NCBI GenBank assembly: GCA_032622095.1
Contig: CP136063.1
Location: forward strand, 220,055,982 to 220,119,981
Direction of reading: 5' to 3'
From: Siphonodentalium dalli
Taxonomy: Eukaryota; Mollusca; Scaphopoda; Gadilida; Siphonodentaliidae
DNA length: 64,000 bases
Positions 1 to 64,000 of this stretch are shown piece after piece. Each line of letters opens with the position of its first letter. Positions within the stretch are counted from its first letter, which is position 1. The translations under genes were made by a program, and so were the position numbers. The notes under the pieces were generated by a model. That model was given only the letters and a program-made list of their open reading frames with translations, had not been told where the DNA came from and did no database searches.

Positions 1-244
1 ATGAGGTTCCCAGAAATTATGAAATTTTCTCGGCTAAATAATCCGGTGGGATTTATTTTGTATTGGCTCCAAAGCTAAACAGTGCTTTATATATCGTGTA
101 TTAGTAGTGATGAAAACCAGTCACATATAATGACATACGATGAGGGAGAGGGGGAGATAGTGTGGGTACATGGGTATGGGTACATCATACAAAATAAAGT
201 TGATTTGACATGTGCTAAGGAATGATAGCATGGTTCGTGCATGA

Positions 245-1454
245 TAGTGCTGGGCGATATGTTGATATATCGGGTACAGCCAGTTTTAATTTTGATATCG
301 TCAATAATCGTCAGAAATAAAAATATCGTAATACCGTCCCAAGTTGTATTATTCTCCATGTAGGTTGAAACCCATCATATGGTCCCAACAAACAGGGAAG
401 TTAGAGAAAGTATAATAGTCCCAAAATTCCTGGAAACACGCAGTCGAAAAAAATTAAAAACATCTGAGCATGTGCTTGTCAAGTTGGATATGCTTCATCG
501 GAAACATCAAAGCGCTAGCATCAGTTGGCTACATTGTGAGATGATTGGTATGTCGCGCACATTCGACTGACATAATGACCTCCTTTCAAGTTGGTGCAGC
601 TTGCTCTGTCAACCGTAACCGGTTGCTTGGAGACAGATCACCATGTCAGATTTTATATTGACCCCACTAACTGATTGTGTCAATGTGTGCAAATTGCGAT
701 TAAAATTATTGTGTGGACATGTGCCATACGGATCATGGCATTGCTAGCGCTTCAACAAACATCAATTTCACAAACTAATTGAACATGTCTATATCTTTTT
801 TTCTCGGCTATAAAAATGCTGACGCAAATTAAATTCATGTCGGCTTTTGCCTCGGCACTGCCCATTGCCGACGCTAATTCCCAGGGCTGCTGTATATGTA
901 CATTGAAGTCTCACGATGCTACCAACTACCAATTCCCACTAGTAAATAGTCTCACAAACAACCAATTCCTCACTAATAAATAACATGGCAATCTGAAACC
1001 GAATGCGGTGCGGTGTGGTGTTAAGTTCTATGGTCAAAGGGATATAACTTAAAAATGTATGCAATCTGAAAAGCATGTGGACCTTGTTATATGATTATAC
1101 GGTGCTTAGAACATTGCTTACAGTTTATATTATGCCTGACAAAATTAGAAAGGAGTTGAAAGTTGCTGTGTTCGCCGTCGGCAAACTGTCAATTGTTGCA
1201 GACGAGTGGTCATTATACTGCGATGTTACTGATGTACAATCAATGTTCAATACACATTTATTTAATCTCGCATGGCCCACAAATCGTAAATAAAATGTAG
1301 GGATGTATTTTGCAAACTTAATTCATAAAATATTGCATATGTTATACATTGTACTTACCAATTGTTATATACCAAATATCGCGATAATATCGTTTATCGT
1401 GATGTTATCACCATAATATCCTGATATTTTTGGGGCCAATATCGCCCAGCCCTA
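245..1454. mobile_element. hAT-like element with 8-bp target duplication
   Basis: Inverted ends TAGTGCTGGGCGATAT (left) and TAGGGCTGGGCGATAT (right, read inward) are flanked by 8-bp near-duplicates GTGCATGA (237-244) and GTGCACGA (1455-1462). The 8-bp duplication and TAG ends fit the hAT superfamily. A 72-codon ORF inside (1075-1293) is not recognisable as transposase, so the copy is probably non-autonomous. It lies left of BRIX1 exon 6. Confidence 0.65.
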
Positions 1455-1522
1455 GTGCACGACACAATTTTATATGAAAAAATTACAATTTAGCAGCATA
1501 ATAATTACAAATATAGCATTAA

Positions 1523-1979
1523 CCCTTTCAGTGCCAGGGGCCGATCTCATCGGCCCTAATTTACGGTCTGTAAAATCGGCCCTAAATTTTTTTTTTAAAT
1601 GTTGTTTTTTTTAGAGTTGAATTTTTTTGGGTATGCTTAAGCATGCTATAGCGAATTTAAAAACAAACAGGATAAAATCTTAGGGGCATGTTATAACTCA
1701 AAACTATCACCAAGTATTCATAGTAATAATTTTGATGACCATGAAAAACGTAAGATTCCCTGGCACTAAACCTACAAAATAAGTCTGTTAAAGAATATAA
1801 GAAAAAATTATTAAAATTGTAAAAAATTGTAAAAAATAATAACAAATTATGAAAAATTGTTAGGCCAATGCATTCTCTTATATATGCGAGGTGACCTATG
1901 GTCGACTCGCATATATAAGAGAATGCATTGGCACAGGGTATATGGGTTGATACAAAAATCAGACCTGGCACTGAAAGGG
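1523..1979. mobile_element. piggyBac-like MITE family A, copy 1
   Basis: Ends CCCTTTCAGTGCCAGG and its inverse are bordered on both sides by TTAA (1519-1522, 1980-1983), the piggyBac target site. The core holds a near-perfect hairpin (about 1864-1930) with arms CCAATGCATTCTCTTATATA, shared with other families in this window. No coding capacity. Confidence 0.8.
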
Positions 1980-2058
1980 TTAATCAGCTATAGAACGTTG
2001 GATTTTGGCATTTTTCCCCCTCATGTCTGGGTTGTCTTAATTTCAAAAACGACATTAC

Positions 2059-2132
2059 CTTGTCGAAGGATAGGAGCGGTCTGGATCCCTTGAGACAATT
2101 CCCGGTCATTTTCAACTCTTGCATCGTGTGAA
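2059..2132 (-). CDS. BRIX1: BRIX1 exon 6 (last exon inside window)
   Basis: Acceptor GTTTACAG, 74 nt, donor GTAATG. Encodes VHTMQELKMTGN then CLKGSRPLLSFDK, in phase with exon 5 and ending in phase 0. No further BRX1 block was found between 1 and 2058, so exon 7 should be left of the window. Confidence 0.95.
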
Positions 2133-5100
2133 CTGTAAACATAGACAGATTAAAGATGGATTATCTCTTCATATAACAATTTTGAAATAGTTTTGTGGGT
2201 ATAAAATAATAATTATGAACTGAAGACCAAGTCAGAAAATGCTTCTATTAATTAATATTGATTTTATTTTGAATATTTAATTATAAAATGAGATGATTAT
2301 ATGGGACAATTTATTTTCATGCGATACCATATAGCCTAGCGATAGAGATCATTAGGGTGTTCCCATAGCTATGCTCAGAAGGTCAAATATCTCAGATTGA
2401 TTGTTTGTATTGTATTTTTACATACTTATTAGCGATAAGGAGTCTAAATAATGTTTATCTTAAATAATGTTTATCTATGACAGAATTACACAATAAAATT
2501 TCTGGTCTCTGTTAACAGTAATTCAAAATTTAATCATTATTAATCAATAGAAGTATTTCCGAACAGGGGTCATCGATTCATATCTAATATTGTATACCCC
2601 AGTAACTATATAACACATGTTTACAAAGAGATTGACCATCTTTAAGTTAACTCTTTCTTTTTTACTAAATGGATTCTCCCATCAGTTATAAAAGCATACA
2701 TCACAACCAAGTATGAATTTAGTGTGCCTGTCTTTTGCAGAATGAGGTCCCCAGAGGGTGAATTTAGTGATGCTATCCCACATAGTGGGCTAGCATCACC
2801 AAACTCACCCTCTGGGGACCTCATTCTGCAGGGCCTCATCTGCCATGGGAGACATGGACTCAGATTTGAAGTTCCCAAATGGTGAATATTGTGATGTACA
2901 CCCATTGGGAACCTCAATTATGCAATGAGTCGTCTGCCAATTTCGGGATATAGAGAAACGAAACTAGAAACGAAATAAAATCTATGTGAAGAACTTTCTA
3001 TAGATATTTGATAATAAAGAAACTTTCCAGAGAAGATAATGCCTAAGCAGCATGGGGTCCCCAGAGGGTGAACTTGGTGATGCTAGCCCGCTATGCGGGA
3101 TAACATCACTAAATTCACCCTCTGGGGACATCATTCTGCAAATGACAGGCACACTAAACTATAATAGTCGAATATAGACTTGACCTGATCGGTCTTCTAT
3201 TCACTATAGAGGTGTTCAGAAAATATTAGCAGATGACAGATGATACAAGTGCAGAATGATTCCTATTCATTAGTGGAAATGTTCAGATAATAAGTTCAAC
3301 AAATGGCTGACATTGACATGTAGATGGGAAACGAGTCATTTTGGGGTCATTCGGCCTTAACCCTTTCAGTGCCAGGGGCGGATCTCATCGGCCCTAATTT
3401 ACTGTCTGTAAAATCGGCCCTAAAAAAATAAAAATAAATAAAAAACATTATTTTTTTTAGATTTTTAAAAATTGTAAAAAATAATAACAAATGATGAAAA
3501 ATTGTTAGGCCAATGCATTCTCTTATATATGCGAGGCGACCTATGGTCGACTCGCATATATAAGAGAATGCATTGGCACAGGGTATATGGGTTGATACAA
3601 AAATCGACCTGGCACTCAAAGTGTTAAAACATGGCTCCCGGCAGCTATCTTGGATTTTACTCTTTTGCATGACTAAATCCTTAGGCACGGCTACAGATCG
3701 TTCCTTTGATCGGATAATCATGAAATTTGTCATGGCTGTTGACATTGACATGTAGATGGGAACAAGACATTTTGGGATCATTTGGCCAAGTTCAACAAAC
3801 AGACTACATTGTATTGTTCGTTTGTTGAACTTATTATCTGAACATTTCCCAAGGGGACTACTTGTCAATGAGTAGTTAGTAAAGAAATGTTTTTATACAT
3901 TTTTATAGAAATTAGAAAAACAATAGAATATCATGTTGTTAATTTAGCAATAACAAACAAGAGCTGGGCTGTCGTCGCATACCACAATGTGGCATACCGC
4001 TTAGGGTGGGCATATCATAAGTAGAAGCCACACGACTGTGACCATTTTCAATCACATAAACACATCCTTTTTATTTTTTTAAAGCTGTCCTGTATTGAAT
4101 ATCTGCACCTAATTCCATTGAAATCTGATGACCCATGATTAGACATATCAATATTATTCTATATAAACAAAGAGAAATAATCATAGAATGAAGTATGCAA
4201 ACAAAACCAATGAAAACTTCTATTGGAAATCCACATCATGATGAAATTCACTACCGAATGTCATTGAGATATGATAACCTATGACAGTGTGATGGAGGTG
4301 GGGGTCAGACAATATATAAAATGGTTGAATGGTTGAGTCGATTCTTTGACCCCTTTTTATAGCTTAATGTTGCATCAGCGACATAATCTTAATGTTAATC
4401 TTAAAGCGCAGCTCCCGTCATGAAAGGATTAATATCTCAGTAATTTTAATTTCCCCATGCTATTATGACGGATAGAACGGTTTGGTGAGAAGTCTAACAT
4501 GAAGTGAATATCATGGGTTTAAAAAAAAAGAAGTTTTTTTTTAATTATTTTTTTGGTTGCAATTTGGGTTAAAAAAAATCGCTGGGTTCATAAACCCACT
4601 AATTAGATTGATGTCGCCTTTCATAAAAATAATATAAATAGAAAGGATGGCATGCATATTCCTATGTTTTATATAAAACAATCATAGCCTACCATTCTCC
4701 ACAAGAAATTTGGCTGATGGACCTCGAGGAACATTTGATACCCTGAAAAGAGAACCATATAATATTTAATGTAATATCAAAGTCGAGCTTTAACCCTTTC
4801 AGTGCCAGGTCCCATTTTTGTATCAACCCATATACCCTGTGCCAATGCATTCTCTTATATATGCGAGTATAGGTCGCCTCGCATATATAAGAGAATGCAT
4901 TGACCTAACAATTTTTCATAATTTGTTATTATTTTTTACAATTTTTTACAATTTTAATAATTTTTTCTTATATTCTTTAACAGACTTATTTTGTAGGTTT
5001 AGTGCCAGGGAATCTTACATTTTTCATGGGCATCAAATTTATTACTATGAATACTTGGTGATAGTTTTGAGTTATAACATGACCCTAAGGTTTTAACCAG

Positions 5101-8100
5101 TATGTTTTTAAATTCGCTATAGCATGCTTAAGCATACCCCAAAAAAATAGAAAATAAAAAAAAAAAATATATATTTTTTAGGGCCGATTTTACAGACCGT
5201 AAATTAGGGCCGATGAGATCGGCCCCTGGCACTGAAAGGGTTAAATGTTTGCTGCTGTATTACATAATACAGTAATATTAGATGGAAAGATGACAGACAA
5301 ATACAATTACCTAATTACAATTTCACAGAAAGAAGGGTTAAATTATGCAAGCCTTGAAATAGGGTGTCATTTGCAGAATGAGGTCCCCAGAGGGTGAATT
5401 TAGTGATGCTACCCCGCATAGCAGGCTAGCATCACCAAATTCACCTCTGGGAACCTCATTCTGCCGAGGTGTAAGCAGAATGAGGTCCCCAGAGGGTGAA
5501 TTTGGTGATGCTAGCCCACTATGCGGGGTAGCATCACTAAATTCACCCTCTGGGGACCTCATTCTGCAAATGACAGACACACTATTTCAAGGCTTGAACT
5601 TAATATGTGGTGTGATTTACCTTGTTTCTCAAATAATTAAAAACGATAATTTCACTAGTGAATTATGTCACTTTAACTAGTGCGTTATCTATTCATACAC
5701 ACTATCAAAATTAATGCGTCATGAGTATAATGGCATTATATCATACATGAGTATAATGGCATTATATCATACAGATGTTTGGTAAACCAGATGTTTATAG
5801 TGGAATATAATAAACAGAATAATCACTTGATTGAACTGGTGATGTGAAATAATTCATCCAAGGGAGAGACTATTTTGTAAAACTCTCAAGAGCATTGCTC
5901 TCAACGTCGGGGTAGAGAGCAAGTAGAGGCCGACATTTAACTTACCACATGTACAGATCCTGTTTCTTCTTTGCTTCGAAGAAAATGCATTTGCTGCAGT
6001 TTTTCATTTCACAAATCTGAAATAAAATTAGGAAATAATTAAACTGAAAATTCTTAATTAGAATTTGCTGATTCATTTTGGTTCAGGGTGATAACTTTAG
6101 TTAAGACATTTGCACAGGGCTTTCACGTAAAACAACATTCTCCCAACAGATTTCACTAGCTAGTTTACATTTCCCTACCAACGATAAGCATAATTCATTA
6201 AATTTAAATTTTGGGCAACTACATGTACATGTACAATTAACAATTTGCATTAAAAGCTGGAAATTCCAACTCAAGATCTTTCCTTTTGTAAATCATAATC
6301 ATACTCACTTCATTAATCACAAACAGCTTGTCTTTGTTATCCATTTTTGATTCTATGAATATAAAACAGAATCATCTACATATTTAAGGCCATTCAAATA
6401 AAACATGTGTGTTCTCAGGTACGGTAGTTAGATCTTAATTATGAGACGAGGGATGAAGGCTATTATTTTTCCTTTTTTCTCAAAATCTTGAAAACAAACA
6501 ACAGAAACAAACAAACAAAATCCTGAAAACATACTACAGAAACATACAAAACTCAGTTTCATTGTTCAAAGCCAATATTGAAAAAAAAAATATTGAAAAC
6601 AAATTTGAAGACTTTTTTAAAAGAAAATTTCAGTGATGCGGGAGTTGCCTGAGAACACAGATTTTTTATATAATTGGCCTAAGTTAGTGTTCAGTTCAGT
6701 CATCTTTATAATACACAAACCCTCAAAATTAGGAAAATGTCCCAAAGGCAAATTTAGTGCTGTCAGATTCCACATGTTGCTACAGTGTTTCCCACAGCAT
6801 TGCTTATTACCGCAACCTATTTCATGGACTGAATATAGTCTCTCTTACTTATCAGCTTGTTGTTAAAGGCGTACTGTACTCAAATGTTGTTGTTGGTTTC
6901 TTTGTTCTCTGCTTCTTAGAATAAGGTAACCAGATTTCCATTATTTGACTGTCTTTTGAGAACGAAGTAATGTTACAGATGGCAGAAAAGCCAGAATGCA
7001 AAAATAATAGTAGAACACTTGTCATAAAGATATTTTTGTACAGTATTCAGGCAAATGTACCAAATAAATGTTATATTATATGCATAATATTCCCAGATGC
7101 ACATTAATTTTATTGTATAATCAATGAGTGGCTTGAGATCACACCCTGTATCAACACGCCCTGTATCAACATAATTTTGTTTTTAAATATGTGCCACATA
7201 TTGCCCAATCCACTACCCGCCAATTAATTTGATTATGTCTTGTACATGGAAATTTATAACTTAATTTATATTTAACAAGAGATGTGCTGTTGTCCGCTGC
7301 AAACCCCCATGTGCATTATATATACACTATATATTTCATTGAGATCTGTGCACAGATGGACCAATTATTCTATAAATACCCACCTGATCTGTCATGTGAC
7401 ATTCACCCACCTGATCTGTCACGTGACATTCACCCACCTGATCTGTCATGTGACATTCTATAAATACCCACCTGATCTTGCTGTGGCATAAGGGTTCTGA
7501 AGTCTGTCATGTGACATTCTATAAATACCCACCTGATCTTGCGTGTGGCATAAGGGTTCGGAGACCTGTCATGTGACATTCTATAAACACCCACCTGATC
7601 TGGCATGTGACATTCTATAAATACCCACTTGATCTTGCGTGTGGCATAAGGGTTCGGAGATCGGTCATGTGACATTCTATAAATACCCACCTGATCTTGC
7701 GTGTGGCATAAGGGTTTGTAGGCCTGTCATGTGACATTCTATAAATACCAACTTGATCTGGCATGTGGCATAAGGCAGGCTTTCTGCTAATAGCGCAGGG
7801 GTCCCTTTAAGGATCCCATTCCCCATGCCAATTTTCCCCTTCTGTCATACCACAGGACATATTCAATATGTATAAAGGTATAAAGATGTTTACTTCTAAA
7901 TTTTGTTGGGACAGTACTAGTACTAAGAAATTTAAATAGTTGACAACTTTATTTGATTTCTAGCAAGAATACACACTCGGACAGATCTAACACTAAAAGT
8001 TGGATGTCAGTACACATGTATGTCTGTAGGCCGGAGCTAACATTCAACGTGCAGGGTCGTTTCTAAACGAGCACACCCGGCTCTGCACGTTGCACACTAG

Positions 8101-11100
8101 CTCCAACCTGCAGACACAGTTAGATTAACTGAGGAAGTGATCAAACCCGACATCGCTAGAACACATGCTTTGGAGTCCGCTGATTACGTTGCTGTGGTAA
8201 CGAAAAATGACCGCCGATAATTTAATCATACCCAATGATTCTATCTTCATGTCGTAAAATATATATATCATTCCATTTTTTTCAAAGCATCTTATCTCTG
8301 TTTATTATAATTTAGCTTGATATTTAGAACTAAAACATTTCGCCTTTATTCTATTCCTTCATTGCTTCCAACCAGCTAATCGTCTATCTGCTGAGTGTTA
8401 TATTCCGGCACGTTATGCATCCGAATCTATCTGCCGAGTCTTGAATACTGAGTCGTTTAACTTCAACGGCTGCGTTTCCTATTACTGGGAACAACGCAAG
8501 GGCTTCACCACCGGTGATCTATAACCTGGCAATTAATTTTTATCTAATAAATTTTCTAGGTTTTAAAGTTATTGGAGTTGATAGCATAGTAACTTGCAAG
8601 CCAATGCAAGGCTTATATTTCGGCGAGAATCCAAATCTAGATTCTCGTAAATATTCTCGCAAATTACCCTGGATTCTCGCGAAACAGTATGTTTGGATTT
8701 TCGCAAAATCAGATGAAATATATGCCCTGACTTGGGTAGAAAATGGATGCAAAACGATCAGCAAATCTACTCGCTGATTCTTCTATTGGCCGATACAACA
8801 AAAGTAGGTCCACTATTCCACGACTTTGAAAACATTGACTGCATTTTCCCCTCGGTGGATACAGGACCCGTTCCCCAAAACCTGGCGGAAAGCCTGCATA
8901 AGGGTTTGGAGGCCTGTCATGTGACATTATATAAATACCCACCTGATCTTGTGTGTGGCATAAGGGTTCGGAGATCTGTCATTAAATGTCTGTCTCTGTA
9001 TGATATTCCCCGAGATGAAAACACAAGCACTCTTTCTTTGTTTATCCATTTTTTCTGTAAAAATAAGTTGAAGAGGAAAAAAAAATTCTTAGAAACTACA
9101 TGTATAAACAGGCCTGAGAATATGGTGCTGGCATAATGAGGTCCCCAGAGGGTGAACACAGCAGGCTAGCATCACTCAATTCACCCTCTGGGACCTCATT
9201 CTGCTTAGGTGTCATCTTCTCTAGAAAGTATCTTTATTATCAACAAAAACTCTCACCTCGAAATTGGGTCATATTTACTTTAGCATTTAGGATGGTTGAA
9301 AGGAATAAATTAATGCATACAAGTGGAATAAAAGTAATGCAGCTACATAAACGATAAAACATTATTAAATGTCCCTAAATAGGACTAAATGTTAGCTTTC
9401 ACTATTTTTTTCCCTGTCATTTCATTGCTTTCACTGCAGAAAATTCGCAAAATTTATGATGTAAACTTTTCTCAGAATGTGCATGGTTATTTTCAATCTA
9501 GTGAATTCTGAACTACCTGGTATAATAGTTTGAAAACCTTTGCTTTTTGTTTGAGAACATTGACATTTGATTGAAAGAATTTCACAGTTCCGATTTCTGA
9601 ACATGGATATATAACTTGTTTATTGCCGACAATTCACCCTAATATTCCATAAATCAGCGACCTCATCATAGTACTGTAACAGCATATTCATGTGTAACCA
9701 TAATTACAATTTACTCTTCGAAATGACCAAATGTAGGTTTTTTTTGGGTCTTAAAATTGACTTAAATTTGGCTTTAATTTACCCAAAAATGATGTCAGTC
9801 GGCATAAGATAAATACAACAATAACATACCAGTTGTGTGTTTTGAGATGTCTGTTATCTCAACTTGTTAGAAGAATGATTTTTCAAACTTCTAACTCATT
9901 TTTATACTGGTTTGATTCTATACTGTGTATTCATTCATACAAAAGTAATTCAGTGTTACATATCACCGATCTTACTGGACATTGCGTCAAAATTAATGAT
10001 CGAGAAAAAACGGCCTACAATATAATATTAAAATCTAATATTCAATATAATTACAGACGACTACCCTTTTCTCAACCACTATTTCTGCTGGAATGTCCAA
10101 TAACTCCGGCCTCACCAGTCTGTTTGGAATGCAGACTATTGAACAAGCTACAAGTTCCGTACATGTACATGTAGTTTGAATGATTTTGACGCTATAGATA
10201 GCTTCTGCAGACAATCCTTAAAGTACATGTATTCATGACATCACAACGCACAAATAGTTTTATGATTGACAGAATGATATCTCCTTCAGTTTTTTGTTGA
10301 AATTTTTGGAAATACTTAATCAGTAATCCAAAACACGGTAGGTTAATTCTTGGCCTTTTAAGTGTTTATTTACTTGTCTGAATCTCTAAATTTATCAACA
10401 CTGTAATGTGTAGCTTGTTCAATAGTCTGTAATCAGATGGCGGTCTGACGTGAGTAATTTCATTATTAATGCTCTGGGTATCGGGCCATGAAATAAAATA
10501 TAATGCACCCAGGAAAATTATGGAAAGGGATCAACTTTCATAATTTACATCGCTTTGGATTGCTTTGAGAGTATCTCAGGTGCAAGGAAATGGCTACTTT
10601 TCAGTGACAACCATCCAAATTTTCTCCTGAGCCCTAATACGCCCCCATTTATTTTCCCCTCACAGAAACCCTGCTACAATAGACCAATATGGGTATTTAG
10701 CTCTTTCTGATTCTGTACACAACCTGATAAGGTTCGGCATTTTCAAAAACCTTGGCCTTGGTGGCATGTGATAGCCCTATAAGATAGAGTTTTTCCCCTT
10801 GTTATTGTGGTCGAAGTCTTGTCTCTGTAGAGTATAACTATAAGGTGAAGGTTAGCACCCTCTATAGTATTAAGGCAGTATCCTACCTACTATATACTGC
10901 CGTGTTTTTTTAACGTGGCTCTCATGCAGATACGACAGAAAACGTTTCGCAATTGAAACTAGAGCTGAAACGGTTAGACGGTTAACCGGTTAGCATCCGG
11001 TTAGCGACGTAACCGGTTAGAAAAAAATGAACCGGACGTAACCGCATCCCGTTGTCAGTTGAAATGTGAACGTGAATAATCCTCAAAATATTAGGTTAAA

Positions 11101-14100
11101 TGATGCAAAACTAATACTAAATCCCGTGTCATCGATAGTAGAGTGCAATGCAAGCAATAATTGGTACAGGCGGTAGTATCAGATACTTAGTAGCAATTCT
11201 CGAACTGTCTGGAAGTGTCGGCGACCTTCAATCAATTCCGACCATTTGAAGTTTTCTTCCGACAAAAGCACGTGTGCAGTCACTGTGTATCAAGTCTGAA
11301 TGCACACAAGGAAGTGACAACGTAAAAGTGGCGTTGTGTGGCAATGAGTGCTTTCGTAACTTAATAGTTAATACTGCACGAAAGCAACATGGATTCAAAT
11401 TGGAACCACACCACGACATACTATATATAAAACTGTTTTACAGTGGTGTTTATAAAAACTATGTAAGTCGACAAAGTTTGAAGATTGAGATCAGCTGCAC
11501 AATGTCTTCACTCTTCCCGTTCTTCCTCCCTGTTGTGATTTAATATGATCAATTCAATTGAGTGACCAAACAGACATCGTAGTTGAAGCAACCCAACACT
11601 TCTTCAATAATCTTCCCTTTTATCAAGGAAATTGATGCTCCATGCTACTCTGTAACTGGTTGTGCCTGTGGGACTAATTAACACTCAATTTGGCAGTAAT
11701 TGCTATATGTTAAGTGATTGCATACTAAAACCGAAACGTAAATTATATAACCTCCCCACTAGTGTCCGCTATCATGATACCGACGAATAGCTCGAATACT
11801 GAATAGGACTGCGAGTCTGACCTAACTGACCTTCCGTTTTGTTCTCTAGTTATTACTTTCTTGTCTTTATATATAATGCATTGGAGGATATACCAATGAT
11901 GATAGTGATATATTACAGATCTTTAATATATAGTTTTGTTACTCGTTTTACCAATACCCATACTATTTTACTCGTTTTACAAATGCCCAAACATATGCTG
12001 ATCACGGCAAATAAGCGATCTCTCCTGCCATTCACAAATTTCACTTGCTCATTCCCCATCACGAGAGCCAGCAAAAGAACAGTGAATGCGTGTTTTTGAA
12101 TATCGTTAAATGCCGTGAATAAGGTCTTTATTTCAGCTACTACTTCTCACCTAGGTTTGTCCCTGGAGCATGGCATAATGTCGACATAATTACTTTAATT
12201 AGTGTGAGAGAAGTCCGCTAGAAATTTAGCGGTTAACCGGTTGAAATCCGGTTAACCCCGATGGTTAACCGGTTAGAAGAATGGGTCAACCGTTTCAGCT
12301 CTAATTGAAACCTGGCGTTGCGGTGATACTGTTATGCCCTAAGTAAATGGCACATCTAACTGAAGTGGCACCCCAGTTTAACTGCGTTCCGTTTTAACCT
12401 TACTGCAGTTATAAGATGCGTTTAAAACGCAAGAGAACCGAATAAATTGTGCGGTTAAAACGGATACGTCGCAGTTAAACCGGGATATGTCGCTCTTAAT
12501 GGAACAGATACCATATGGCGTATATGGCGTGTCATGTTTTAGTTGCCATGCTCGTTAGACAAGTTAGCACAAATAACATGCCAGTGTCCCTTTCAATATC
12601 AATATTTTTTGTTGTGGATCTTTATTTATTTTGGATAAATAGAACAGACATTCATATACCAATATTTTATGTTTTGGGTAAACGGAAGATTGTGATGTAT
12701 GGTGTGAAAAAATAAAAGTGTTTTTGTGTGTTTTATTTATTTTTGGATTTCTTTTTATTATAATGTTGTATACTTTATAGTAGCCTTTTGGTGAAAATAA
12801 CAGTTGGGCTAACCCCGACGGGTAATCGGAATCCTTACGGCCCATTTTCGACTTTAACCATCGATGAAATAAATATTTACATAATTATATATAAATATAA
12901 TTATTCGACAATTTAGCTGACGAGTGCCGTTCACTTTCAATGTAAGGAAAACGCGTTTAAAATGGAACAACTGCAAAATGGAAAAAAAGGCATTCAAACG
13001 GATCAAATGGCCACTGAATTTCAAACGGATTCGAGTGGATAATTATATAATAATATAAAGTGGGGGTTAGAGTCCCACACATACATTGTAAATGTAAAGT
13101 GAGAGAAACAATACATAGTCACAAAATGCGTTTAAACGGAACAACCGCACTCTTCAAACATCGGGCATTATTCGGATATCGGAAACCGATATTTAAGTTT
13201 TCCGATCTTGCATTCGTTGCTATATAATCATAATTAACTACAAACGTGACACGCCAGCTAGATTCGCGAATTGCGTATGGACTATTACTAGTATTAAATT
13301 CAGCACTCTACTTTGCTTCAAACATAAGCATGTATTTTTTCACAATCCGAACAACGGACGCAGGGATGGATCCAGGGATTTTTTGGGGACACCTGTTTTG
13401 GGACCATAATATGCCGAAGGCATATCCCAAGGGCCGTAGGCCCGAGATGGGGGTAGGTACGGGAGGGGGTCGCCCCCTCCCTTAGGTGCAACATTAAAGA
13501 TAACACATAAGAAAATGCACTGGCTTACAAGGTCAAGATAAAGGCCAATGTATTATCTTATATATGTGATTCTCCTTTGATGGGAGACTCTCATTTATAT
13601 AAGAGAATGCATTGGCACAGGATTTTTGCAAAATTTCAAGAAGCCCCAGTCATTAAAGCCATTTTAAAGGGTTAAAATATTTCTCACTGGACACTTGATT
13701 AAGCAAATAAAGGCTCTATATCAACTGTATATTGATGATTTGCATTGCATGTTGTTGAATTATAATAAATTTCCTTCAAAATTTAGAAAATTCAGCTTTA
13801 ATAAAACTATCCACTTGCAATTTGGGGACATTTGGGCCACCAGAGTTTGGGCGCCCAAACCTGTAACAGGTATCAAAAGAGCCCTGGATCCTTCCCTGAA
13901 CGGACGTATACTAAAACATATACGTCAAAATTATACAGTTTTCAACAAGTCGGGATTAAAACATAAAATATATCGTGTTGAGTACCGATGGTGATAAAAA
14001 AAACATACAATCAACTCCTGGTCGATTATGAAGTTACCACTTTGCCGTGATCGCTAAAACACAAAATGATAACATACACTGGTAGATGCATGGGTAGTAC

Positions 14101-15792
14101 CCCTCTCTTTCCCATTAAATATTAAAATACCGGAAGGTTAACGTTTACGTGCGGTGTAACAGGCAGTTAAGGGTTATTAACTGCGGTAACCTAACCGCAT
14201 GTAACTGCGATGCCACTGCAGTTACAGCAAATAACTGCGGTGCGATTACGGTTTAACCGCAGTTGTAAACGGATTATAACTGCAGTTAATGGGTCATTTA
14301 CTTAGGGCATAACAGTATAAAGAGAACATAAGGTGATATAGTCAATGTGATGCTTTTAAATTTAAGTTACAGGCGGCCAGATTGATGTATAATAGTCATA
14401 TGATAATAACAATGTATCTGGAGATCGCAACGATCAAAAACGGTCTACGTAGCTCGTTTTGTCTACTGTAGCCCGATTGAGCTACGTTTTTAATGTGATT
14501 TACACGCCTCATGCGATTATCGCCATACCACGACAAAAGCGCATTTCGAATTTTCGTGCATTAGTTGTGTACCACTATCACGTCTACAAAGAAGCAAAAA
14601 ACTCAACGACTCACCACGGCTTTAATACCTTTTGAGGGATTCAAAATCGATTTGTTTTGATCAATTTACCATGAAAAACCGTAAGAAATGATCATCAAAA
14701 TCTCTTGATCAAAATGTAAATCTTCATCAAATCTGAGGTAGTTCCGGTCGCAATTGTGTCGTAAACATCCGTGTGCAGGCGATAATCTGATTGGTTGCAT
14801 TTAGCTGGGGATTAATGGTACGTACGTTCTTAATGGGATTTCAGTGTAACATCTATCTGTTGGAATGTACGGAACGACAAATGGACAACCATATTTGTAT
14901 AACTGTAATGTTACGCGAGGTGCTTCCAAATTTCAAAGTAGAGTTGTGAATCGTGTTTCCGTAGGTTGCCTTCTCTGAATGGCGGTCGCCAAACATTTAA
15001 CAAATACTCGTCTCCGAGTGAAGCTGTTCGCTTTATCCAATCAGGTGAGCTACATCAACTGGACGTTCTTGACCTTCAAAAATAAATATCCTGCAAAAAC
15101 AAATGGATTGTTCCCTACTTTTTATGGCAAAATCTGATATTTTCGGGAAAGTCACTACCAAACGCTAACAGGTCTTAATTAAAACATCGTTAACTGCGCC
15201 TAAGCCGCGGTGAGTTGTTGGGTTTTTAGCTTCTTTGTAGACGCAATAGTGGTACACAACTAATGAACGACAATTCGAAATGCGCTTTTCTCGTGGTATG
15301 GCGGTAATCGATGGAGGTGTGTAAATCACATTAAAAACGTAGCTCAATCGGGCTACAGTAGCCAAAACGAGCTACGTAGACCGTTTTTGATGTGTGCCCG
15401 ACCTGATAAATGTGTTTACTGTTTCCAATCCAACTTTCGAGTCAAATAAAAATCATAAATAAACATTTATACATGTAGGTAAAATCACTAATCCACTAGT
15501 TGCAATCCTTGCCTTTTATTATGTTTCTATTTGTAAATATTTATTATTTAATACTATTATTTATTATCATTCTGACTCCTGTGCCCATGCGGTCATATTG
15601 CAGACCTGCTCATTTTCGAAATTAGGCAATGTGAAGAAATTGAAGTTATTTCAATCTTGAAAACATATAACATACACTAACCTGTTTAGGGATAACCTCT
15701 GCTGATGATATGACCGGTTCTAATTCAATTTCTTTGTCTTTTTTTTGCTTTTTTGAAACATTTTCTTCACGTGGAATTTTTCTCTTGCCCAT
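2059..15792 (-). CDS. BRIX1: BRIX1, ribosome biogenesis protein BRX1 homolog (5' six exons, truncated by window edge)
   Basis: Brix-domain nucleolar protein needed for large (60S) ribosomal subunit assembly. Six exons were found by eye on the minus strand: 15682-15792, 8943-9054, 6309-6352, 5946-6016, 4693-4742, 2059-2132. All introns have GT donors and AG acceptors, and phases join without a break to give 154 codons. The N-terminus is a basic, lysine-rich nuclear/nucleolar-type tail (MGKRKIPREENVSKKQKK). The Brix domain opens at about residue 40 with KERVLVFSSRGISYRDRHLM, then DKLFVINEICEMKNC, FFEAKKKQDLYMW, GPSAKFLVEN and ELKMTGNCLKGSRPLLSFD. These blocks match animal BRX1 closely and in order. 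The second half of the Brix domain and the basic C-terminus must lie left of base 1. Introns are full of MITEs, and intron 2 holds an array made from exon 2's own end. Confidence 0.95.
2714..3160. mobile_element. MITE-1, full-length copy
   Basis: Outer ends AGTGTGCCTGTC and inverse. Each end carries a hairpin built from GCAGAATGAGGTCCCCAGAG and GTGAATTTAGTGATGCTA with their inverse complements. The middle contains the family's unique segment (GGGAACCTC, ATAGAGAAAC, AAACTTTCCAGAGAAGATG). More than 20 full or partial copies occur in the window, always in introns or intergenic DNA. Confidence 0.75.
3306..3787 (+). repeat. Dispersed copy of the ~160-bp repeat, interrupted by a MITE
   Basis: Bases 3306-3356 and 3628-3787 together match units of the tandem repeat at 58896-60240 (CATGTAGATGGGAA, GGGGTCATTCGGCC, AGCTATCTTGGATTTTACTC). 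A piggyBac-like MITE sits precisely between them at TTAA. Confidence 0.65.
3361..3623. mobile_element. piggyBac-like MITE family A, copy 2
   Basis: Ends CCCTTTCAGTGCCAGG and inverse ACCTGGCACTCAAAGTG, bordered by TTAA (3357-3360, 3624-3627), with the same hairpin core (about 3514-3580). Its insertion splits an older repeat unit, which independently confirms TTAA as the target. Confidence 0.8.
4693..4742 (-). CDS. BRIX1: BRIX1 exon 5
   Basis: Acceptor CTCTTTTCAG, 50 nt, donor GTAGGC. The first G completes the Trp codon; the rest reads VSNVPRGPSAKFLVEN plus one base carried to exon 6. GPSAKFLV is a hallmark of BRX1. Confidence 0.95.
4794..5240. mobile_element. piggyBac-like MITE family A, copy 3
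   Basis: Same ends and TTAA borders (4790-4793, 5241-5244) as copies 1 and 2, in the opposite internal orientation, with the hairpin core at about 4841-4903. Lies about 50 bp upstream (minus-strand sense) of BRIX1 exon 5. Confidence 0.8.
5348..5596. mobile_element. MITE-1, compact copy
   Basis: Ends CAAGCCTTGAAATAG and inverse. Two back-to-back GAGGTCCCCAGAGGGTGAA hairpins without the long middle segment. Sits in BRIX1 intron 4. Confidence 0.75.
5946..6016 (-). CDS. BRIX1: BRIX1 exon 4
   Basis: Acceptor TTATTTCAG, 71 nt, donor GTAAGTT. Encodes ICEMKNCSKCIFFEAKKK then QDLYM, and ends with TG of a split Trp codon that the next exon completes. Confidence 0.95.
6309..6352 (-). CDS. BRIX1: BRIX1 exon 3
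   Basis: Acceptor TATTCATAG, 44 nt, donor GTGAGTATG. The first two bases complete a Glu codon with exon 2; the exon then reads SKMDNKDKLFVINE, the invariant block after the MPH segment of BRX1 proteins. Confidence 0.95.
6353..7377. other. BRIX1 intron 2, distal part, no gene seen
   Basis: AT-rich intron sequence with A-rich runs near 6480-6620. Short ORFs in it show no recognisable domain. The junction-derived array begins at its right end. Confidence 0.5.
7378..7768 (-). repeat. Tandem array built from BRIX1 exon 2 end plus its splice donor
   Basis: About nine units of 62 bp or shortened 31-34 bp. Read on the minus strand, a full unit is 40 nt of BRIX1 exon 2's 3' end (ATGACAGATCTCCGAACC to AAGATCAG) joined to 22 nt of intron start (GTGGGTATTTATA...GTCAC). 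The same 62 nt occur uniquely at the real exon 2 boundary (8921-8982). The CAG/GTGGGTAT donor is kept in most units. Because 62 is not a multiple of three, use of any array donor would shift the frame. Confidence 0.9.
7776..8896. mobile_element. Insertion splitting the BRIX1 intron-2 array
   Basis: Short inverted ends CAGGCTTTC.GC are flanked by a 7-bp direct repeat CATAAGG (7769-7775 and 8897-8903). The left copy belongs to the distal array and the right copy to the exon-proximal array, so the 1.1-kb segment interrupted a once continuous array. The inside holds a second inverted segment near 8033-8125. No transposase was recognised; superfamily unclear. Confidence 0.55.
8897..8942 (-). repeat. 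Exon-proximal piece of the BRIX1 junction array
   Basis: Directly after the exon 2 donor the intron begins GTGGGTATTTATATAATGTC, and at once a second copy of the exon end starts (ATGACAGGCCTCCAAACCC, minus strand) before the inserted element cuts it off. Confidence 0.85.
8943..9054 (-). CDS. BRIX1: BRIX1 exon 2 (start of Brix domain)
   Basis: Acceptor TTATTTTTACAG, 112 nt, donor CAG/GTGGGTATT, leaving one base over. It encodes KKWINKERVLVFSSRG followed by ISYRDRHLMTDLRTLMPH, the conserved opening of the Brix domain. Its last 40 nt plus the next 22 intron bases are the founder unit of the intron-2 array. Confidence 0.96.
9109..9204. mobile_element. MITE-1, partial copy
   Basis: Begins GGCCTGAGAATATGGTGCTG, one outer end variant of MITE-1 (compare 62252 and 62704), followed by a shortened GAGGTCCCC hairpin. 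Only about 55 bp upstream of BRIX1 exon 2. Confidence 0.65.
9205..10131. other. BRIX1 intron 1 segment, no gene seen
   Basis: AT-rich sequence. A 113-codon ORF at 9833-10174 has no recognisable motif and runs into a repeat end, so it is not called. Confidence 0.4.
10132..10429. mobile_element. Small inverted-repeat element
   Basis: Ends CAGACTATTGAACAAGCTAC and its inverse complement at 10410-10429 enclose about 260 bp without coding capacity. A MITE-like unit of unknown family; no clear target duplication. Confidence 0.55.
10430..10959. other. BRIX1 intron 1 segment, no gene seen
   Basis: No recognisable coding sequence or repeat family; ends at the 8-bp target duplication ATTGAAAC of the following element. 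Confidence 0.4.
10960..12303. mobile_element. Non-autonomous hAT-like element with perfect 8-bp target duplication
   Basis: Ends TAGAGCTGAAACGGTT and inverse, flanked by exact 8-bp repeats ATTGAAAC (10952-10959, 12304-12311). Both ends carry several GGTTAACCGGTT motifs (10980-11030 and 12230-12280), probably subterminal transposase sites. The 1.34-kb body shows only unrecognised short ORFs (e.g. 11274-11543). TAG ends plus an 8-bp duplication are characteristic of hAT. Confidence 0.8.
12329..14315. mobile_element. TA-flanked inverted-repeat element (2 kb, nested)
   Basis: Ends CTGTTATGCCCTAAGTAAAT and inverse, bordered by TA (12327-12328, 14316-14317), suggesting a Tc1/mariner-like target. 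Subterminal regions are rich in AACTGCAGTTA/AACCGC motifs. Inside are a further transposon-like end at about 13362-13490 and a degenerate CCAATGCATTCTC hairpin at 13543-13618. No transposase recognised. Confidence 0.6.
14433..15391. mobile_element. Element with long (~200 bp) terminal inverted repeats
   Basis: The left arm starts ATCAAAAACGGTCTACGTAG, the right arm ends with its inverse complement, and similarity continues inward for about 200 bp (14433-14640 against 15190-15391; both carry the ACCACTAT and CTACAAAGAAGC segments). The unique centre of about 550 bp has no recognised ORF. Lies in BRIX1 intron 1. Confidence 0.65.
15682..15792 (-). CDS. BRIX1: BRIX1 exon 1
   Basis: Thirty-seven codons from the first ATG (context GAAACATGGGC) to CAG followed by donor GTTAGTG; ends in phase 0. 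It encodes a charged tail with a KKQKKDK basic cluster, as expected for the variable N-terminus of BRX1. The reading frame is open upstream but has no earlier ATG, so this start is preferred. Confidence 0.85.
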
Positions 15793-15925
15793 GTTTCCGG
15801 TTTTAGCGATTACAAAATTGTGACTCGGGTGCGAACAAACGTTTTCCCGGTAAAGCGACCGCAACCCGTTCCGGCCCTGGCACCTCAAGACTTTGATCGT
15901 TTCACGAATCTCTACTCTATTCGAC
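15793..15925 (-). promoter_or_regulatory. Probable BRIX1 5' UTR and promoter-proximal region
   Basis: The stretch upstream of the BRIX1 ATG has several CpGs and holds an ACCGGAA motif (ETS-type site) a few bases before the start codon. That resembles a TATA-less housekeeping promoter or 5' UTR. No transcription start can be placed from sequence alone. Confidence 0.35.
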
Positions 15926-15959
15926 CGTCAAACTCCATGCCTGGAGTTTGTCCGGTATA

Positions 15960-16588
15960 GGAAGCCAAATTGACATTTAATAAATAATTGAGCTTAAGCG
16001 CAATAAGGAATCTCTAATTGCGCTTAAGCGCAATAAGGGAATCTCTTATTGCGCTTAAGTGCAATAAGTATTCTTATTGCGCTTAAGCATAATAAGGTAT
16101 ATTCTTATTGCACTTAAGCGCAATTACCCACATTACATAAACTCCCTATAAATCAAATTGTGTAGTCCATGGTACAATGGGTGGATTAAATATAGGATAA
16201 TTGTACTGAGGGGTGATCTAATGAGGGAGATATGAATTGCGCTTAAGCGCAATAAGGATTTAATTGCGCTTATAAAGTGCAATAAGGAATGTATATTGCG
16301 CTTAAACGCAATAAGGAATCCCTTATTGTGCTTAAGCGCAATAAGGGAAGATCTAATTGCGCTAAAGTGCAATAAGAATATTCCTTATTGCGCTTAAGTG
16401 TAATAAGGAATATCTTATTGCGCTTAAGTGCAATAAGGTAAGGTATCTCTAATTGAGCTTAAGCGCAATAAGGAATTTTCTTATTGCGCTTAAGCACAAT
16501 TAGAAATATTCTTATTGTGCTCAATTGCAATTAGAGATTCCTTATTGCGCTTAAGCGCAATTATCTATTAAATGTCAATTTGGCTTCC
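15960..16588. mobile_element. TIR-bounded element filled with CTTAAG palindromes
   Basis: Terminal inverted repeats GGAAGCCAAATTGACATTTA and inverse enclose about 560 bp that is almost entirely an irregular array of the palindrome TTGCGCTTAAGCGCAA and variants (about 20 copies, spacing roughly 25 bp). No ORF. Located between the BRIX1 and PAIP1 promoters, about 170 bp upstream of the BRIX1 ATG. Confidence 0.7.
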
Positions 16589-18255
16589 CATGGCTGCATG
16601 GTATAATGAGACAAAGGCAAAAAGTAGAAGTATGAGAAGGAAGTGACTGCATGCACAAGTATAACAGTTAATGTAGATAGGAGGAGGGAAAGTGAGAGAA
16701 ATCATAGAGTCATAGAGTCATAGAGAATACCTACAGTTGCTGTTTGGATACCGAAACATCTCTTTTGTGTCCGGAAAGAAATATGAGCTGTTTCAGGTAC
16801 TCGAACAAAAAAACGTATTATTTTTATTATATGCACCTTAATAGAGATCAGAGTTGCTATAAGCTATGCAGTGAGCTATGCGGCATTTTTATTTTTAATA
16901 ATACAACAATACTCGAGAAGAATGCTTCCTACTAATCATGAGTGCACAATTATCTAGATAAAGCAACAGGACTCATGCAAATAAATGAAACACGGAATCG
17001 AAACTAACAAGTCCCCGTGTCACCACAGTCAAAATATATAAATCCCACGTGCACGGGCCCCCGTCTAGCGCTGCTCAGTGTGTGATAAGTACCAGCTATA
17101 TATTATATATATAGTGCCTGTTTCAACTTTACGCGCGTGAGAATTTCGTCGGAAAGTTTTTCCCTTTTGTTACTTCTGATGGATTAAATTATAAAAAATA
17201 ACTCTTGTTTCGAATAAGCTTAGTTATGGGTTATAACTGACAAGTTTTCAGAAAATTTACTGTAACGTGCGACCCATATAGACACCTCCTGGCTTTGCAT
17301 GAATTGTAGGGGTGTCACCTTTGTGATGCATATGCATATCATTGGGGGGGGGGGGCAGGGGGTGCATCTGAATGGTTTCTGTGTTCAATGCAAATTGATC
17401 TGGTAGCACCAATTTGCTACATCTTGTAGTTTTCTGTATTATTCCCACATGGTTTTATAGGTTTTATTCTCACATTCATGTAGGTTTTACAGTTTGAATA
17501 TTATTCCGGGGAGGTCTATGGATTCTGTGTTGGAGTAAGTTCAACTCGGCCACCATTTGATAGGAGGTGGGCTCTCTGCTTATATGTTTGTAGAGGGCTG
17601 CTGAAACAAAACAGAACCCATAGACACCCCTGGTGTGGTTGCATTTCTTAACTTGCAATAACTTATATGCACAACATCTCTCACACTTTCATTCATCACA
17701 TGAATGCCTATTTTTTATGAATATGTCATTCTTAAATGATCTTAAAGATTTCAAATGATTTCACTATCAAACCAAGCTCTGTACCGGTAACCCTGGCAAT
17801 ATGATACTAACATTCTTAAGAAATTTTAACACATACTTTAATAAGGAAATATATCTCTTGAAGTTGATTATAAACTATATTTATTCCTTTGGTCCTTTGA
17901 AATTTAGAAATTCTTTGCAGATAACATCTATTAACCTGAGGACCATTGTGGAAATAAGTCTGCCCATTTATGGGTCAGACTTTTAAATGTTATCATCGGT
18001 GCGATGAGTGAGTCTTATTACATCTTTAAGACCACTTCTTTAAAAATTAATATATTTTATTAAACAAAATCTAATAAACGAAACTGAAATTAACCATTCA
18101 TATTAAAGTTTGACACTGTTTAGATATTTTCTCTTCTGTTTTAATAACTGCTGTATATACAATCTAAACTGGAACATCTTATGGTCCATTCAAACTGTAG
18201 GACCTTTTGTAATATGTTTTACATCGCATCAAATAAATATATATATCTATCTATC
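16589..18255. other. Intergenic region between BRIX1 and PAIP1, no gene seen
   Basis: Contains a G-run at 17343-17355 and a TATA-like AATATATAAATC at about 17032, but no ORF with recognisable content. Short ORFs here look like chance. Confidence 0.45.
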
Positions 18256-18537
18256 TTTAACGTGCACGCACGGAGGCTTGTACACAGGTCAGCCATAATT
18301 ATTGTTCGCGCCAGATCGGACAACGCGTATTGCACCCACGACAACATGCCTGGAAAATTTTTGTAATGCTGGACAAATGTTGTAATGGGGGAAGTTGCAT
18401 TTTGCATTCGGAAATTTAATCGGTGATCTCGAATGAGACTTTCAAACTTGGTATCTGACCGAGTTCTATATTTGTCAGAATACTCTGACCAGGTTGCGAT
18501 CACCGGTCCGCTTGCACGAGAGACCAGTTCAGTTCAG
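18256..18537 (+). repeat. Direct repeat, copy 1 of a ~280-bp segment
   Basis: Begins TTTAACGTGCACGC and runs through AATGTTGTAATGGGGGAAGT, CTCGAATGAGACTTT and ACGAGAGACCAGT. The same order of blocks recurs at 19392-19776, so the CTTAAG array between them is flanked by direct repeats. Confidence 0.65.
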
Positions 18538-18682
18538 TTGTTGTGGAGATCCCTCCTATGTGATAAGCACCCCATGTTGATGGGTTACATTAAATAAAAC
18601 TAGGAAGTAAGAGTATAAGTGGAGTAAAAAGTCAAAATATGGTCATTTGGGTATGGCAAGCCGTTTTCAAGTTTATGATTTA

Positions 18683-19295
18683 TTTAGACTTAAATGCAAA
18701 TATTTGCACTTAGGCCATAAGCGCAAATAATTGTACTTAAGTGAAAATATTTGCACTTAAGTGAAAATATTTTAACTTAAGTGCAAATCATTATTACTTA
18801 AGAGAAAATGAATTGCACTTAAGTGCAAATCAATTCACTAATTGTACTTAAGTGCAAATATTTGGACTTAACGGCAAATATTTGGACTTAAGTGCAATTA
18901 CTTGTTATTATTGTTTGTTAATAAATATTGTGCAGTTAATTCTGACATTTTCCCAAAAAGTCCGCCCTATGAGCATCACCAGACCAGCCTAATCTCCGAT
19001 TGGGGGTGTTTCTTATACAGTTCAATTGCACTTAAGTGCAAATGAAGTGCAAATAACACATAATTGTGAATTCGGCGAGGAATTGGACTTAAGTGCCATT
19101 AGACGAAACTATATCAGTATTTATACTTAAGTGTAATTCATTTGCACTTAAGTACAATTCCTCGCCGAATTCACAATTATGTGGTATTTGCACTTAAGTA
19201 CAATTTGCTATTTGGACTTAAGTGCAAATATTTGCACTTAAGTACAAATAATTGCACTTTTAAAGTGAAAATATTTGCACTTAAGTCCAAATAAA
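18683..19295. repeat. Array of CTTAAG-centred palindromes
   Basis: Repeats of ATTTGCACTTAAGTGCAAAT and variants. The array has its own inverted symmetry: GAATTCGGCGAGGAATTG at about 19069 and its inverse at about 19149. Similar in design to the 15960-16588 element but with a different palindrome sequence. Confidence 0.7.
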
Positions 19296-19391
19296 TTACA
19301 GCTCGCTGTCATTTACTGACAATTATGAGCCGGTCCAGGTGCTACCACGGCCGAGTAACTTTATAACCCTGTGGTGACTTCAGTAGCGTTC

Positions 19392-19776
19392 TTTAACGTG
19401 CACACGCCGAGGCGTGTACACGGGTCAGCCATTAATGTCCGCACCCGATCGGACAGCGCACTGCACCACAACACCATACCTGGACAAATGTTGTAATGGG
19501 GGAAGTCGGCACTTTTGCATTCGGATCTTTATTCAGTTATCTCGAATGAGACTTTTCAGCCTTACAAACTTGGTATCTGACCGAGTTCTGATTTTTGTCA
19601 GAATACCCTGAACCAGGTAGGCCCCTACGTAGTCCAAGTCTTCTCGTACTAAAACCGGCTAAGATATTGGGATGGAGGTGCCGGCACCTCCATCCCAATA
19701 TCTTAGCCGGTTTTAGTACGAGAAGACTTGGACTAGCCCCTACGTTGCGATCCCCGGTCCGCTAGCACGAGAGACC
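19392..19776 (+). repeat. Direct repeat, copy 2, carrying a palindromic insertion
   Basis: Second copy of the 18256-18537 segment (TTTAACGTGCACAC, AATGTTGTAATGGGGGAAGT, ACGAGAGACCAGT), longer because a 104-bp palindrome lies inside it. Confidence 0.65.
19631..19734. repeat. Perfect 104-bp palindrome flanked by 10-bp direct repeats
   Basis: Bases 19631-19682 are the exact inverse complement of 19683-19734 (arm begins AGTCCAAGTCTTCTCG, centre GTGCCGGCAC), with no spacer. GCCCCTACGT stands on both sides (19621-19630, 19736-19745). Perfect arms imply a recent origin or an assembly fold-back. Confidence 0.85.
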
Positions 19777-19832
19777 AGTAGGGCCTACGCTACCTCTCGG
19801 CTACCGACTTGACAGGACTTGGTGTGGTATCC

Positions 19833-21229
19833 AGCTAACTGGGACCTTGGCTAACTGGGACCTTGGCTAACTGGGACCTCAAGTCAGGCTAACTGGGACC
19901 TTGGCTAACTGGGACCTTCTGGCTAACTGGGACCTTGGCTAACTGGGACCTTGCATGGCTAACTGGGACCTTCAGATATATTATTAATCATTTCATTAAA
20001 ATCAATTTTTATTAAGTCATGAGAAAGTTAAAAACAAATGAAATGTTAACATTTTAGATAAATGATGATCACTAAACGATGGCGCTATCACATTACAATT
20101 TATAATCGATTCAGGCCGGGACGAAAACATGTGATCAATTAAAGTAGAAGTAGTGTTAGTTACTCTTGTTGGTGAAGTTACCATTTGTTTTAATTCATGT
20201 CCCAATGCAATTGCTTTTATTTTAGGATGTATGTACTGCAAACAATCTGCATTGAGGTCCCCCGCGATGATACAGTGAATAGACAAGTCGCTCCTTGCAA
20301 TGCTAATTGAATCATGAATCAAGTCCCAATATAAGGCTTTTACTTTAGGATGTCTATACATAGCTCCAAAAAGTAAGACTTTATTCGCATATCTAATTTC
20401 AGCCCAGATTACTTCTATATAGCCTACGATATCACAATCTGACCTGTGTTTGTAAATTAATGTATCTTTAACATATAGAACAACCCTGCCACCATCTTCT
20501 AATCTGTCTTTTCTTAGTGGTGGATAATGGAACCCTGGTAACAATATTTCTGACGAATCAATCTTTGGGCTCAACCATGTTTCTGTTAAAGCAATTACAT
20601 CATACTTTCCGAGTTCAGCGCTAACTATATTTATTTTATGACGCAAAAATCATTATTAAATAACCTAAATAACCAAAATTACATATCAAACAAGTCAGTG
20701 CAATTGTTCTGACATCTATACATCTACAATGATTAGATCACAAGATCAAATGGACCAACTGATTAAAACAACAATCGCTTTCAAAACAAACTCACACCTT
20801 CACTGTGAATGCCATGAGTAACAATCACTTTATTGCATCTTAACTGTGAATGCCCATAATAACCATCACTTTATTGACTTTATTAACAATAAATATTCAT
20901 AGAAATATATAAGATACAAATAAGATACAAATAAGAAATTAAAATATTGACCTTCAGTTTTATAGATTGACAATATATATATATATATATATATTTTTTT
21001 TTTATTAAGTCAGGTTGAAACAAATCTAAAACAATTTTGAAGCCATAACATAAATAAAACAAACAATATTCTATTATCAATGTTCTATTCTACTAATATA
21101 TGTAATAAATATAACCAAGGTCCCAGTTAGCCAAAGGTCCCAGTTAGCCAAGGTCCCAGTTGGTCATGGTCCCAGTTAGCCAAGGTCCCAGTTAGCCCAA
21201 GGTCCCAGTTAGCCAAGGTCCCAGTTAGT
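19833..21229. mobile_element. Foldback-like element with tandem-repeat arms
   Basis: The left arm is eight tandem copies of GGCTAACTGGGACCTT (19833-19972); the right arm is seven copies of the inverse unit (21117-21229). The 1.1 kb between them contains a LINE endonuclease fragment and a TA-repeat. Short tandem repeats in inverted arms are the design of Foldback elements. No target duplication is evident. Confidence 0.65.
20017..20646 (-). pseudogene. LINE ORF2 apurinic-type endonuclease domain fragment
   Basis: A 209-codon ORF with endonuclease/exonuclease/phosphatase motifs: ALTETWLSP (catalytic Glu), GGRVVLYVKD, GAMYRHP, IAGDLNAD (Asp/Asn pair), STLIDHMF and SFSDHHL (terminal Asp-His). 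This is the N-terminal nicking domain of a non-LTR retrotransposon. No reverse transcriptase follows, so it is an isolated fragment within the foldback-like element. Confidence 0.85.
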
Positions 21230-21922
21230 GCGTGCGTATTTAGAATATGTACAGTTTCATACAAACACATATACATATCGTATGTAGGCCAGCCTACCGG
21301 GCGGGCTATAAAAAATTATGTCCAGCGATGATAACACAAGAGCTAAATACACGTGGGGCGCTTTATTGTTCTGTATTTTAAAATAGAATCTTGCCGCGTC
21401 CTATTTTGCTTTTTTAAACTACCGGTACTATAATTTCGGTTGCCAGATTGATCGATTTCGTCCAGTTTTTATCTGATTAGAGGCATTTTAAACTGAGATC
21501 GGCAGCATTGGCTATAGCCACAAGATAATTAGGAATCAGACGTATCTAGTTGGAAGGATAATTATTCCCGACCTTCCAGTTTCTGGGAATTCTGAAGGAA
21601 AATAACCGACCACATTTCGCCATTTTCGAGTTATTTGGATCAGTCCCAAAATTTGGAAAACTAGAATTGAAGTAAAATGCGTATACGCGTAACGGATGAT
21701 GATGTTTTACACATCTAACAACTTTATTAATACTACTAGTTATATATCGGATTAAAATTATTCAACATATGACCATTTTCTATTAATAAAGTTAAATTTG
21801 TCAGAAAAAAATTGTTCCAAACTAACATTAACAAGTCAACACTGACAACAGCCTGAATTGTGTGTGAACAGGAAGTATATTTGCACTAAGACTCTTTGAC
21901 AAGATCTAGGGTTTCCAGAAAC
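21230..21922. promoter_or_regulatory. Region upstream of PAIP1 exon 1
   Basis: No ORF of note between the foldback-like element and the PAIP1 start codon. Promoter and 5' UTR should lie here, but no TATA box or initiator can be assigned with confidence. Confidence 0.3.
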
Positions 21923-22094
21923 ATGGCTGATTCTGGCCAATCACCACCATCTCCAAACAAATCTAAGAATAGTGGCAGTATTGGTGGGAGTCAAGACAGT
22001 CACTCAAATGCCGGGAGTGGAAGTTTGGAATATGGAAAGAGAAGTTTACGACGACCAAATCCAGAAACACATGCTCGGTTGACCAACGACGTTG
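21923..22094 (+). CDS. PAIP1: PAIP1 exon 1 (probable)
   Basis: ATG in good context (AACATGGCT), 172 nt, donor G/GTAAGAATG. Encodes a Ser/Gly/Asn-rich segment (MADSGQSPPSPNKSKN, RRPNPETHARLTNDV), low complexity as is usual for PAIP1 N-termini. Ends with one base over, which does not fit directly onto the PAM2 exon. Confidence 0.65.
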
Positions 22095-25000
22095 GTAAGA
22101 ATGAAGATTCGAAAGTTATATCTTAAATTAAATTGCATGGCAAAAGCTAGATCATGTCATGAAGCTACTCTAACTATGGCAGTAGATGTTGTTGTTGTTT
22201 TCTGTAATCACTCTAACGTTGATTTAAAGTCTCTGGTGCTACCTTATGATACCTTATGCTGTTAGTGGACGCTGGCTTCTGCCACTATGTCCACGTCTTC
22301 TGTGTCTGGCTCTCCGAATTCACCAAATTCAGGCCCTATGTTGTTAAGTCTATCTAACGCCCGACTCGTCTGTGAACTTGTCAAACCCAATTTTGCTTTA
22401 AAATCAAGTCTCACCTCTTGTTCCATCCAATAATCATCTAGTCGATTTTTGAATTGGTTTAAACTGTCGGCGTTGACTACCTCTTCTGCTAATTGGTTCC
22501 AGGGCTCCACAACTCTCTGACTAAAAGTGTGTTTTCTTGTGTCTCTGGTTGCCCCTTCTAAAAACAGCTTGAAGTTGTGGCCTCTGGTTTTGGATTCGGA
22601 GTTCCGTGTCAGTATATTTGCTACTTCCGGGTCATATGTATTGAAAATTTTGTAGCATTCTATCATATCTCCTCTATGTCGTCTATATTGCAGGGTGGGA
22701 ATCTTTAGTTTTTCAAGTCTGTCTTCATATGGTAAATGTTTTAAAGTAGGAACTAGTTTTGTTGCTCTGCGTTGGACTTTCTCAAGTTGGGTGATGTGTT
22801 TGATCAAATATGGTTTCCATGCTGGCTGTGAATACTCTAATCTTGGTCGAACCAACCCTTTATACAGTTTCGTCATCATTTCTTCATCTAGATGTGTAAA
22901 CGATCTTCTAATCATCCCCATCACTGATTGAGCGCTCTGTGCTTTTTCATGTATATGTTGTTCAAAATTTAAGTTTTTATCTGTGGTGATGCCTATGTCC
23001 TTCTCGCTGTCGACCTGCTTCAGTGTGTAGGTTGTTCCATCAACTCCCTTCAAAGTATAATTTGGAGTATATCCTTCTTTTCCAATGTTCATCATTACAC
23101 ATTTCTCAGGATGGAAACGAAGAAGCCATTTATCAGACCATTTTTGTAGTTTGTGGTGCTGTAATGATTTGCTTGACCCTTGGTACTTTAAACACTTGAT
23201 GCTGTCCTCGGTGCTTCATATAAAGTTAAACTGCAATATAATTAATAACTGTTGGCTTTTGGTTCAGTTTTAACCAAGTAATATCAAGAAATGATATTAA
23301 AACAGATTAGTTTCAGGAAAAGAACTGTGGAAATTAGGATATGGTCCACAAGATGTAAGAACACCCCTGATTAGATTGACTCCTTCAAGGACTCTGCAAC
23401 AGTGGTTTCGAAATAGGAGCCATATAAAGGCTGTCCAGAACTTCTTCAGTTTATATTATGCAGCAGCATTATTTCATTGATGAACACTGAAAACATACTG
23501 ACACAGAGTTATTGAAGTTCAGGAAAAGAACTGTAGAGTATAAAATTAGAAAGTGGGGTAAATAGATGCGGACACACCCCTGTTCATATGATTCCTTCAT
23601 CGAAAGTACCGTACGAAAGTGGTTTGAAAGTTTGAAAGCATAGGGAATCCCACAAAGGCTGTCCGGATCATGGTATGGTAATCTCACCATACTGTCCCAT
23701 GTAATCATTGTTGATTGTGTGTGCGTCATCTCAGTTGACCTGTTATGGTCTAAATGCTAATGTCAGTGGTTCTAATGAAGTCACATACCACCTTTTGAAT
23801 GTTTATTCTTGTGCTTTTATCTAAATTGTCTACCTTACCAATTAAGGTGTTAATGTCTGAGGTATTGGGAAGATCCTGTGTACATATTTCGCCATAAGCT
23901 CCTAGACCATCTTTTAAGCACACATGGACTTTTTGGAAAAGTACCTTTTTTGCTTTGTCATGCAGGTCACAATCATATAAGTAATGTTTAATGGAGCATA
24001 GTAGACCACAGTTCGGTGAGTCTTTAATTTGCATCTTATACAAGTGGTCGTTTAATACTGTGTGTCCCAGAATTAGTCTATTCATTTTTATTCCAGTCTT
24101 TCTATCTTGATGGTTAAGTAGGAGACTTTTCCTTTTGCTGGGTATTTCTGGGAATAATTCAAATGTGTGTCGCGCACTGTCACTGTTGTCCCATTTGAAC
24201 TGCCACTTAGAGTGTAATATATCTGTGATTAGGGTCTTATATTCTTTGAGTGTTTTTGTCACATTTAGGCAGCCCTCATAATTGGCTACGGCAATCAGCA
24301 ATGCCGAAGCCATTTGCTGAAGCAAACTGGGCCACGATAAAGGGTTGCCGTAGCAGATTGCCGAAGCCAAACAATCTGAATTAAAAGGGCTGCATTTAGT
24401 TCAATGTCTAGGTTACCTGCATTTGTTAGGTTAGGTTTGATCGTGGCAGCTTCTTTTGCTGCTGCGTCTGCTAATTCGTTGCCTTTAATGCCAATATGTC
24501 CCATGATATGTTTGAATACGATGTTTATTTGAGAATGTCTTTCGATATCATGTATTATAGACCAACAGTCTCTGAGTAGAGGATTAACATTGGAATTGTC
24601 TGTAGTACTTGGGTTCATGATTGATTGTATAGCACATTGAGAATCACATAGTACATGAATAGATTGGTGTGGTATGTTTTTGGAGATGTGTACTAATTTT
24701 AGTCCCAAGTTTAATGCCGTATATCTCAGCTAAGTTGTTATTACCGTTCGACAGTACAGTTTCTTTTATAATAATTGGTTCACATAGTACTCCATTTAGG
24801 TACACTACTGCCGATGCGCCACTATAATTTGAGTTTGGGAAAGTGGATCCGTCAGTGAATATGACTGTGTCACATTGTGGAATATGTTGGAGATACTGAG
24901 TTACACTTTTGGTTTGTTGTATTAAGCGCTCAGTGGTGTGCATACATGTATTATCTGTGGAATCAGAATTTTCTTCTGCTGCACTAGTCACACTGGGGTG

Positions 25001-28000
25001 GAAGGTACTGCAGTCCTGTACATATATCGGTTCATCCATGATGTCCACAAAGCATTTCCCTAGTACATATCTCGAGTCCATGTATATTTTCTTTAATGGG
25101 GTAGACTGTTTTGAATCAGCAGTGATAGCTCTTAGTAGTAGGTCTTTTACACTGGATTTATGATTTTTCCTTTTAATTCTAAGGAACTCCAAACTATTTA
25201 TTTCACGTAGTTTGAGCGACATTGGAAGAGTGTTTGTGAGTACTTCCAATGCTTCTGTGCTGGTGCTGTGAACTGCGCCAGTGCACTTTAAAAGTGCTGA
25301 ACGTTGTATTTTATTGATGTTGTTAATGAGTCCCTCTGAGATGTTACACCAAGCTGGGTGAGCGTATGTTATTATAGGAACAATAGCAGCTTTGTAGAGC
25401 TTGATGGATTTGTCTGTGTTGATGCCGGTGTCATTAATAAACTTTGATAAGCTGGCTAATCCTGCATCAGATTTGAATGAAATGTCATTAACGTGTTTTG
25501 AGAAAGACAATTCTGAGTCAAATGTTACGCCCAGCAATTTCTTGTTCTCTGTCTGAGATAGATTAGTGTTGTCAATCTTGATATTTGGCTGTAGATGGGT
25601 AGATTGTGTGTTCTTGGGCGGAATATGCATGAATTCTGTTTTTCCAATATTTATACACACATGCCATTTGTTACACCATGCATATATTCTTTGTAGATTG
25701 TCGTTCATTATGTTCTCTGCATCTTTCAGATTGTTTGCTGATGCGATTAATGTCACATCATCAGCGTACTTGATGTGCTTACAATTTTCATTACCTCTCA
25801 TTGTATTGGTATATAATATAAATAGTATTGGTGATATCACAGATCCTTGAGGTACTCCTATGTTTGTTGTAATCCAGTCACTGCTGTGCTTGTTCACAAG
25901 ATTTCTGCATTGTCGATCTGACAGGAAGTTTGAAATATATAGCAAGATTCTTCCACTCAGTCCAAGGTTTATAAGAGTGTGTAGAACTCCATTCCTCATT
26001 ATGGCCGTAGATATCATACTCCACCAGTTCAAAAGGGTCCTACTAAACAACGGACACAAACAAACATAAATGAACACAGGTCTAAAAAGCGGAATAGTGA
26101 AATTGGGTTTGTGTGTTCGTGGGGATCCATTCTATGCATAGGTCACCATGTGGTGTTATTTTCAACTTAATTTTTTTAGTTATTAGCATTATTTGAATAC
26201 AAAGCTACTAAACAACAAACACAAACGAACCTAACATTGGCCAAATACAGCATTAATCAATAATTAACTGTATCGAAAAGCAAAATTTCTAACTCAGCAC
26301 TGTAGGAAATTATGGCTATGTCTCTTATCCAATGTCATTTTGATTATGCTTGCAACTTTTGGTTCTCTCCACTTACAGTCAAAACTAAAAGAAAACTTCA
26401 GACCTCCCAAAATAGGATGGTTAGATTTATTCTTGGTCTAGAAAGTTTCAGCCATATAAATTTGGATCACTTTCAACATCTCAAGATGTTCCCAGTAGAG
26501 AATAGGGTAATTCAAAGAAAATTGATACTCATGAAAAAGATCTATGATAATACTGGCCCAAATTACATCAATTCTATGTTTACCTTAGCAAATCCTTCCC
26601 ATGACACAAGATCTGGAAAATTCAAATATAATAACCCCTCTGTTGGACCCTTTGGTTCGAAGAGTTTTATGTATTCCGGCATTAAATGCTGGAATAATGT
26701 TTTAAAGTATTTAGATCCTTCATGTAAGGAGAAACAATGGAGATCCCACATCATTGATAGAATCTGGATAGATATCAAACAAAGTGATGAAAGCATCTAT
26801 AAATACTTTTGAAATAAGTTTGAATTAAGCAAATGATTGATCATTTTTGGCATTAACATCGTGTATATAGTTGGAAGCAATTTTCATGGTGTGGTCGAGG
26901 AGTCATGTGATCTGAGGTCAGCAGGGTCCACAATGGAATCAAATTGGCTACGCCAGCTTTTTGTGCAACCCTGTTGGCTGTAGATCTCATGAAACTTGTC
27001 CCACTCTGTGACATGTCACACTGAATCTGCTTATACTTATCTCATTACTGATTCCATTTATACTCTACAGTCACATCTAGATTCCATTTGCAACCTCATA
27101 TAACACATATACATATTATACCTATTCTTACTCTGTTACAATGTTTCGTGATTCTAGTGCCAATAAACTTAACTTATGTTAACTACTGCTTACTCTATGG
27201 CTTATACTCTGTCTCTTTTTTAGTTACACATTACCGAGTTGTTTTTACTTTGTTTAACTCCCCTTGCATATACAGGTAGGGCAGATTTAAAGTTATATTA
27301 AAAAAAAATAATAATAAGTAGGCACGGGCTCATGTCACTGGCGTGATTTCTTACGTAAATGTATCTTTGGAACTCGCTAATGAGTTTAAGATTTGTCATT
27401 GTTACATGAACGATTATGAGAAGTACTACTAATTATTTCTCAACATGACATACTTTGATTCATTGAACATGATGACGGTCGGCACATATCAAAGAAGTAG
27501 TGCCGCCTTTCTTGTAGAAATATACGATGACATCGCCATAAGCACAAAGCTGCAGCGCCACTATTTTGTGGAATATAAAATGACCGGAAGAGTAACCATG
27601 TCGCGTCATGAAATGAAATGCCGACTGTTTGCAACATATTAGTAGTACTTATATTGTCTGAATCTCTTTGATACGCGATCAAAGGTTGTTATTTCTACAA
27701 TCAAGGGGTTTAACCCCTTGATTGTAGATTAAACTGTTTAAAACAAACACAGTATTCAATAATAGCCAGCATTTTCCAACATCCGAAATAACACAGATTA
27801 AACAACGACGGAAATCGGCTTTATCAATGGTTCATCGATTTTATGATTTATTGCGGCACCCCTAGTTTGTAATAGATTATAATATCCATGAAAATTCCCT
27901 GATCAGGTCTTATGTGTGAAAGTATACATGTAGTCTTCTGACTACTTTGCCTAACAGTACATTATTCATGTACTGCAACACCACTTTTCAAGATTATGCA

Positions 28001-31000
28001 TTGAATCTCCAAGTAAAGGTAGAAAACATCGAAATGAATTATTGCAGTAGAAAAAGTAAGTCGAACGACCGAAGACGTAAGTTAGCAGCGGTTATTGGAA
28101 GAGTGTTGGAATGTTTCAGGACTGGAACGTGTACAACGTAGCTTGTAGCTGTATTTAAATCAGACTGACTTTCGGTGTGCTACAATACACTACCATTGAC
28201 ACAAGCTACAAACACAATTCACAAGTTACAAGTGACCAGAGAGAGCTATTTTTATGAATACTTCGTTGTATATTGTAGATGAATGTTTATTATATCTTCG
28301 TGCCATGGTTTTGTATTCTCAGCTCAAGATTTCATTGAGAAGCCGTCAAATTTGTCTGTTGATGCTAAAGTATTCATTCCTTGTCAGAAGAGTCAGCAGC
28401 CTGCTCAGGTACGGCATATACAGTAATGCTCTAATTAATCGACCCCTTAACCACAACATAATTATGGGTAACTTTTCGGGGAGAGCTTTCCGATGAATGG
28501 CAACAAGCCATATTTCCGACTAAATCCTGAAAAGTTACCCATAATTCTGCTGTGGTTAAGGGATCGATTAATTAGAGCATTACTGTAGTTGATAATTATT
28601 GTGTCTTGTCTTTTGCACTCAATAATAAAGAGAATGAGAAATTGCAGTGGGCTAGCATCACTAAATTCATCCTCTGGGGACCTCAATCTACTTTATGTAT
28701 ATGCCTCATCTTCTGGGAAGTATCTATAGTCTCAAATTCACATTGTTTTTAGCTCACCTGAGACAAAGTCTCTGGTGGAGCTATAGTCATCACTCCTCGT
28801 CCGTCCGTCCGTCCATCTGTCCGTCCGTCTGTCCGTCCGTCCGTCAAGAATCATCTCCAGTACCCTAAGGCCAAATTGGTTCATATTTGGTGTGGATGTT
28901 CCCTGGTTGACTCAGACTCAGATTTGTTAAAATAAGGTCACCGAGTCAAATAGTTGCGAAGCTAGGGCCATAACTCTTTCCCACCATAGTAATTCTTAAA
29001 ACAACTTCTTTTCAAGAACCATCAGACCTATTTAGCTTATATTTGGTATGGAAGGTCCTTGGGTGACTGGGGGTCAGATGTGTTCAAATGGTGTCACTGG
29101 GTCAAATAGGGGCACAGGGACATAACTCTATTCTCCCTAGGTAGTAATTATTTGAACGACTTCTCCAGAATCATTGGGGCCGATTTAGCTAATATTTTGT
29201 ATGGTGGGTCCTTGGGTCACTGGGGTTCAGATTTGTTCAAATGGGGTCAGTGTGTCAAATAGGGGCCGTGTCAGGAACATAACTCTTAAAAAAAAATAAA
29301 AAAATATTTTTAAATTTTAAAACCTTGCTCAATTAAAAACAAAAAAACCTAAATTCAAAATGAACAATACAATTTTTTTTTTTTTTTTAACCCCTGATTT
29401 TTTGTATTTTTTTTAGACACAAAACACCCCATTCCACATCTTCCCCTCCTCACCCCTCCACACCCCCTGTCCCCACTACCACCCCCCCCCCCAATCTGCG
29501 CCGCCCCTGCACCAACTGCAGTCAAGAAAAAATTAATTAGAAAAACTAACACCATTGTAACATCCATAGAGTATGGTATTAGCCCCAGACAGAAAGAGTT
29601 AATAACACAGTAATCAATTCATTTGTTATCTGGCTGACAGGTAGGTGTAAACATTCATGCCCTGTGTGTGTCATTAACATCATATGAAAACAAAATGCTG
29701 TATGTCTGACATTTGCAGAATGAGGTCCCCAGAGGGTGAATTTAGTGATGTTACTCTGCACAGTAGGCTAGCATCAACAAATACGCTCTCCAGGGACCTC
29801 ATTCTGCTTAGGCCTCATCTTCAGGGAAGTATACAGGGTCTTAAATTGACATTTCTGCTTACTTTTTCCCTTCTGTTCAGTTTCTAATCTAATTCCCTAA
29901 TTTGCAGAAGATAAAATGGATAATTGAGGTGCCCAATGGGTGCACATCACCAATTAACTGGACAACTTCAATCTGTTCCCATGTCTCCCATAGCAGTTGA
30001 GGCCTAAGCAGAATGAGGTCCCCATACGATGAATTTGGTGATGCTAGCCCATATTACAGGATTGTGTCACTAAATTCACCCTATAGGTCCTCATTCTGCA
30101 AAAGTCAGACACTATATTCAGACTTGGCTGTTCCACTATTATATTCTTAACCACCTCCTATCCAGTTGAACTCATTATACCCTGATTTGCAAAGAAAACT
30201 TGGGCAGTATATTGGATTGAATTTGTCTGTCTCTCTGTCAGTCTGTCCTCCGATCCATCCTTCTGTTGGGATGTCTCACCAAATACACTCTCCAGGGACC
30301 TCATTCTGCTTAGGCCTCATCTTTAGGGAAGTATACAGGGTCTTAAATTGACATTTCTACTTACTAGTACCTTTTCCCTTCTGTTCAGTTTCTATATCCC
30401 CTGAAGATAACATTGATAATTGAAGTGCCCAATGGGTGCACATCACCAATTAACTGGAGAACTTCAATCTGTTCCTATGTCTCCCATAGCAGTTGAGGCC
30501 TAAGCATAATGAGGTCCCCAGATTGTGAATTTGGTGATGCTAGCCCACCTTGGAGGATTGCAGCACTAAATTCACCCTTTAGGGACCTCATTCTGCAAAA
30601 GTCAGACACTATATTCAGGCTTGGCTGTTCCACTAATATATTCTTAACCACCACCTATCCAGTTGTACTCATTATACCCTGATTTGCAAAGAAAACTGGG
30701 TGGGGGGGGGGGGGTATATTGGATTTAATTTGTCTGTCGGTATGTCCTCCCATCCATCCCTCTGTTGGGATGTCTCCATCTGTCCATCAATTTTGTTCTT
30801 CTCCACATACATATTAAAGACCGAATGGGTTTATATATTTTGACTCACATTCAGATTTGTTCAAATGAGTTCATCAGGTCATATAGGTGAGAAGCCACGG
30901 CCATAACTCTTTCCCTCCATAGTAATTCTTAAAAAACCATCAGGCCTATTTAGCTTTTGGTATGGAGGGTCCTTTGGTGAGTGGGGTTCAGATTTGTACA

Positions 31001-34000
31001 TGTGAGGTCATTTTTAGGAAACTTTTGAGGAAAATCAGTTTTCTTCAACTCTTGATTTCTAAGCTGCCTAGGTGGGGACAATGAGGCTGTAGATTTGATT
31101 TTTCAACCAGTAACAGTCCATATTTTCCTACTTCGGGTTTAACTGTTCGACCGAAATCAGGTCTATTTTACTAATATTTAGTATGAAGGGTTCTTTGGTG
31201 TCTGGTATTCAAATTTATTCAGATGTGGTCACCAGGTTAAATAGGGGGGGACCAGGGTCATAACTGTATGTCTCTATAGTAATTCTTAAATTGTCTTCTC
31301 AAGAGAGGTTGGACTATTTAGCTTACATATAGTATGGAGGATCCTTTAGTGACTGATATTCAGATTTGTTAACATCAGGTCAACCTGTTAAGAAATGACG
31401 GGGCTATGGGGAGTTAACACTTTTGTGTTTAAAAAATCATTGAAATACCAAATTCATTAAAACATCTACCTTGGAACTGCCTAACTGATTAATCTGACAT
31501 ACATGTATGGTGTTTTGGGTCCATGGATAATTGGGCTTCAAACATGTCTAAATGGTTTTATAAAAAGGCGCTTGTGAGATTGGAAATTTCCAAAAATTGA
31601 GAAAGTTTGAGATGTCGGTTGTGAAATTCCAACCCAAAACTTGGGAGTCTGGAGCCCGGTCGGGAGGGGATTTGATGAGCTGGAGGAGGGGGGTGATCAG
31701 TAGTGTACAGTGGGTAATTTCAAGGTGGATATTCACCTTGATATTACCCACTTTACACTACAGAAGCCTCTCTAGCCACATATCGCGGACCCTGCTGGTG
31801 AGCGACCCCACAGTCTTTGACTGTCTTGTTAGTTACTTTATCCCTTCTGTTCAGTTTCTCAATTCCCTAATTTGCCGAGGATAAATGCTTAATCAAGGTG
31901 ACTAAATTGGTGAACACTGCCAACTTCAACTGGGGAACTTCAATCTGATCCTCGGGCTCCCGTAGCAGTTGAGCCTAAGTGAGGCCTAAGCAGAATGAGG
32001 TTACCAGAGGGTGAATTTGGTGATGCTAGCCAGCAGTGATATATTTTATATGAAACGATTACATTTCATCTTGTCTTCTGTGTTTTCTTCATCCATTTTA
32101 CAACATGCCGAAAATAAATTTAAAGGCCAATTTTTGTTTCCATCTTGTATTGATATTTGTTCTGCTAACTCAGAGTCAATTATTTCGTTTGATGTTGAAT
32201 TTGTGGTTCCACCAAACCACGAGATTGATTAATAGATCACCATGAATTAAAAGGATTTTATGGTAGCTCTTTTCTCAGGGAAAGTCTCGCCTCCAAACGT
32301 AACCGTTTCATGACTGGAGCTTCCTGGAATTAGCGAAAACCCTGTGCCATTGCATTCTCTTATATATGCGAGTCTCCCATACGACATACATGTAGAGCGT
32401 AAAAGGTTAAAGTAAATATTGTCAGGTCAATGTATTCTCTTATATATGCGAGGCTCCCTTTGGGAGAGTCACATATATAAGAGAATGCATTGGCACAGGG
32501 TTTTCGCAAAATTTCAAGAAGCTCCAGTCATGGAAGGGTTAAAGATACGGGCAGCCTTCGCAGTGGGTATTGCTGCTAAAATAGTCACATCTGCTAAAAC
32601 CACCATAAACAGAAAGAATATTATATAATAGACAGATTTTGTTCTTATACCAATCATAAATATCGTGAACATTGCATGTTATTGTCACGCTTCTATGCTT
32701 TGTTATGTAAACTAACATAAAAAATGCTACAGAACCTTTTGTTTATAGTCAAACACATGGAACTACCAGATCATCCAATGAAAATGTTCCGTTGCGCTGT
32801 GGAAGGTGAAGATCAAGTTATTGGCGCTATCAATAATCGCATTCAAATCACACCAAATTCTACCCACTGTCAGTTCAAAATCCAGCTAATCCACGTTACT
32901 TCATGATTGGGAAATGATCAGACAGAAAACGTGTACATAATAAAATTGGTCTTGCAAAGAGATGAATATTTTTCAATCCAGTTAGTATTTTTTCCTAACC
33001 TATGGTATTTACGTCACATACCAAATAAGGAAATTTAATATGATAGTATTGTGAGTTGTAAGTTGTAGACACACTAAATTAGGGGTTTTACAACCGACGT
33101 ATAATGTGCTTGAATCTAAATAAGGTAATGATGCAATCTCATGACTGCTTATAAACAATTCACTGTGTTTTTTTGTGAGAAACTGAACACTCGACCTGCA
33201 TTTTCTCTGACACAAAACGTTATGTATGATAGGCAGGTACAATTAATCAATCCAAACCCTTGTTTAGCATATCGACCGCAACAAAGCCTTGTAATAGTGA
33301 GTCTTGTCATTTGCAGAATGAGGTCTCCAGAGGGTGAATTTAGTGACTCTATTCTGCATGGTGGGCTCCCTCTAGGAACCTCATTCTGCTTTGGCTTCAC
33401 TATTCTGGGAGACCTAGGATCAGATTGAAGTTTCTCAGTTGAAGTCAGTGATGTTCAACCATTAGTCACATTGATTATGAATTTTATTTCTGAAAATTAT
33501 GGGATATAGAAACTGAACAGAAGGGAAAAAGTAACTGAAACAATGTTTATTTGAGACTATAGATACTTCCCAGAAGATGAGGCCTAAGCAGAATGAGGTC
33601 CCCAGAGGGTGAATTTGGTGATGATAGCCTGCTGTGCGGGATAGCATTACTAGAGTCTTGTTTGTCTTTTTCTTTGGGAAATTTAAGCATAATTTATACA
33701 GAATTAATAACATCTCTGCTGGGGTCTTATCTATTAATATTATTATATAAGATCAACCATTTAACATATACATCTATGTATATAAAAGAGTAGGATCTGT
33801 CTGTCCATCAATCTGTTTGCGATTTTTCTCCCCTGGACCGATTGCAACCAAATTTGTTGTGCTGACTCAGGATATCACGGCGGATGTTAGAACGCGGTTA
33901 GTTTATCAAAATTTTGATTTAAAAAAAAATAAAACCAAATTCCAAATATCCTTCGAAGTGGGTTAATGCAAAATAACATGAATATTCCATACCGGGTATC

Positions 34001-37000
34001 TACACCATCAGGGATATCTTTATTTTCAAGTCAACTAAACACAACTAATAAATTGTTTATTGTTTATTCAACATATGAAGTTGGTCACCGACTGATATTG
34101 TGATTGCATCATCAATGAAGCTTTACGCCTTGCCAGAAATTCCGGTATGGTTACAATGCGACTTTAAAAAAAAAAAAAAATCATATAAACATTGCATGGA
34201 GAATACAGTCTAACCAGGATTGTGAGGTGGTACCGCGGCAGTATAATTGTCTGCAGTTGGTCGATTAATTAGAGCATAGCTGTACCTACATGTACATACC
34301 AAGTCCCAAAATTATGGGTTGGGAGAGGGGAAACACTAAATCTTTTAAGGATGCCCAATGTGAGAGTTATCGGAGTTTTATTTAATTTGTTTCATTTCAG
34401 CTGCCGAGTAACGCTGCCTCTAATCTGTCGTATTCCGCTGTCGAGTTTGTGCCTTCATCATTAAAGCAGTCTGGTGATGTGAGTACTGACATACATTTGT
34501 AATTGTTATAATAATACATACGCCGGAACACTTGTGTGTTATTGGTCATAAATTTATGACAGAAGTGCGATGGTGTAAGGAGAGCGTGAAACTTATGATG
34601 AAAGATCTGACCTCGACTGTTTATCCTAACTTCCTTGATCTGAAAAGTACCATAAATTGTAGAACAGTAACTTATGCAGCTAATATGTTCGATATATTGG
34701 AATTTATTACACATTTGTTCCTAGAATTAGGGTTCTTGCTGTTCCATATTTACAAATCCGTCACATGATGATCCCTCAACCATGAAACCAGGACCATAAA
34801 ATAAAAGCTCTACCCACACCATCCTGGGCCTGATGAAGATACATTTGTTATCGAAAGCGCTAGACCATTTCTAGGATATTCAAGTGATTGAGTACCTCCC
34901 TGAAGGATCATCCTCGACTAATTTTCTATAAAATAAAAGTATCATCACACATGACAAAACAAGCCCTTTATGAGCCTGAATTAACCTTGTATGTCTGTTT
35001 TTTAATTAATTAATTCTAGGACATGTGACGTGTAATACACACAGAATGACACGTATGTTAATGGGTTTGTCGATACGGCACTTGTGCCATTGCGGAAGGA
35101 TACTACGAGAGGTTCAGCCTCGAGTTCTATCCCTCCGCGCCAGCACTCATGCTGTATTGACAAACCCATTAACACACATGTCATTTTTTTTTACCCTGTG
35201 CCAATGCATTCTCTTATATATGCGAGTCGACCATAGGTCGCCTCACATATATAAGAGAATGCATTGGCCTAACAATTTTTTATCATTTTTTTTAAATAAA
35301 TGTTTCTTACAATTTTTAGGACATAAAATAAAAAAACATCCATTACCCTGCAGGGAGCCCCACACATATATAGAAGCATATAGAAGAGTGTCGTCTGCTC
35401 ATGTTTGTCTGGGGCTCTGTATGGGTGAAATTATAAAATTGTTAAAGAATACAAGAAAAAATTATTAAAATTGTAAAACAATTGTTAGACCAATGCATTG
35501 GTTATTCTGTGTATAAATGCAATACTGCGTATTTAATCTATCTGTAATAAATTACTTATACGATAATAAAACTTTAAAACACTTAAAAAAATATAGACAT
35601 TAATACAAGTAAATTTTCCCTCGCTTCGAAGACAGCCATCATCTTCTATCGATTGAAAACAAGAAACGTCATATGACGCATGCCATATATAAGGTATGCA
35701 TTACTCCTTACATTGCATTGAAAATAGAATCTCTCTGTTGCATGCGTTAACATATACAACGCATCACAGCACATTTCAACACATAAAAATGTCAGACCAA
35801 CTTGCATCCATACTTCATGGAACGCAATAAAATCTACATTTATATACATGTATGCACTCAACTTGCAGATTGAAAGAGAATTTAACGCTCATTTTGATCT
35901 ATATATGCAGTGGGCTAGCATCACCAAATTCACCCTATGGGGACCTCATTCTGCATGGCCTCATCTGCTATGGGAGACATAGACTCAGATTGAACTTCCC
36001 AAATGGTGAATATTGTGACGTACACCCATTGGGAACCTCGCTTATGCAATGTGTCGGCTGCCAATTTAGGAATATAGAGAAACTAATCTAAAAAAGAAAT
36101 ATAATCTATGTGCAGCTATGTGAAGAAGTTTCTATAGAAATTTGAAAATAAAGAAACTTTCTAGAGAAGATGAGACCTAAGCAGAATGAGGTCCCCAGAG
36201 GGTGAATTTAGTGATGCTAGCATACTATGCTAGCATGCTATGCTAGATAGCGTGACTAATTTCACCCATTCTGCAAATGACAGTCACCTTATTCTGTTTC
36301 CACAACACGAATTGATGTAGGAGTGTAAATATTTAATTTCGTTGCATCTTTACAGGATGCGCTGTATTCTGAGTTTAGTCGTCTCGTTTCCATCCGCCCG
36401 TCTCATCTAACCACTGCTGGAGAATCACCCCAGTCACATGATCCAATTGAGGATTTCAAGAATATCATCTTTAGTCTGACGTCTCATCCTGCGAGGTTTG
36501 AGCAGGAAATGAAGGCGTATGCTGGTCGTCTCGCTGAAGTCACTGATCCCAAAATTCTTAGTCAGTTTATAGAAATGCTGTTTGAACAGGTTTGTATAAC
36601 CCTTTCTATACTAAAAACTTTTTTGACGAGTAGTTCCCTTTGGAAATGATCAGACAACAAGTTCAACAAACAACTATATTGTTTGTTTAACTTATTATCT
36701 GAACATTTCCCACCAATGAATATAAATCATTCTGCTCTTGTATTATCTGTTTTTCTGCCTATTGTTTGCTTTTATTACCTGAAAAACACTCCAAATGAAT
36801 AATAGACCATTCCAATGTATACTTTAGCTGTTTAGTTTTTAAGGGGTTAAATCTAAGGCTAAACTAATCAATTTCCCATTTATCAGGCCCATGCACATGG
36901 TCCCGAAACACCGGGCATGGTCCCGAAACACCGGGCATGTCCCGAAACACCGGGCATGGTCCTGAAACACCGGGCATGGTCCCAAAACAACGGTCATGTC

Positions 37001-40000
37001 CTGAAACACCGGGCGTGGTCCCAAAACGCCGGGCATGTCCCGAAACACCGGGCATGTCCTGAAACACCGGGCATGGTCCCAAACACCGGGCATGTCCCGA
37101 AACACCAGGCATGTCCCAAAACACCGGGCATGGTCTCGAATCACCGGGCATGCTCTCGAAACACCGGGCATGTCCAAAACACCGGGCATGTCCCGAAACA
37201 CAGGCATGTCCCGAAACACCGGGCATGTTCCGAAACACCGGGCATGTCCCGAAACACCGGGCATGTCCCGAAACACCGGGCATGTTCCGAAACACTGGGC
37301 ATGTCCCGAAACACCGAGCATGGTCCCGAAACACCGAAGCAAATTTTATATTAACCGTTTGATAGATCAAGGAAAATACCTCCCTCCTCCTAGATTCCCG
37401 AAGGGATGCGACTAGAGGAGTGGGATTTTTTCTTATATCGGAATGAACGACGAGGAGGGATAAACATGCATCCTTGATTGCTGTGCGATCAATCCACTCA
37501 ACAGTTCATAGGAACTAGTTAAAAAAATCTGTGCTGAACGGGTTATGACGTCATAATTGATGACCCGGACAGCTACTTAAGCCGTGTCCTGTCAGAGACA
37601 GCGACTTTTTGGTAGAGAATAGAAGTGTGTGTATTTGACAAACTATAGTAGGAATGAACGACAAAACAAATGTGGGTGGGAAAAAAGAGGGCGGGAGTTT
37701 ATCCCTCCTCGTCGTTCATTCCAATATAAGAAAAAATCCCACTCCTCCAGTCGCATCCCTTCGGGAATCTAGGAGGAGGGGGTATTTTGTCCCATATCTA
37801 CATTCACTCCTCGGAGGGATAAACATGCATGTTGAAAGAAGTTTGACAAATAACAGAAGACAATTAAATAAAGTGTCATCTTTTAATGATAATACTTAAA
37901 TTACAACGTTCCCACATATTGGCATCTTCAGCGAACATCCGACGATTCCTTCAATCGGATTGGTGACTTCGATGTCGTTGCAGAATAGCGTCAGATACTG
38001 CAAGAGAAGGCATAGATGGTGTTCGATAGTAAAACTTGTAGAAAGTCTCGGCAGAAGACCAATTTGCGACCTTCATTATTGCTTGAAGGGATACACCTGC
38101 ATTAAATGCAGCTGAGGCACTTGAACCCCGAAAAGAATGTGCCCCAAAAATTGTTGTGTCAATACCAGCCAAAGTTAGACTACTTTTCAGCCATCGAGCA
38201 ATAGATGTGCTGCAAACTGGCTTAAAATGTTTTGTATGACGCAAACAGTTGTGAACCTTTTCTCTGAGTTTCGGTTTGTTTCAGATAAACATTTAGTGAA
38301 GCACGCATAATTTGATATTACTATATGCGTGCAAAATTACAGGCGGGTGAGGCTTTTTCTGAGTCGCCGTTTTTGTTAACGCAGTCAGACTAAAAATAGC
38401 TTTATCCTCAGAAACCATCATGTGATCTATGTCCAATAAAGTAAGAGTCTGTACTCTTTGAAATGTGGTCAAAGCTACCAAAGCCACTAATTTTTCAGTG
38501 AGCTGCTGTAAGCTCAACTTTTCAAGCGGAAAAAGTGATGAGAGATAAGTTAAGACTGCGGAAACATCCCACATGTGGTGATATTTGGGAAGCATAGGTC
38601 TGCTATTAGCTAAGCCTTTCATAAATCGAACCAATATTGGAGAGTCAACCGGAAAATTTTGGCCCAGTAGTGACAGAGTCTGAGATAGCATTGATCGATT
38701 CATGTTAATAACACTGTAAGATTTGTCCTCGGAAAAGAGTTGTGACAAAAACTTTACAATGTTTGGGATAGTTGGTGAAATGGAATCAATTTGTTCAGAA
38801 TGACACCAAACACACCATTTTCGCCAGGCGAGATCATACTGTTTTCTGGTCGAGGGTCGCCAGGAGTTAAGAATGTGTTGAGCAATGTGCGTCGTAAACC
38901 CTCGACGTCTAAGATATTGGATGATAACATTGCTGCGATTAAATTCATGGACTCTGCCAAAGGATGTGTCTCTTGCCGATGAGGCAGAGCAATTAAATGC
39001 TTTTGATGTGGTAATCGTACTGGTACCGCCACTAATAAGTCGAGTACCTGAGGGAACCGAGGCTGGCTTGGCCATTGGGGTATAATTAAAAGAGCTCTGT
39101 TTACCTTGTCTGCTTTGATCTTTTGAAGAATTCTTGGAATGAGTCTGAAAGGAGGATAAATGTAAGGTGAAAAAGATGTCCATATCATGGAGAAGGCATC
39201 TATGTGCCATGCTTTAGGATCAGGTTTCCAGGCTACATATGGCTCTAACTGTTTGTTCAAGTATGATGCAAATAAATCTATATCTGGAGTAAAATACCTC
39301 GCACAAAGGATTCGAAAAAATCAAGCTGCCACTCAAGGGAATCATCAAAATGTCTTGACAAATGATCTGGAATAAAATGACATTTTCCTGGAATGAAAGT
39401 TGCTGATAGATGGAGCTCATGACTGGAAGCCCATAACAGTATCTTTTTGAGAAACTCATGTAATCGTTTAACCGTACCACCATTATTATTTATGTAAGCA
39501 ATGGCAGTTGTGTTATCACTTTTAATACATATATGCATGTTCTTGAATTTATCACAAAGTGATGCAAACTCAATAGCTAGCAGTTCAAGATAATTAATAT
39601 GCATATTCCTAACACTTGAGGGCCATCGACCATTTGCAGTTTCTGCACCACAAAAGGCTCCCCAACCAGCTAATGAAGCATCTGTGTGTAAATAACAACT
39701 AATGCTAGGAGGTCGAATTGATTTCCATTGAACCGTTCTACATTCTCAATCCACCATTGAATTTCTGATTCGTCTTCCACAGATAACAACAAGTGAGCAT
39801 CATAGTCCCCATGATTCAAACGCAAAGCTTGAGTCTTCGATGAATCGAGTTGTCTATAATACAGCTGGCTTAGTCGGACTGCCTTAAAAGTGGAAACATA
39901 AGTACCAATCAATTCAGCTAGTGTTCTGATGGTAACAGAATGTGACTTCAAAATTCCCCAGGATTTCTTAATCAAACCTTCCACCTTCTCTGGATGAAGA

Positions 40001-43000
40001 TATACCTTGAACTTACAAGTGTCTATAATAAAGTCCAGATATACAAGCTGCTGTTTTGGTTTAATCCGAGATTTTTCCACATTTATTGAAACACCAAGTG
40101 ATTTTAAAAGATTGATAGCAACCAAAGTTTGATCCTGACAAACTCTGGGATCACTATGAGCAAAGCAAGAATCATCAATAAAAAACCAACATCTGATGCC
40201 AGCCAATCTCAGGCTTGAATAGACGGGTTTCAGAATCTTTGTAAATAACCTCAGGCCAACACTTAACCCAAAACAGAGGCATGTATATTTATAGAGCTGA
40301 CCCTGCCAGAATTTTTTTTAATACTTCTGATGGTCATCATGTATCGGACAGGAAAAATAAGCGTCCTTCAGATCGAGAGACGTTAAATAATCATTTCTGC
40401 TGATAGCCTCCAATACAAATTCAATAGTTTCAATAGTTTCTTGTTTGAAATGGTAATATTGAATGAATTGATTCAAATGTTTCAGATTGATAATTGGTCT
40501 AAAACCACCTGTTTTCTTTTTGGTAACAAAGAGGTGTGCTATGAATTCGTCTGGTTCATGAGATGAAGCAACTACTGCGCCTTTAAGCAGTAGATCGTGA
40601 ACCGCGTCAGTTATAATTTGAGTTTCATTCTTCGAAAACCGTGGAATATATGGATAACGATCTTGAACAGGAAGTGACATAAATTCTATTTTATACCCAG
40701 CCACTGCATTTAACACCCATTCATTTGAAGTAATAGATTTCCAGACATGAAGATAATTTTTCAAATTTCCAGCTTTAAACGTGTTAAAACTCATCAATAA
40801 TGTCTGCCGCGGCTCCTTTGGCCCGGATAACCTCTCATTGGGTTGTAACCACCTCTCGTCTGTTGACTGTATCTGCGTCTGCCGCGATGTTTTGAAATCC
40901 TGCCCCGACCACTTCCAGGTCGCCGGTTGCCGGTGTTCGAACCGTAATCCTCCTCGAAAAAAGAACCGGTAGGATTTCTCTGGTCTACACTGAGCAGGCG
41001 TGAGATTTCATTATTCGATTTCACCTGTTGACTAAAATCATCGCCAAATAAGTTTTCCGTGCTAGAGATCTATATTTTCTCGACATGACCGGTTTCAACA
41101 ATCTGTGGCGAGTCAGAGACATGGCGAAGTTTGCGTTTCCCAGAATGGTTAACGCATCAACAATCAGACTGCGGCTATCTGCTAAGTTGAGTGATGACAC
41201 GTCGGACGTTCTGAGTGATTCGGTTAATTTTAATAATGGCACCACACCTGATGATAACAGCTTCTGGATGTGTACCATCGCCAAATCCCTATTCTTGAAT
41301 AGTGGATTCCGAATAACGCTCCAGAGTTCAGGGTTCACTCTTGTCGGTTTCATCCGGGTGCAGTTTTCGGGCACTGCGTGTTTGTCCAAAGCATCATGAA
41401 TTCTTTTGGGTTCGATAGCTTCAGAAAATACCTTGTTTGTAAATCCTGACATTTTCCCATTTACTTTTGGACCCAAGCCGGAATCTTGTAATTCTGGGAA
41501 AATGAATAAATCTTCATCTCCCTGTGTCTCCTCTTCAAAGAACTCATCCGCCGTAGCGGTGTGTGTTGTATACAAAGTATCTTCGTTCTCATGATATTCA
41601 GACACCGGGTCCTGAACGCTGAAACCCTGGTTTGGTGGGATATTGATTCCCGAATCGTTCAAATGAGTGTCTAATTCTCTTGCTGCATGTTCATTTGTGA
41701 ACATGCTGACATTCCAGTTATCCTCAAACAGAGCGTCCCGTGTATAAGATGCCGACGGCATAGACCCTCTTGCGTTATTGCTAGACAATAACCTTTCTTG
41801 AAGATCAGCCACCTGTTTCTTCAAATGGGATATGTCCTCATTAGCCATAGCGTTCTTCGTACGTTTGGTCATTGTAACCACGGTTGACGATGCGGTTGAT
41901 TTACCCTTTGGCGCTGCTTGAGTTGCAGATTTAGCTGGTTTCGATTTGGAGGTTACTGATTTCTGTTTGGAAACCGTCTTTGCTGTTTTAGTGGTAGATT
42001 TAAGGGGAACATAAACAACCGAAGCAACACGTCGAATGGGTGATGACAGTGGACTAATGATGTCCGGTAGCGGGCTCATTTGCTCGCACAAACTACCGCG
42101 TATACTGCGGCTGTCCGTATCAAAACCCATAAAGTCACTGAGCTCAATCTGAAGCTCGTTTGTGGAGCGCTGGGCCATTGTCTTTGTGTTGAACAAATGG
42201 AAATGAAAGATCGTTGAGATCACGCCCGGTATATATGAATGCAGCGTTGCACTGTGATACCAAGCGTATCGAGTGGACTGGTTCAGTCGATCCCTCAACA
42301 AAAAAAGTCGCTGTCTGACAGGACACGGCTTAAGTAGCTGTCCCAGTCGTCAATTATGACGTCATAACCCGTTCAGCACGTATTTTTTTAACTAGTTCCT
42401 ATGAACTGTTGAGTGGATTGATCGCACGGCAATCAAGGATGCATGTTTATCCCTCCGAGGAGTGAATGTAGATATGGGAAAAAATTATAACATACATGGA
42501 ATCTATTAACTAACTTTTTATGAACATATATTTAGCAAACTCAAATTAATACCAGAGTTAGTCGATGCAGAGGTGGAATGATTCGTTTGAAGTGTACCCT
42601 AGAAATCCAAAAATATGATTAATATTCATAGATGGGAAATGTTCAGATAATAAATCCTGCGCGGTTTGAGCAGCACATGAAGCCATGTGCTCAAGTCACT
42701 GATCCTAAAATCCTTAGTCACTTTATAGAAATGCTGTTTGTATTAACCCTTTGTGGTAGTAGTCAAGCCTTGAAATAGTGTCTGTCATTTGCAGAATGAG
42801 GTCCCCAGAGGGTGAATTTAGTGATGCTATCCAGATGGCGTCACTAAATTCACCTTCTGTGGACCTCATTCTGCAAATGACAGACACACTATTTCAAGGC
42901 TTGGTACTAGTAGTTAGCTCCATTATGAAATATTTACCATTTTGTTGAACTTATTATCTGAGCATTCCCATATTAGGTATCCTTCTGCACTTGTATTATT

Positions 43001-46000
43001 GTAGTGGTGTGCAAGCCTGAGTTTAGTGTGCCTGTCATTTGCAGAATGAGGTCCCCTGAGGCTGAATTTAGTGATGCTATCTCGCATAGGGGGCTAGCAT
43101 CACTAAATTCACCCTCTGGACCTCATTCTGCCATTTAGTAAAGAAAGGGTTATTCACAATTAACTACTGTTTCATTTATTTTTCAGAGTATCTCAGAAGC
43201 AAATTTCAGGTATACTGGCGCGAGAATATGTAACTTCATAAATAAAGAACTCTCATCTCATTCAATATTCAGGAACTTTAGAACAGAATTTTTGAGAAGG
43301 TAGGATTTATTTGATTCTGTGTTAGGCCAATCTAACAACAATTCTTGATTCTCTTCCCTTCAGCTCCCGATGGGAACCTCGATTATGCAATGTGTCATCT
43401 GCCAATTGGAGGATATAGAGAAACTAAACTAAAAAGAAATAGAATCTATGTGAAGAATTTTCTATAGAAATTTGATAATAAAGAAACTTTCCAGAGAAGA
43501 TGAGGCCTAAGCAGAATGAGGGTGAATTTAGCGATGCTAGCCTGCTATGTGGGATAGCATCACTAAATTCACCCTCTGGGGACCTCATTCTGTGAATGAC
43601 AGTCTCTAAACCTGTTTCCTTTTGTTAAGTCTTCTCCTTTGTGGTGAATTCAATAAATGAAGGAGGGGTGGCTGAAGCGGGAAGGATTACAAAGTTTCAG
43701 TGGTTTTATAGCATGCCTTAGTCTTTAAAGTACATTGCAATAACCCTTTGATAAGTCTATTGTGATCAAATTGGTCAATTTAGATCGCCTTGTATTGTAT
43801 AAGTTATGATACTGCTTTAATTTCTAGATCTGACCATTAAGTTAGCAAGAATAAAATATAAAAAAAAAATTTGCCTGCCCACCCCTATTTTCCATAAAAG
43901 TTGGATTAGAATCTGGTAATTTACTTCTATTTGCCTTAATGTTGGTCCAGGGAAGCTCTGGTCCACAATTTGAACTGTTTATCATAGTGTTCAGATCAGT
44001 TAAATTTAACTTATGTCATATGATGCAGTGTAAATACTGTGTTTTTGAAAAGAACCTACAGTAATGCTCTAATTAATCGACTTCTTAACCACAGCAGAAT
44101 TATGGGTAACTTTTCAGGATTTAGTCAGAAATATGGTTTGTTGCCATTCATCGTAAAGCTCTCGCCGAGAGCTTACCGATGAATTGCAACAAGCCATATT
44201 TCCGATTAAATCCTGAAAAGTTACCCATAATTCTGATGTGGTTAAGAAGTCGATTAATTAGAGCATTACTGTATCACATTGGGAAATAATGGTGATATTC
44301 AACATAAAATTAACTTTTAAAATATACTGTTTATTTATTAGGAAGGGTGAGACATCTCTTACAACCTTGTTGCTATGTCCCGTTGCTATGGATGATATGA
44401 AATTTCTTTTCCTTTACAATCAGATGAAAATGTACAGTGATTTTAATAGGCTCTAATTTGGTCTTATATAAAACTATAATATTTCAGCCATACTCTCTAT
44501 ACCTATGATAGTGTACAAGCCTTGAAATAGTGTTTCTGACATTTTCAGAATGAGGATCCAGAGGCTGAATTTATTGATGCCATCCCGCACAGCAGGCTAG
44601 CATCACAAAATTCACCCTCTCGGAACCTCATTCTGCTGAGGCCTATGGGAGATCTAGGATCAGATTGAAATTCCCCAATTGAAGTTGGTGATGTTCACAG
44701 ATTAGTCATCTCGATTATGCATTTTATCTTCTGCAAATTAAGGGATATAGAAACTGAACAGAAGGGGAAAAGTAACTAAAAACAATGTTAATTTGAGACA
44801 AAAGAAACGGAGACAGAAGTATGAGGCCTAAGCAGAATGAGGTCCCCAGAGGGTGAATTTGTTGAAGTTAGCCCACTAGCAGTGGTCTGGAAATTGGGGA
44901 AAACGATGTAATTCGGACCAGATTCGTGTGAGGGAGCACAAATTGGGTCAAAAGAAGACCATACATGCAAAAAAATAATTATTTTTGAGTACAAAATTTT
45001 TAAGTCTAATGTCGAACGCCGAAATTTTTGAGAGAATGTTTTTGGTTTGTGATTTTATTTGATATCTTTTTAACAGGTGCCAGGGAGATTTTCAAGCCAG
45101 AGAAAATCTTTTACACGGTGAAGAATCCCTGCAGCGATTATGTGGCCTCACCCTTTTCATCGGAGAACTTTTTATTAATTTTGAAGTAAGTACACTACTT
45201 GCCAAGCCTCATAATTATGATTGGGTAGGTCATTCTGAAATCAAATAGGTCGAAAAAGTGGGAAGCTATAAGCAATATTTGTTCCCCAAAAAATTAATTT
45301 TCGGGGGACTATAGAAACGGGCTCTGTCCGTCCGTCCGTCACACTTTTGAATACCTTCATGGTGTAATCATCTCCTCCTACAGATTTCTTCTCAGAGATT
45401 TGAAACTTCAGAATATTGTTGCCCTTATATTGAAGATGTGCAACATGTATATAGATGACGGAAAAATTATTTTTTGACAGAGTTATTAACCCTTTTCGAC
45501 TTAGACAATTTCAACATTTTTTATAATTTTCTGTATGAGGGTACCTTCATGGTGTTATCAAGTCCTCCTACAGTTTTCATCGTAGATATTTGAAACTTCA
45601 GAGTATTGTTACCCACATATTGGAGATGTGCAACATGTATATAGATGACGGAAAAATTATTTTTTTTAAGGAGTTATTAACCCTTTTCGACATAGAAAAT
45701 TTCAACATTTTTTAAATTTCTTTAACAAAGCGGCATCGACTTGCCACGTTGTCGGGCGACACTGTGGTCGGCTGACCTTTTATTTAAATATAAATTTGTC
45801 CCTTTTAGGCCAAATAAAAAACGTTTTTTGTTTCATGGATTTCAATCCTCGTTGCTTTTATTTCATGCCAACGGTATACGGACATTTCCCCACCGGACAT
45901 TTCCCCACTTTCAAAAGCGGACATTTCCCCACCCGGACATTTCCCCACCGGACATTTCCCCACCCGGACATTTACCCACCGGACATTTCCCCACCCTGCT

Positions 46001-49000
46001 AATAAAATGCGGACATCAAAGAGTGTTTTGACTGATCAGTGAAGCCTGGTCAGTGAGGCCATCTCAAGCGATGTTTGACAAACATGAAAGAGTGTTTTTA
46101 CGATAGTTTGGGACATCGACGCAGTTGAAACAATGTTGTGACAATTATGGTCACAGTATGAATTCTAGTGAGTGAACTAGACAGCTATATAACCTTAGCA
46201 AAGTTATCATGGAATCATTTCCTTGATGTTAATTCATTTTCTGAAGAACAGATATAAAGAGCGTTCTTAGTTATTTATCCAATAATATGTATGCAAATTT
46301 CTATGATGAACATTTAATTTGATATTTTTTCTGAAGAACAGACATAAAAAGCGTTCTTAGTTAATTATCCAATATAATATGTGTGCAAATTTCTATAATG
46401 AACATTTAATTTGGTATTTTTTTCTGAAGAACAGATATAAAGAGCGTTCTTAGTTAATTATCAAATAATATGTAAAAACTCAAATAATGAATGTGTGACT
46501 GACATCGATAGATTGAGACTGGGTGAGCCGCCATCGAAGAGAGTTCGACGACAGATGTCGGCCCTTCAGACCAAACTTCATAAGCTGTGTGTGGATTTCG
46601 ACAGCGGCAAGAAGAGCATGAAAGATTTCCTCGACATCATTGGCCATTCGATCAGATTCAAGAAATATTAAGTGTTGTTGTTAAGTGTATCGTTACTATT
46701 TACTGTTATTGCTGTGTATATGTATATAATTTCGTTCATTGAAATAAACATTGATTTTAACACATACCCATAGTATGAGTCAATATACCACACGCCCCTA
46801 GTAACAGTCAAAGGTGGGTAAATGTCCAGTGGGGAAATGTCCGCTTTGATATTTTGAAAGTGGGGAAATGTCCGGTGGGGAAATGTCCGGGTGGGGAAAT
46901 GTCCGTTTTGCCATTTCAAGGGCGGGTGGGGAAATGTCCGGTGGGGAAATGTCCGGGATTCCATGCCAACAATAGTCAATAACACAGACTCTGTACAGAA
47001 ATAATTGGGGACTCAAACATTAAGTTGGTCTTTGGCAATTGATTTCTAAATACTCATTGACAAGTAGATCCCTTAGGAAATGTTCAGATAATTATTTTAA
47101 CAAATGACCTTTTGTTGAACTTGTTATCTGAAATTTCCCTTCAATAAATAAGAGTCCTTCTGCACTTTTATTTACTATCGTCTGCTTATTTTTGCTGAAC
47201 ACCCCTCCAGAGGAATAATAGACACTTCCAATGTATACTGTTGTAACTGAATGGTAGAATTCATTCAGTATAGAAAGGGTCAAAATCTTTCTTTTAGTTT
47301 TAGATTTTGAAGAATGGGGTTTCTATTAAGATAGATACACTTATGGAGGCACTTGTTGAATTGATATCTCTCTTTTCGTTTTATATTATGAAGAATGGGG
47401 TTTCTATTAAGATAGATACACTAATGGAGGCACTTGTTGAATTAATATCTCTCTTTTCATTTTAGATTATGAAGAATGGGGTAACTATTAAGATGGATAT
47501 ACTAATGGAGGCCCTCAAGGATCTTCTTATGACACAACTGAGTCTGGCTTCAGATGTCACGGTCAAGTGTTCTTGTCAAGTTCTGAAGGTAATCTCAAAG
47601 AAGAGAGAACCACTCATATTAAAATTATAAAATGCTCTTGGGCATTGGGTATATGTGTTATATAATATTATAAAATGCTCTTGGGCATTGGGTATATGTG
47701 TTATATAATATTATAAAATGCTCTTGGGCATTGGGTATATGTGTTATATAATATTATAAAATGCTCTTGGGCATTGGGTATATGTGTTATATAATATTAT
47801 AAAATGCTCTTGGGCATTGGATATATGTGTTATATAATATTATAAAATGCTCTTGGGCATTGGGTATATGTGTTATATAATATTATAAAATGCTCTTGGG
47901 CATTGGGTATATGTGTTATATAATATTATAAAATGCTCTTGGGCATTGGGTATATGTTTTATATAATATTATAAAATGCTCTTGGGCATTGGGTATATGT
48001 GTTATATAATATTATAAAATGCTCTTGGGCATTGGGTATATGTGTTATATAATATTATAAAATGCTCTTGGGCATTGGGTATATGTGTTATATAATATTA
48101 TAAAATGCTCTTGGGCATTGGGTATATGTGTTATATAATATTATAAAATGCTCTTGGGCATTGGGTATATGTGTTATATAATATTATAAAATGCTCTTGG
48201 GCATTGGGTATATGTGTTATATAATATTATAAAATGCTCTTGGGCATTGGGTATATGTGCAATATGTATAAAAGTCTTTATAAATATCACCACCAAGAAG
48301 AACATGGAGAAATAGATCAACTTTGTTCTTATATTAATTATTGATAGTTCTCCAATAATTGAAATTTTGTGTGTTGAAACCATTGTTATGTAAATAAAAC
48401 AGTCAAGGACCTACAGTGATTTGTCAACAAACATCGCTAAACATGTAGTAAGTTCAAATATTTTAGTCTTAACCCTTTACCCAACAAAACGGCCAAATAA
48501 AGCTGCAACAGCCTAAATGATCTTGGGTCTGTCTCAATAAAACCATACAAATATGGATATCATTGGAACCGGCTCCTTGACCACATTGTGATGGTTACAG
48601 TTATGCCATGTGCCAATGCATTCTCTTATATATGCGAGTCGACCATAGGTTGCCTCGCATATATAAGAGAATACATTGGCCTAAAAAAAATCTTTTAAAA
48701 TTTTTAATGTGTTAAGCCAATGCATTCTCTTATATATGCGAGTCGACCATAGAGAATGCATTGGCACAGGGCCGTTCTGTTGGGTAAAGGGTTAATATGA
48801 TTTTCAGAATATTTTTCAATGTTTACCATCAAGTATTGATTAAACTTTAGTATGTTATTATAATAAAATAATAATAATGACATGTTTTATATAGCGATTA
48901 ACCAATGACTTGCTCTAACACGCTCGGTACAATATTACCCCAGTCATTTGTACAGGCCAACCAATGAACCGGCTGCAGCCATAACAGGCGCTGCTCTAGT

Positions 49001-52000
49001 TTGATCAGAACATGCTCTGATACTCATCAGTATGACAAGCTGACTGGTACTCGTTTAAAGCATGAGTGATGTTAAGCCGACACAGTACGAGCGACCTTGC
49101 TCAAGGGTCACAACTTGGCGCGGGTTCTGAAACAGTTAGCAATTGCACGTCGCTCAAAGTGGCCAGGCCACTGCTGTGTGAAGACTCACAATAGACGACG
49201 ATGTGCTGCGAACCCATATCGTTGTGTTTACAGCGAACACAAGTCTGACACGCTAACCACTGGACCACGGAGCGCTACCACATTGGACTTGTATCAATAA
49301 TTCCACTGTAACAGTTATGTTTACATAACAATTGTTTTGACATGCAAATTCTCTTACTAGTATTGGTGAGGTATTAACAAGTCTGAGTTTAGTGTGTCTG
49401 TCATTTGCGGAACGAGGTCCCCAGAGGGTGAATTTTGTGATGCTATCCCGCATAGCGGGTTAGGATCACCAAATTTACCTTCTCGGGACCTCATTCTGCA
49501 TGGCCTCATCTGCTATGGGAGACATAGACTCAGTTTGAAGTTCCCAAATGGTGAATATTGTGATGTGCACCCATTGGGAACCTCGATTATGCAATGTGTC
49601 GTCTGCCAATTTGGGGATATAGAGAAACTAAACTGAAAAAGAAATAGAAGCTATGTGAGAAATTTGATAATAAAGAAACTTTCCAGAGGTTCAAGCAGAA
49701 TGAGGTCCCAGAGGGTGAATTTAGTGCGGGATAGCATCACTAAATTAACCCTCTGGGGACCTCATTCTGACAGGCACACTCAGGCCTGGTATTAATAATG
49801 AAAATAAGAACTGATGGCATTTGCGTTATGCAAGTTATCGGAATAACACTAGTGCATTTGAGTGAAATTACCACATAAGCTGAAGTACCATAATCAAACA
49901 AAAGATAGCAATAGCAAAAAGTTTGGTTGTTGAGAATAAGGTGCCTGTCATTTGCAAAAATAAAGGTCCCCAAATTCACCCTCTGGGGACCTCATTCTGC
50001 TTAGGCCTCATCTTCTCTGGAAAGTTTCTTTATTATCAAATTTCTGTAGAAACTTCTTCACATAGATTCTATTTCTTTTTTTAGTCTAGTTTCTGTATAT
50101 CCCCAAATTGGCAGACGTCACATTGCATAATCCAGGTTCCCAATTGGTGTACATCTAAATATTCACCATTTGGGAACTTCAATCTGAGCCTATGTTTCCC
50201 ATAGAAGATGAGGCAATGAGAATGAGGTCCCCAGAGGGTGAATTTAGTGATGCTAGCCTGCTATGCGTGATAACGTCACTAAATTCACCCTCTGGGGACC
50301 TCATTATGTAAATTGTTTGAGTTATATTTTTCAGCTCTGTGGAGAGCATCCTGATAACGTCACTAAATTCACCCTCTGGGGACCTCATTATGTAAATTGT
50401 TTGAGTTATATTTTTCAGCTCTGTGGAGAGCATCTGATAACGTTTCGTTATTTGATTTTGTTATCTTTTTCAGCTCTGTGGAGCGACACTCAGCGATCAG
50501 TGTAGAGCATCCGGTATTGTTTCGCTATATGATCCTGTTTTTATACAACTAGAAGGTCTCCTGAGGAATGCAGTATTAGGACAGTAAGTACAATACGTCC
50601 AAATGCAACCCTTCAATTTTGAGGCGCACAATGGCACCAGGGCTGTAACGATATAACCCTGCTGCGATACGATACGTATCATGATTTTTACTCACCATAC
50701 GATATGCGTATCACGATTCTCTGTAGACTTTAAAAATTATTTTAATTTTAACCCTGAATGACGAATGGTGGCCTGGTATATAATGAAAATTCCGTTTCTA
50801 ATATCATACCATTCCATTACTAAGCTTATATAGCAGGGTTTGCGTTGCCAAATTTGCCAATGCGAAAAATAATTCACATTTGGCAATAAATATTTTCATT
50901 TGGCAAAAGTTTTGGCAAGTCACTTTTTAATTCCTCAAGAAAGTTGAAAAAATTCATTTCAGGAAACTATCACAATATAATTATACTAAGTGGTGTTTTA
51001 TAAGGTCTAGGAAAAGTTACACCTTTATTAAGATGCAGTTAATCTGATAGCATTAGTATTGATGGGTGGGGGATTACCCGTATTTAGGGTGGTGATGGTG
51101 TTTACTTAGCTAATCCTCTTGTAATGTGCCCCTCTGATGAAGCAACCCTTCTACAATTTTTTTGTTTCGGTGATTGGTTTATTGTGGTATGATAAACCAC
51201 AAAATATGACTCTCAATGTTGCAAATGTTCATAATTCTGTTTCCGGAGAAGACGTCTACCAGTGCTCTTGCGCTAATCTGTTGAGTGACCGTTAGTTTTT
51301 TGTTGGGCTTGGCTGGACATGGATAGCTTAATCCCCAGCCAAGTCGGCAATGTGCTGAGCGATTTCTGCTTGGCTCATTGTGCGCGTTGGAACATCCATG
51401 CTCATGATGGCTGGGTGAACATGGTTTTGGAGTATCGAGTCGCCGCAGCTTGATAGGACCGACCCAGAGTCCACCGGTCCGGGGCTAGCCAGACCACCAC
51501 AGATGGGGCCAAGAAGATCAAGAAGAAGAAGAAGACCCAATCACGTCGCCGCAGGGACACCCAACAGGTGGAGACAGGGGAGAACTGAGAGACGCCCAGT
51601 TCCGCCCCACCTGGTCCCGGTGCAAGAACAGCAGCCCACTATAGATGCATCAGCCACCATCAGCGGAAAGACAGGGACATCGATGTCACCCCGGCTGTCC
51701 CTGCCGCCGACTTTGTGGTGAGAATGGAGACACTTCCGTCATTACCACCGTCTCCAAACGCGGATGCAGCAGAGGACTTCCACCCACGGACACCGAGACC
51801 TCTGGTGTTCCCCGACATGCATCACGGAAGAGGAGCAGGAACCACCAGCTCCTACTCCTGCCGAAGATGGGAAACAGGAGCAGCTTCTTGGACTACAAAA
51901 AAGCTGGCTGAAATGGAAAAAGAGTGGCAACAATGGCAAGAGGAGTCTGAAAAAGATTACCAACAAGCGATGGAAGAACAAAAACAACAACAGCTTCTGA

Positions 52001-55000
52001 GAGAGTTACAATACATATCTCCCCCATCTTCATCGGGAAAACAAAATCCAAAGAAAAAGAGAAAAAAGAAGAGATAAATCTACATCTTAAAATGCCTCTT
52101 TTTTATGTAAATTATAAATAAAGGCATTAATATGAGGGGTGAAGGAGCTAGCCCCCCCCCCCCCCCCCCCCCCCCCAAATCACCAAAAAAAATATAATGT
52201 TGCAGAAAATTATATTATCAGGGATAGCATTTGGCAAATTATAAAAGTATTTTCAAAAGAGGGTTTTTTGACGTTCGCATTTTCTGTTCAAGAGTCATTC
52301 CTATTTGTTTAACGGAAAATGTTGGATTTCCATCCGTGCACTCATATATCTCAACCTTGGGTTATCGGATATCGATGAAATTTGGTGGGCAGGTTTTCCA
52401 TCAGGAGGGCTTTCAAAAGAGGGTTAATGACGTTAACTTTTTCAGTTCAAAAGTTATTCCTCTTTGTTTATCCGAAAATGTTGGATTTCCATCCGTCCGC
52501 TCATATATCTCAGCCATGGGTTATTGGATTCTGTTGAAATTTAGTATGGAGGTTTGGCATCAGGAGGGCTTTCAAAAGAGGGTTCAGTTTTGTTGTTTTA
52601 ATTTTCCGTTCAAAAGTGATCCCTCTTTGTTCTTCTGAAAATGTTGAATTTGTGACTGTCTTGAATCTTTATCTTAGGGAAGCTTTCACCATACCACCAC
52701 CTTCCCCACATAGGACACAAGCTTTCACCATACCACCACCTTCCCCACATAGGACACAAGCTTTCACCATACCACCACCTTCCCCACATAGGACACAAGC
52801 TTTCACCATACCACCACCTCCCCACATAGGACACAAGCTTTCACCATACTACCACCTTCCCCACATAGGACACAAGCTTTCACCATACCACCACCTTCCC
52901 CACATAGGACACAAGCTTTCACCATACCATCACCTTCCCCACATAGGACACAAGCTTTCACCATACCACCACCTCCCCACATAGGACACAAGCTTTCACC
53001 ATACCACCACCTTCCCCACATAGGACACAAGCTTTCACCATACCACCACCTTCCCCACATAGGACACAAGCTTTCACCATACCACCACCTTCCCCACATA
53101 GGACACAAGCTTCGCCGATACCAGAACCATAGTATGCCAATTCTAGAGTATCTGACAGGAATAATCTTGGGTATTTTTGGGAAAGGGTCCGGGGCCCATG
53201 CAATTGGGAAAAATAGGTACCACAGTGGGGTTAAAATAGGTACCACAGCGGGGTAAATTGGGAAATTTTCTAATTAAAATAATGACACTATCAAATGAAT
53301 TTAAAAAAAAGTTGTTCAAATCTTAATGAACTAATGATTAAAACAACAGTATATACCAGCTTATACTAAGTCTGTAAGACAGTACCTCCATAAATCTCAC
53401 TGTAAATTGGGAACTTTGGAATTTTTTTATTTTGCAAATACGGTGGGTAGTCTGGCGAACGGGCGGGCGGGTTACTGGAAATGAAGGTATTATTTTGTTA
53501 GGCCTTATCAATTTGATCACTGTAATAAGCACAATATATGTATTGCCTTTAACATGCCTTTTGTAATATCTGCAGGACGTCACAGATGCTAATCAAATCG
53601 GTTCTAAATATGAAGGAGACTGACTGGGGCAGATCTGATTATTCTTCAACTAATTCTGACACTAGCTCAAATACAGACCAAGGAAGCATCAATTTTAGTC
53701 AGGTATGAACACACCTGTAGACTGGAGTCTATCCTTATTCCAAGCCTGAGTTTAGTGTGCTTGTAATTTTCAGAATGAGATCCCCAGAGGGTGAATTTAG
53801 TGACGGTATCCCGCATAGCTGGCTAGCATCACCAAATTCACCCTCTGGGGACCTCATTCTGCTTAGGCCTCCTCTTCTCTTTATTATCAAATGTCCATAG
53901 AAACTTCTTCACACAGATTCTATTTCTTTTTTAAATTAGTTTCTCTATATCCCAAAATTGGCAGATGACACGTTGCATAATCGAGGTTCCCAATGGGTGT
54001 ACTTCACAATAATTAACCATTTGGGAACTTCAATCTGTGTCTATGTTTCCCATAGCAGATGAGGCAATGCAGAATGAGGTCCCAAGAGGGTGAATTTGGT
54101 GATGCTGGCCTGCTTTGCGGGATAGTGTCACTAAATTCAACCTCTGGGAACCTAATTCTGCAAATGACAGGCTAAATGGATTCTCCCAGTCAGTTAAAAG
54201 GTGTACACTGGAATTGTCTGTTATTCATTTGGAGAGATGTTAAGGTGGTAAAAGCAGACGACAGATAAATAAAAGTGCAGAAGGAGCCTATTTATGGAGG
54301 GAAATGTTTAGATAATAACTATGGCCATTTGTTGAACTTATTATCTGAACATTCCCTATAGGATAACTACTCATCAATGATGCTTTAGCATAGAAAGGGT
54401 TAAACTTGTTATCTGAATATTTCCCATGGGATAACTACTCATCAATGATGCTTTAGTATAGAGACGGGTGAAGTGGGGTGATCAAATAGGAGAAATATCT
54501 TGGTGAAAGTAGTTATTTTCACAAATTTTATAGCCAAACTGACAACACACCCTGCCATTCTTATTTATAAAATGAGTGCAATAACTCTTGATGGCAAAAT
54601 CTTTTTCGTTAGTTTATCGCTGATAGTTTCATCCCGAATCAAGCAGCAAAATAAAGAAACCCATAACTCGCATCTTTGGGCCACGATCACATAGCAGCCC
54701 ATATCAAGTAAAATGGTGCAGATTTGAAGCTGGAAATCGAAAACGAAACTAACAAAAGATAAGTCCCGCTTTTAAACATCGGTATGAAATTAGCGTGCAC
54801 TGCGCACATTGTTTCTGTTTCCGTGTTTAGCATTTCAGTAACAATGTCATTGGATTTAAGGTTTGATTCTTCAAAAGCAATCCTTTTGGGAATGTATAGA
54901 AAGTTTTTTTTCAAAGATAAGTTTGATGTGAGCACAGAAGAATGAAATGGGAATAAATACATTACAAAAGTAGATTGCAAAACCTGCAAAGGAAATGAAA

Positions 55001-58000
55001 GTTACATTGGCTGCGGACTGCCGAAGGGGAAAGCAGCTGTGTTTATTATTTTATATTATTCTATAAAATATTTGTTGATTGAGATTGACTTTGAAAAAGA
55101 TATTGTTATGCATAATAATAAATTGTCAATAACCAATCGAAATGATGTGTAAGACATTGTCTCTGTACTGACTATATGTAAAACAAAAACACAATAGTCT
55201 ATAGTCAAAAAGAGATCACTCCCATTGGTTATAGACAATTTACAAAGTAACAGAAAGATGTGTTTTAAGTTTTTATTATAAATATACAAAATTTATAGAG
55301 CATCTGAAAATTAGCCCCCATCAAGGCCCTGTCATAGAAATCGTGGCCCCGTGCCATTTACAAACTGCGAAGACTGAATCGAGCCAAGGTCATGGTGTTG
55401 TTTTCTATTGAATGATACTGTTGATTTGTTTGAGATTTATTGCAATATTAGTTGAATGATACATTCATCCAGTTGGCACGGTGCCTGGGTATTAAGTTAT
55501 TAGTTTAACCCTTTACCCAACAGAATGGCCCTGTGCCAATGCATTCTCTTATATATGCGAGTCGACCATAGGTCGCCTCGCATATATAAGAGAATGCATT
55601 GGCTTAACACATTAAAAATTATAAAATTGTTAAAGAATGTAAGAAAAAATGGTAAAAAGTGTTAAAAAAATATTTTTTTTAGGCCAATGCATTCTCTTAT
55701 ATATGCGAGGCGACCTATGGTCGACTCGCATATATAAGAGAATGCATTGGCACAGGGCATAACTATAACTATCACAATGTGGTCAAGGAGCCGGTTCCAA
55801 TGATATCCATATTTGTATGGTTCTATTGAGACAGACCGAAGATATTTTAGGCTGTTGAAGCTTTATTTGGCTGGTTTTGGCCGGTTTTGGCCGGTTTGTT
55901 GGGTAAAGGGTTAACCCACCCGAATAAGTCCATAATAAGTCTTTAAATTAAACAAGCTCGGAAAGGTTCCACAGAAATGCTTGTTAAAAATTGTGTGTCA
56001 TCGTGCTATTTTTAAGTGCTGTGCTGGGTAGCGTCACTAAATTTAACCTCTGAGGACCTCATTCTGCAAATGACAGACACACTAAAATGTTGACAAATAT
56101 TTTCCCATACTCTGTGTAAGCCTATTTTTAAAGTCATTTCAACTCATGATGTTTACCTTTCAGAATGAACCTGTTTTCTATGATCCTGAAGGGCATGAGA
56201 TATCTCGCGAAGAAGCGGGCTTCTACTCGGACGAAATCGAATCAAATCAGTACAATCAGGAAGGGTACATGCTAAACGACGACGAACAGGAAGCGTATGA
56301 AATTCTTGAAGAAATGTCAGCTAACATAGACTGGCAGTCGGCACAAACTGGCAGCGCTGGCGATACGCCCTATCAACAATGGTCCAATGATGTGGGATAC
56401 GATCCTCATACGTGAGTTTCACCAAATAATAGTGATGGCCTAATAATAGTGATGGCCTAATAATAGTGATGGGTGGGCATTTGTGGCACAGAGTCAGCAA
56501 TCTGCAGCTGATGATGATCCTATCAAAACATTTTGGCCTCTTTTTATATGCCTGTTTGAAAAAACGGTTGTATTATGTAAATGGGTTGTCCGTCTGTCCG
56601 TCGTCCATCCGCTTTTGGTTTCCAGATGATAACTTTAGATTGAATCGAGTGAACTGAACCAAATTTGGTATGTTAGTTTACCACACCAAAATACAGATCA
56701 AGTTCGAATATGGGTTTCGTCCACATGATTTTGACTGAGTTATGCTCCTTTTTCGACTTAGATTTTACCTGATTTGCAGTTTCCGGATGATAACTTTATA
56801 TATTTACACACTAAGTGTTGTCATCACTAAATCCAGCATTCTGATTGGTCGGCGCCCACGTGGCTAGTTGCAGTTATTTCTCGGTGAATGTGCATCGCCT
56901 CATAACACCAAGCTAATAACACCATCGATACGTCATTAGGTTTGGAAAGACGAACGCGTAATGCTTTGGGCGCATTTTGACTCGCGCAGGATTGACTTAA
57001 TACATCATCGGGTTTCAACATGAGGAGAAATTGTTCCTATTAACTTTTGCCAAGGGTGCTATTGGGTATTTTGGGCTGATCTTGTCACGATACACTTTTC
57101 GATTTAAATATATTTACAAAAGTGGCTTTTTCGCTAAATGTATATAAATATAAGGATTAACTGTCATGTGGACTATTTTTATGGAGATGTAATAGTGAGG
57201 TAAGTGGACATAACTTGTATGTAAAACCCTTTGGGTTTTACACAAGTTATGTCCACTTACCTCACCGTTATATCTCCATAAAAACAGTCCATATGACAGT
57301 TAATCCTTATTTGAATCAAGTGAACTGAACCAAATTTGGTATATTAGTTTACAGCCCTGGCAATTCAGATTTGTTTGCTACGGCAGTAGAATGCCGTAGC
57401 CAATTTGATGTGCTACCATGCCTCTTGGGGAAATTAAATCATAGTTTCTTGAATGACGTCGCCTCACAATGAGTCAACTTAAGGCTTGTTCTGACCGAAT
57501 TATGGAATTTTCCATACAGTATTCAAAGTTTCAAACAGTATAACTGTATTTGATATTTTGTCAAACAAAAAATATTTTGATTTTTAACTTAATTTGTAAC
57601 AAACGCATTATGCAGCCACACGTGCATTGATGAAAATATAGCAAGAATCTAACACGGCCACCAGCGCCGTTACCTTTGAGAATTAGAGTGGTCTCCCATT
57701 GATAACATCTGAATGACTGTCACTGAGTAACTGATTGTTTGTGAAGACCCCGCCTTCCCCCAATTTGAAACGAATCGGCTTACTCGATTGGTTAAATACA
57801 ATTGTCTGTCATCATGATCAATAGACTTCTGCACTGATTTTCAGGTCGGCAGCTGGCTGACCTATTCCCATCAATCAAACTCTGTTGTTGTACTTCTATA
57901 ACCACGTGCCCTTGTGTATATTTGTCGACGATGCGACACAGTCAATAAAGCGTAACTGACATCACTCATTCAAGTCTTTGACACATTGTGATCAATTTGC

Positions 58001-61000
58001 ACGTGCGCACTACTTGTTTGTTACACGGTTTAACACATGTAGCCAGACTGGTTCCAATATTACTCCGTGACTAAAATGTTGTGTATCGAGTGTAACTTTC
58101 TTGGAAAGCGCGTGGGCACATTAAAAGAAGCCAACATTGTCGATTATCTGGGATTGTTGGATTGGCACAGGGCGGATAATATAACTTGGATTCAAATTTG
58201 AATTTGTCACTTTCTTTGAGTTCTCGGAAGGTGTTGGCTCTCCGCGCCTTGACTGTTTTAACAGTTATTTCTATTGTCATGCATGAATTTGACCATGGAT
58301 AAGAGAAATTCAACTCCTGTTTTTGTAGTTTGACCTTTTACTGTTTTATCACTATTCATTTTCAATCTTTGGAGGAATATTCAACTAGCTCAACACCATA
58401 CATGTCAGTGCCTGGTCAGCAATCCGATACGGCAGTGTAGTGTCGTAGTCGGAGCCGTTTACTTCAGCAAATCGCTTCGGCATTGCCGAATGCTGTACCC
58501 AAATGTGAGGGCTGAGTTTACCACCCCAAAATACAGATCAAGTTTGAATATGGGTTTTGTCCGCATGATTTTGACTGAGTTATGCCCCCTTTTCGACTTA
58601 GATTTTATCAGATGATAACTTTAGATTGAATCGAGTGAACTGAACCAAATTTGGTATTCAGATCAAGTTCAAATATTATTTTGTCTTAAGTCAAAGGTTT
58701 GAAACAAATGAATTAAACCTTGCCCCACTCTACTCCAGAAATGGGCATATTATGCCACTCCCCGACGGCGTGCTCTTGTTAACTCTTTGGGAGTCAATTT
58801 TCCAAATTTGTCAAGATCCTATTTTTAGCTCAACACTTTGTAAGTTTGAGCTATTGCCATGGTTTGGCGTCCGTCGTCCGTGTGTCCGTCAACGATTTCC
58901 TTTGGCGCGGGCTACGGGTCGTACCTTTGGTCTGATCTTTATGAGATTTGTCATGAATGTTGACATTGACAAGTAGATGGGAACGAGTCATTTTGGTGTC
59001 ATTCGGTCAAAAAACATGGCCGCTGGCGGCCATCTTGGTTTTCAAAATTCAATCCATTGGCGCGGGCTACAGGTCGTACTGTTCGTTTGATCATCATGAA
59101 ATTTGTCATGGATGTTAATATTGACATGTAGATGGGAACGAGTGATTTTGGGGTCGTTCGGTCCAAAAAACATGGCTGCCAGCAGCCATCTTGGATTTTA
59201 CTCTTTGCATGACTAAATCCTTTGGCGCGGGCTACAGGTTGTACATTTGGTCCGATGTTTATGAAATTTATCATGAATGTTGCCATTGACATGTAGATGT
59301 CATGGATGTTAATATTGACATGTAGATGGGAACGAGTAATTTTGGGGTCATTCGGCCAAAAAACATGGTCGCCAGCAGCCATCTTGGATTTTACTCTTTG
59401 TATGACTAAATCCTTTAGCACGGGCTACATGTCCTACTGTTCGTCTGATCATCATGAAATTTGTCATGGATGTTCATATTGACAAGTAGATGGGAATGAG
59501 TGATTTTGGGGTCGTTCGGCCAAAAAACATGGCCGCCAGCAGCCATCTTGGATTTTACTCTTTGCATGACTAAATCCTTTGGCATGGGCTACAGGCCGTA
59601 GCTTTGGTCGGAACTTCATGAAGTATGTCATGGATGTTAACAATGACATGTAGATGGGAACGAGTCATTTTGGGGTCATTCGGCCGAAAAACATGGCCGC
59701 TGGTGGCCATCTTGGATTTCAAATTTCAATCCATTGGCGTGGGCTACAGGTCGTACTGTTCGTCTGATCATCATGAAATATGTCATATATGTTAATATTG
59801 ACATGTTGGAGGGAACGAGTGATTTTGGGGTCGTTTGGCCAAAATACATGGCCGCCAGCAGCCATCTTGGATTTTACTCTTTGCATGACTAAATCCTTTG
59901 GCACGGGCTACAGGTTGTAGCTTTGGTCGGAACTTCATGAAATTTCTCATGGATGTTAACAATGACATGATGTAGATGGGAACGAGTCATTTGGGGTCGT
60001 TCGGCTGAAAAACATGGCTGCCAGCAGCCATCTTGGATTTTACTCTTTGCATGACTATATCCTTTGGCGTGGACTACAGGTCGTAGCTTTGGTCAGATCT
60101 TCATGAATTTTGTCATGGATGTTAACAATGACACGTAGATGGGAAACGAGTCCTTTTGGGGTCAATTGGCCAAAAAAACATGGCCGCCAGCAGCCATCTT
60201 GGATTTTACTCTTTGCTTGACTAAATCCTTTGGCACAGGTTAGACATTTCAATTAGCACCTTTCCTATTCCTCCATTTACTGTCAACCATTAAATTATTC
60301 CCCTACCTAAGTTGAGCTACAGTGTCATTGACACTTTCATTGGCATATATAACATCGGATATTTTTGGGGGTATGTTCTAAAAGCTAATCAAAATTCAAT
60401 TAAACCGCTCCAGGATCCTGTTTCACTTCAAAATTTATGTCATGAAAACAAGGAACAATTTGTCTGTGATAAATTGGGACCTTAGCCATTATAATATTTA
60501 GCCTCTTTTTTTAATATGACTATAGCAAGCATCCTCCCCTTTCTCATGTCATCCATACATTTTGTACCACCTTCATTATGTGGTGAAATTATATGACAGA
60601 TAGGCTTTAAGCCATTGTGTCTTTAACTATACCTAATTTAACAAACGGAAAGTCATTATATTCCATCAGCCAGTCAGTCCTCCATTATATTGTCACTCCA
60701 TGTTCCATCCCGGAGGGCTAGGTGTGATTTACACTGACCCTATCAAGTCACCTGGGGAGATGCCCACTAACTTATAATGGTTAATCTATAAAACAACAAC
60801 AATTGTCTAATGACGTGGGATAGAATCCTCATACATGAATTTCACTAATGACGTGGGATAGAATCCCCATACATGAGTTTCACTAATGACGTGAAATACG
60901 ATCCTCATACATGAGTTTCAGTAATGACGTGGAATACAATCCTCATACATGAGTTTCACTAATGACGTAGGATACGATCCTCATATAAGAGTTTCACTAA

Positions 61001-62273
61001 TGACGTAGGATACGATCCTCATACATGAGTTTCACTAATGACGTGGGATACGATCCTCATACATGAGTTTCAGTAATGACGTGGAATACGATCCTCATAC
61101 ATGAGTTTCAGTAATGACGGGGAATACGATCCTCATACATGAGTTTCAGTAATGACGTGGAATACGATCCTCATACATGAGTTTCAGTAATGACGGGGAA
61201 TACGATCCTCATACATGAATTTCACTAATGACGGGGAATACGATCCTCATACATGAGTTTCACTAATGACGGGGAATACAATCCTCATACATGAGTTTCA
61301 CTAATGATGGGGAATACGATCCTCATACATGAATTTCACTAATGACGGGGACTACGATCCTCATACATGAGTTTCAGTAATGACTGGGAATACGATCCTC
61401 ATACATGAATTTCACTAATGACATGGGATACGATCCTCATACATGAGTTTCACTAATGACGTGGGATAGATCCTCATACATGAATTTCACTAATGACGTG
61501 GGATACGATCCTCATACATGAATTTCACTAATGACGGGGAATACGATCCTCATACATGAGTTTCACTAATGACGGGGAATACGATCCTCATACATGAATT
61601 TCACTAATGACATGGGATACGATCCTCATACATGAGTTTCACTAATGACGTGGGATAGATCCTCATACATGAATTTCACTAATGACGTGGGATAGATCCT
61701 CATACATGAATTTCACTAATGACGGGGAATACGATCCTCATACATGAATTTCACTAATGACGGGGAATACGATCCTCATACATGAATTTCACTAATGACG
61801 GGGAATACGATCCTCATACATGAGTTTCACTAATGACGTGGGATAGATCCTCATACATGAATTTCACTAATGACGTGGGATACGATCCTCATACATGAGT
61901 TTCACTAATGACGTGGAATACGATCCTCATACATGAGTTTCACTAATGACGTGGGATACAATCCTCATACATGAGTTTCACTAATGACGTGGAATACGAT
62001 CCTCATACATGAGTTTCACTAATGACGTGGAATACGATCCTCATACATGAGTTTCACTAATGACGTGGAATACGATCCTCATACATGAGTTTCACTAATG
62101 ACATGGAATACGATCCTCATACATGAGTTTCACTAATGACATGGGATACGATCCTCATACATGAGTTTCATTAATGATGTGGGATACGATCCTCATACAT
62201 GAGTTTCACTGCTTTTCATCCTCCCAGAAACAAAATTTGGCAGCAGACGGCAGACCAGAGAATATGGTGCTGA
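21923..62273 (+). CDS. PAIP1: PAIP1, polyadenylate-binding protein-interacting protein 1
   Basis: Cytoplasmic translation-initiation stimulator that bridges poly(A)-binding protein and the eIF4A/eIF3 machinery. Exons: 21923-22094, (28048-28076 tentative), 34401-34478, 36356-36589, 43187-43299, 45077-45185, 47466-47588, 50474-50583, 53576-53702, 56164-56411, (62228-62273 tentative). The sum is 1389 nt in frame, near the size of vertebrate PAIP1. Domains in order: Ser-rich N-terminus; PAM2 motif LSYSAVEFVP (Leu, Ala, Phe, Pro anchors for the PABP MLLE domain); MIF4G domain with NFRYTGARICNF, LTLFIGELFINFE and TSQMLIKSVLNMKETDWGR; conserved NEPVFYDPEG; acidic PAM1-like tail YMLNDDEQEAYEILEEM. 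All firm junctions from 34401 on are GT-AG with matching phase. Exon 1 does not join the PAM2 exon in frame, so at least one small exon is missing between them. Confidence 0.93.
22262..23161 (-). pseudogene. LINE ORF2 reverse transcriptase C-terminal fragment
   Basis: Open frame of about 300 codons starting inside the RT palm/thumb region (HKLQKWSDKWLLRFHPEKC), then ITTDKNLNFEQHIHEKAQ, LVRPRLEYSQPAW and LEKVQRRATKLVP, typical of CR1/RTE-like ORF2 C-termini. The catalytic YxDD region is absent (5' truncation near 23161). Lies antisense in PAIP1 intron 1. Confidence 0.9.
23750..26077 (-). pseudogene. LINE ORF2 fragment: reverse transcriptase plus RNase H
   Basis: Reads leftward from 26077: RT motifs LVNKHSSDW, GVPQGSVISPILF and the catalytic IKYADDVTLIA; then a complete RNase H (TDGSTFPNS, NLAEIYGIKLG, LCDSQCAIQS, HIMGHIGIKGNELADAAA); then a C-terminal Cys/His knuckle (CGLLCSIKHYLYDC). 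RT plus RNase H points to an I/Jockey-superfamily LINE. The frame shifts near 24700 (inside RNase H) and near 24300-24370, where a short CGGCAATCTGCTACGGC repeat has invaded. The N-terminal endonuclease and early RT are missing, so it is 5'-truncated and dead. Confidence 0.92.
26285..26812 (+). pseudogene. LINE ORF2 C-terminal tail fragment
   Basis: A 166-codon ORF with MSLIQCHFDYACNFWF, KLQTSQNRMVRFILGL, DTRSGKFKYNNP and CWNNVLKYL, the conserved region downstream of RT in many animal LINEs. No catalytic RT motif. It faces the neighbouring 23750-26077 fragment, so it comes from a different insertion. Confidence 0.85.
26813..28420. other. PAIP1 intron segment, mostly unassigned
   Basis: Holds a 33-bp hairpin at 27695-27727 (CTACAATCAAGGGGTT and inverse) and two opposed short ORFs at 27440-27682 with no recognisable domain. 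The tentative PAIP1 micro-exon lies at 28048-28076. Confidence 0.4.
28048..28076 (+). CDS. PAIP1: Tentative PAIP1 micro-exon (29 nt)
   Basis: AATTATTGCAG acceptor, 29 nt, donor GTAAGT. It is the only segment I noticed between exon 1 and the PAM2 exon that has splice signals, no stop, and the 3n+2 length needed to restore frame (reading VEKVSRTTED after the split codon). The pyrimidine tract is poor, and such matches can occur by chance in 12 kb. Confidence 0.2.
28421..28585. mobile_element. Mariner-type hairpin MITE, copy 1 (internally deleted)
   Basis: Ends CAGTAATGCTCTAATTAATC and inverse, bordered by TA on both sides; arms are nearly complementary along their length. One arm is shorter than in the copies at 44059 and 63545. 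Confidence 0.75.
28622..28690. mobile_element. MITE-1, end fragment
   Basis: TAGCATCACTAAATTCATCC followed by TCTGGGGACCTCA, one terminal hairpin arm only. Confidence 0.55.
29700..30115. mobile_element. MITE-1, diverged copy
   Basis: TTTGCAGAATGAGGTCCCCA at the left, family middle segment (TGCCCAATGGGTGCACATCA) and a right hairpin ending CTCATTCTGCAAAAGTCAGAC. Part of the following tandem duplication. Confidence 0.65.
29791..30790 (+). repeat. 501-bp tandem segmental duplication
   Basis: CAGGGACCTCATTCTGCTTA at 29791 recurs at 30292, and GTTGGGATGTCTC at 30264 recurs at 30766, with matching sequence between. The two units hold MITE-1 pieces and the CTGTCTGTC-type repeat. Confidence 0.75.
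32303..32538. mobile_element. piggyBac-like MITE family C
   Basis: Ends CCGTTTCATGACTGGAGC and, inverted, CCCTTCCATGACTGGAGC. TTAA is intact on the right (32539-32542) and degenerate (GTAA) on the left. Two copies or part-copies of the CATTCTCTTATATATGCGAG hairpin arm lie inside. Confidence 0.65.
32539..33298. other. PAIP1 intron segment, no gene assigned
   Basis: A 60-codon ORF at 32724-32906 and one at 32011-32232 have mixed composition but no recognisable domain or workable splice phase. Nothing else seen. Confidence 0.35.
33299..33660. mobile_element. MITE-1, copy with shortened hairpins
   Basis: GTCATTTGCAGAATGAGGTC at the left and GGTGAATTTGGTGATGATAG with ATAGCATTACTAGA at the right; middle segment present (GGGATATAGAAACTGAACAG). 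Confidence 0.65.
34401..34478 (+). CDS. PAIP1: PAIP1 exon with PAM2 motif
   Basis: Acceptor TTTGTTTCATTTCAG, 78 nt, donor GAT/GTGAGTACT, phase 0 at both ends. Encodes LPSNAASNLSYSAVEFVPSS. The LxxxAxEFxP pattern is the PAM2 motif that binds the MLLE domain of PABP and sits just before MIF4G in PAIP1. Confidence 0.9.
34825..34865 (+). ncRNA. Hammerhead-like core motif (weak)
   Basis: CTGATGA (34830-34836), a possible 4-bp stem GATA/TATC, then GAAA (34853-34856). These match the invariant core of a hammerhead ribozyme, but no convincing stem III or cleavage site is visible. Such motifs are frequent in remnants of retroelements. Confidence 0.2.
35045..35187. mobile_element. Short inverted-repeat element
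   Basis: AATGACACGTATGTTAATGG and its near-inverse at 35162-35187 enclose about 90 bp (GCGGAAGGATACTACGAGAG). Directly abutted by a CCAATGCATTCTC hairpin. Confidence 0.6.
35198..35272. repeat. Free-standing copy of the CCAATGCATTCTC hairpin
   Basis: Near-perfect palindrome, arms CCAATGCATTCTCTTATATA, centre TCGACCATAGGTCG. Same hairpin as inside the piggyBac-like families but without clear CCCTTT ends here. Confidence 0.7.
35900..36290. mobile_element. MITE-1, nearly full copy
   Basis: Left hairpin half (GGCTAGCATCACCAAATTCA), middle segment GTGCAGCTATGTGAAGAAG, right hairpin with a local TGCTAGCATGCTATGCTAG expansion, ending TCTGCAAATGACAGTCAC. Ends about 65 bp before a PAIP1 exon. Confidence 0.7.
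36356..36589 (+). CDS. PAIP1: PAIP1 exon, start of MIF4G domain
   Basis: Acceptor GCATCTTTACAG, 234 nt (78 codons), donor CAG/GTTTGTATA. Encodes DALYSEFSRL through IEDFKNIIFSLTSHPARFEQ and DPKILSQFIEMLFEQ, the first helices of MIF4G. A decayed copy of its second half lies at 42657-42745. Confidence 0.93.
36602..36836. mobile_element. TTCAGATAATAAG MITE, copy in PAIP1 intron
   Basis: Contains the palindromic pair GGAAATGATCAGACAACAAG and CTTATTATCTGAACATTTCC plus a tail AATAATAGACCATTCCAATG. Related copies at about 3180-3305, 47060-47270 and 54200-54407, some with a TTAACCCTTTCTATGCTAAA-type border, suggest another TTAA-targeting family. Confidence 0.55.
36893..37339 (+). repeat. Minisatellite, 18-20 bp unit
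   Basis: About 23 units of CCCGAAACACCGGGCATG with an optional GT. All reading frames stay open in places, so the several overlapping ORFs here are artefacts of the repeat. Confidence 0.9.
37452..37610. repeat. DIRS left inverted terminal repeat
   Basis: GAGGGATAAACATGCATCC through TTGATTGCTGTGCGATCAAT to CAGAGACAGCGACTTTTT; inverse complement of 42304-42462 with a few mismatches. Confidence 0.9.
37697..37830. repeat. DIRS internal complementary region
   Basis: The first part (GTTTATCCCTCCTCGTCG to CTAGGAGGAGGG) is complementary to the element's extreme left end 37376-37465. The second part (TTGTCCCATATCTACATTCA to GGAGGGATAAACATGCAT) repeats the extreme right end. This gives the circle junction from which the element boundaries were read. 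Confidence 0.9.
37951..39210 (-). pseudogene. DIRS tyrosine recombinase
   Basis: Starts inside the end of the RT-RNase H frame (overlap typical of DIRS). Shows the N-terminal SAM-like part (ILNSWRPSTRKQYDLAW), the catalytic Arg region LVALVALTTFQRVQTL and, in the last frame, AHSFRGSSASAAF (HxxR) and KVANWSSAETFYKFYYR. Two frame breaks, near 38293 and near 38240, separate the first Arg from the HxxR box, so no active integrase is made. Confidence 0.9.
38754..40797 (-). pseudogene. DIRS reverse transcriptase and RNase H
   Basis: RT begins near 40797: FVTKKKTGGFRPIINLKHL, SLDLKDAYFSCPI, then the catalytic WFFIDDSCFAHSD. An in-frame TAA at 40318-40320 in an A-run cuts the frame between these. 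A frameshift near 39715 precedes RNase H (LHTDASLAGWGAFCG, NYLELLAIEFA, IKSDNTTAIAYINN, HFIPDHLSR), and another near 39280 precedes the C-terminal block LNKQLEPYVAWKPDPKAWH. All motifs are DIRS-like; the product is inactive. Confidence 0.92.
40794..42178 (-). pseudogene. DIRS gag-like ORF
   Basis: ATG at 42178 (MAQRSTNELQIELSDFMGFD). A Lys/Ser/Thr-rich basic stretch is followed by a coiled-coil-like DISHLKKQVADLQERLL and a conserved capsid-like part. One frameshift near 41066 separates this from LFGDDFSQQVKSNNEIS and an Arg-Gly-rich tail (RPGSGRGRISKHRGRRRY) suited to RNA binding. Confidence 0.85.
42304..42462. repeat. DIRS right inverted terminal repeat
   Basis: AAAAAGTCGCTGTCTGACAG to TTTATCCCTCCGAGG; partner of 37452-37610. 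Lies just upstream of the gag ORF, so it is the 5' end of the element. Confidence 0.9.
42657..42745 (+). pseudogene. Decayed copy of the PAIP1 first MIF4G exon
   Basis: AATCCTGCGCGGTTTGAGCA, GTCACTGATCCTAAAATCCT and CTTTATAGAAATGCTGTTTG match the second half of exon 36356-36589 with scattered substitutions and a 4-5 base gap. The copy lacks the donor (exon ...TTTGAACAG/GT against copy TTTGTATTAACCC) and any acceptor, so it cannot be spliced as an exon. It precedes the real next exon by about 450 bp. Confidence 0.88.
42763..42904. mobile_element. MITE-1, minimal hairpin copy
   Basis: CAAGCCTTGAAATAGTGTC at one end and the inverse at the other; a single GAGGTCCCCAGAGGGTGAA hairpin between. Shows that the family can exist as one hairpin. 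Confidence 0.75.
43013..43137. mobile_element. MITE-1, left half
   Basis: AGCCTGAGTTTAGTGTGCCT end plus first hairpin. It stops about 50 bp before a PAIP1 exon. Confidence 0.65.
43187..43299 (+). CDS. PAIP1: PAIP1 MIF4G exon 2
   Basis: Acceptor TTTATTTTTCAG, 113 nt, donor AG/GTAGGATT (two bases over). Encodes SISEANFRYTGARICNF and INKELSSHSIFRNFRTEFLR, matching the PAIP1 NFSYMGARLCN block. Confidence 0.95.
43365..43602. mobile_element. MITE-1, right half
   Basis: Middle segment (GATGGGAACCTCGATTATGC, AAAGAAACTTTCCAGAGAAG) and second hairpin ending CCTCATTCTGTGAATGACAG. With 43013-43137 it would make one full element, yet a PAIP1 exon lies between the halves. Confidence 0.65.
44059..44271. 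mobile_element. Mariner-type hairpin MITE, copy 2
   Basis: Ends CAGTAATGCTCTAATTAATC and inverse, TA on both sides. Arms of about 100 bp are almost perfectly complementary around GCTCTCGCCGAGAGC. Confidence 0.85.
44516..44885. mobile_element. MITE-1, copy with right end truncated
   Basis: Left CAAGCCTTGAAATAGTG end, hairpin, family middle segment (GGGATATAGAAACTGAACAG), then GCAGAATGAGGTCCCCAGAG where the second hairpin breaks off. Confidence 0.6.
45077..45185 (+). CDS. PAIP1: PAIP1 MIF4G exon 3
   Basis: Acceptor TATCTTTTTAACAG, 109 nt, donor GAA/GTAAGTAC. The first G completes Arg; then CQGDFQARENLLHGEESLQ and RLCGLTLFIGELFINFE, the LGELYLNLE-type MIF4G helix. Confidence 0.95.
45310..45715 (+). 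repeat. GTCCGTCC-type repeat, two ~193-bp units
   Basis: After TCTGTCCGTCCGTCCGTC, two units share ACCTTCATGGTG, GATATTTGAAACTTCAGA and GTGCAACATGTATATAGATG. Intronic, non-coding. Confidence 0.65.
45873..46961. mobile_element. Mutator/foldback-like element with minisatellite ends and 9-bp target duplication
   Basis: Arms are tandem CCGGACATTTCCCCAC units (45880-45995) and their inverse (46813-46957). CATGCCAAC occurs immediately outside both ends (45864-45872, 46962-46970). A 9-bp duplication with long inverted arms fits Mutator-like elements. Inside are three ~93-bp tandem units (46235-46475) and an ORF unlike a transposase. Confidence 0.75.
46501..46671 (+). CDS. Unrecognised ORF end inside the Mutator-like element
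   Basis: Open frame of 56 codons to TAA. It includes GEPPSKRVRRQMSALQTK then LHKLCVDFDSGKKSMKDF and a basic C-terminus RFKKY. An internal ATG (46555) would give 38 residues. ATCGATAG before it could be a splice acceptor. Composition looks like real coding sequence; I do not recognise the family. It may be a host exon captured by the element or the element's own last exon. Confidence 0.4.
   Translation, partial: DIDRLRLGEPPSKRVRRQMSALQTKLHKLCVDFDSGKKSMKDFLDIIGHSIRFKKY
47285..47465 (+). pseudogene. Two tandem extra copies of the next PAIP1 exon's acceptor and start
   Basis: The 81-bp unit (GAAGAATGGGGTTTCTATTA ... CTCTTTTC) starts at 47309, 47390 and, as the real exon, 47471. Each unit is about 63 bp of exon-like sequence plus the polypyrimidine tract. 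Spacing is exactly 27 codons. Copy 1 keeps a TTTTAG acceptor; copy 2 has lost it (TTTTAT). Reading through copies 1 and 2 is open (ILKNGVSIKIDTLMEALVEL) until the TAG of the real acceptor. Confidence 0.9.
47466..47588 (+). CDS. PAIP1: PAIP1 MIF4G exon 4
   Basis: Acceptor TCTTTTCATTTTAG, 123 nt (41 codons), donor AAG/GTAATCTC. Encodes IMKNGVTIKMDILMEALKDL then LLMTQLSLASDVTVKCSCQV, corresponding to the GQVTRADILQVGLRELL block of PAIP1. Confidence 0.94.
47623..48258 (+). repeat. 43-bp minisatellite, ~15 near-identical units
   Basis: Unit ATTATAAAATGCTCTTGGGC plus ATTGGGTATATGTGTTATATAAT. Only single-base differences between units. Starts about 35 bp after the preceding PAIP1 donor and does not contain exon sequence. 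Confidence 0.95.
48483..48791. mobile_element. piggyBac-like MITE family B, copy 1
   Basis: Ends CCCTTTACCCAACAAAACGG and inverse, TTAA on both sides (48479-48482, 48792-48795). Holds two copies of the CCAATGCATTCTC hairpin (48614-48680 and a shortened one at 48717-48765). Confidence 0.8.
48796..49374. other. PAIP1 intron segment, no gene seen
   Basis: A 67-codon ORF (49097-49300) has no recognisable domain. Contains short CATGTTT/GCTCT-rich sequence but no clear repeat family. Confidence 0.35.
49375..49789. mobile_element. MITE-1, full-length copy
   Basis: AAGTCTGAGTTTAGTGTGTC end, first hairpin, complete middle segment, second shortened hairpin and GACAGGCACACTCAGGCCTG end. Confidence 0.75.
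49940..50310. mobile_element. MITE-1, copy next to PAIP1 exon duplications
   Basis: AAGGTGCCTGTCATTTGCA end with degenerate first hairpin, middle segment in opposite orientation, and second hairpin ending GGGGACCTCATTATGTAAAT. Its last 40 bp are included in the tandem unit that also carries the exon start. Confidence 0.7.
50325..50473 (+). pseudogene. Two tandem extra copies of the next PAIP1 exon's acceptor and start
   Basis: TATATTTTTCAG/CTCTGTGGA occurs at about 50325 and 50409 before the real TCTTTTTCAG/CTCTGTGGA at 50474. The 83-84 bp unit starts at GATAACG (50269, 50353, 50436). After CTCTGTGGA the copies lack 22 exon bases and resume at GAGCATC; the second continues as GTTTCGTTATTTGATTTTGTT, a mutated version of the exon's GTTTCGCTATATGATCCTGTT. 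Confidence 0.85.
50474..50583 (+). CDS. PAIP1: PAIP1 MIF4G exon 5
   Basis: Acceptor TTATCTTTTTCAG, 110 nt, donor CA/GTAAGTAC (two bases over). Encodes LCGATLSDQCRASGIVSLY then DPVFIQLEGLLRNAVLG, matching the KLTGSVLED and IENVVLDA region of PAIP1. Confidence 0.93.
50584..51299. other. PAIP1 intron segment, no gene seen
   Basis: Contains a CGATACGATACGTATCATGA/GATATGCGTATCACGAT inverted motif near 50665-50720 (possible transposon end) and otherwise unremarkable AT-rich DNA. Confidence 0.4.
51300..52135 (+). other. Compositional island with unrecognised ORFs and a poly(A) signal
   Basis: Visibly richer in G and C than its surroundings. Overlapping plus-strand ORFs (51503-51721, 51645-51911, 51715-52077) and ATAAATAAAGGC near 52116. 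The best frame ends in a charged coiled-coil-like EMEKEWQQWQEESEKDY and a basic tail NPKKKRKKKR. The frame seems broken upstream. Could be a retrocopy, a transposon gene or viral-derived DNA; no family recognised. Confidence 0.4.
51715..52077 (+). CDS. Unrecognised ORF with coiled-coil and basic tail
   Basis: About 116 codons from ATG 51724. Proline-rich first part (LPSLPPSPNADAAEDFHPRT), Trp/Glu/Gln-rich helix (EMEKEWQQWQEESEKDYQQA) and a C-terminal nuclear-localisation-like KKKRKKKR. The frame is open upstream to about 51559 without ATG. Not part of PAIP1: no splice phase fits and the intron is otherwise accounted for. Function unknown. Confidence 0.35.
   Translation: MVRMETLPSLPPSPNADAAEDFHPRTPRPLVFPDMHHGRGAGTTSSYSCRRWETGAASWTTKKLAEMEKEWQQWQEESEKDYQQAMEEQKQQQLLRELQYISPPSSSGKQNPKKKRKKKR
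52152..52176 (+). repeat. Poly-C run
   Basis: Twenty-five consecutive C residues. Length in the assembly is probably unreliable. Confidence 0.9.
52250..52640 (+). repeat. ~167-bp dispersed repeat, about 2.3 units
   Basis: TTTCAAAAGAGGGTT, GAAAATGTTGGATTTCCATC and CATCAGGAGGGC recur in order. Open frames here are not conserved genes. Confidence 0.65.
52681..53112 (+). repeat. 39-bp minisatellite, ~11 units
   Basis: Unit AAGCTTTCACCATACCACCA followed by CCTTCCCCACATAGGACAC. Long ORFs on both strands are repeat artefacts. Confidence 0.93.
53576..53702 (+). CDS. PAIP1: PAIP1 MIF4G exon 6
   Basis: Acceptor TTGTAATATCTGCAG, 127 nt, donor CAG/GTATGAAC. The first G completes Gln; then TSQMLIKSVLNMKETDWGR and a Ser/Asn/Thr-rich linker. 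Corresponds to VKQMLLKLVELRSSNWGR in PAIP1, the end of MIF4G. Confidence 0.95.
53741..54175. mobile_element. MITE-1, full-length copy
   Basis: CAAGCCTGAGTTTAGTGTGC end, first hairpin, inverted middle segment, second hairpin ending ATTCTGCAAATGACAGGCT. Begins 38 bp after a PAIP1 donor. Confidence 0.75.
54200..54440. mobile_element. TTCAGATAATAAG MITE copies
   Basis: Palindrome pair GGGAAATGTTTAGATAATAA and TTATTATCTGAACATTCCC, followed by GCATAGAAAGGGTTAA and a repeated half unit. Same family as 36602-36836. Confidence 0.6.
54441..55508. other. PAIP1 intron segment, no gene seen
   Basis: AT-rich; short ORFs on both strands without recognisable motifs. Confidence 0.4.
55509..55910. mobile_element. 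piggyBac-like MITE family B, copy 2
   Basis: Ends CCCTTTACCCAACAGAATGG and inverse GGGTAAAGGG, with TTAA at 55505-55508 and 55911-55914. Contains two CCAATGCATTCTC hairpins (55540-55604, 55683-55750) and a triplicated TGGCCGGTTT motif at the right. Confidence 0.8.
56027..56093. mobile_element. MITE-1, end fragment
   Basis: TAGCGTCACTAAATTTAACC to CAAATGACAGACACACTAAA: one terminal arm, about 70 bp before a PAIP1 exon. Confidence 0.6.
56164..56411 (+). CDS. PAIP1: PAIP1 exon with acidic PABP-binding region
   Basis: Acceptor TGATGTTTACCTTTCAG, 248 nt, donor AC/GTGAGTTTC (two bases over). Starts NEPVFYDPEGHEISREEAG, the conserved block after MIF4G in PAIP1. The acidic segment YMLNDDEQEAYEILEEM resembles the C-terminal PAM1 region. 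Ends NDVGYDPH; these last 26 nt and the donor are the founder of the 60809-62210 array. Confidence 0.95.
56412..58895. other. PAIP1 last intron: GTCCGTC repeats, a 159-bp hairpin and no gene
   Basis: Two copies of a repeat (TTTAGATTGAATCGAGTGAA, CAAATTTGGTAT) at about 56620-56790 and 58520-58680 are separated by unrelated DNA. That DNA includes a near-perfect hairpin at 57151-57309 (arms TAAGGATTAACTGTCAT and inverse) and CTACGGCAGTAGAATGCCG-type motifs at about 57390 and 58430. A triplicated AATAATAGTGATGG follows the exon. Short ORFs not credible. Confidence 0.5.
58896..60240 (+). repeat. ~160-bp tandem repeat, eight units
   Basis: Unit includes TTTGGCGCGGGCTACAGG, CATCATGAAATTTGTCATGG, GACATGTAGATGGGAACGAG, GGGGTCGTTCGGCCAAAAA and GCAGCCATCTTGGATTTTAC. 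Units alternate in detail, and a dispersed copy lies at 3306-3787. ORFs on the minus strand are repeat artefacts. Confidence 0.9.
60241..60808. other. Intron segment before the junction array, no gene seen
   Basis: No repeat family or ORF recognised. Its last bases (CAACAATTGTCT) already resemble PAIP1 exon sequence CAACAATGGTCC just upstream of the array unit. Confidence 0.45.
60809..62210 (+). repeat. Tandem array built from a PAIP1 exon end plus its splice donor
   Basis: About 37 units of 37-38 bp. Unit AATGACGTGGGATACGATCC, TCATACATGAGTTTCACT. The first 26 nt equal the last 26 nt of exon 56164-56411 (AATGATGTGGGATACGATCC, TCATAC) and the last 12 equal the first intron bases (GTGAGTTTCACC), except that the donor GT has become AT in every unit I read. 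Frame-wise each unit reads NDVGYDPHT then a stop. Homology extends a few exon bases upstream of the first unit, which confirms the direction of origin. Confidence 0.95.
62228..62273 (+). CDS. PAIP1: Tentative PAIP1 terminal coding exon
   Basis: Strong acceptor CTGCTTTTCATCCTCCCAG directly after the array. With the two bases carried from the previous exon it reads TNKIWQQTADQRIW, Cys, stop (TGA 62271-62273), bringing the whole gene to a clean frame. The end of this exon lies inside MITE-1 sequence (from 62252). No conservation can be seen, so the true last exon may instead be outside the window. Confidence 0.3.
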
Positions 62274-62704
62274 ACATTTGCAGAATGAGGTCCCCAGATG
62301 GTGAAATCAGCGATGCTAGTAGGCTAGCATCACCAAATTCACCCTCTTGGGACCTCATTCTGCTTAAGGATCATCTGCTATGGGAGACTTAGACACAGAT
62401 TTAAGTTCCCAGATGGTGAATATTGTGATGTACACCCATTGGGCAACTCAATTATGAATTGTGTTCTCTGCCAATTTTGGGATATAGAGAAACTAAACTA
62501 AAAAAGTAAAAGCAACTTTCTAAAGAAACTAAAAAACTTGTTAATTAGATAATAGAGAAAATTTCCAGAGAAAATGAGGCCTAAGTAGAATGAGGTCCCC
62601 AGAGGGCGAATTTAGTAATGCTAATCCGCTGTGTCGGGTAGTGTCACTAAATTCACCCTCTGGGGACCTCATTCTGAACATGTCCCGCACCATATTCTCA
62701 GGCC
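62252..62704. mobile_element. MITE-1, full-length copy
   Basis: Ends AGACCAGAGAATATGGTGC and inverse GCACCATATTCTCAGGCCT, two hairpins and the family middle segment. Would supply the stop codon of the tentative last PAIP1 exon. Confidence 0.75.
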
Positions 62705-63544
62705 TGGCTGACGGAGACCAGCTTAGAAGTTTAAAATTGGGAGAAGTCACTTCTCACAATTTCATTATTAGGGAGAAGTAGACTGTTAGAAGTAGTTACA
62801 CTGACTGTAGTTCAATGTTGACCCCAACATATCTGTTTTATGATCCAAAAACTATTACTGTGAATGGCTTTAAATTCGTTGGTATCAATTTTCGTGGTTC
62901 GGCTATTTATGACTTTTTCATGGGTTCGTAAATTCGTGGGTCCGCCGGTACTAAATGTCACCTTTAAACTCCCAATAATAACAACCAAATCCAACTTATA
63001 GAAGTGCAGACACATCGACGAGCCGTCGGAACTTGCGCATCCACACTGCAGGCCTAACGAAATTAGCACGTCGCGTGTCAAAGCTTTGTTGCCGACTATC
63101 GAAAATGTTAACAACGGGATTGTATTACTTAAGAATACATAAGTTAGGTGAAAGTACTCGCTTCTCAAAACGATCAATGCGTGATTGGGGATTATTTACC
63201 GATGCCAACATCTATTAATCTGCACCATATAAAATACAACCACAAACTGTCATCTGTATAATGCATCTTAATAGAGTTACCTCCATAGGCTTTGGATGTA
63301 CATTGGGTTAATAGAGTTACATCATGCATGACATTTCTTATTTCTCAAAATCGATCTAGTTTCAAAGATTATTTTTTCGTTGGGTTTTTAATTTTGTGGT
63401 TATCAGCAACCACGAAAACCACAAAATTGGACCACCTTGAATAAATGTACTTTTACAGTATGCCATTCAAGAGCCCATTTATAAAGCCATTGTAATGAGT
63501 AAATACATGATTAAATATGCTGTTTGGAGATAGGCATACTTGTT
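62705..63544. other. No gene seen
   Basis: Contains TTCGTGGGTCCGCCGG/ACCACGAAAACCACAAAATT motifs near 62890-62950 and 63400-63440, a loosely inverted pair that may be a degraded element of about 550 bp. Short ORFs not recognisable. Confidence 0.4.
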
Positions 63545-63757
63545 CAGTAATGCTCTAATTAATCGACTCCTTAACCACCGCAGAATTATGGATAACTTTC
63601 AGGATTTAGTCGGAAATATGGTTTGTTGCCATTTATCGGAAAGATCTCGGCGAGAGCTTTCCGATGAATGGCAACAAGCCATATTTCCGACCAAAACCTG
63701 AAAAGTTACCCATAATTCTGCTGTGGTTAAGGAGTCGATTAATTAGAGCATTTCTTG
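63545..63757. mobile_element. Mariner-type hairpin MITE, copy 3
   Basis: CAGTAATGCTCTAATTAATC end and degenerate inverse (GAGCATTTCTTG), with nearly perfect complementary arms around GATCTCGGCGAGAGC. Confidence 0.8.
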
Positions 63758-64000
63758 TACATGAGAGTGAAGTCACTTCTCCCCAGAACAGAAATAGGGA
63801 GAAGTGGCACAATTATCTCCCAAATCGCTCTCCAGGCTGATCCCTAGCAGCTGATAGAAATGGGTTCAGTCCGAAACAATTTTGTATAGTGATGAGCCGA
63901 TAATCTGGAACGACAATCGGAATCAGCCGATTGTGGCCCATCGGATGACAATTGGTACTCGGGTTTCAACATCGGCATTTCCGATTGTCAAAATAAAAAT

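Follow-up and report, generated by a model that had tools for sequence, protein, structure and literature searches.

The intron that follows exon 8 of a predicted PAIP1 gene in the scaphopod Siphonodentalium dalli holds a 38-bp tandem array whose unit resembles the end of that exon joined to its splice donor, which raises the questions of how a protein-coding splice junction came to found a repeat array and what became of the splice signal it carried. We examined both in a 64,000-nt stretch of contig CP136063.1 (hereafter the window, to which all coordinates refer).

The array (60809..62210, plus strand) consists of 37 head-to-tail units, the number reported in the first-pass annotation of this sequence, and Tandem Repeats Finder run on the window returned 60807-62210 with a period of 38, 37.1 copies and 94% matches. 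When cut at an AATGA anchor, 33 of the 37 units were 38 bp long and four were 37 bp, and they represented 24 distinct sequences. Adjacent units were more similar to each other than shuffled units (lag 1: 0 of 2000 shuffles as low), as were units five apart (lag 5: 1 of 2000 shuffles as low), and blocks of several units have therefore been duplicated as well as single units. Head-to-tail units within the range of about 10-100 bp, with variant units spread by local duplication, are the features by which minisatellites are recognized, and the array has both. It had been labeled a satellite; because the window has a single such array, 1.4 kb long with units of 38 bp, we class it as a minisatellite instead. 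Searching the window with a 35-mer from the array at up to three mismatches gave 31 matches, 30 of them within the array and one at 56386, against a chance expectation of 0.00 (100 shuffles), such that at this threshold the sole relative of the array within the window was the end of PAIP1 exon 8. A 22-mer from the array had no match among viral contigs, a result that carries little weight, and Rfam families gave none across 56000-64000 at the gathering threshold.

We identify the host gene as PAIP1, as had been proposed, based on the predicted exons and their similarity to homologs. Exon 8 in our numbering (56164..56411), followed by a GTGAGT donor from 56412, was located by tblastn with homologs, and exon 2 (36356..36589) and exon 5 (47466..47588) by the same approach together with an open frame, all on the plus strand. 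Exon 6 (50474..50583, plus strand) was placed from a weak profile match, splice signals and an open frame; its profile match (E 0.019) was outscored by a reverse-strand peptide (E 0.0098). Another candidate for exon 6, at about 51313, was rejected. Exons 2 to 8 (36356-56411) would splice into a stop-free frame of 1064 nt, every exon being flanked by AG upstream and GT downstream, and the order of the exons along the plus strand matches that in PAIP1 homologs. Upstream pieces, comprising exon 1 and two PAM2-like stretches, were weaker (best E 0.03, 1.5 and 0.66). Sixteen homologs, taken from among the 1000 candidates scored in one search (a second search scored 7998), aligned with 38-47% identity from the MIF4G region to exon 8; seven of the 16 were named, all of them from molluscs. 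In the larger of two PAIP1 trees the window sequence joined the chiton Liolophura weakly (83/86), and the smaller tree left it unplaced. Exon 8 had no match to Pfam families, and its only PDB matches were eight weak ones to unrelated proteins.

We also assessed whether the window includes the end of the gene. Based on a loose pattern, 33 of 39 homologs carry an acidic AAYE-F-like C-terminal segment within their last 45 residues (19 of 39 with a stricter pattern), and two more do so by eye; the remaining four were snails and a sea slug. The weakest match listed (P0055) was excluded from this count, and P0047 and P0049 were excluded from the accompanying alignment, as the start of exon 8 was not found in them. 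A profile search did not find the segment in 56412-64000 (best E 0.68), where the window ends, and the last PAIP1 exon probably lies beyond position 64000.

The founder of the array is a stretch of at least 49 nt (56374..56422, plus strand), made up of the last 38 nt of exon 8 and the first 11 nt of the intron, which aligns without gaps to 60797-60845. Within it, the 26 exonic positions 56386-56411 and the intron positions 56412-56422 correspond to one unit. The exonic part of the unit is as annotated, whereas the intron part is 11 nt and not 12, as the 38th base, which forms the unit border, reads T in all 37 units compared to C in the intron. The distance of 4.4 kb between donor and array agrees with the original description. 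The terminal unit (62173..62210, plus strand) is the most similar to the founder, with 36 of 37 bases identical over 62173-62209 and only the donor G differing; the other 36 units are identical to the founder at 31 to 35 of 37 positions, with a gap counted as a difference. Aligning all units in this way supported the exon-intron junction as founder and, together with our search of the other exons, added two elements absent from the first-pass annotation, namely an exon-derived left flank and junction copies at three other exons. The flank (60797..60808, plus strand) is identical to 56374-56385 at 10 of 12 positions, a level reached at two of 60,700 positions tested, one of which is the exon itself. 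Because the sequence left of the first unit is also derived from the exon, the copied stretch was wider than one unit, at 49 bp or more. This rules out a single clean 4.4-kb insertion between tandem copies, since the left flank requires a wider first duplication.

Comparison of the units suggests an order of changes. Of the 37 founder positions, one alone, the donor G, is altered in every unit, with the donor GT replaced by AT in 36 units and by AA in one (unit 60961), a detail that refines the earlier report of AT in the units then read. A T6C change is present in 35 of the 37 units and absent from the last unit and unit 61303, and the next commonest changes occur in 21, 12 and 12 units. The simplest reading, based on parsimony, would place the loss of the donor and the change at the unit border before amplification, and T6C early within it; alternatively, all units may have been converted to a dead donor later. 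The earlier view that the donors appeared disabled as a group, before or during amplification, is narrowed by parsimony to the former, but its hint of selection is not needed. Of the two CpG sites in the founder, one contains the donor G, and the change there is a CpG-to-CpA transition for which ordinary mutation suffices.

We consider it quite probable that the array originated by local duplication of the splice junction, followed by loss of the donor, tandem amplification and removal together with the intron. The anatomy of the array and its flank indicates that a segment of at least 49 nt, covering the end of exon 8, its donor and 11 nt of intron, was duplicated into the intron downstream, in direct orientation. 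The copy would then have lost its donor by the G to A change in the CpG and acquired the C to T change at what later became the unit border. Mispairing of short direct repeats, either at the source or at the edges of the copy, would have generated the first 38-bp tandem repeat. At the source, CCAA occurs at 56384-56387 and 56422-56425 (plus strand), 38 bp and thus one unit length apart, so that this pair may mark where the first tandem duplication began and ended, while CT at both edges of the junction copy provides an alternative pair. Slippage, unequal exchange or gene conversion may subsequently have increased the array to 37 units, including by blocks, with the last unit remaining nearest to the founder. 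We do not narrow the expansion to one mechanism, because longer repeats are regarded in PMC3389668 as expanding through gene conversion rather than replication slippage. The array would finally be spliced out with the intron, most likely without having any function, and loss of the donor may have rendered the copy harmless.

Junction-spanning copies were found for four of the ten PAIP1 exon stretches tested (exons 2, 5, 6 and 8), two of the ten being weak PAM2-like guesses, and all copies were on the plus strand in the intron adjoining their own exon. Matches with fewer than 10 exonic bases were left out of the list of copies, as were most units of the array. The end of exon 2 with 16 nt of intron has a copy roughly 6 kb further along that intron (42654..42752, plus strand; blastn 78% over 99 columns), of which 42654-42740 is exonic. 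This copy lost 10 nt at the junction, between GTTTG repeats, and CAG became GCT, while past the 10-nt gap it matches the intron sequence GTTTGTA-TAACCCTTT with a score reached by 0 of 2000 random 26-mers. Because GTTTGT remains, its donor is weakened at most. Two copies of the acceptor and 50 nt of exon 5 lie upstream of that exon (47282..47434, plus strand, 81-bp period; 90% and 85% identity), the first with AG and the second with AT, and two copies of the acceptor and first 10 nt of exon 6 lie upstream of exon 6 (50313..50428, plus strand, 84-bp period; 88% identity), both with AG. Three of the four copied acceptors have thus kept AG, and all three have a further AG close upstream, unlike the seven real acceptors of the gene. 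The 84-bp repeat near the acceptor of exon 6 includes element sequence. Tandem repeats are abundant in the window (63 entries, many overlapping), so some overlap between exon ends and repeats is expected by chance.

The behavior of these copies bears on whether the loss of the donor was selected, such that only a copy with a dead donor could persist and be amplified. Absence of the donor G from all 37 units would be expected under such selection, as would the alteration of CAG in the exon 2 copy and the tolerance of AG in most copied acceptors. However, the GTTTGT retained in the exon 2 copy leaves the array as the one event, and about 1/7 of single founder changes would strike the donor G if a tenfold rate at CpG is assumed. 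Selection for a dead donor is therefore an unlikely account, and we retain duplication followed by ordinary mutation as the preferred reading.

The surroundings of the array were considered with respect to mobile sequence. A transposon-like element with 68-nt terminal inverted repeats that are 82% complementary occupies 62251..62706, and inverted-repeat elements are abundant at many other places in the window; the stretch 62251-62300 matches 38 further places there at E up to 0.01. Element sequence at 42615-42653 also abuts the exon 2 copy. These associations would fit the capture of the PAIP1 exon end by a dispersed satellite or transposon, the array being one of its genomic copies. Against this, the array occurs once in the window, on the same strand as its founder and in the adjoining intron; its left flank (60230-60808) has no other match within the window at E up to 0.1, and element similarity on the right begins at 62251, 40 nt beyond the array. 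We thus regard capture by an element as improbable compared to local duplication.

A function for the array would depend on the sequence directly after it. A pyrimidine-rich stretch ending in AG (62211..62227, plus strand) forms a candidate acceptor, with AG at 62226-62227 and its G 17 nt past the end of the array. The first-pass annotation had placed the array directly before this acceptor, and the proximity and pyrimidine content hold, although the exon that would follow enters element sequence after 23 nt. With 15 of 18 pyrimidines the candidate equals the best of the seven real PAIP1 acceptors (12 to 15 of 18), and only one other plus-strand site in 56412-64000, and none on the reverse strand, scored at least as high in a scan whose bar was the candidate's own score. 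The last unit contains CTCAT, which we take to be a branch-point-like word. The array could accordingly be imagined as supplying the branch region used by the 62227 acceptor, with an alternative last exon from 62228 that ends PAIP1 with NKIWQQTADQRIWC before a stop and drops the acidic segment. Yet the candidate has seven T compared to 9 to 13 in the real acceptors, and the NKIWQQTADQRIWC tail is unlike any aligned homolog. The candidate exon is doubtful because it runs from its 24th base into the element end at 62251 and because the acidic segment was not found in 56412-64000. A functional array consequently has a slim chance of being correct, and the neutral history that we favor leaves unexplained why a good acceptor-like site should follow only 17 nt after the array.

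The junction copies and the candidate acceptor could also be combined in a broader reading, in which PAIP1 repeatedly copies its own junctions, a splicing filter keeps donor copies only if the donor is lost or weakened while tolerating acceptors, and the array is the amplified extreme, its last unit possibly acting as the branch region for an alternative last exon at 62228. We consider this combination very unlikely to hold as a whole.

The relative age of the exon and the array can be judged from the encoded protein. Residues Y305, W308 and S309, encoded near the end of exon 8 and ahead of the unit, are invariant across 17 aligned sequences, including that of the window, and the WANDDSAYD of the chiton homolog shares a W-x-N-D stretch with the WSNDVGYD of the window. 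The W and S are not universal, with A in place of S in the chiton and no W in the starfish and scorpion homologs. Because the exon stretch encodes residues common to homologs, the exon is older than the array, and the comparison argues that the exon end preceded it. That the exon instead acquired its end from a pre-existing satellite, as the near identity of the last unit might suggest, is scarcely credible given these shared residues and the left flank, where similarity to the exon continues for another 12 nt.

The splice-junction founder is the unusual part of the history of this array. Minisatellite birth at short direct repeats was reportedly treated by Taylor and Breden in 2000 and by Haber and Louis in 1998, and the PAIP1 array likewise has a unit of 10-100 bp, short direct repeats spaced by one unit length in its founder, and local expansion, whereas here the founder consists of an exon end and its splice donor and persists 4.4 kb away in an intact frame. 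One study (PMC4039745) is also said to address minisatellites and splicing in C. elegans. A literature search of titles and abstract openings, with most subscription journals outside its scope, found no description of a minisatellite that arose from the end of an exon together with its donor. In the potato RdRp gene, a tandem duplication over an intron-exon boundary, on the acceptor side and with one extra copy, led to the gain of a new intron (PMC4974935). That case shares with PAIP1 a duplication across an exon-intron boundary inside one gene and in direct orientation, while the PAIP1 case concerns the donor side and involves 37 units, loss of the donor and no exon shown to have been gained. 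Human segmental-duplication genes contain internal tandem repeats, some at exon-intron boundaries, that alter gene structure (PMC2812944). Those repeats also have units of minisatellite size, but they change the exons or introns of transcripts, whereas the PAIP1 array lies deep in an intron and has lost the splice signal.

The array extends both the birth of minisatellites at short direct repeats and the duplication of sequence across exon-intron boundaries, and indicates that splice junctions can give rise to minisatellites. Many tandem arrays no longer have a recognizable founder. In this case the founder still belongs to an intact reading frame, more sequence was copied than one unit contains, and the units record the order of changes. 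Whether intronic junction copies are kept only when the donor has been lost or weakened becomes a question that is testable across genomes.

Other repeats were observed in the PAIP1 introns. A 43-bp array at 47620-48259 (14.9 copies, 99% matches) begins about 30 nt after the exon 5 donor and is probably younger than the 38-bp array because it is more uniform. Further minisatellites are located at 36900-37336 (19 bp, 22.7 copies) and 52680-53112 (39 bp, 11.2 copies). Retroelement-like long open frames occur on the minus strand at 23753-26131 and 37954-42349, and a reverse transcriptase search with 24650-26131 returned 14 proteins with E values up to 1e-20, of which the best match was 32% identical and one was named as jockey-like by its source.
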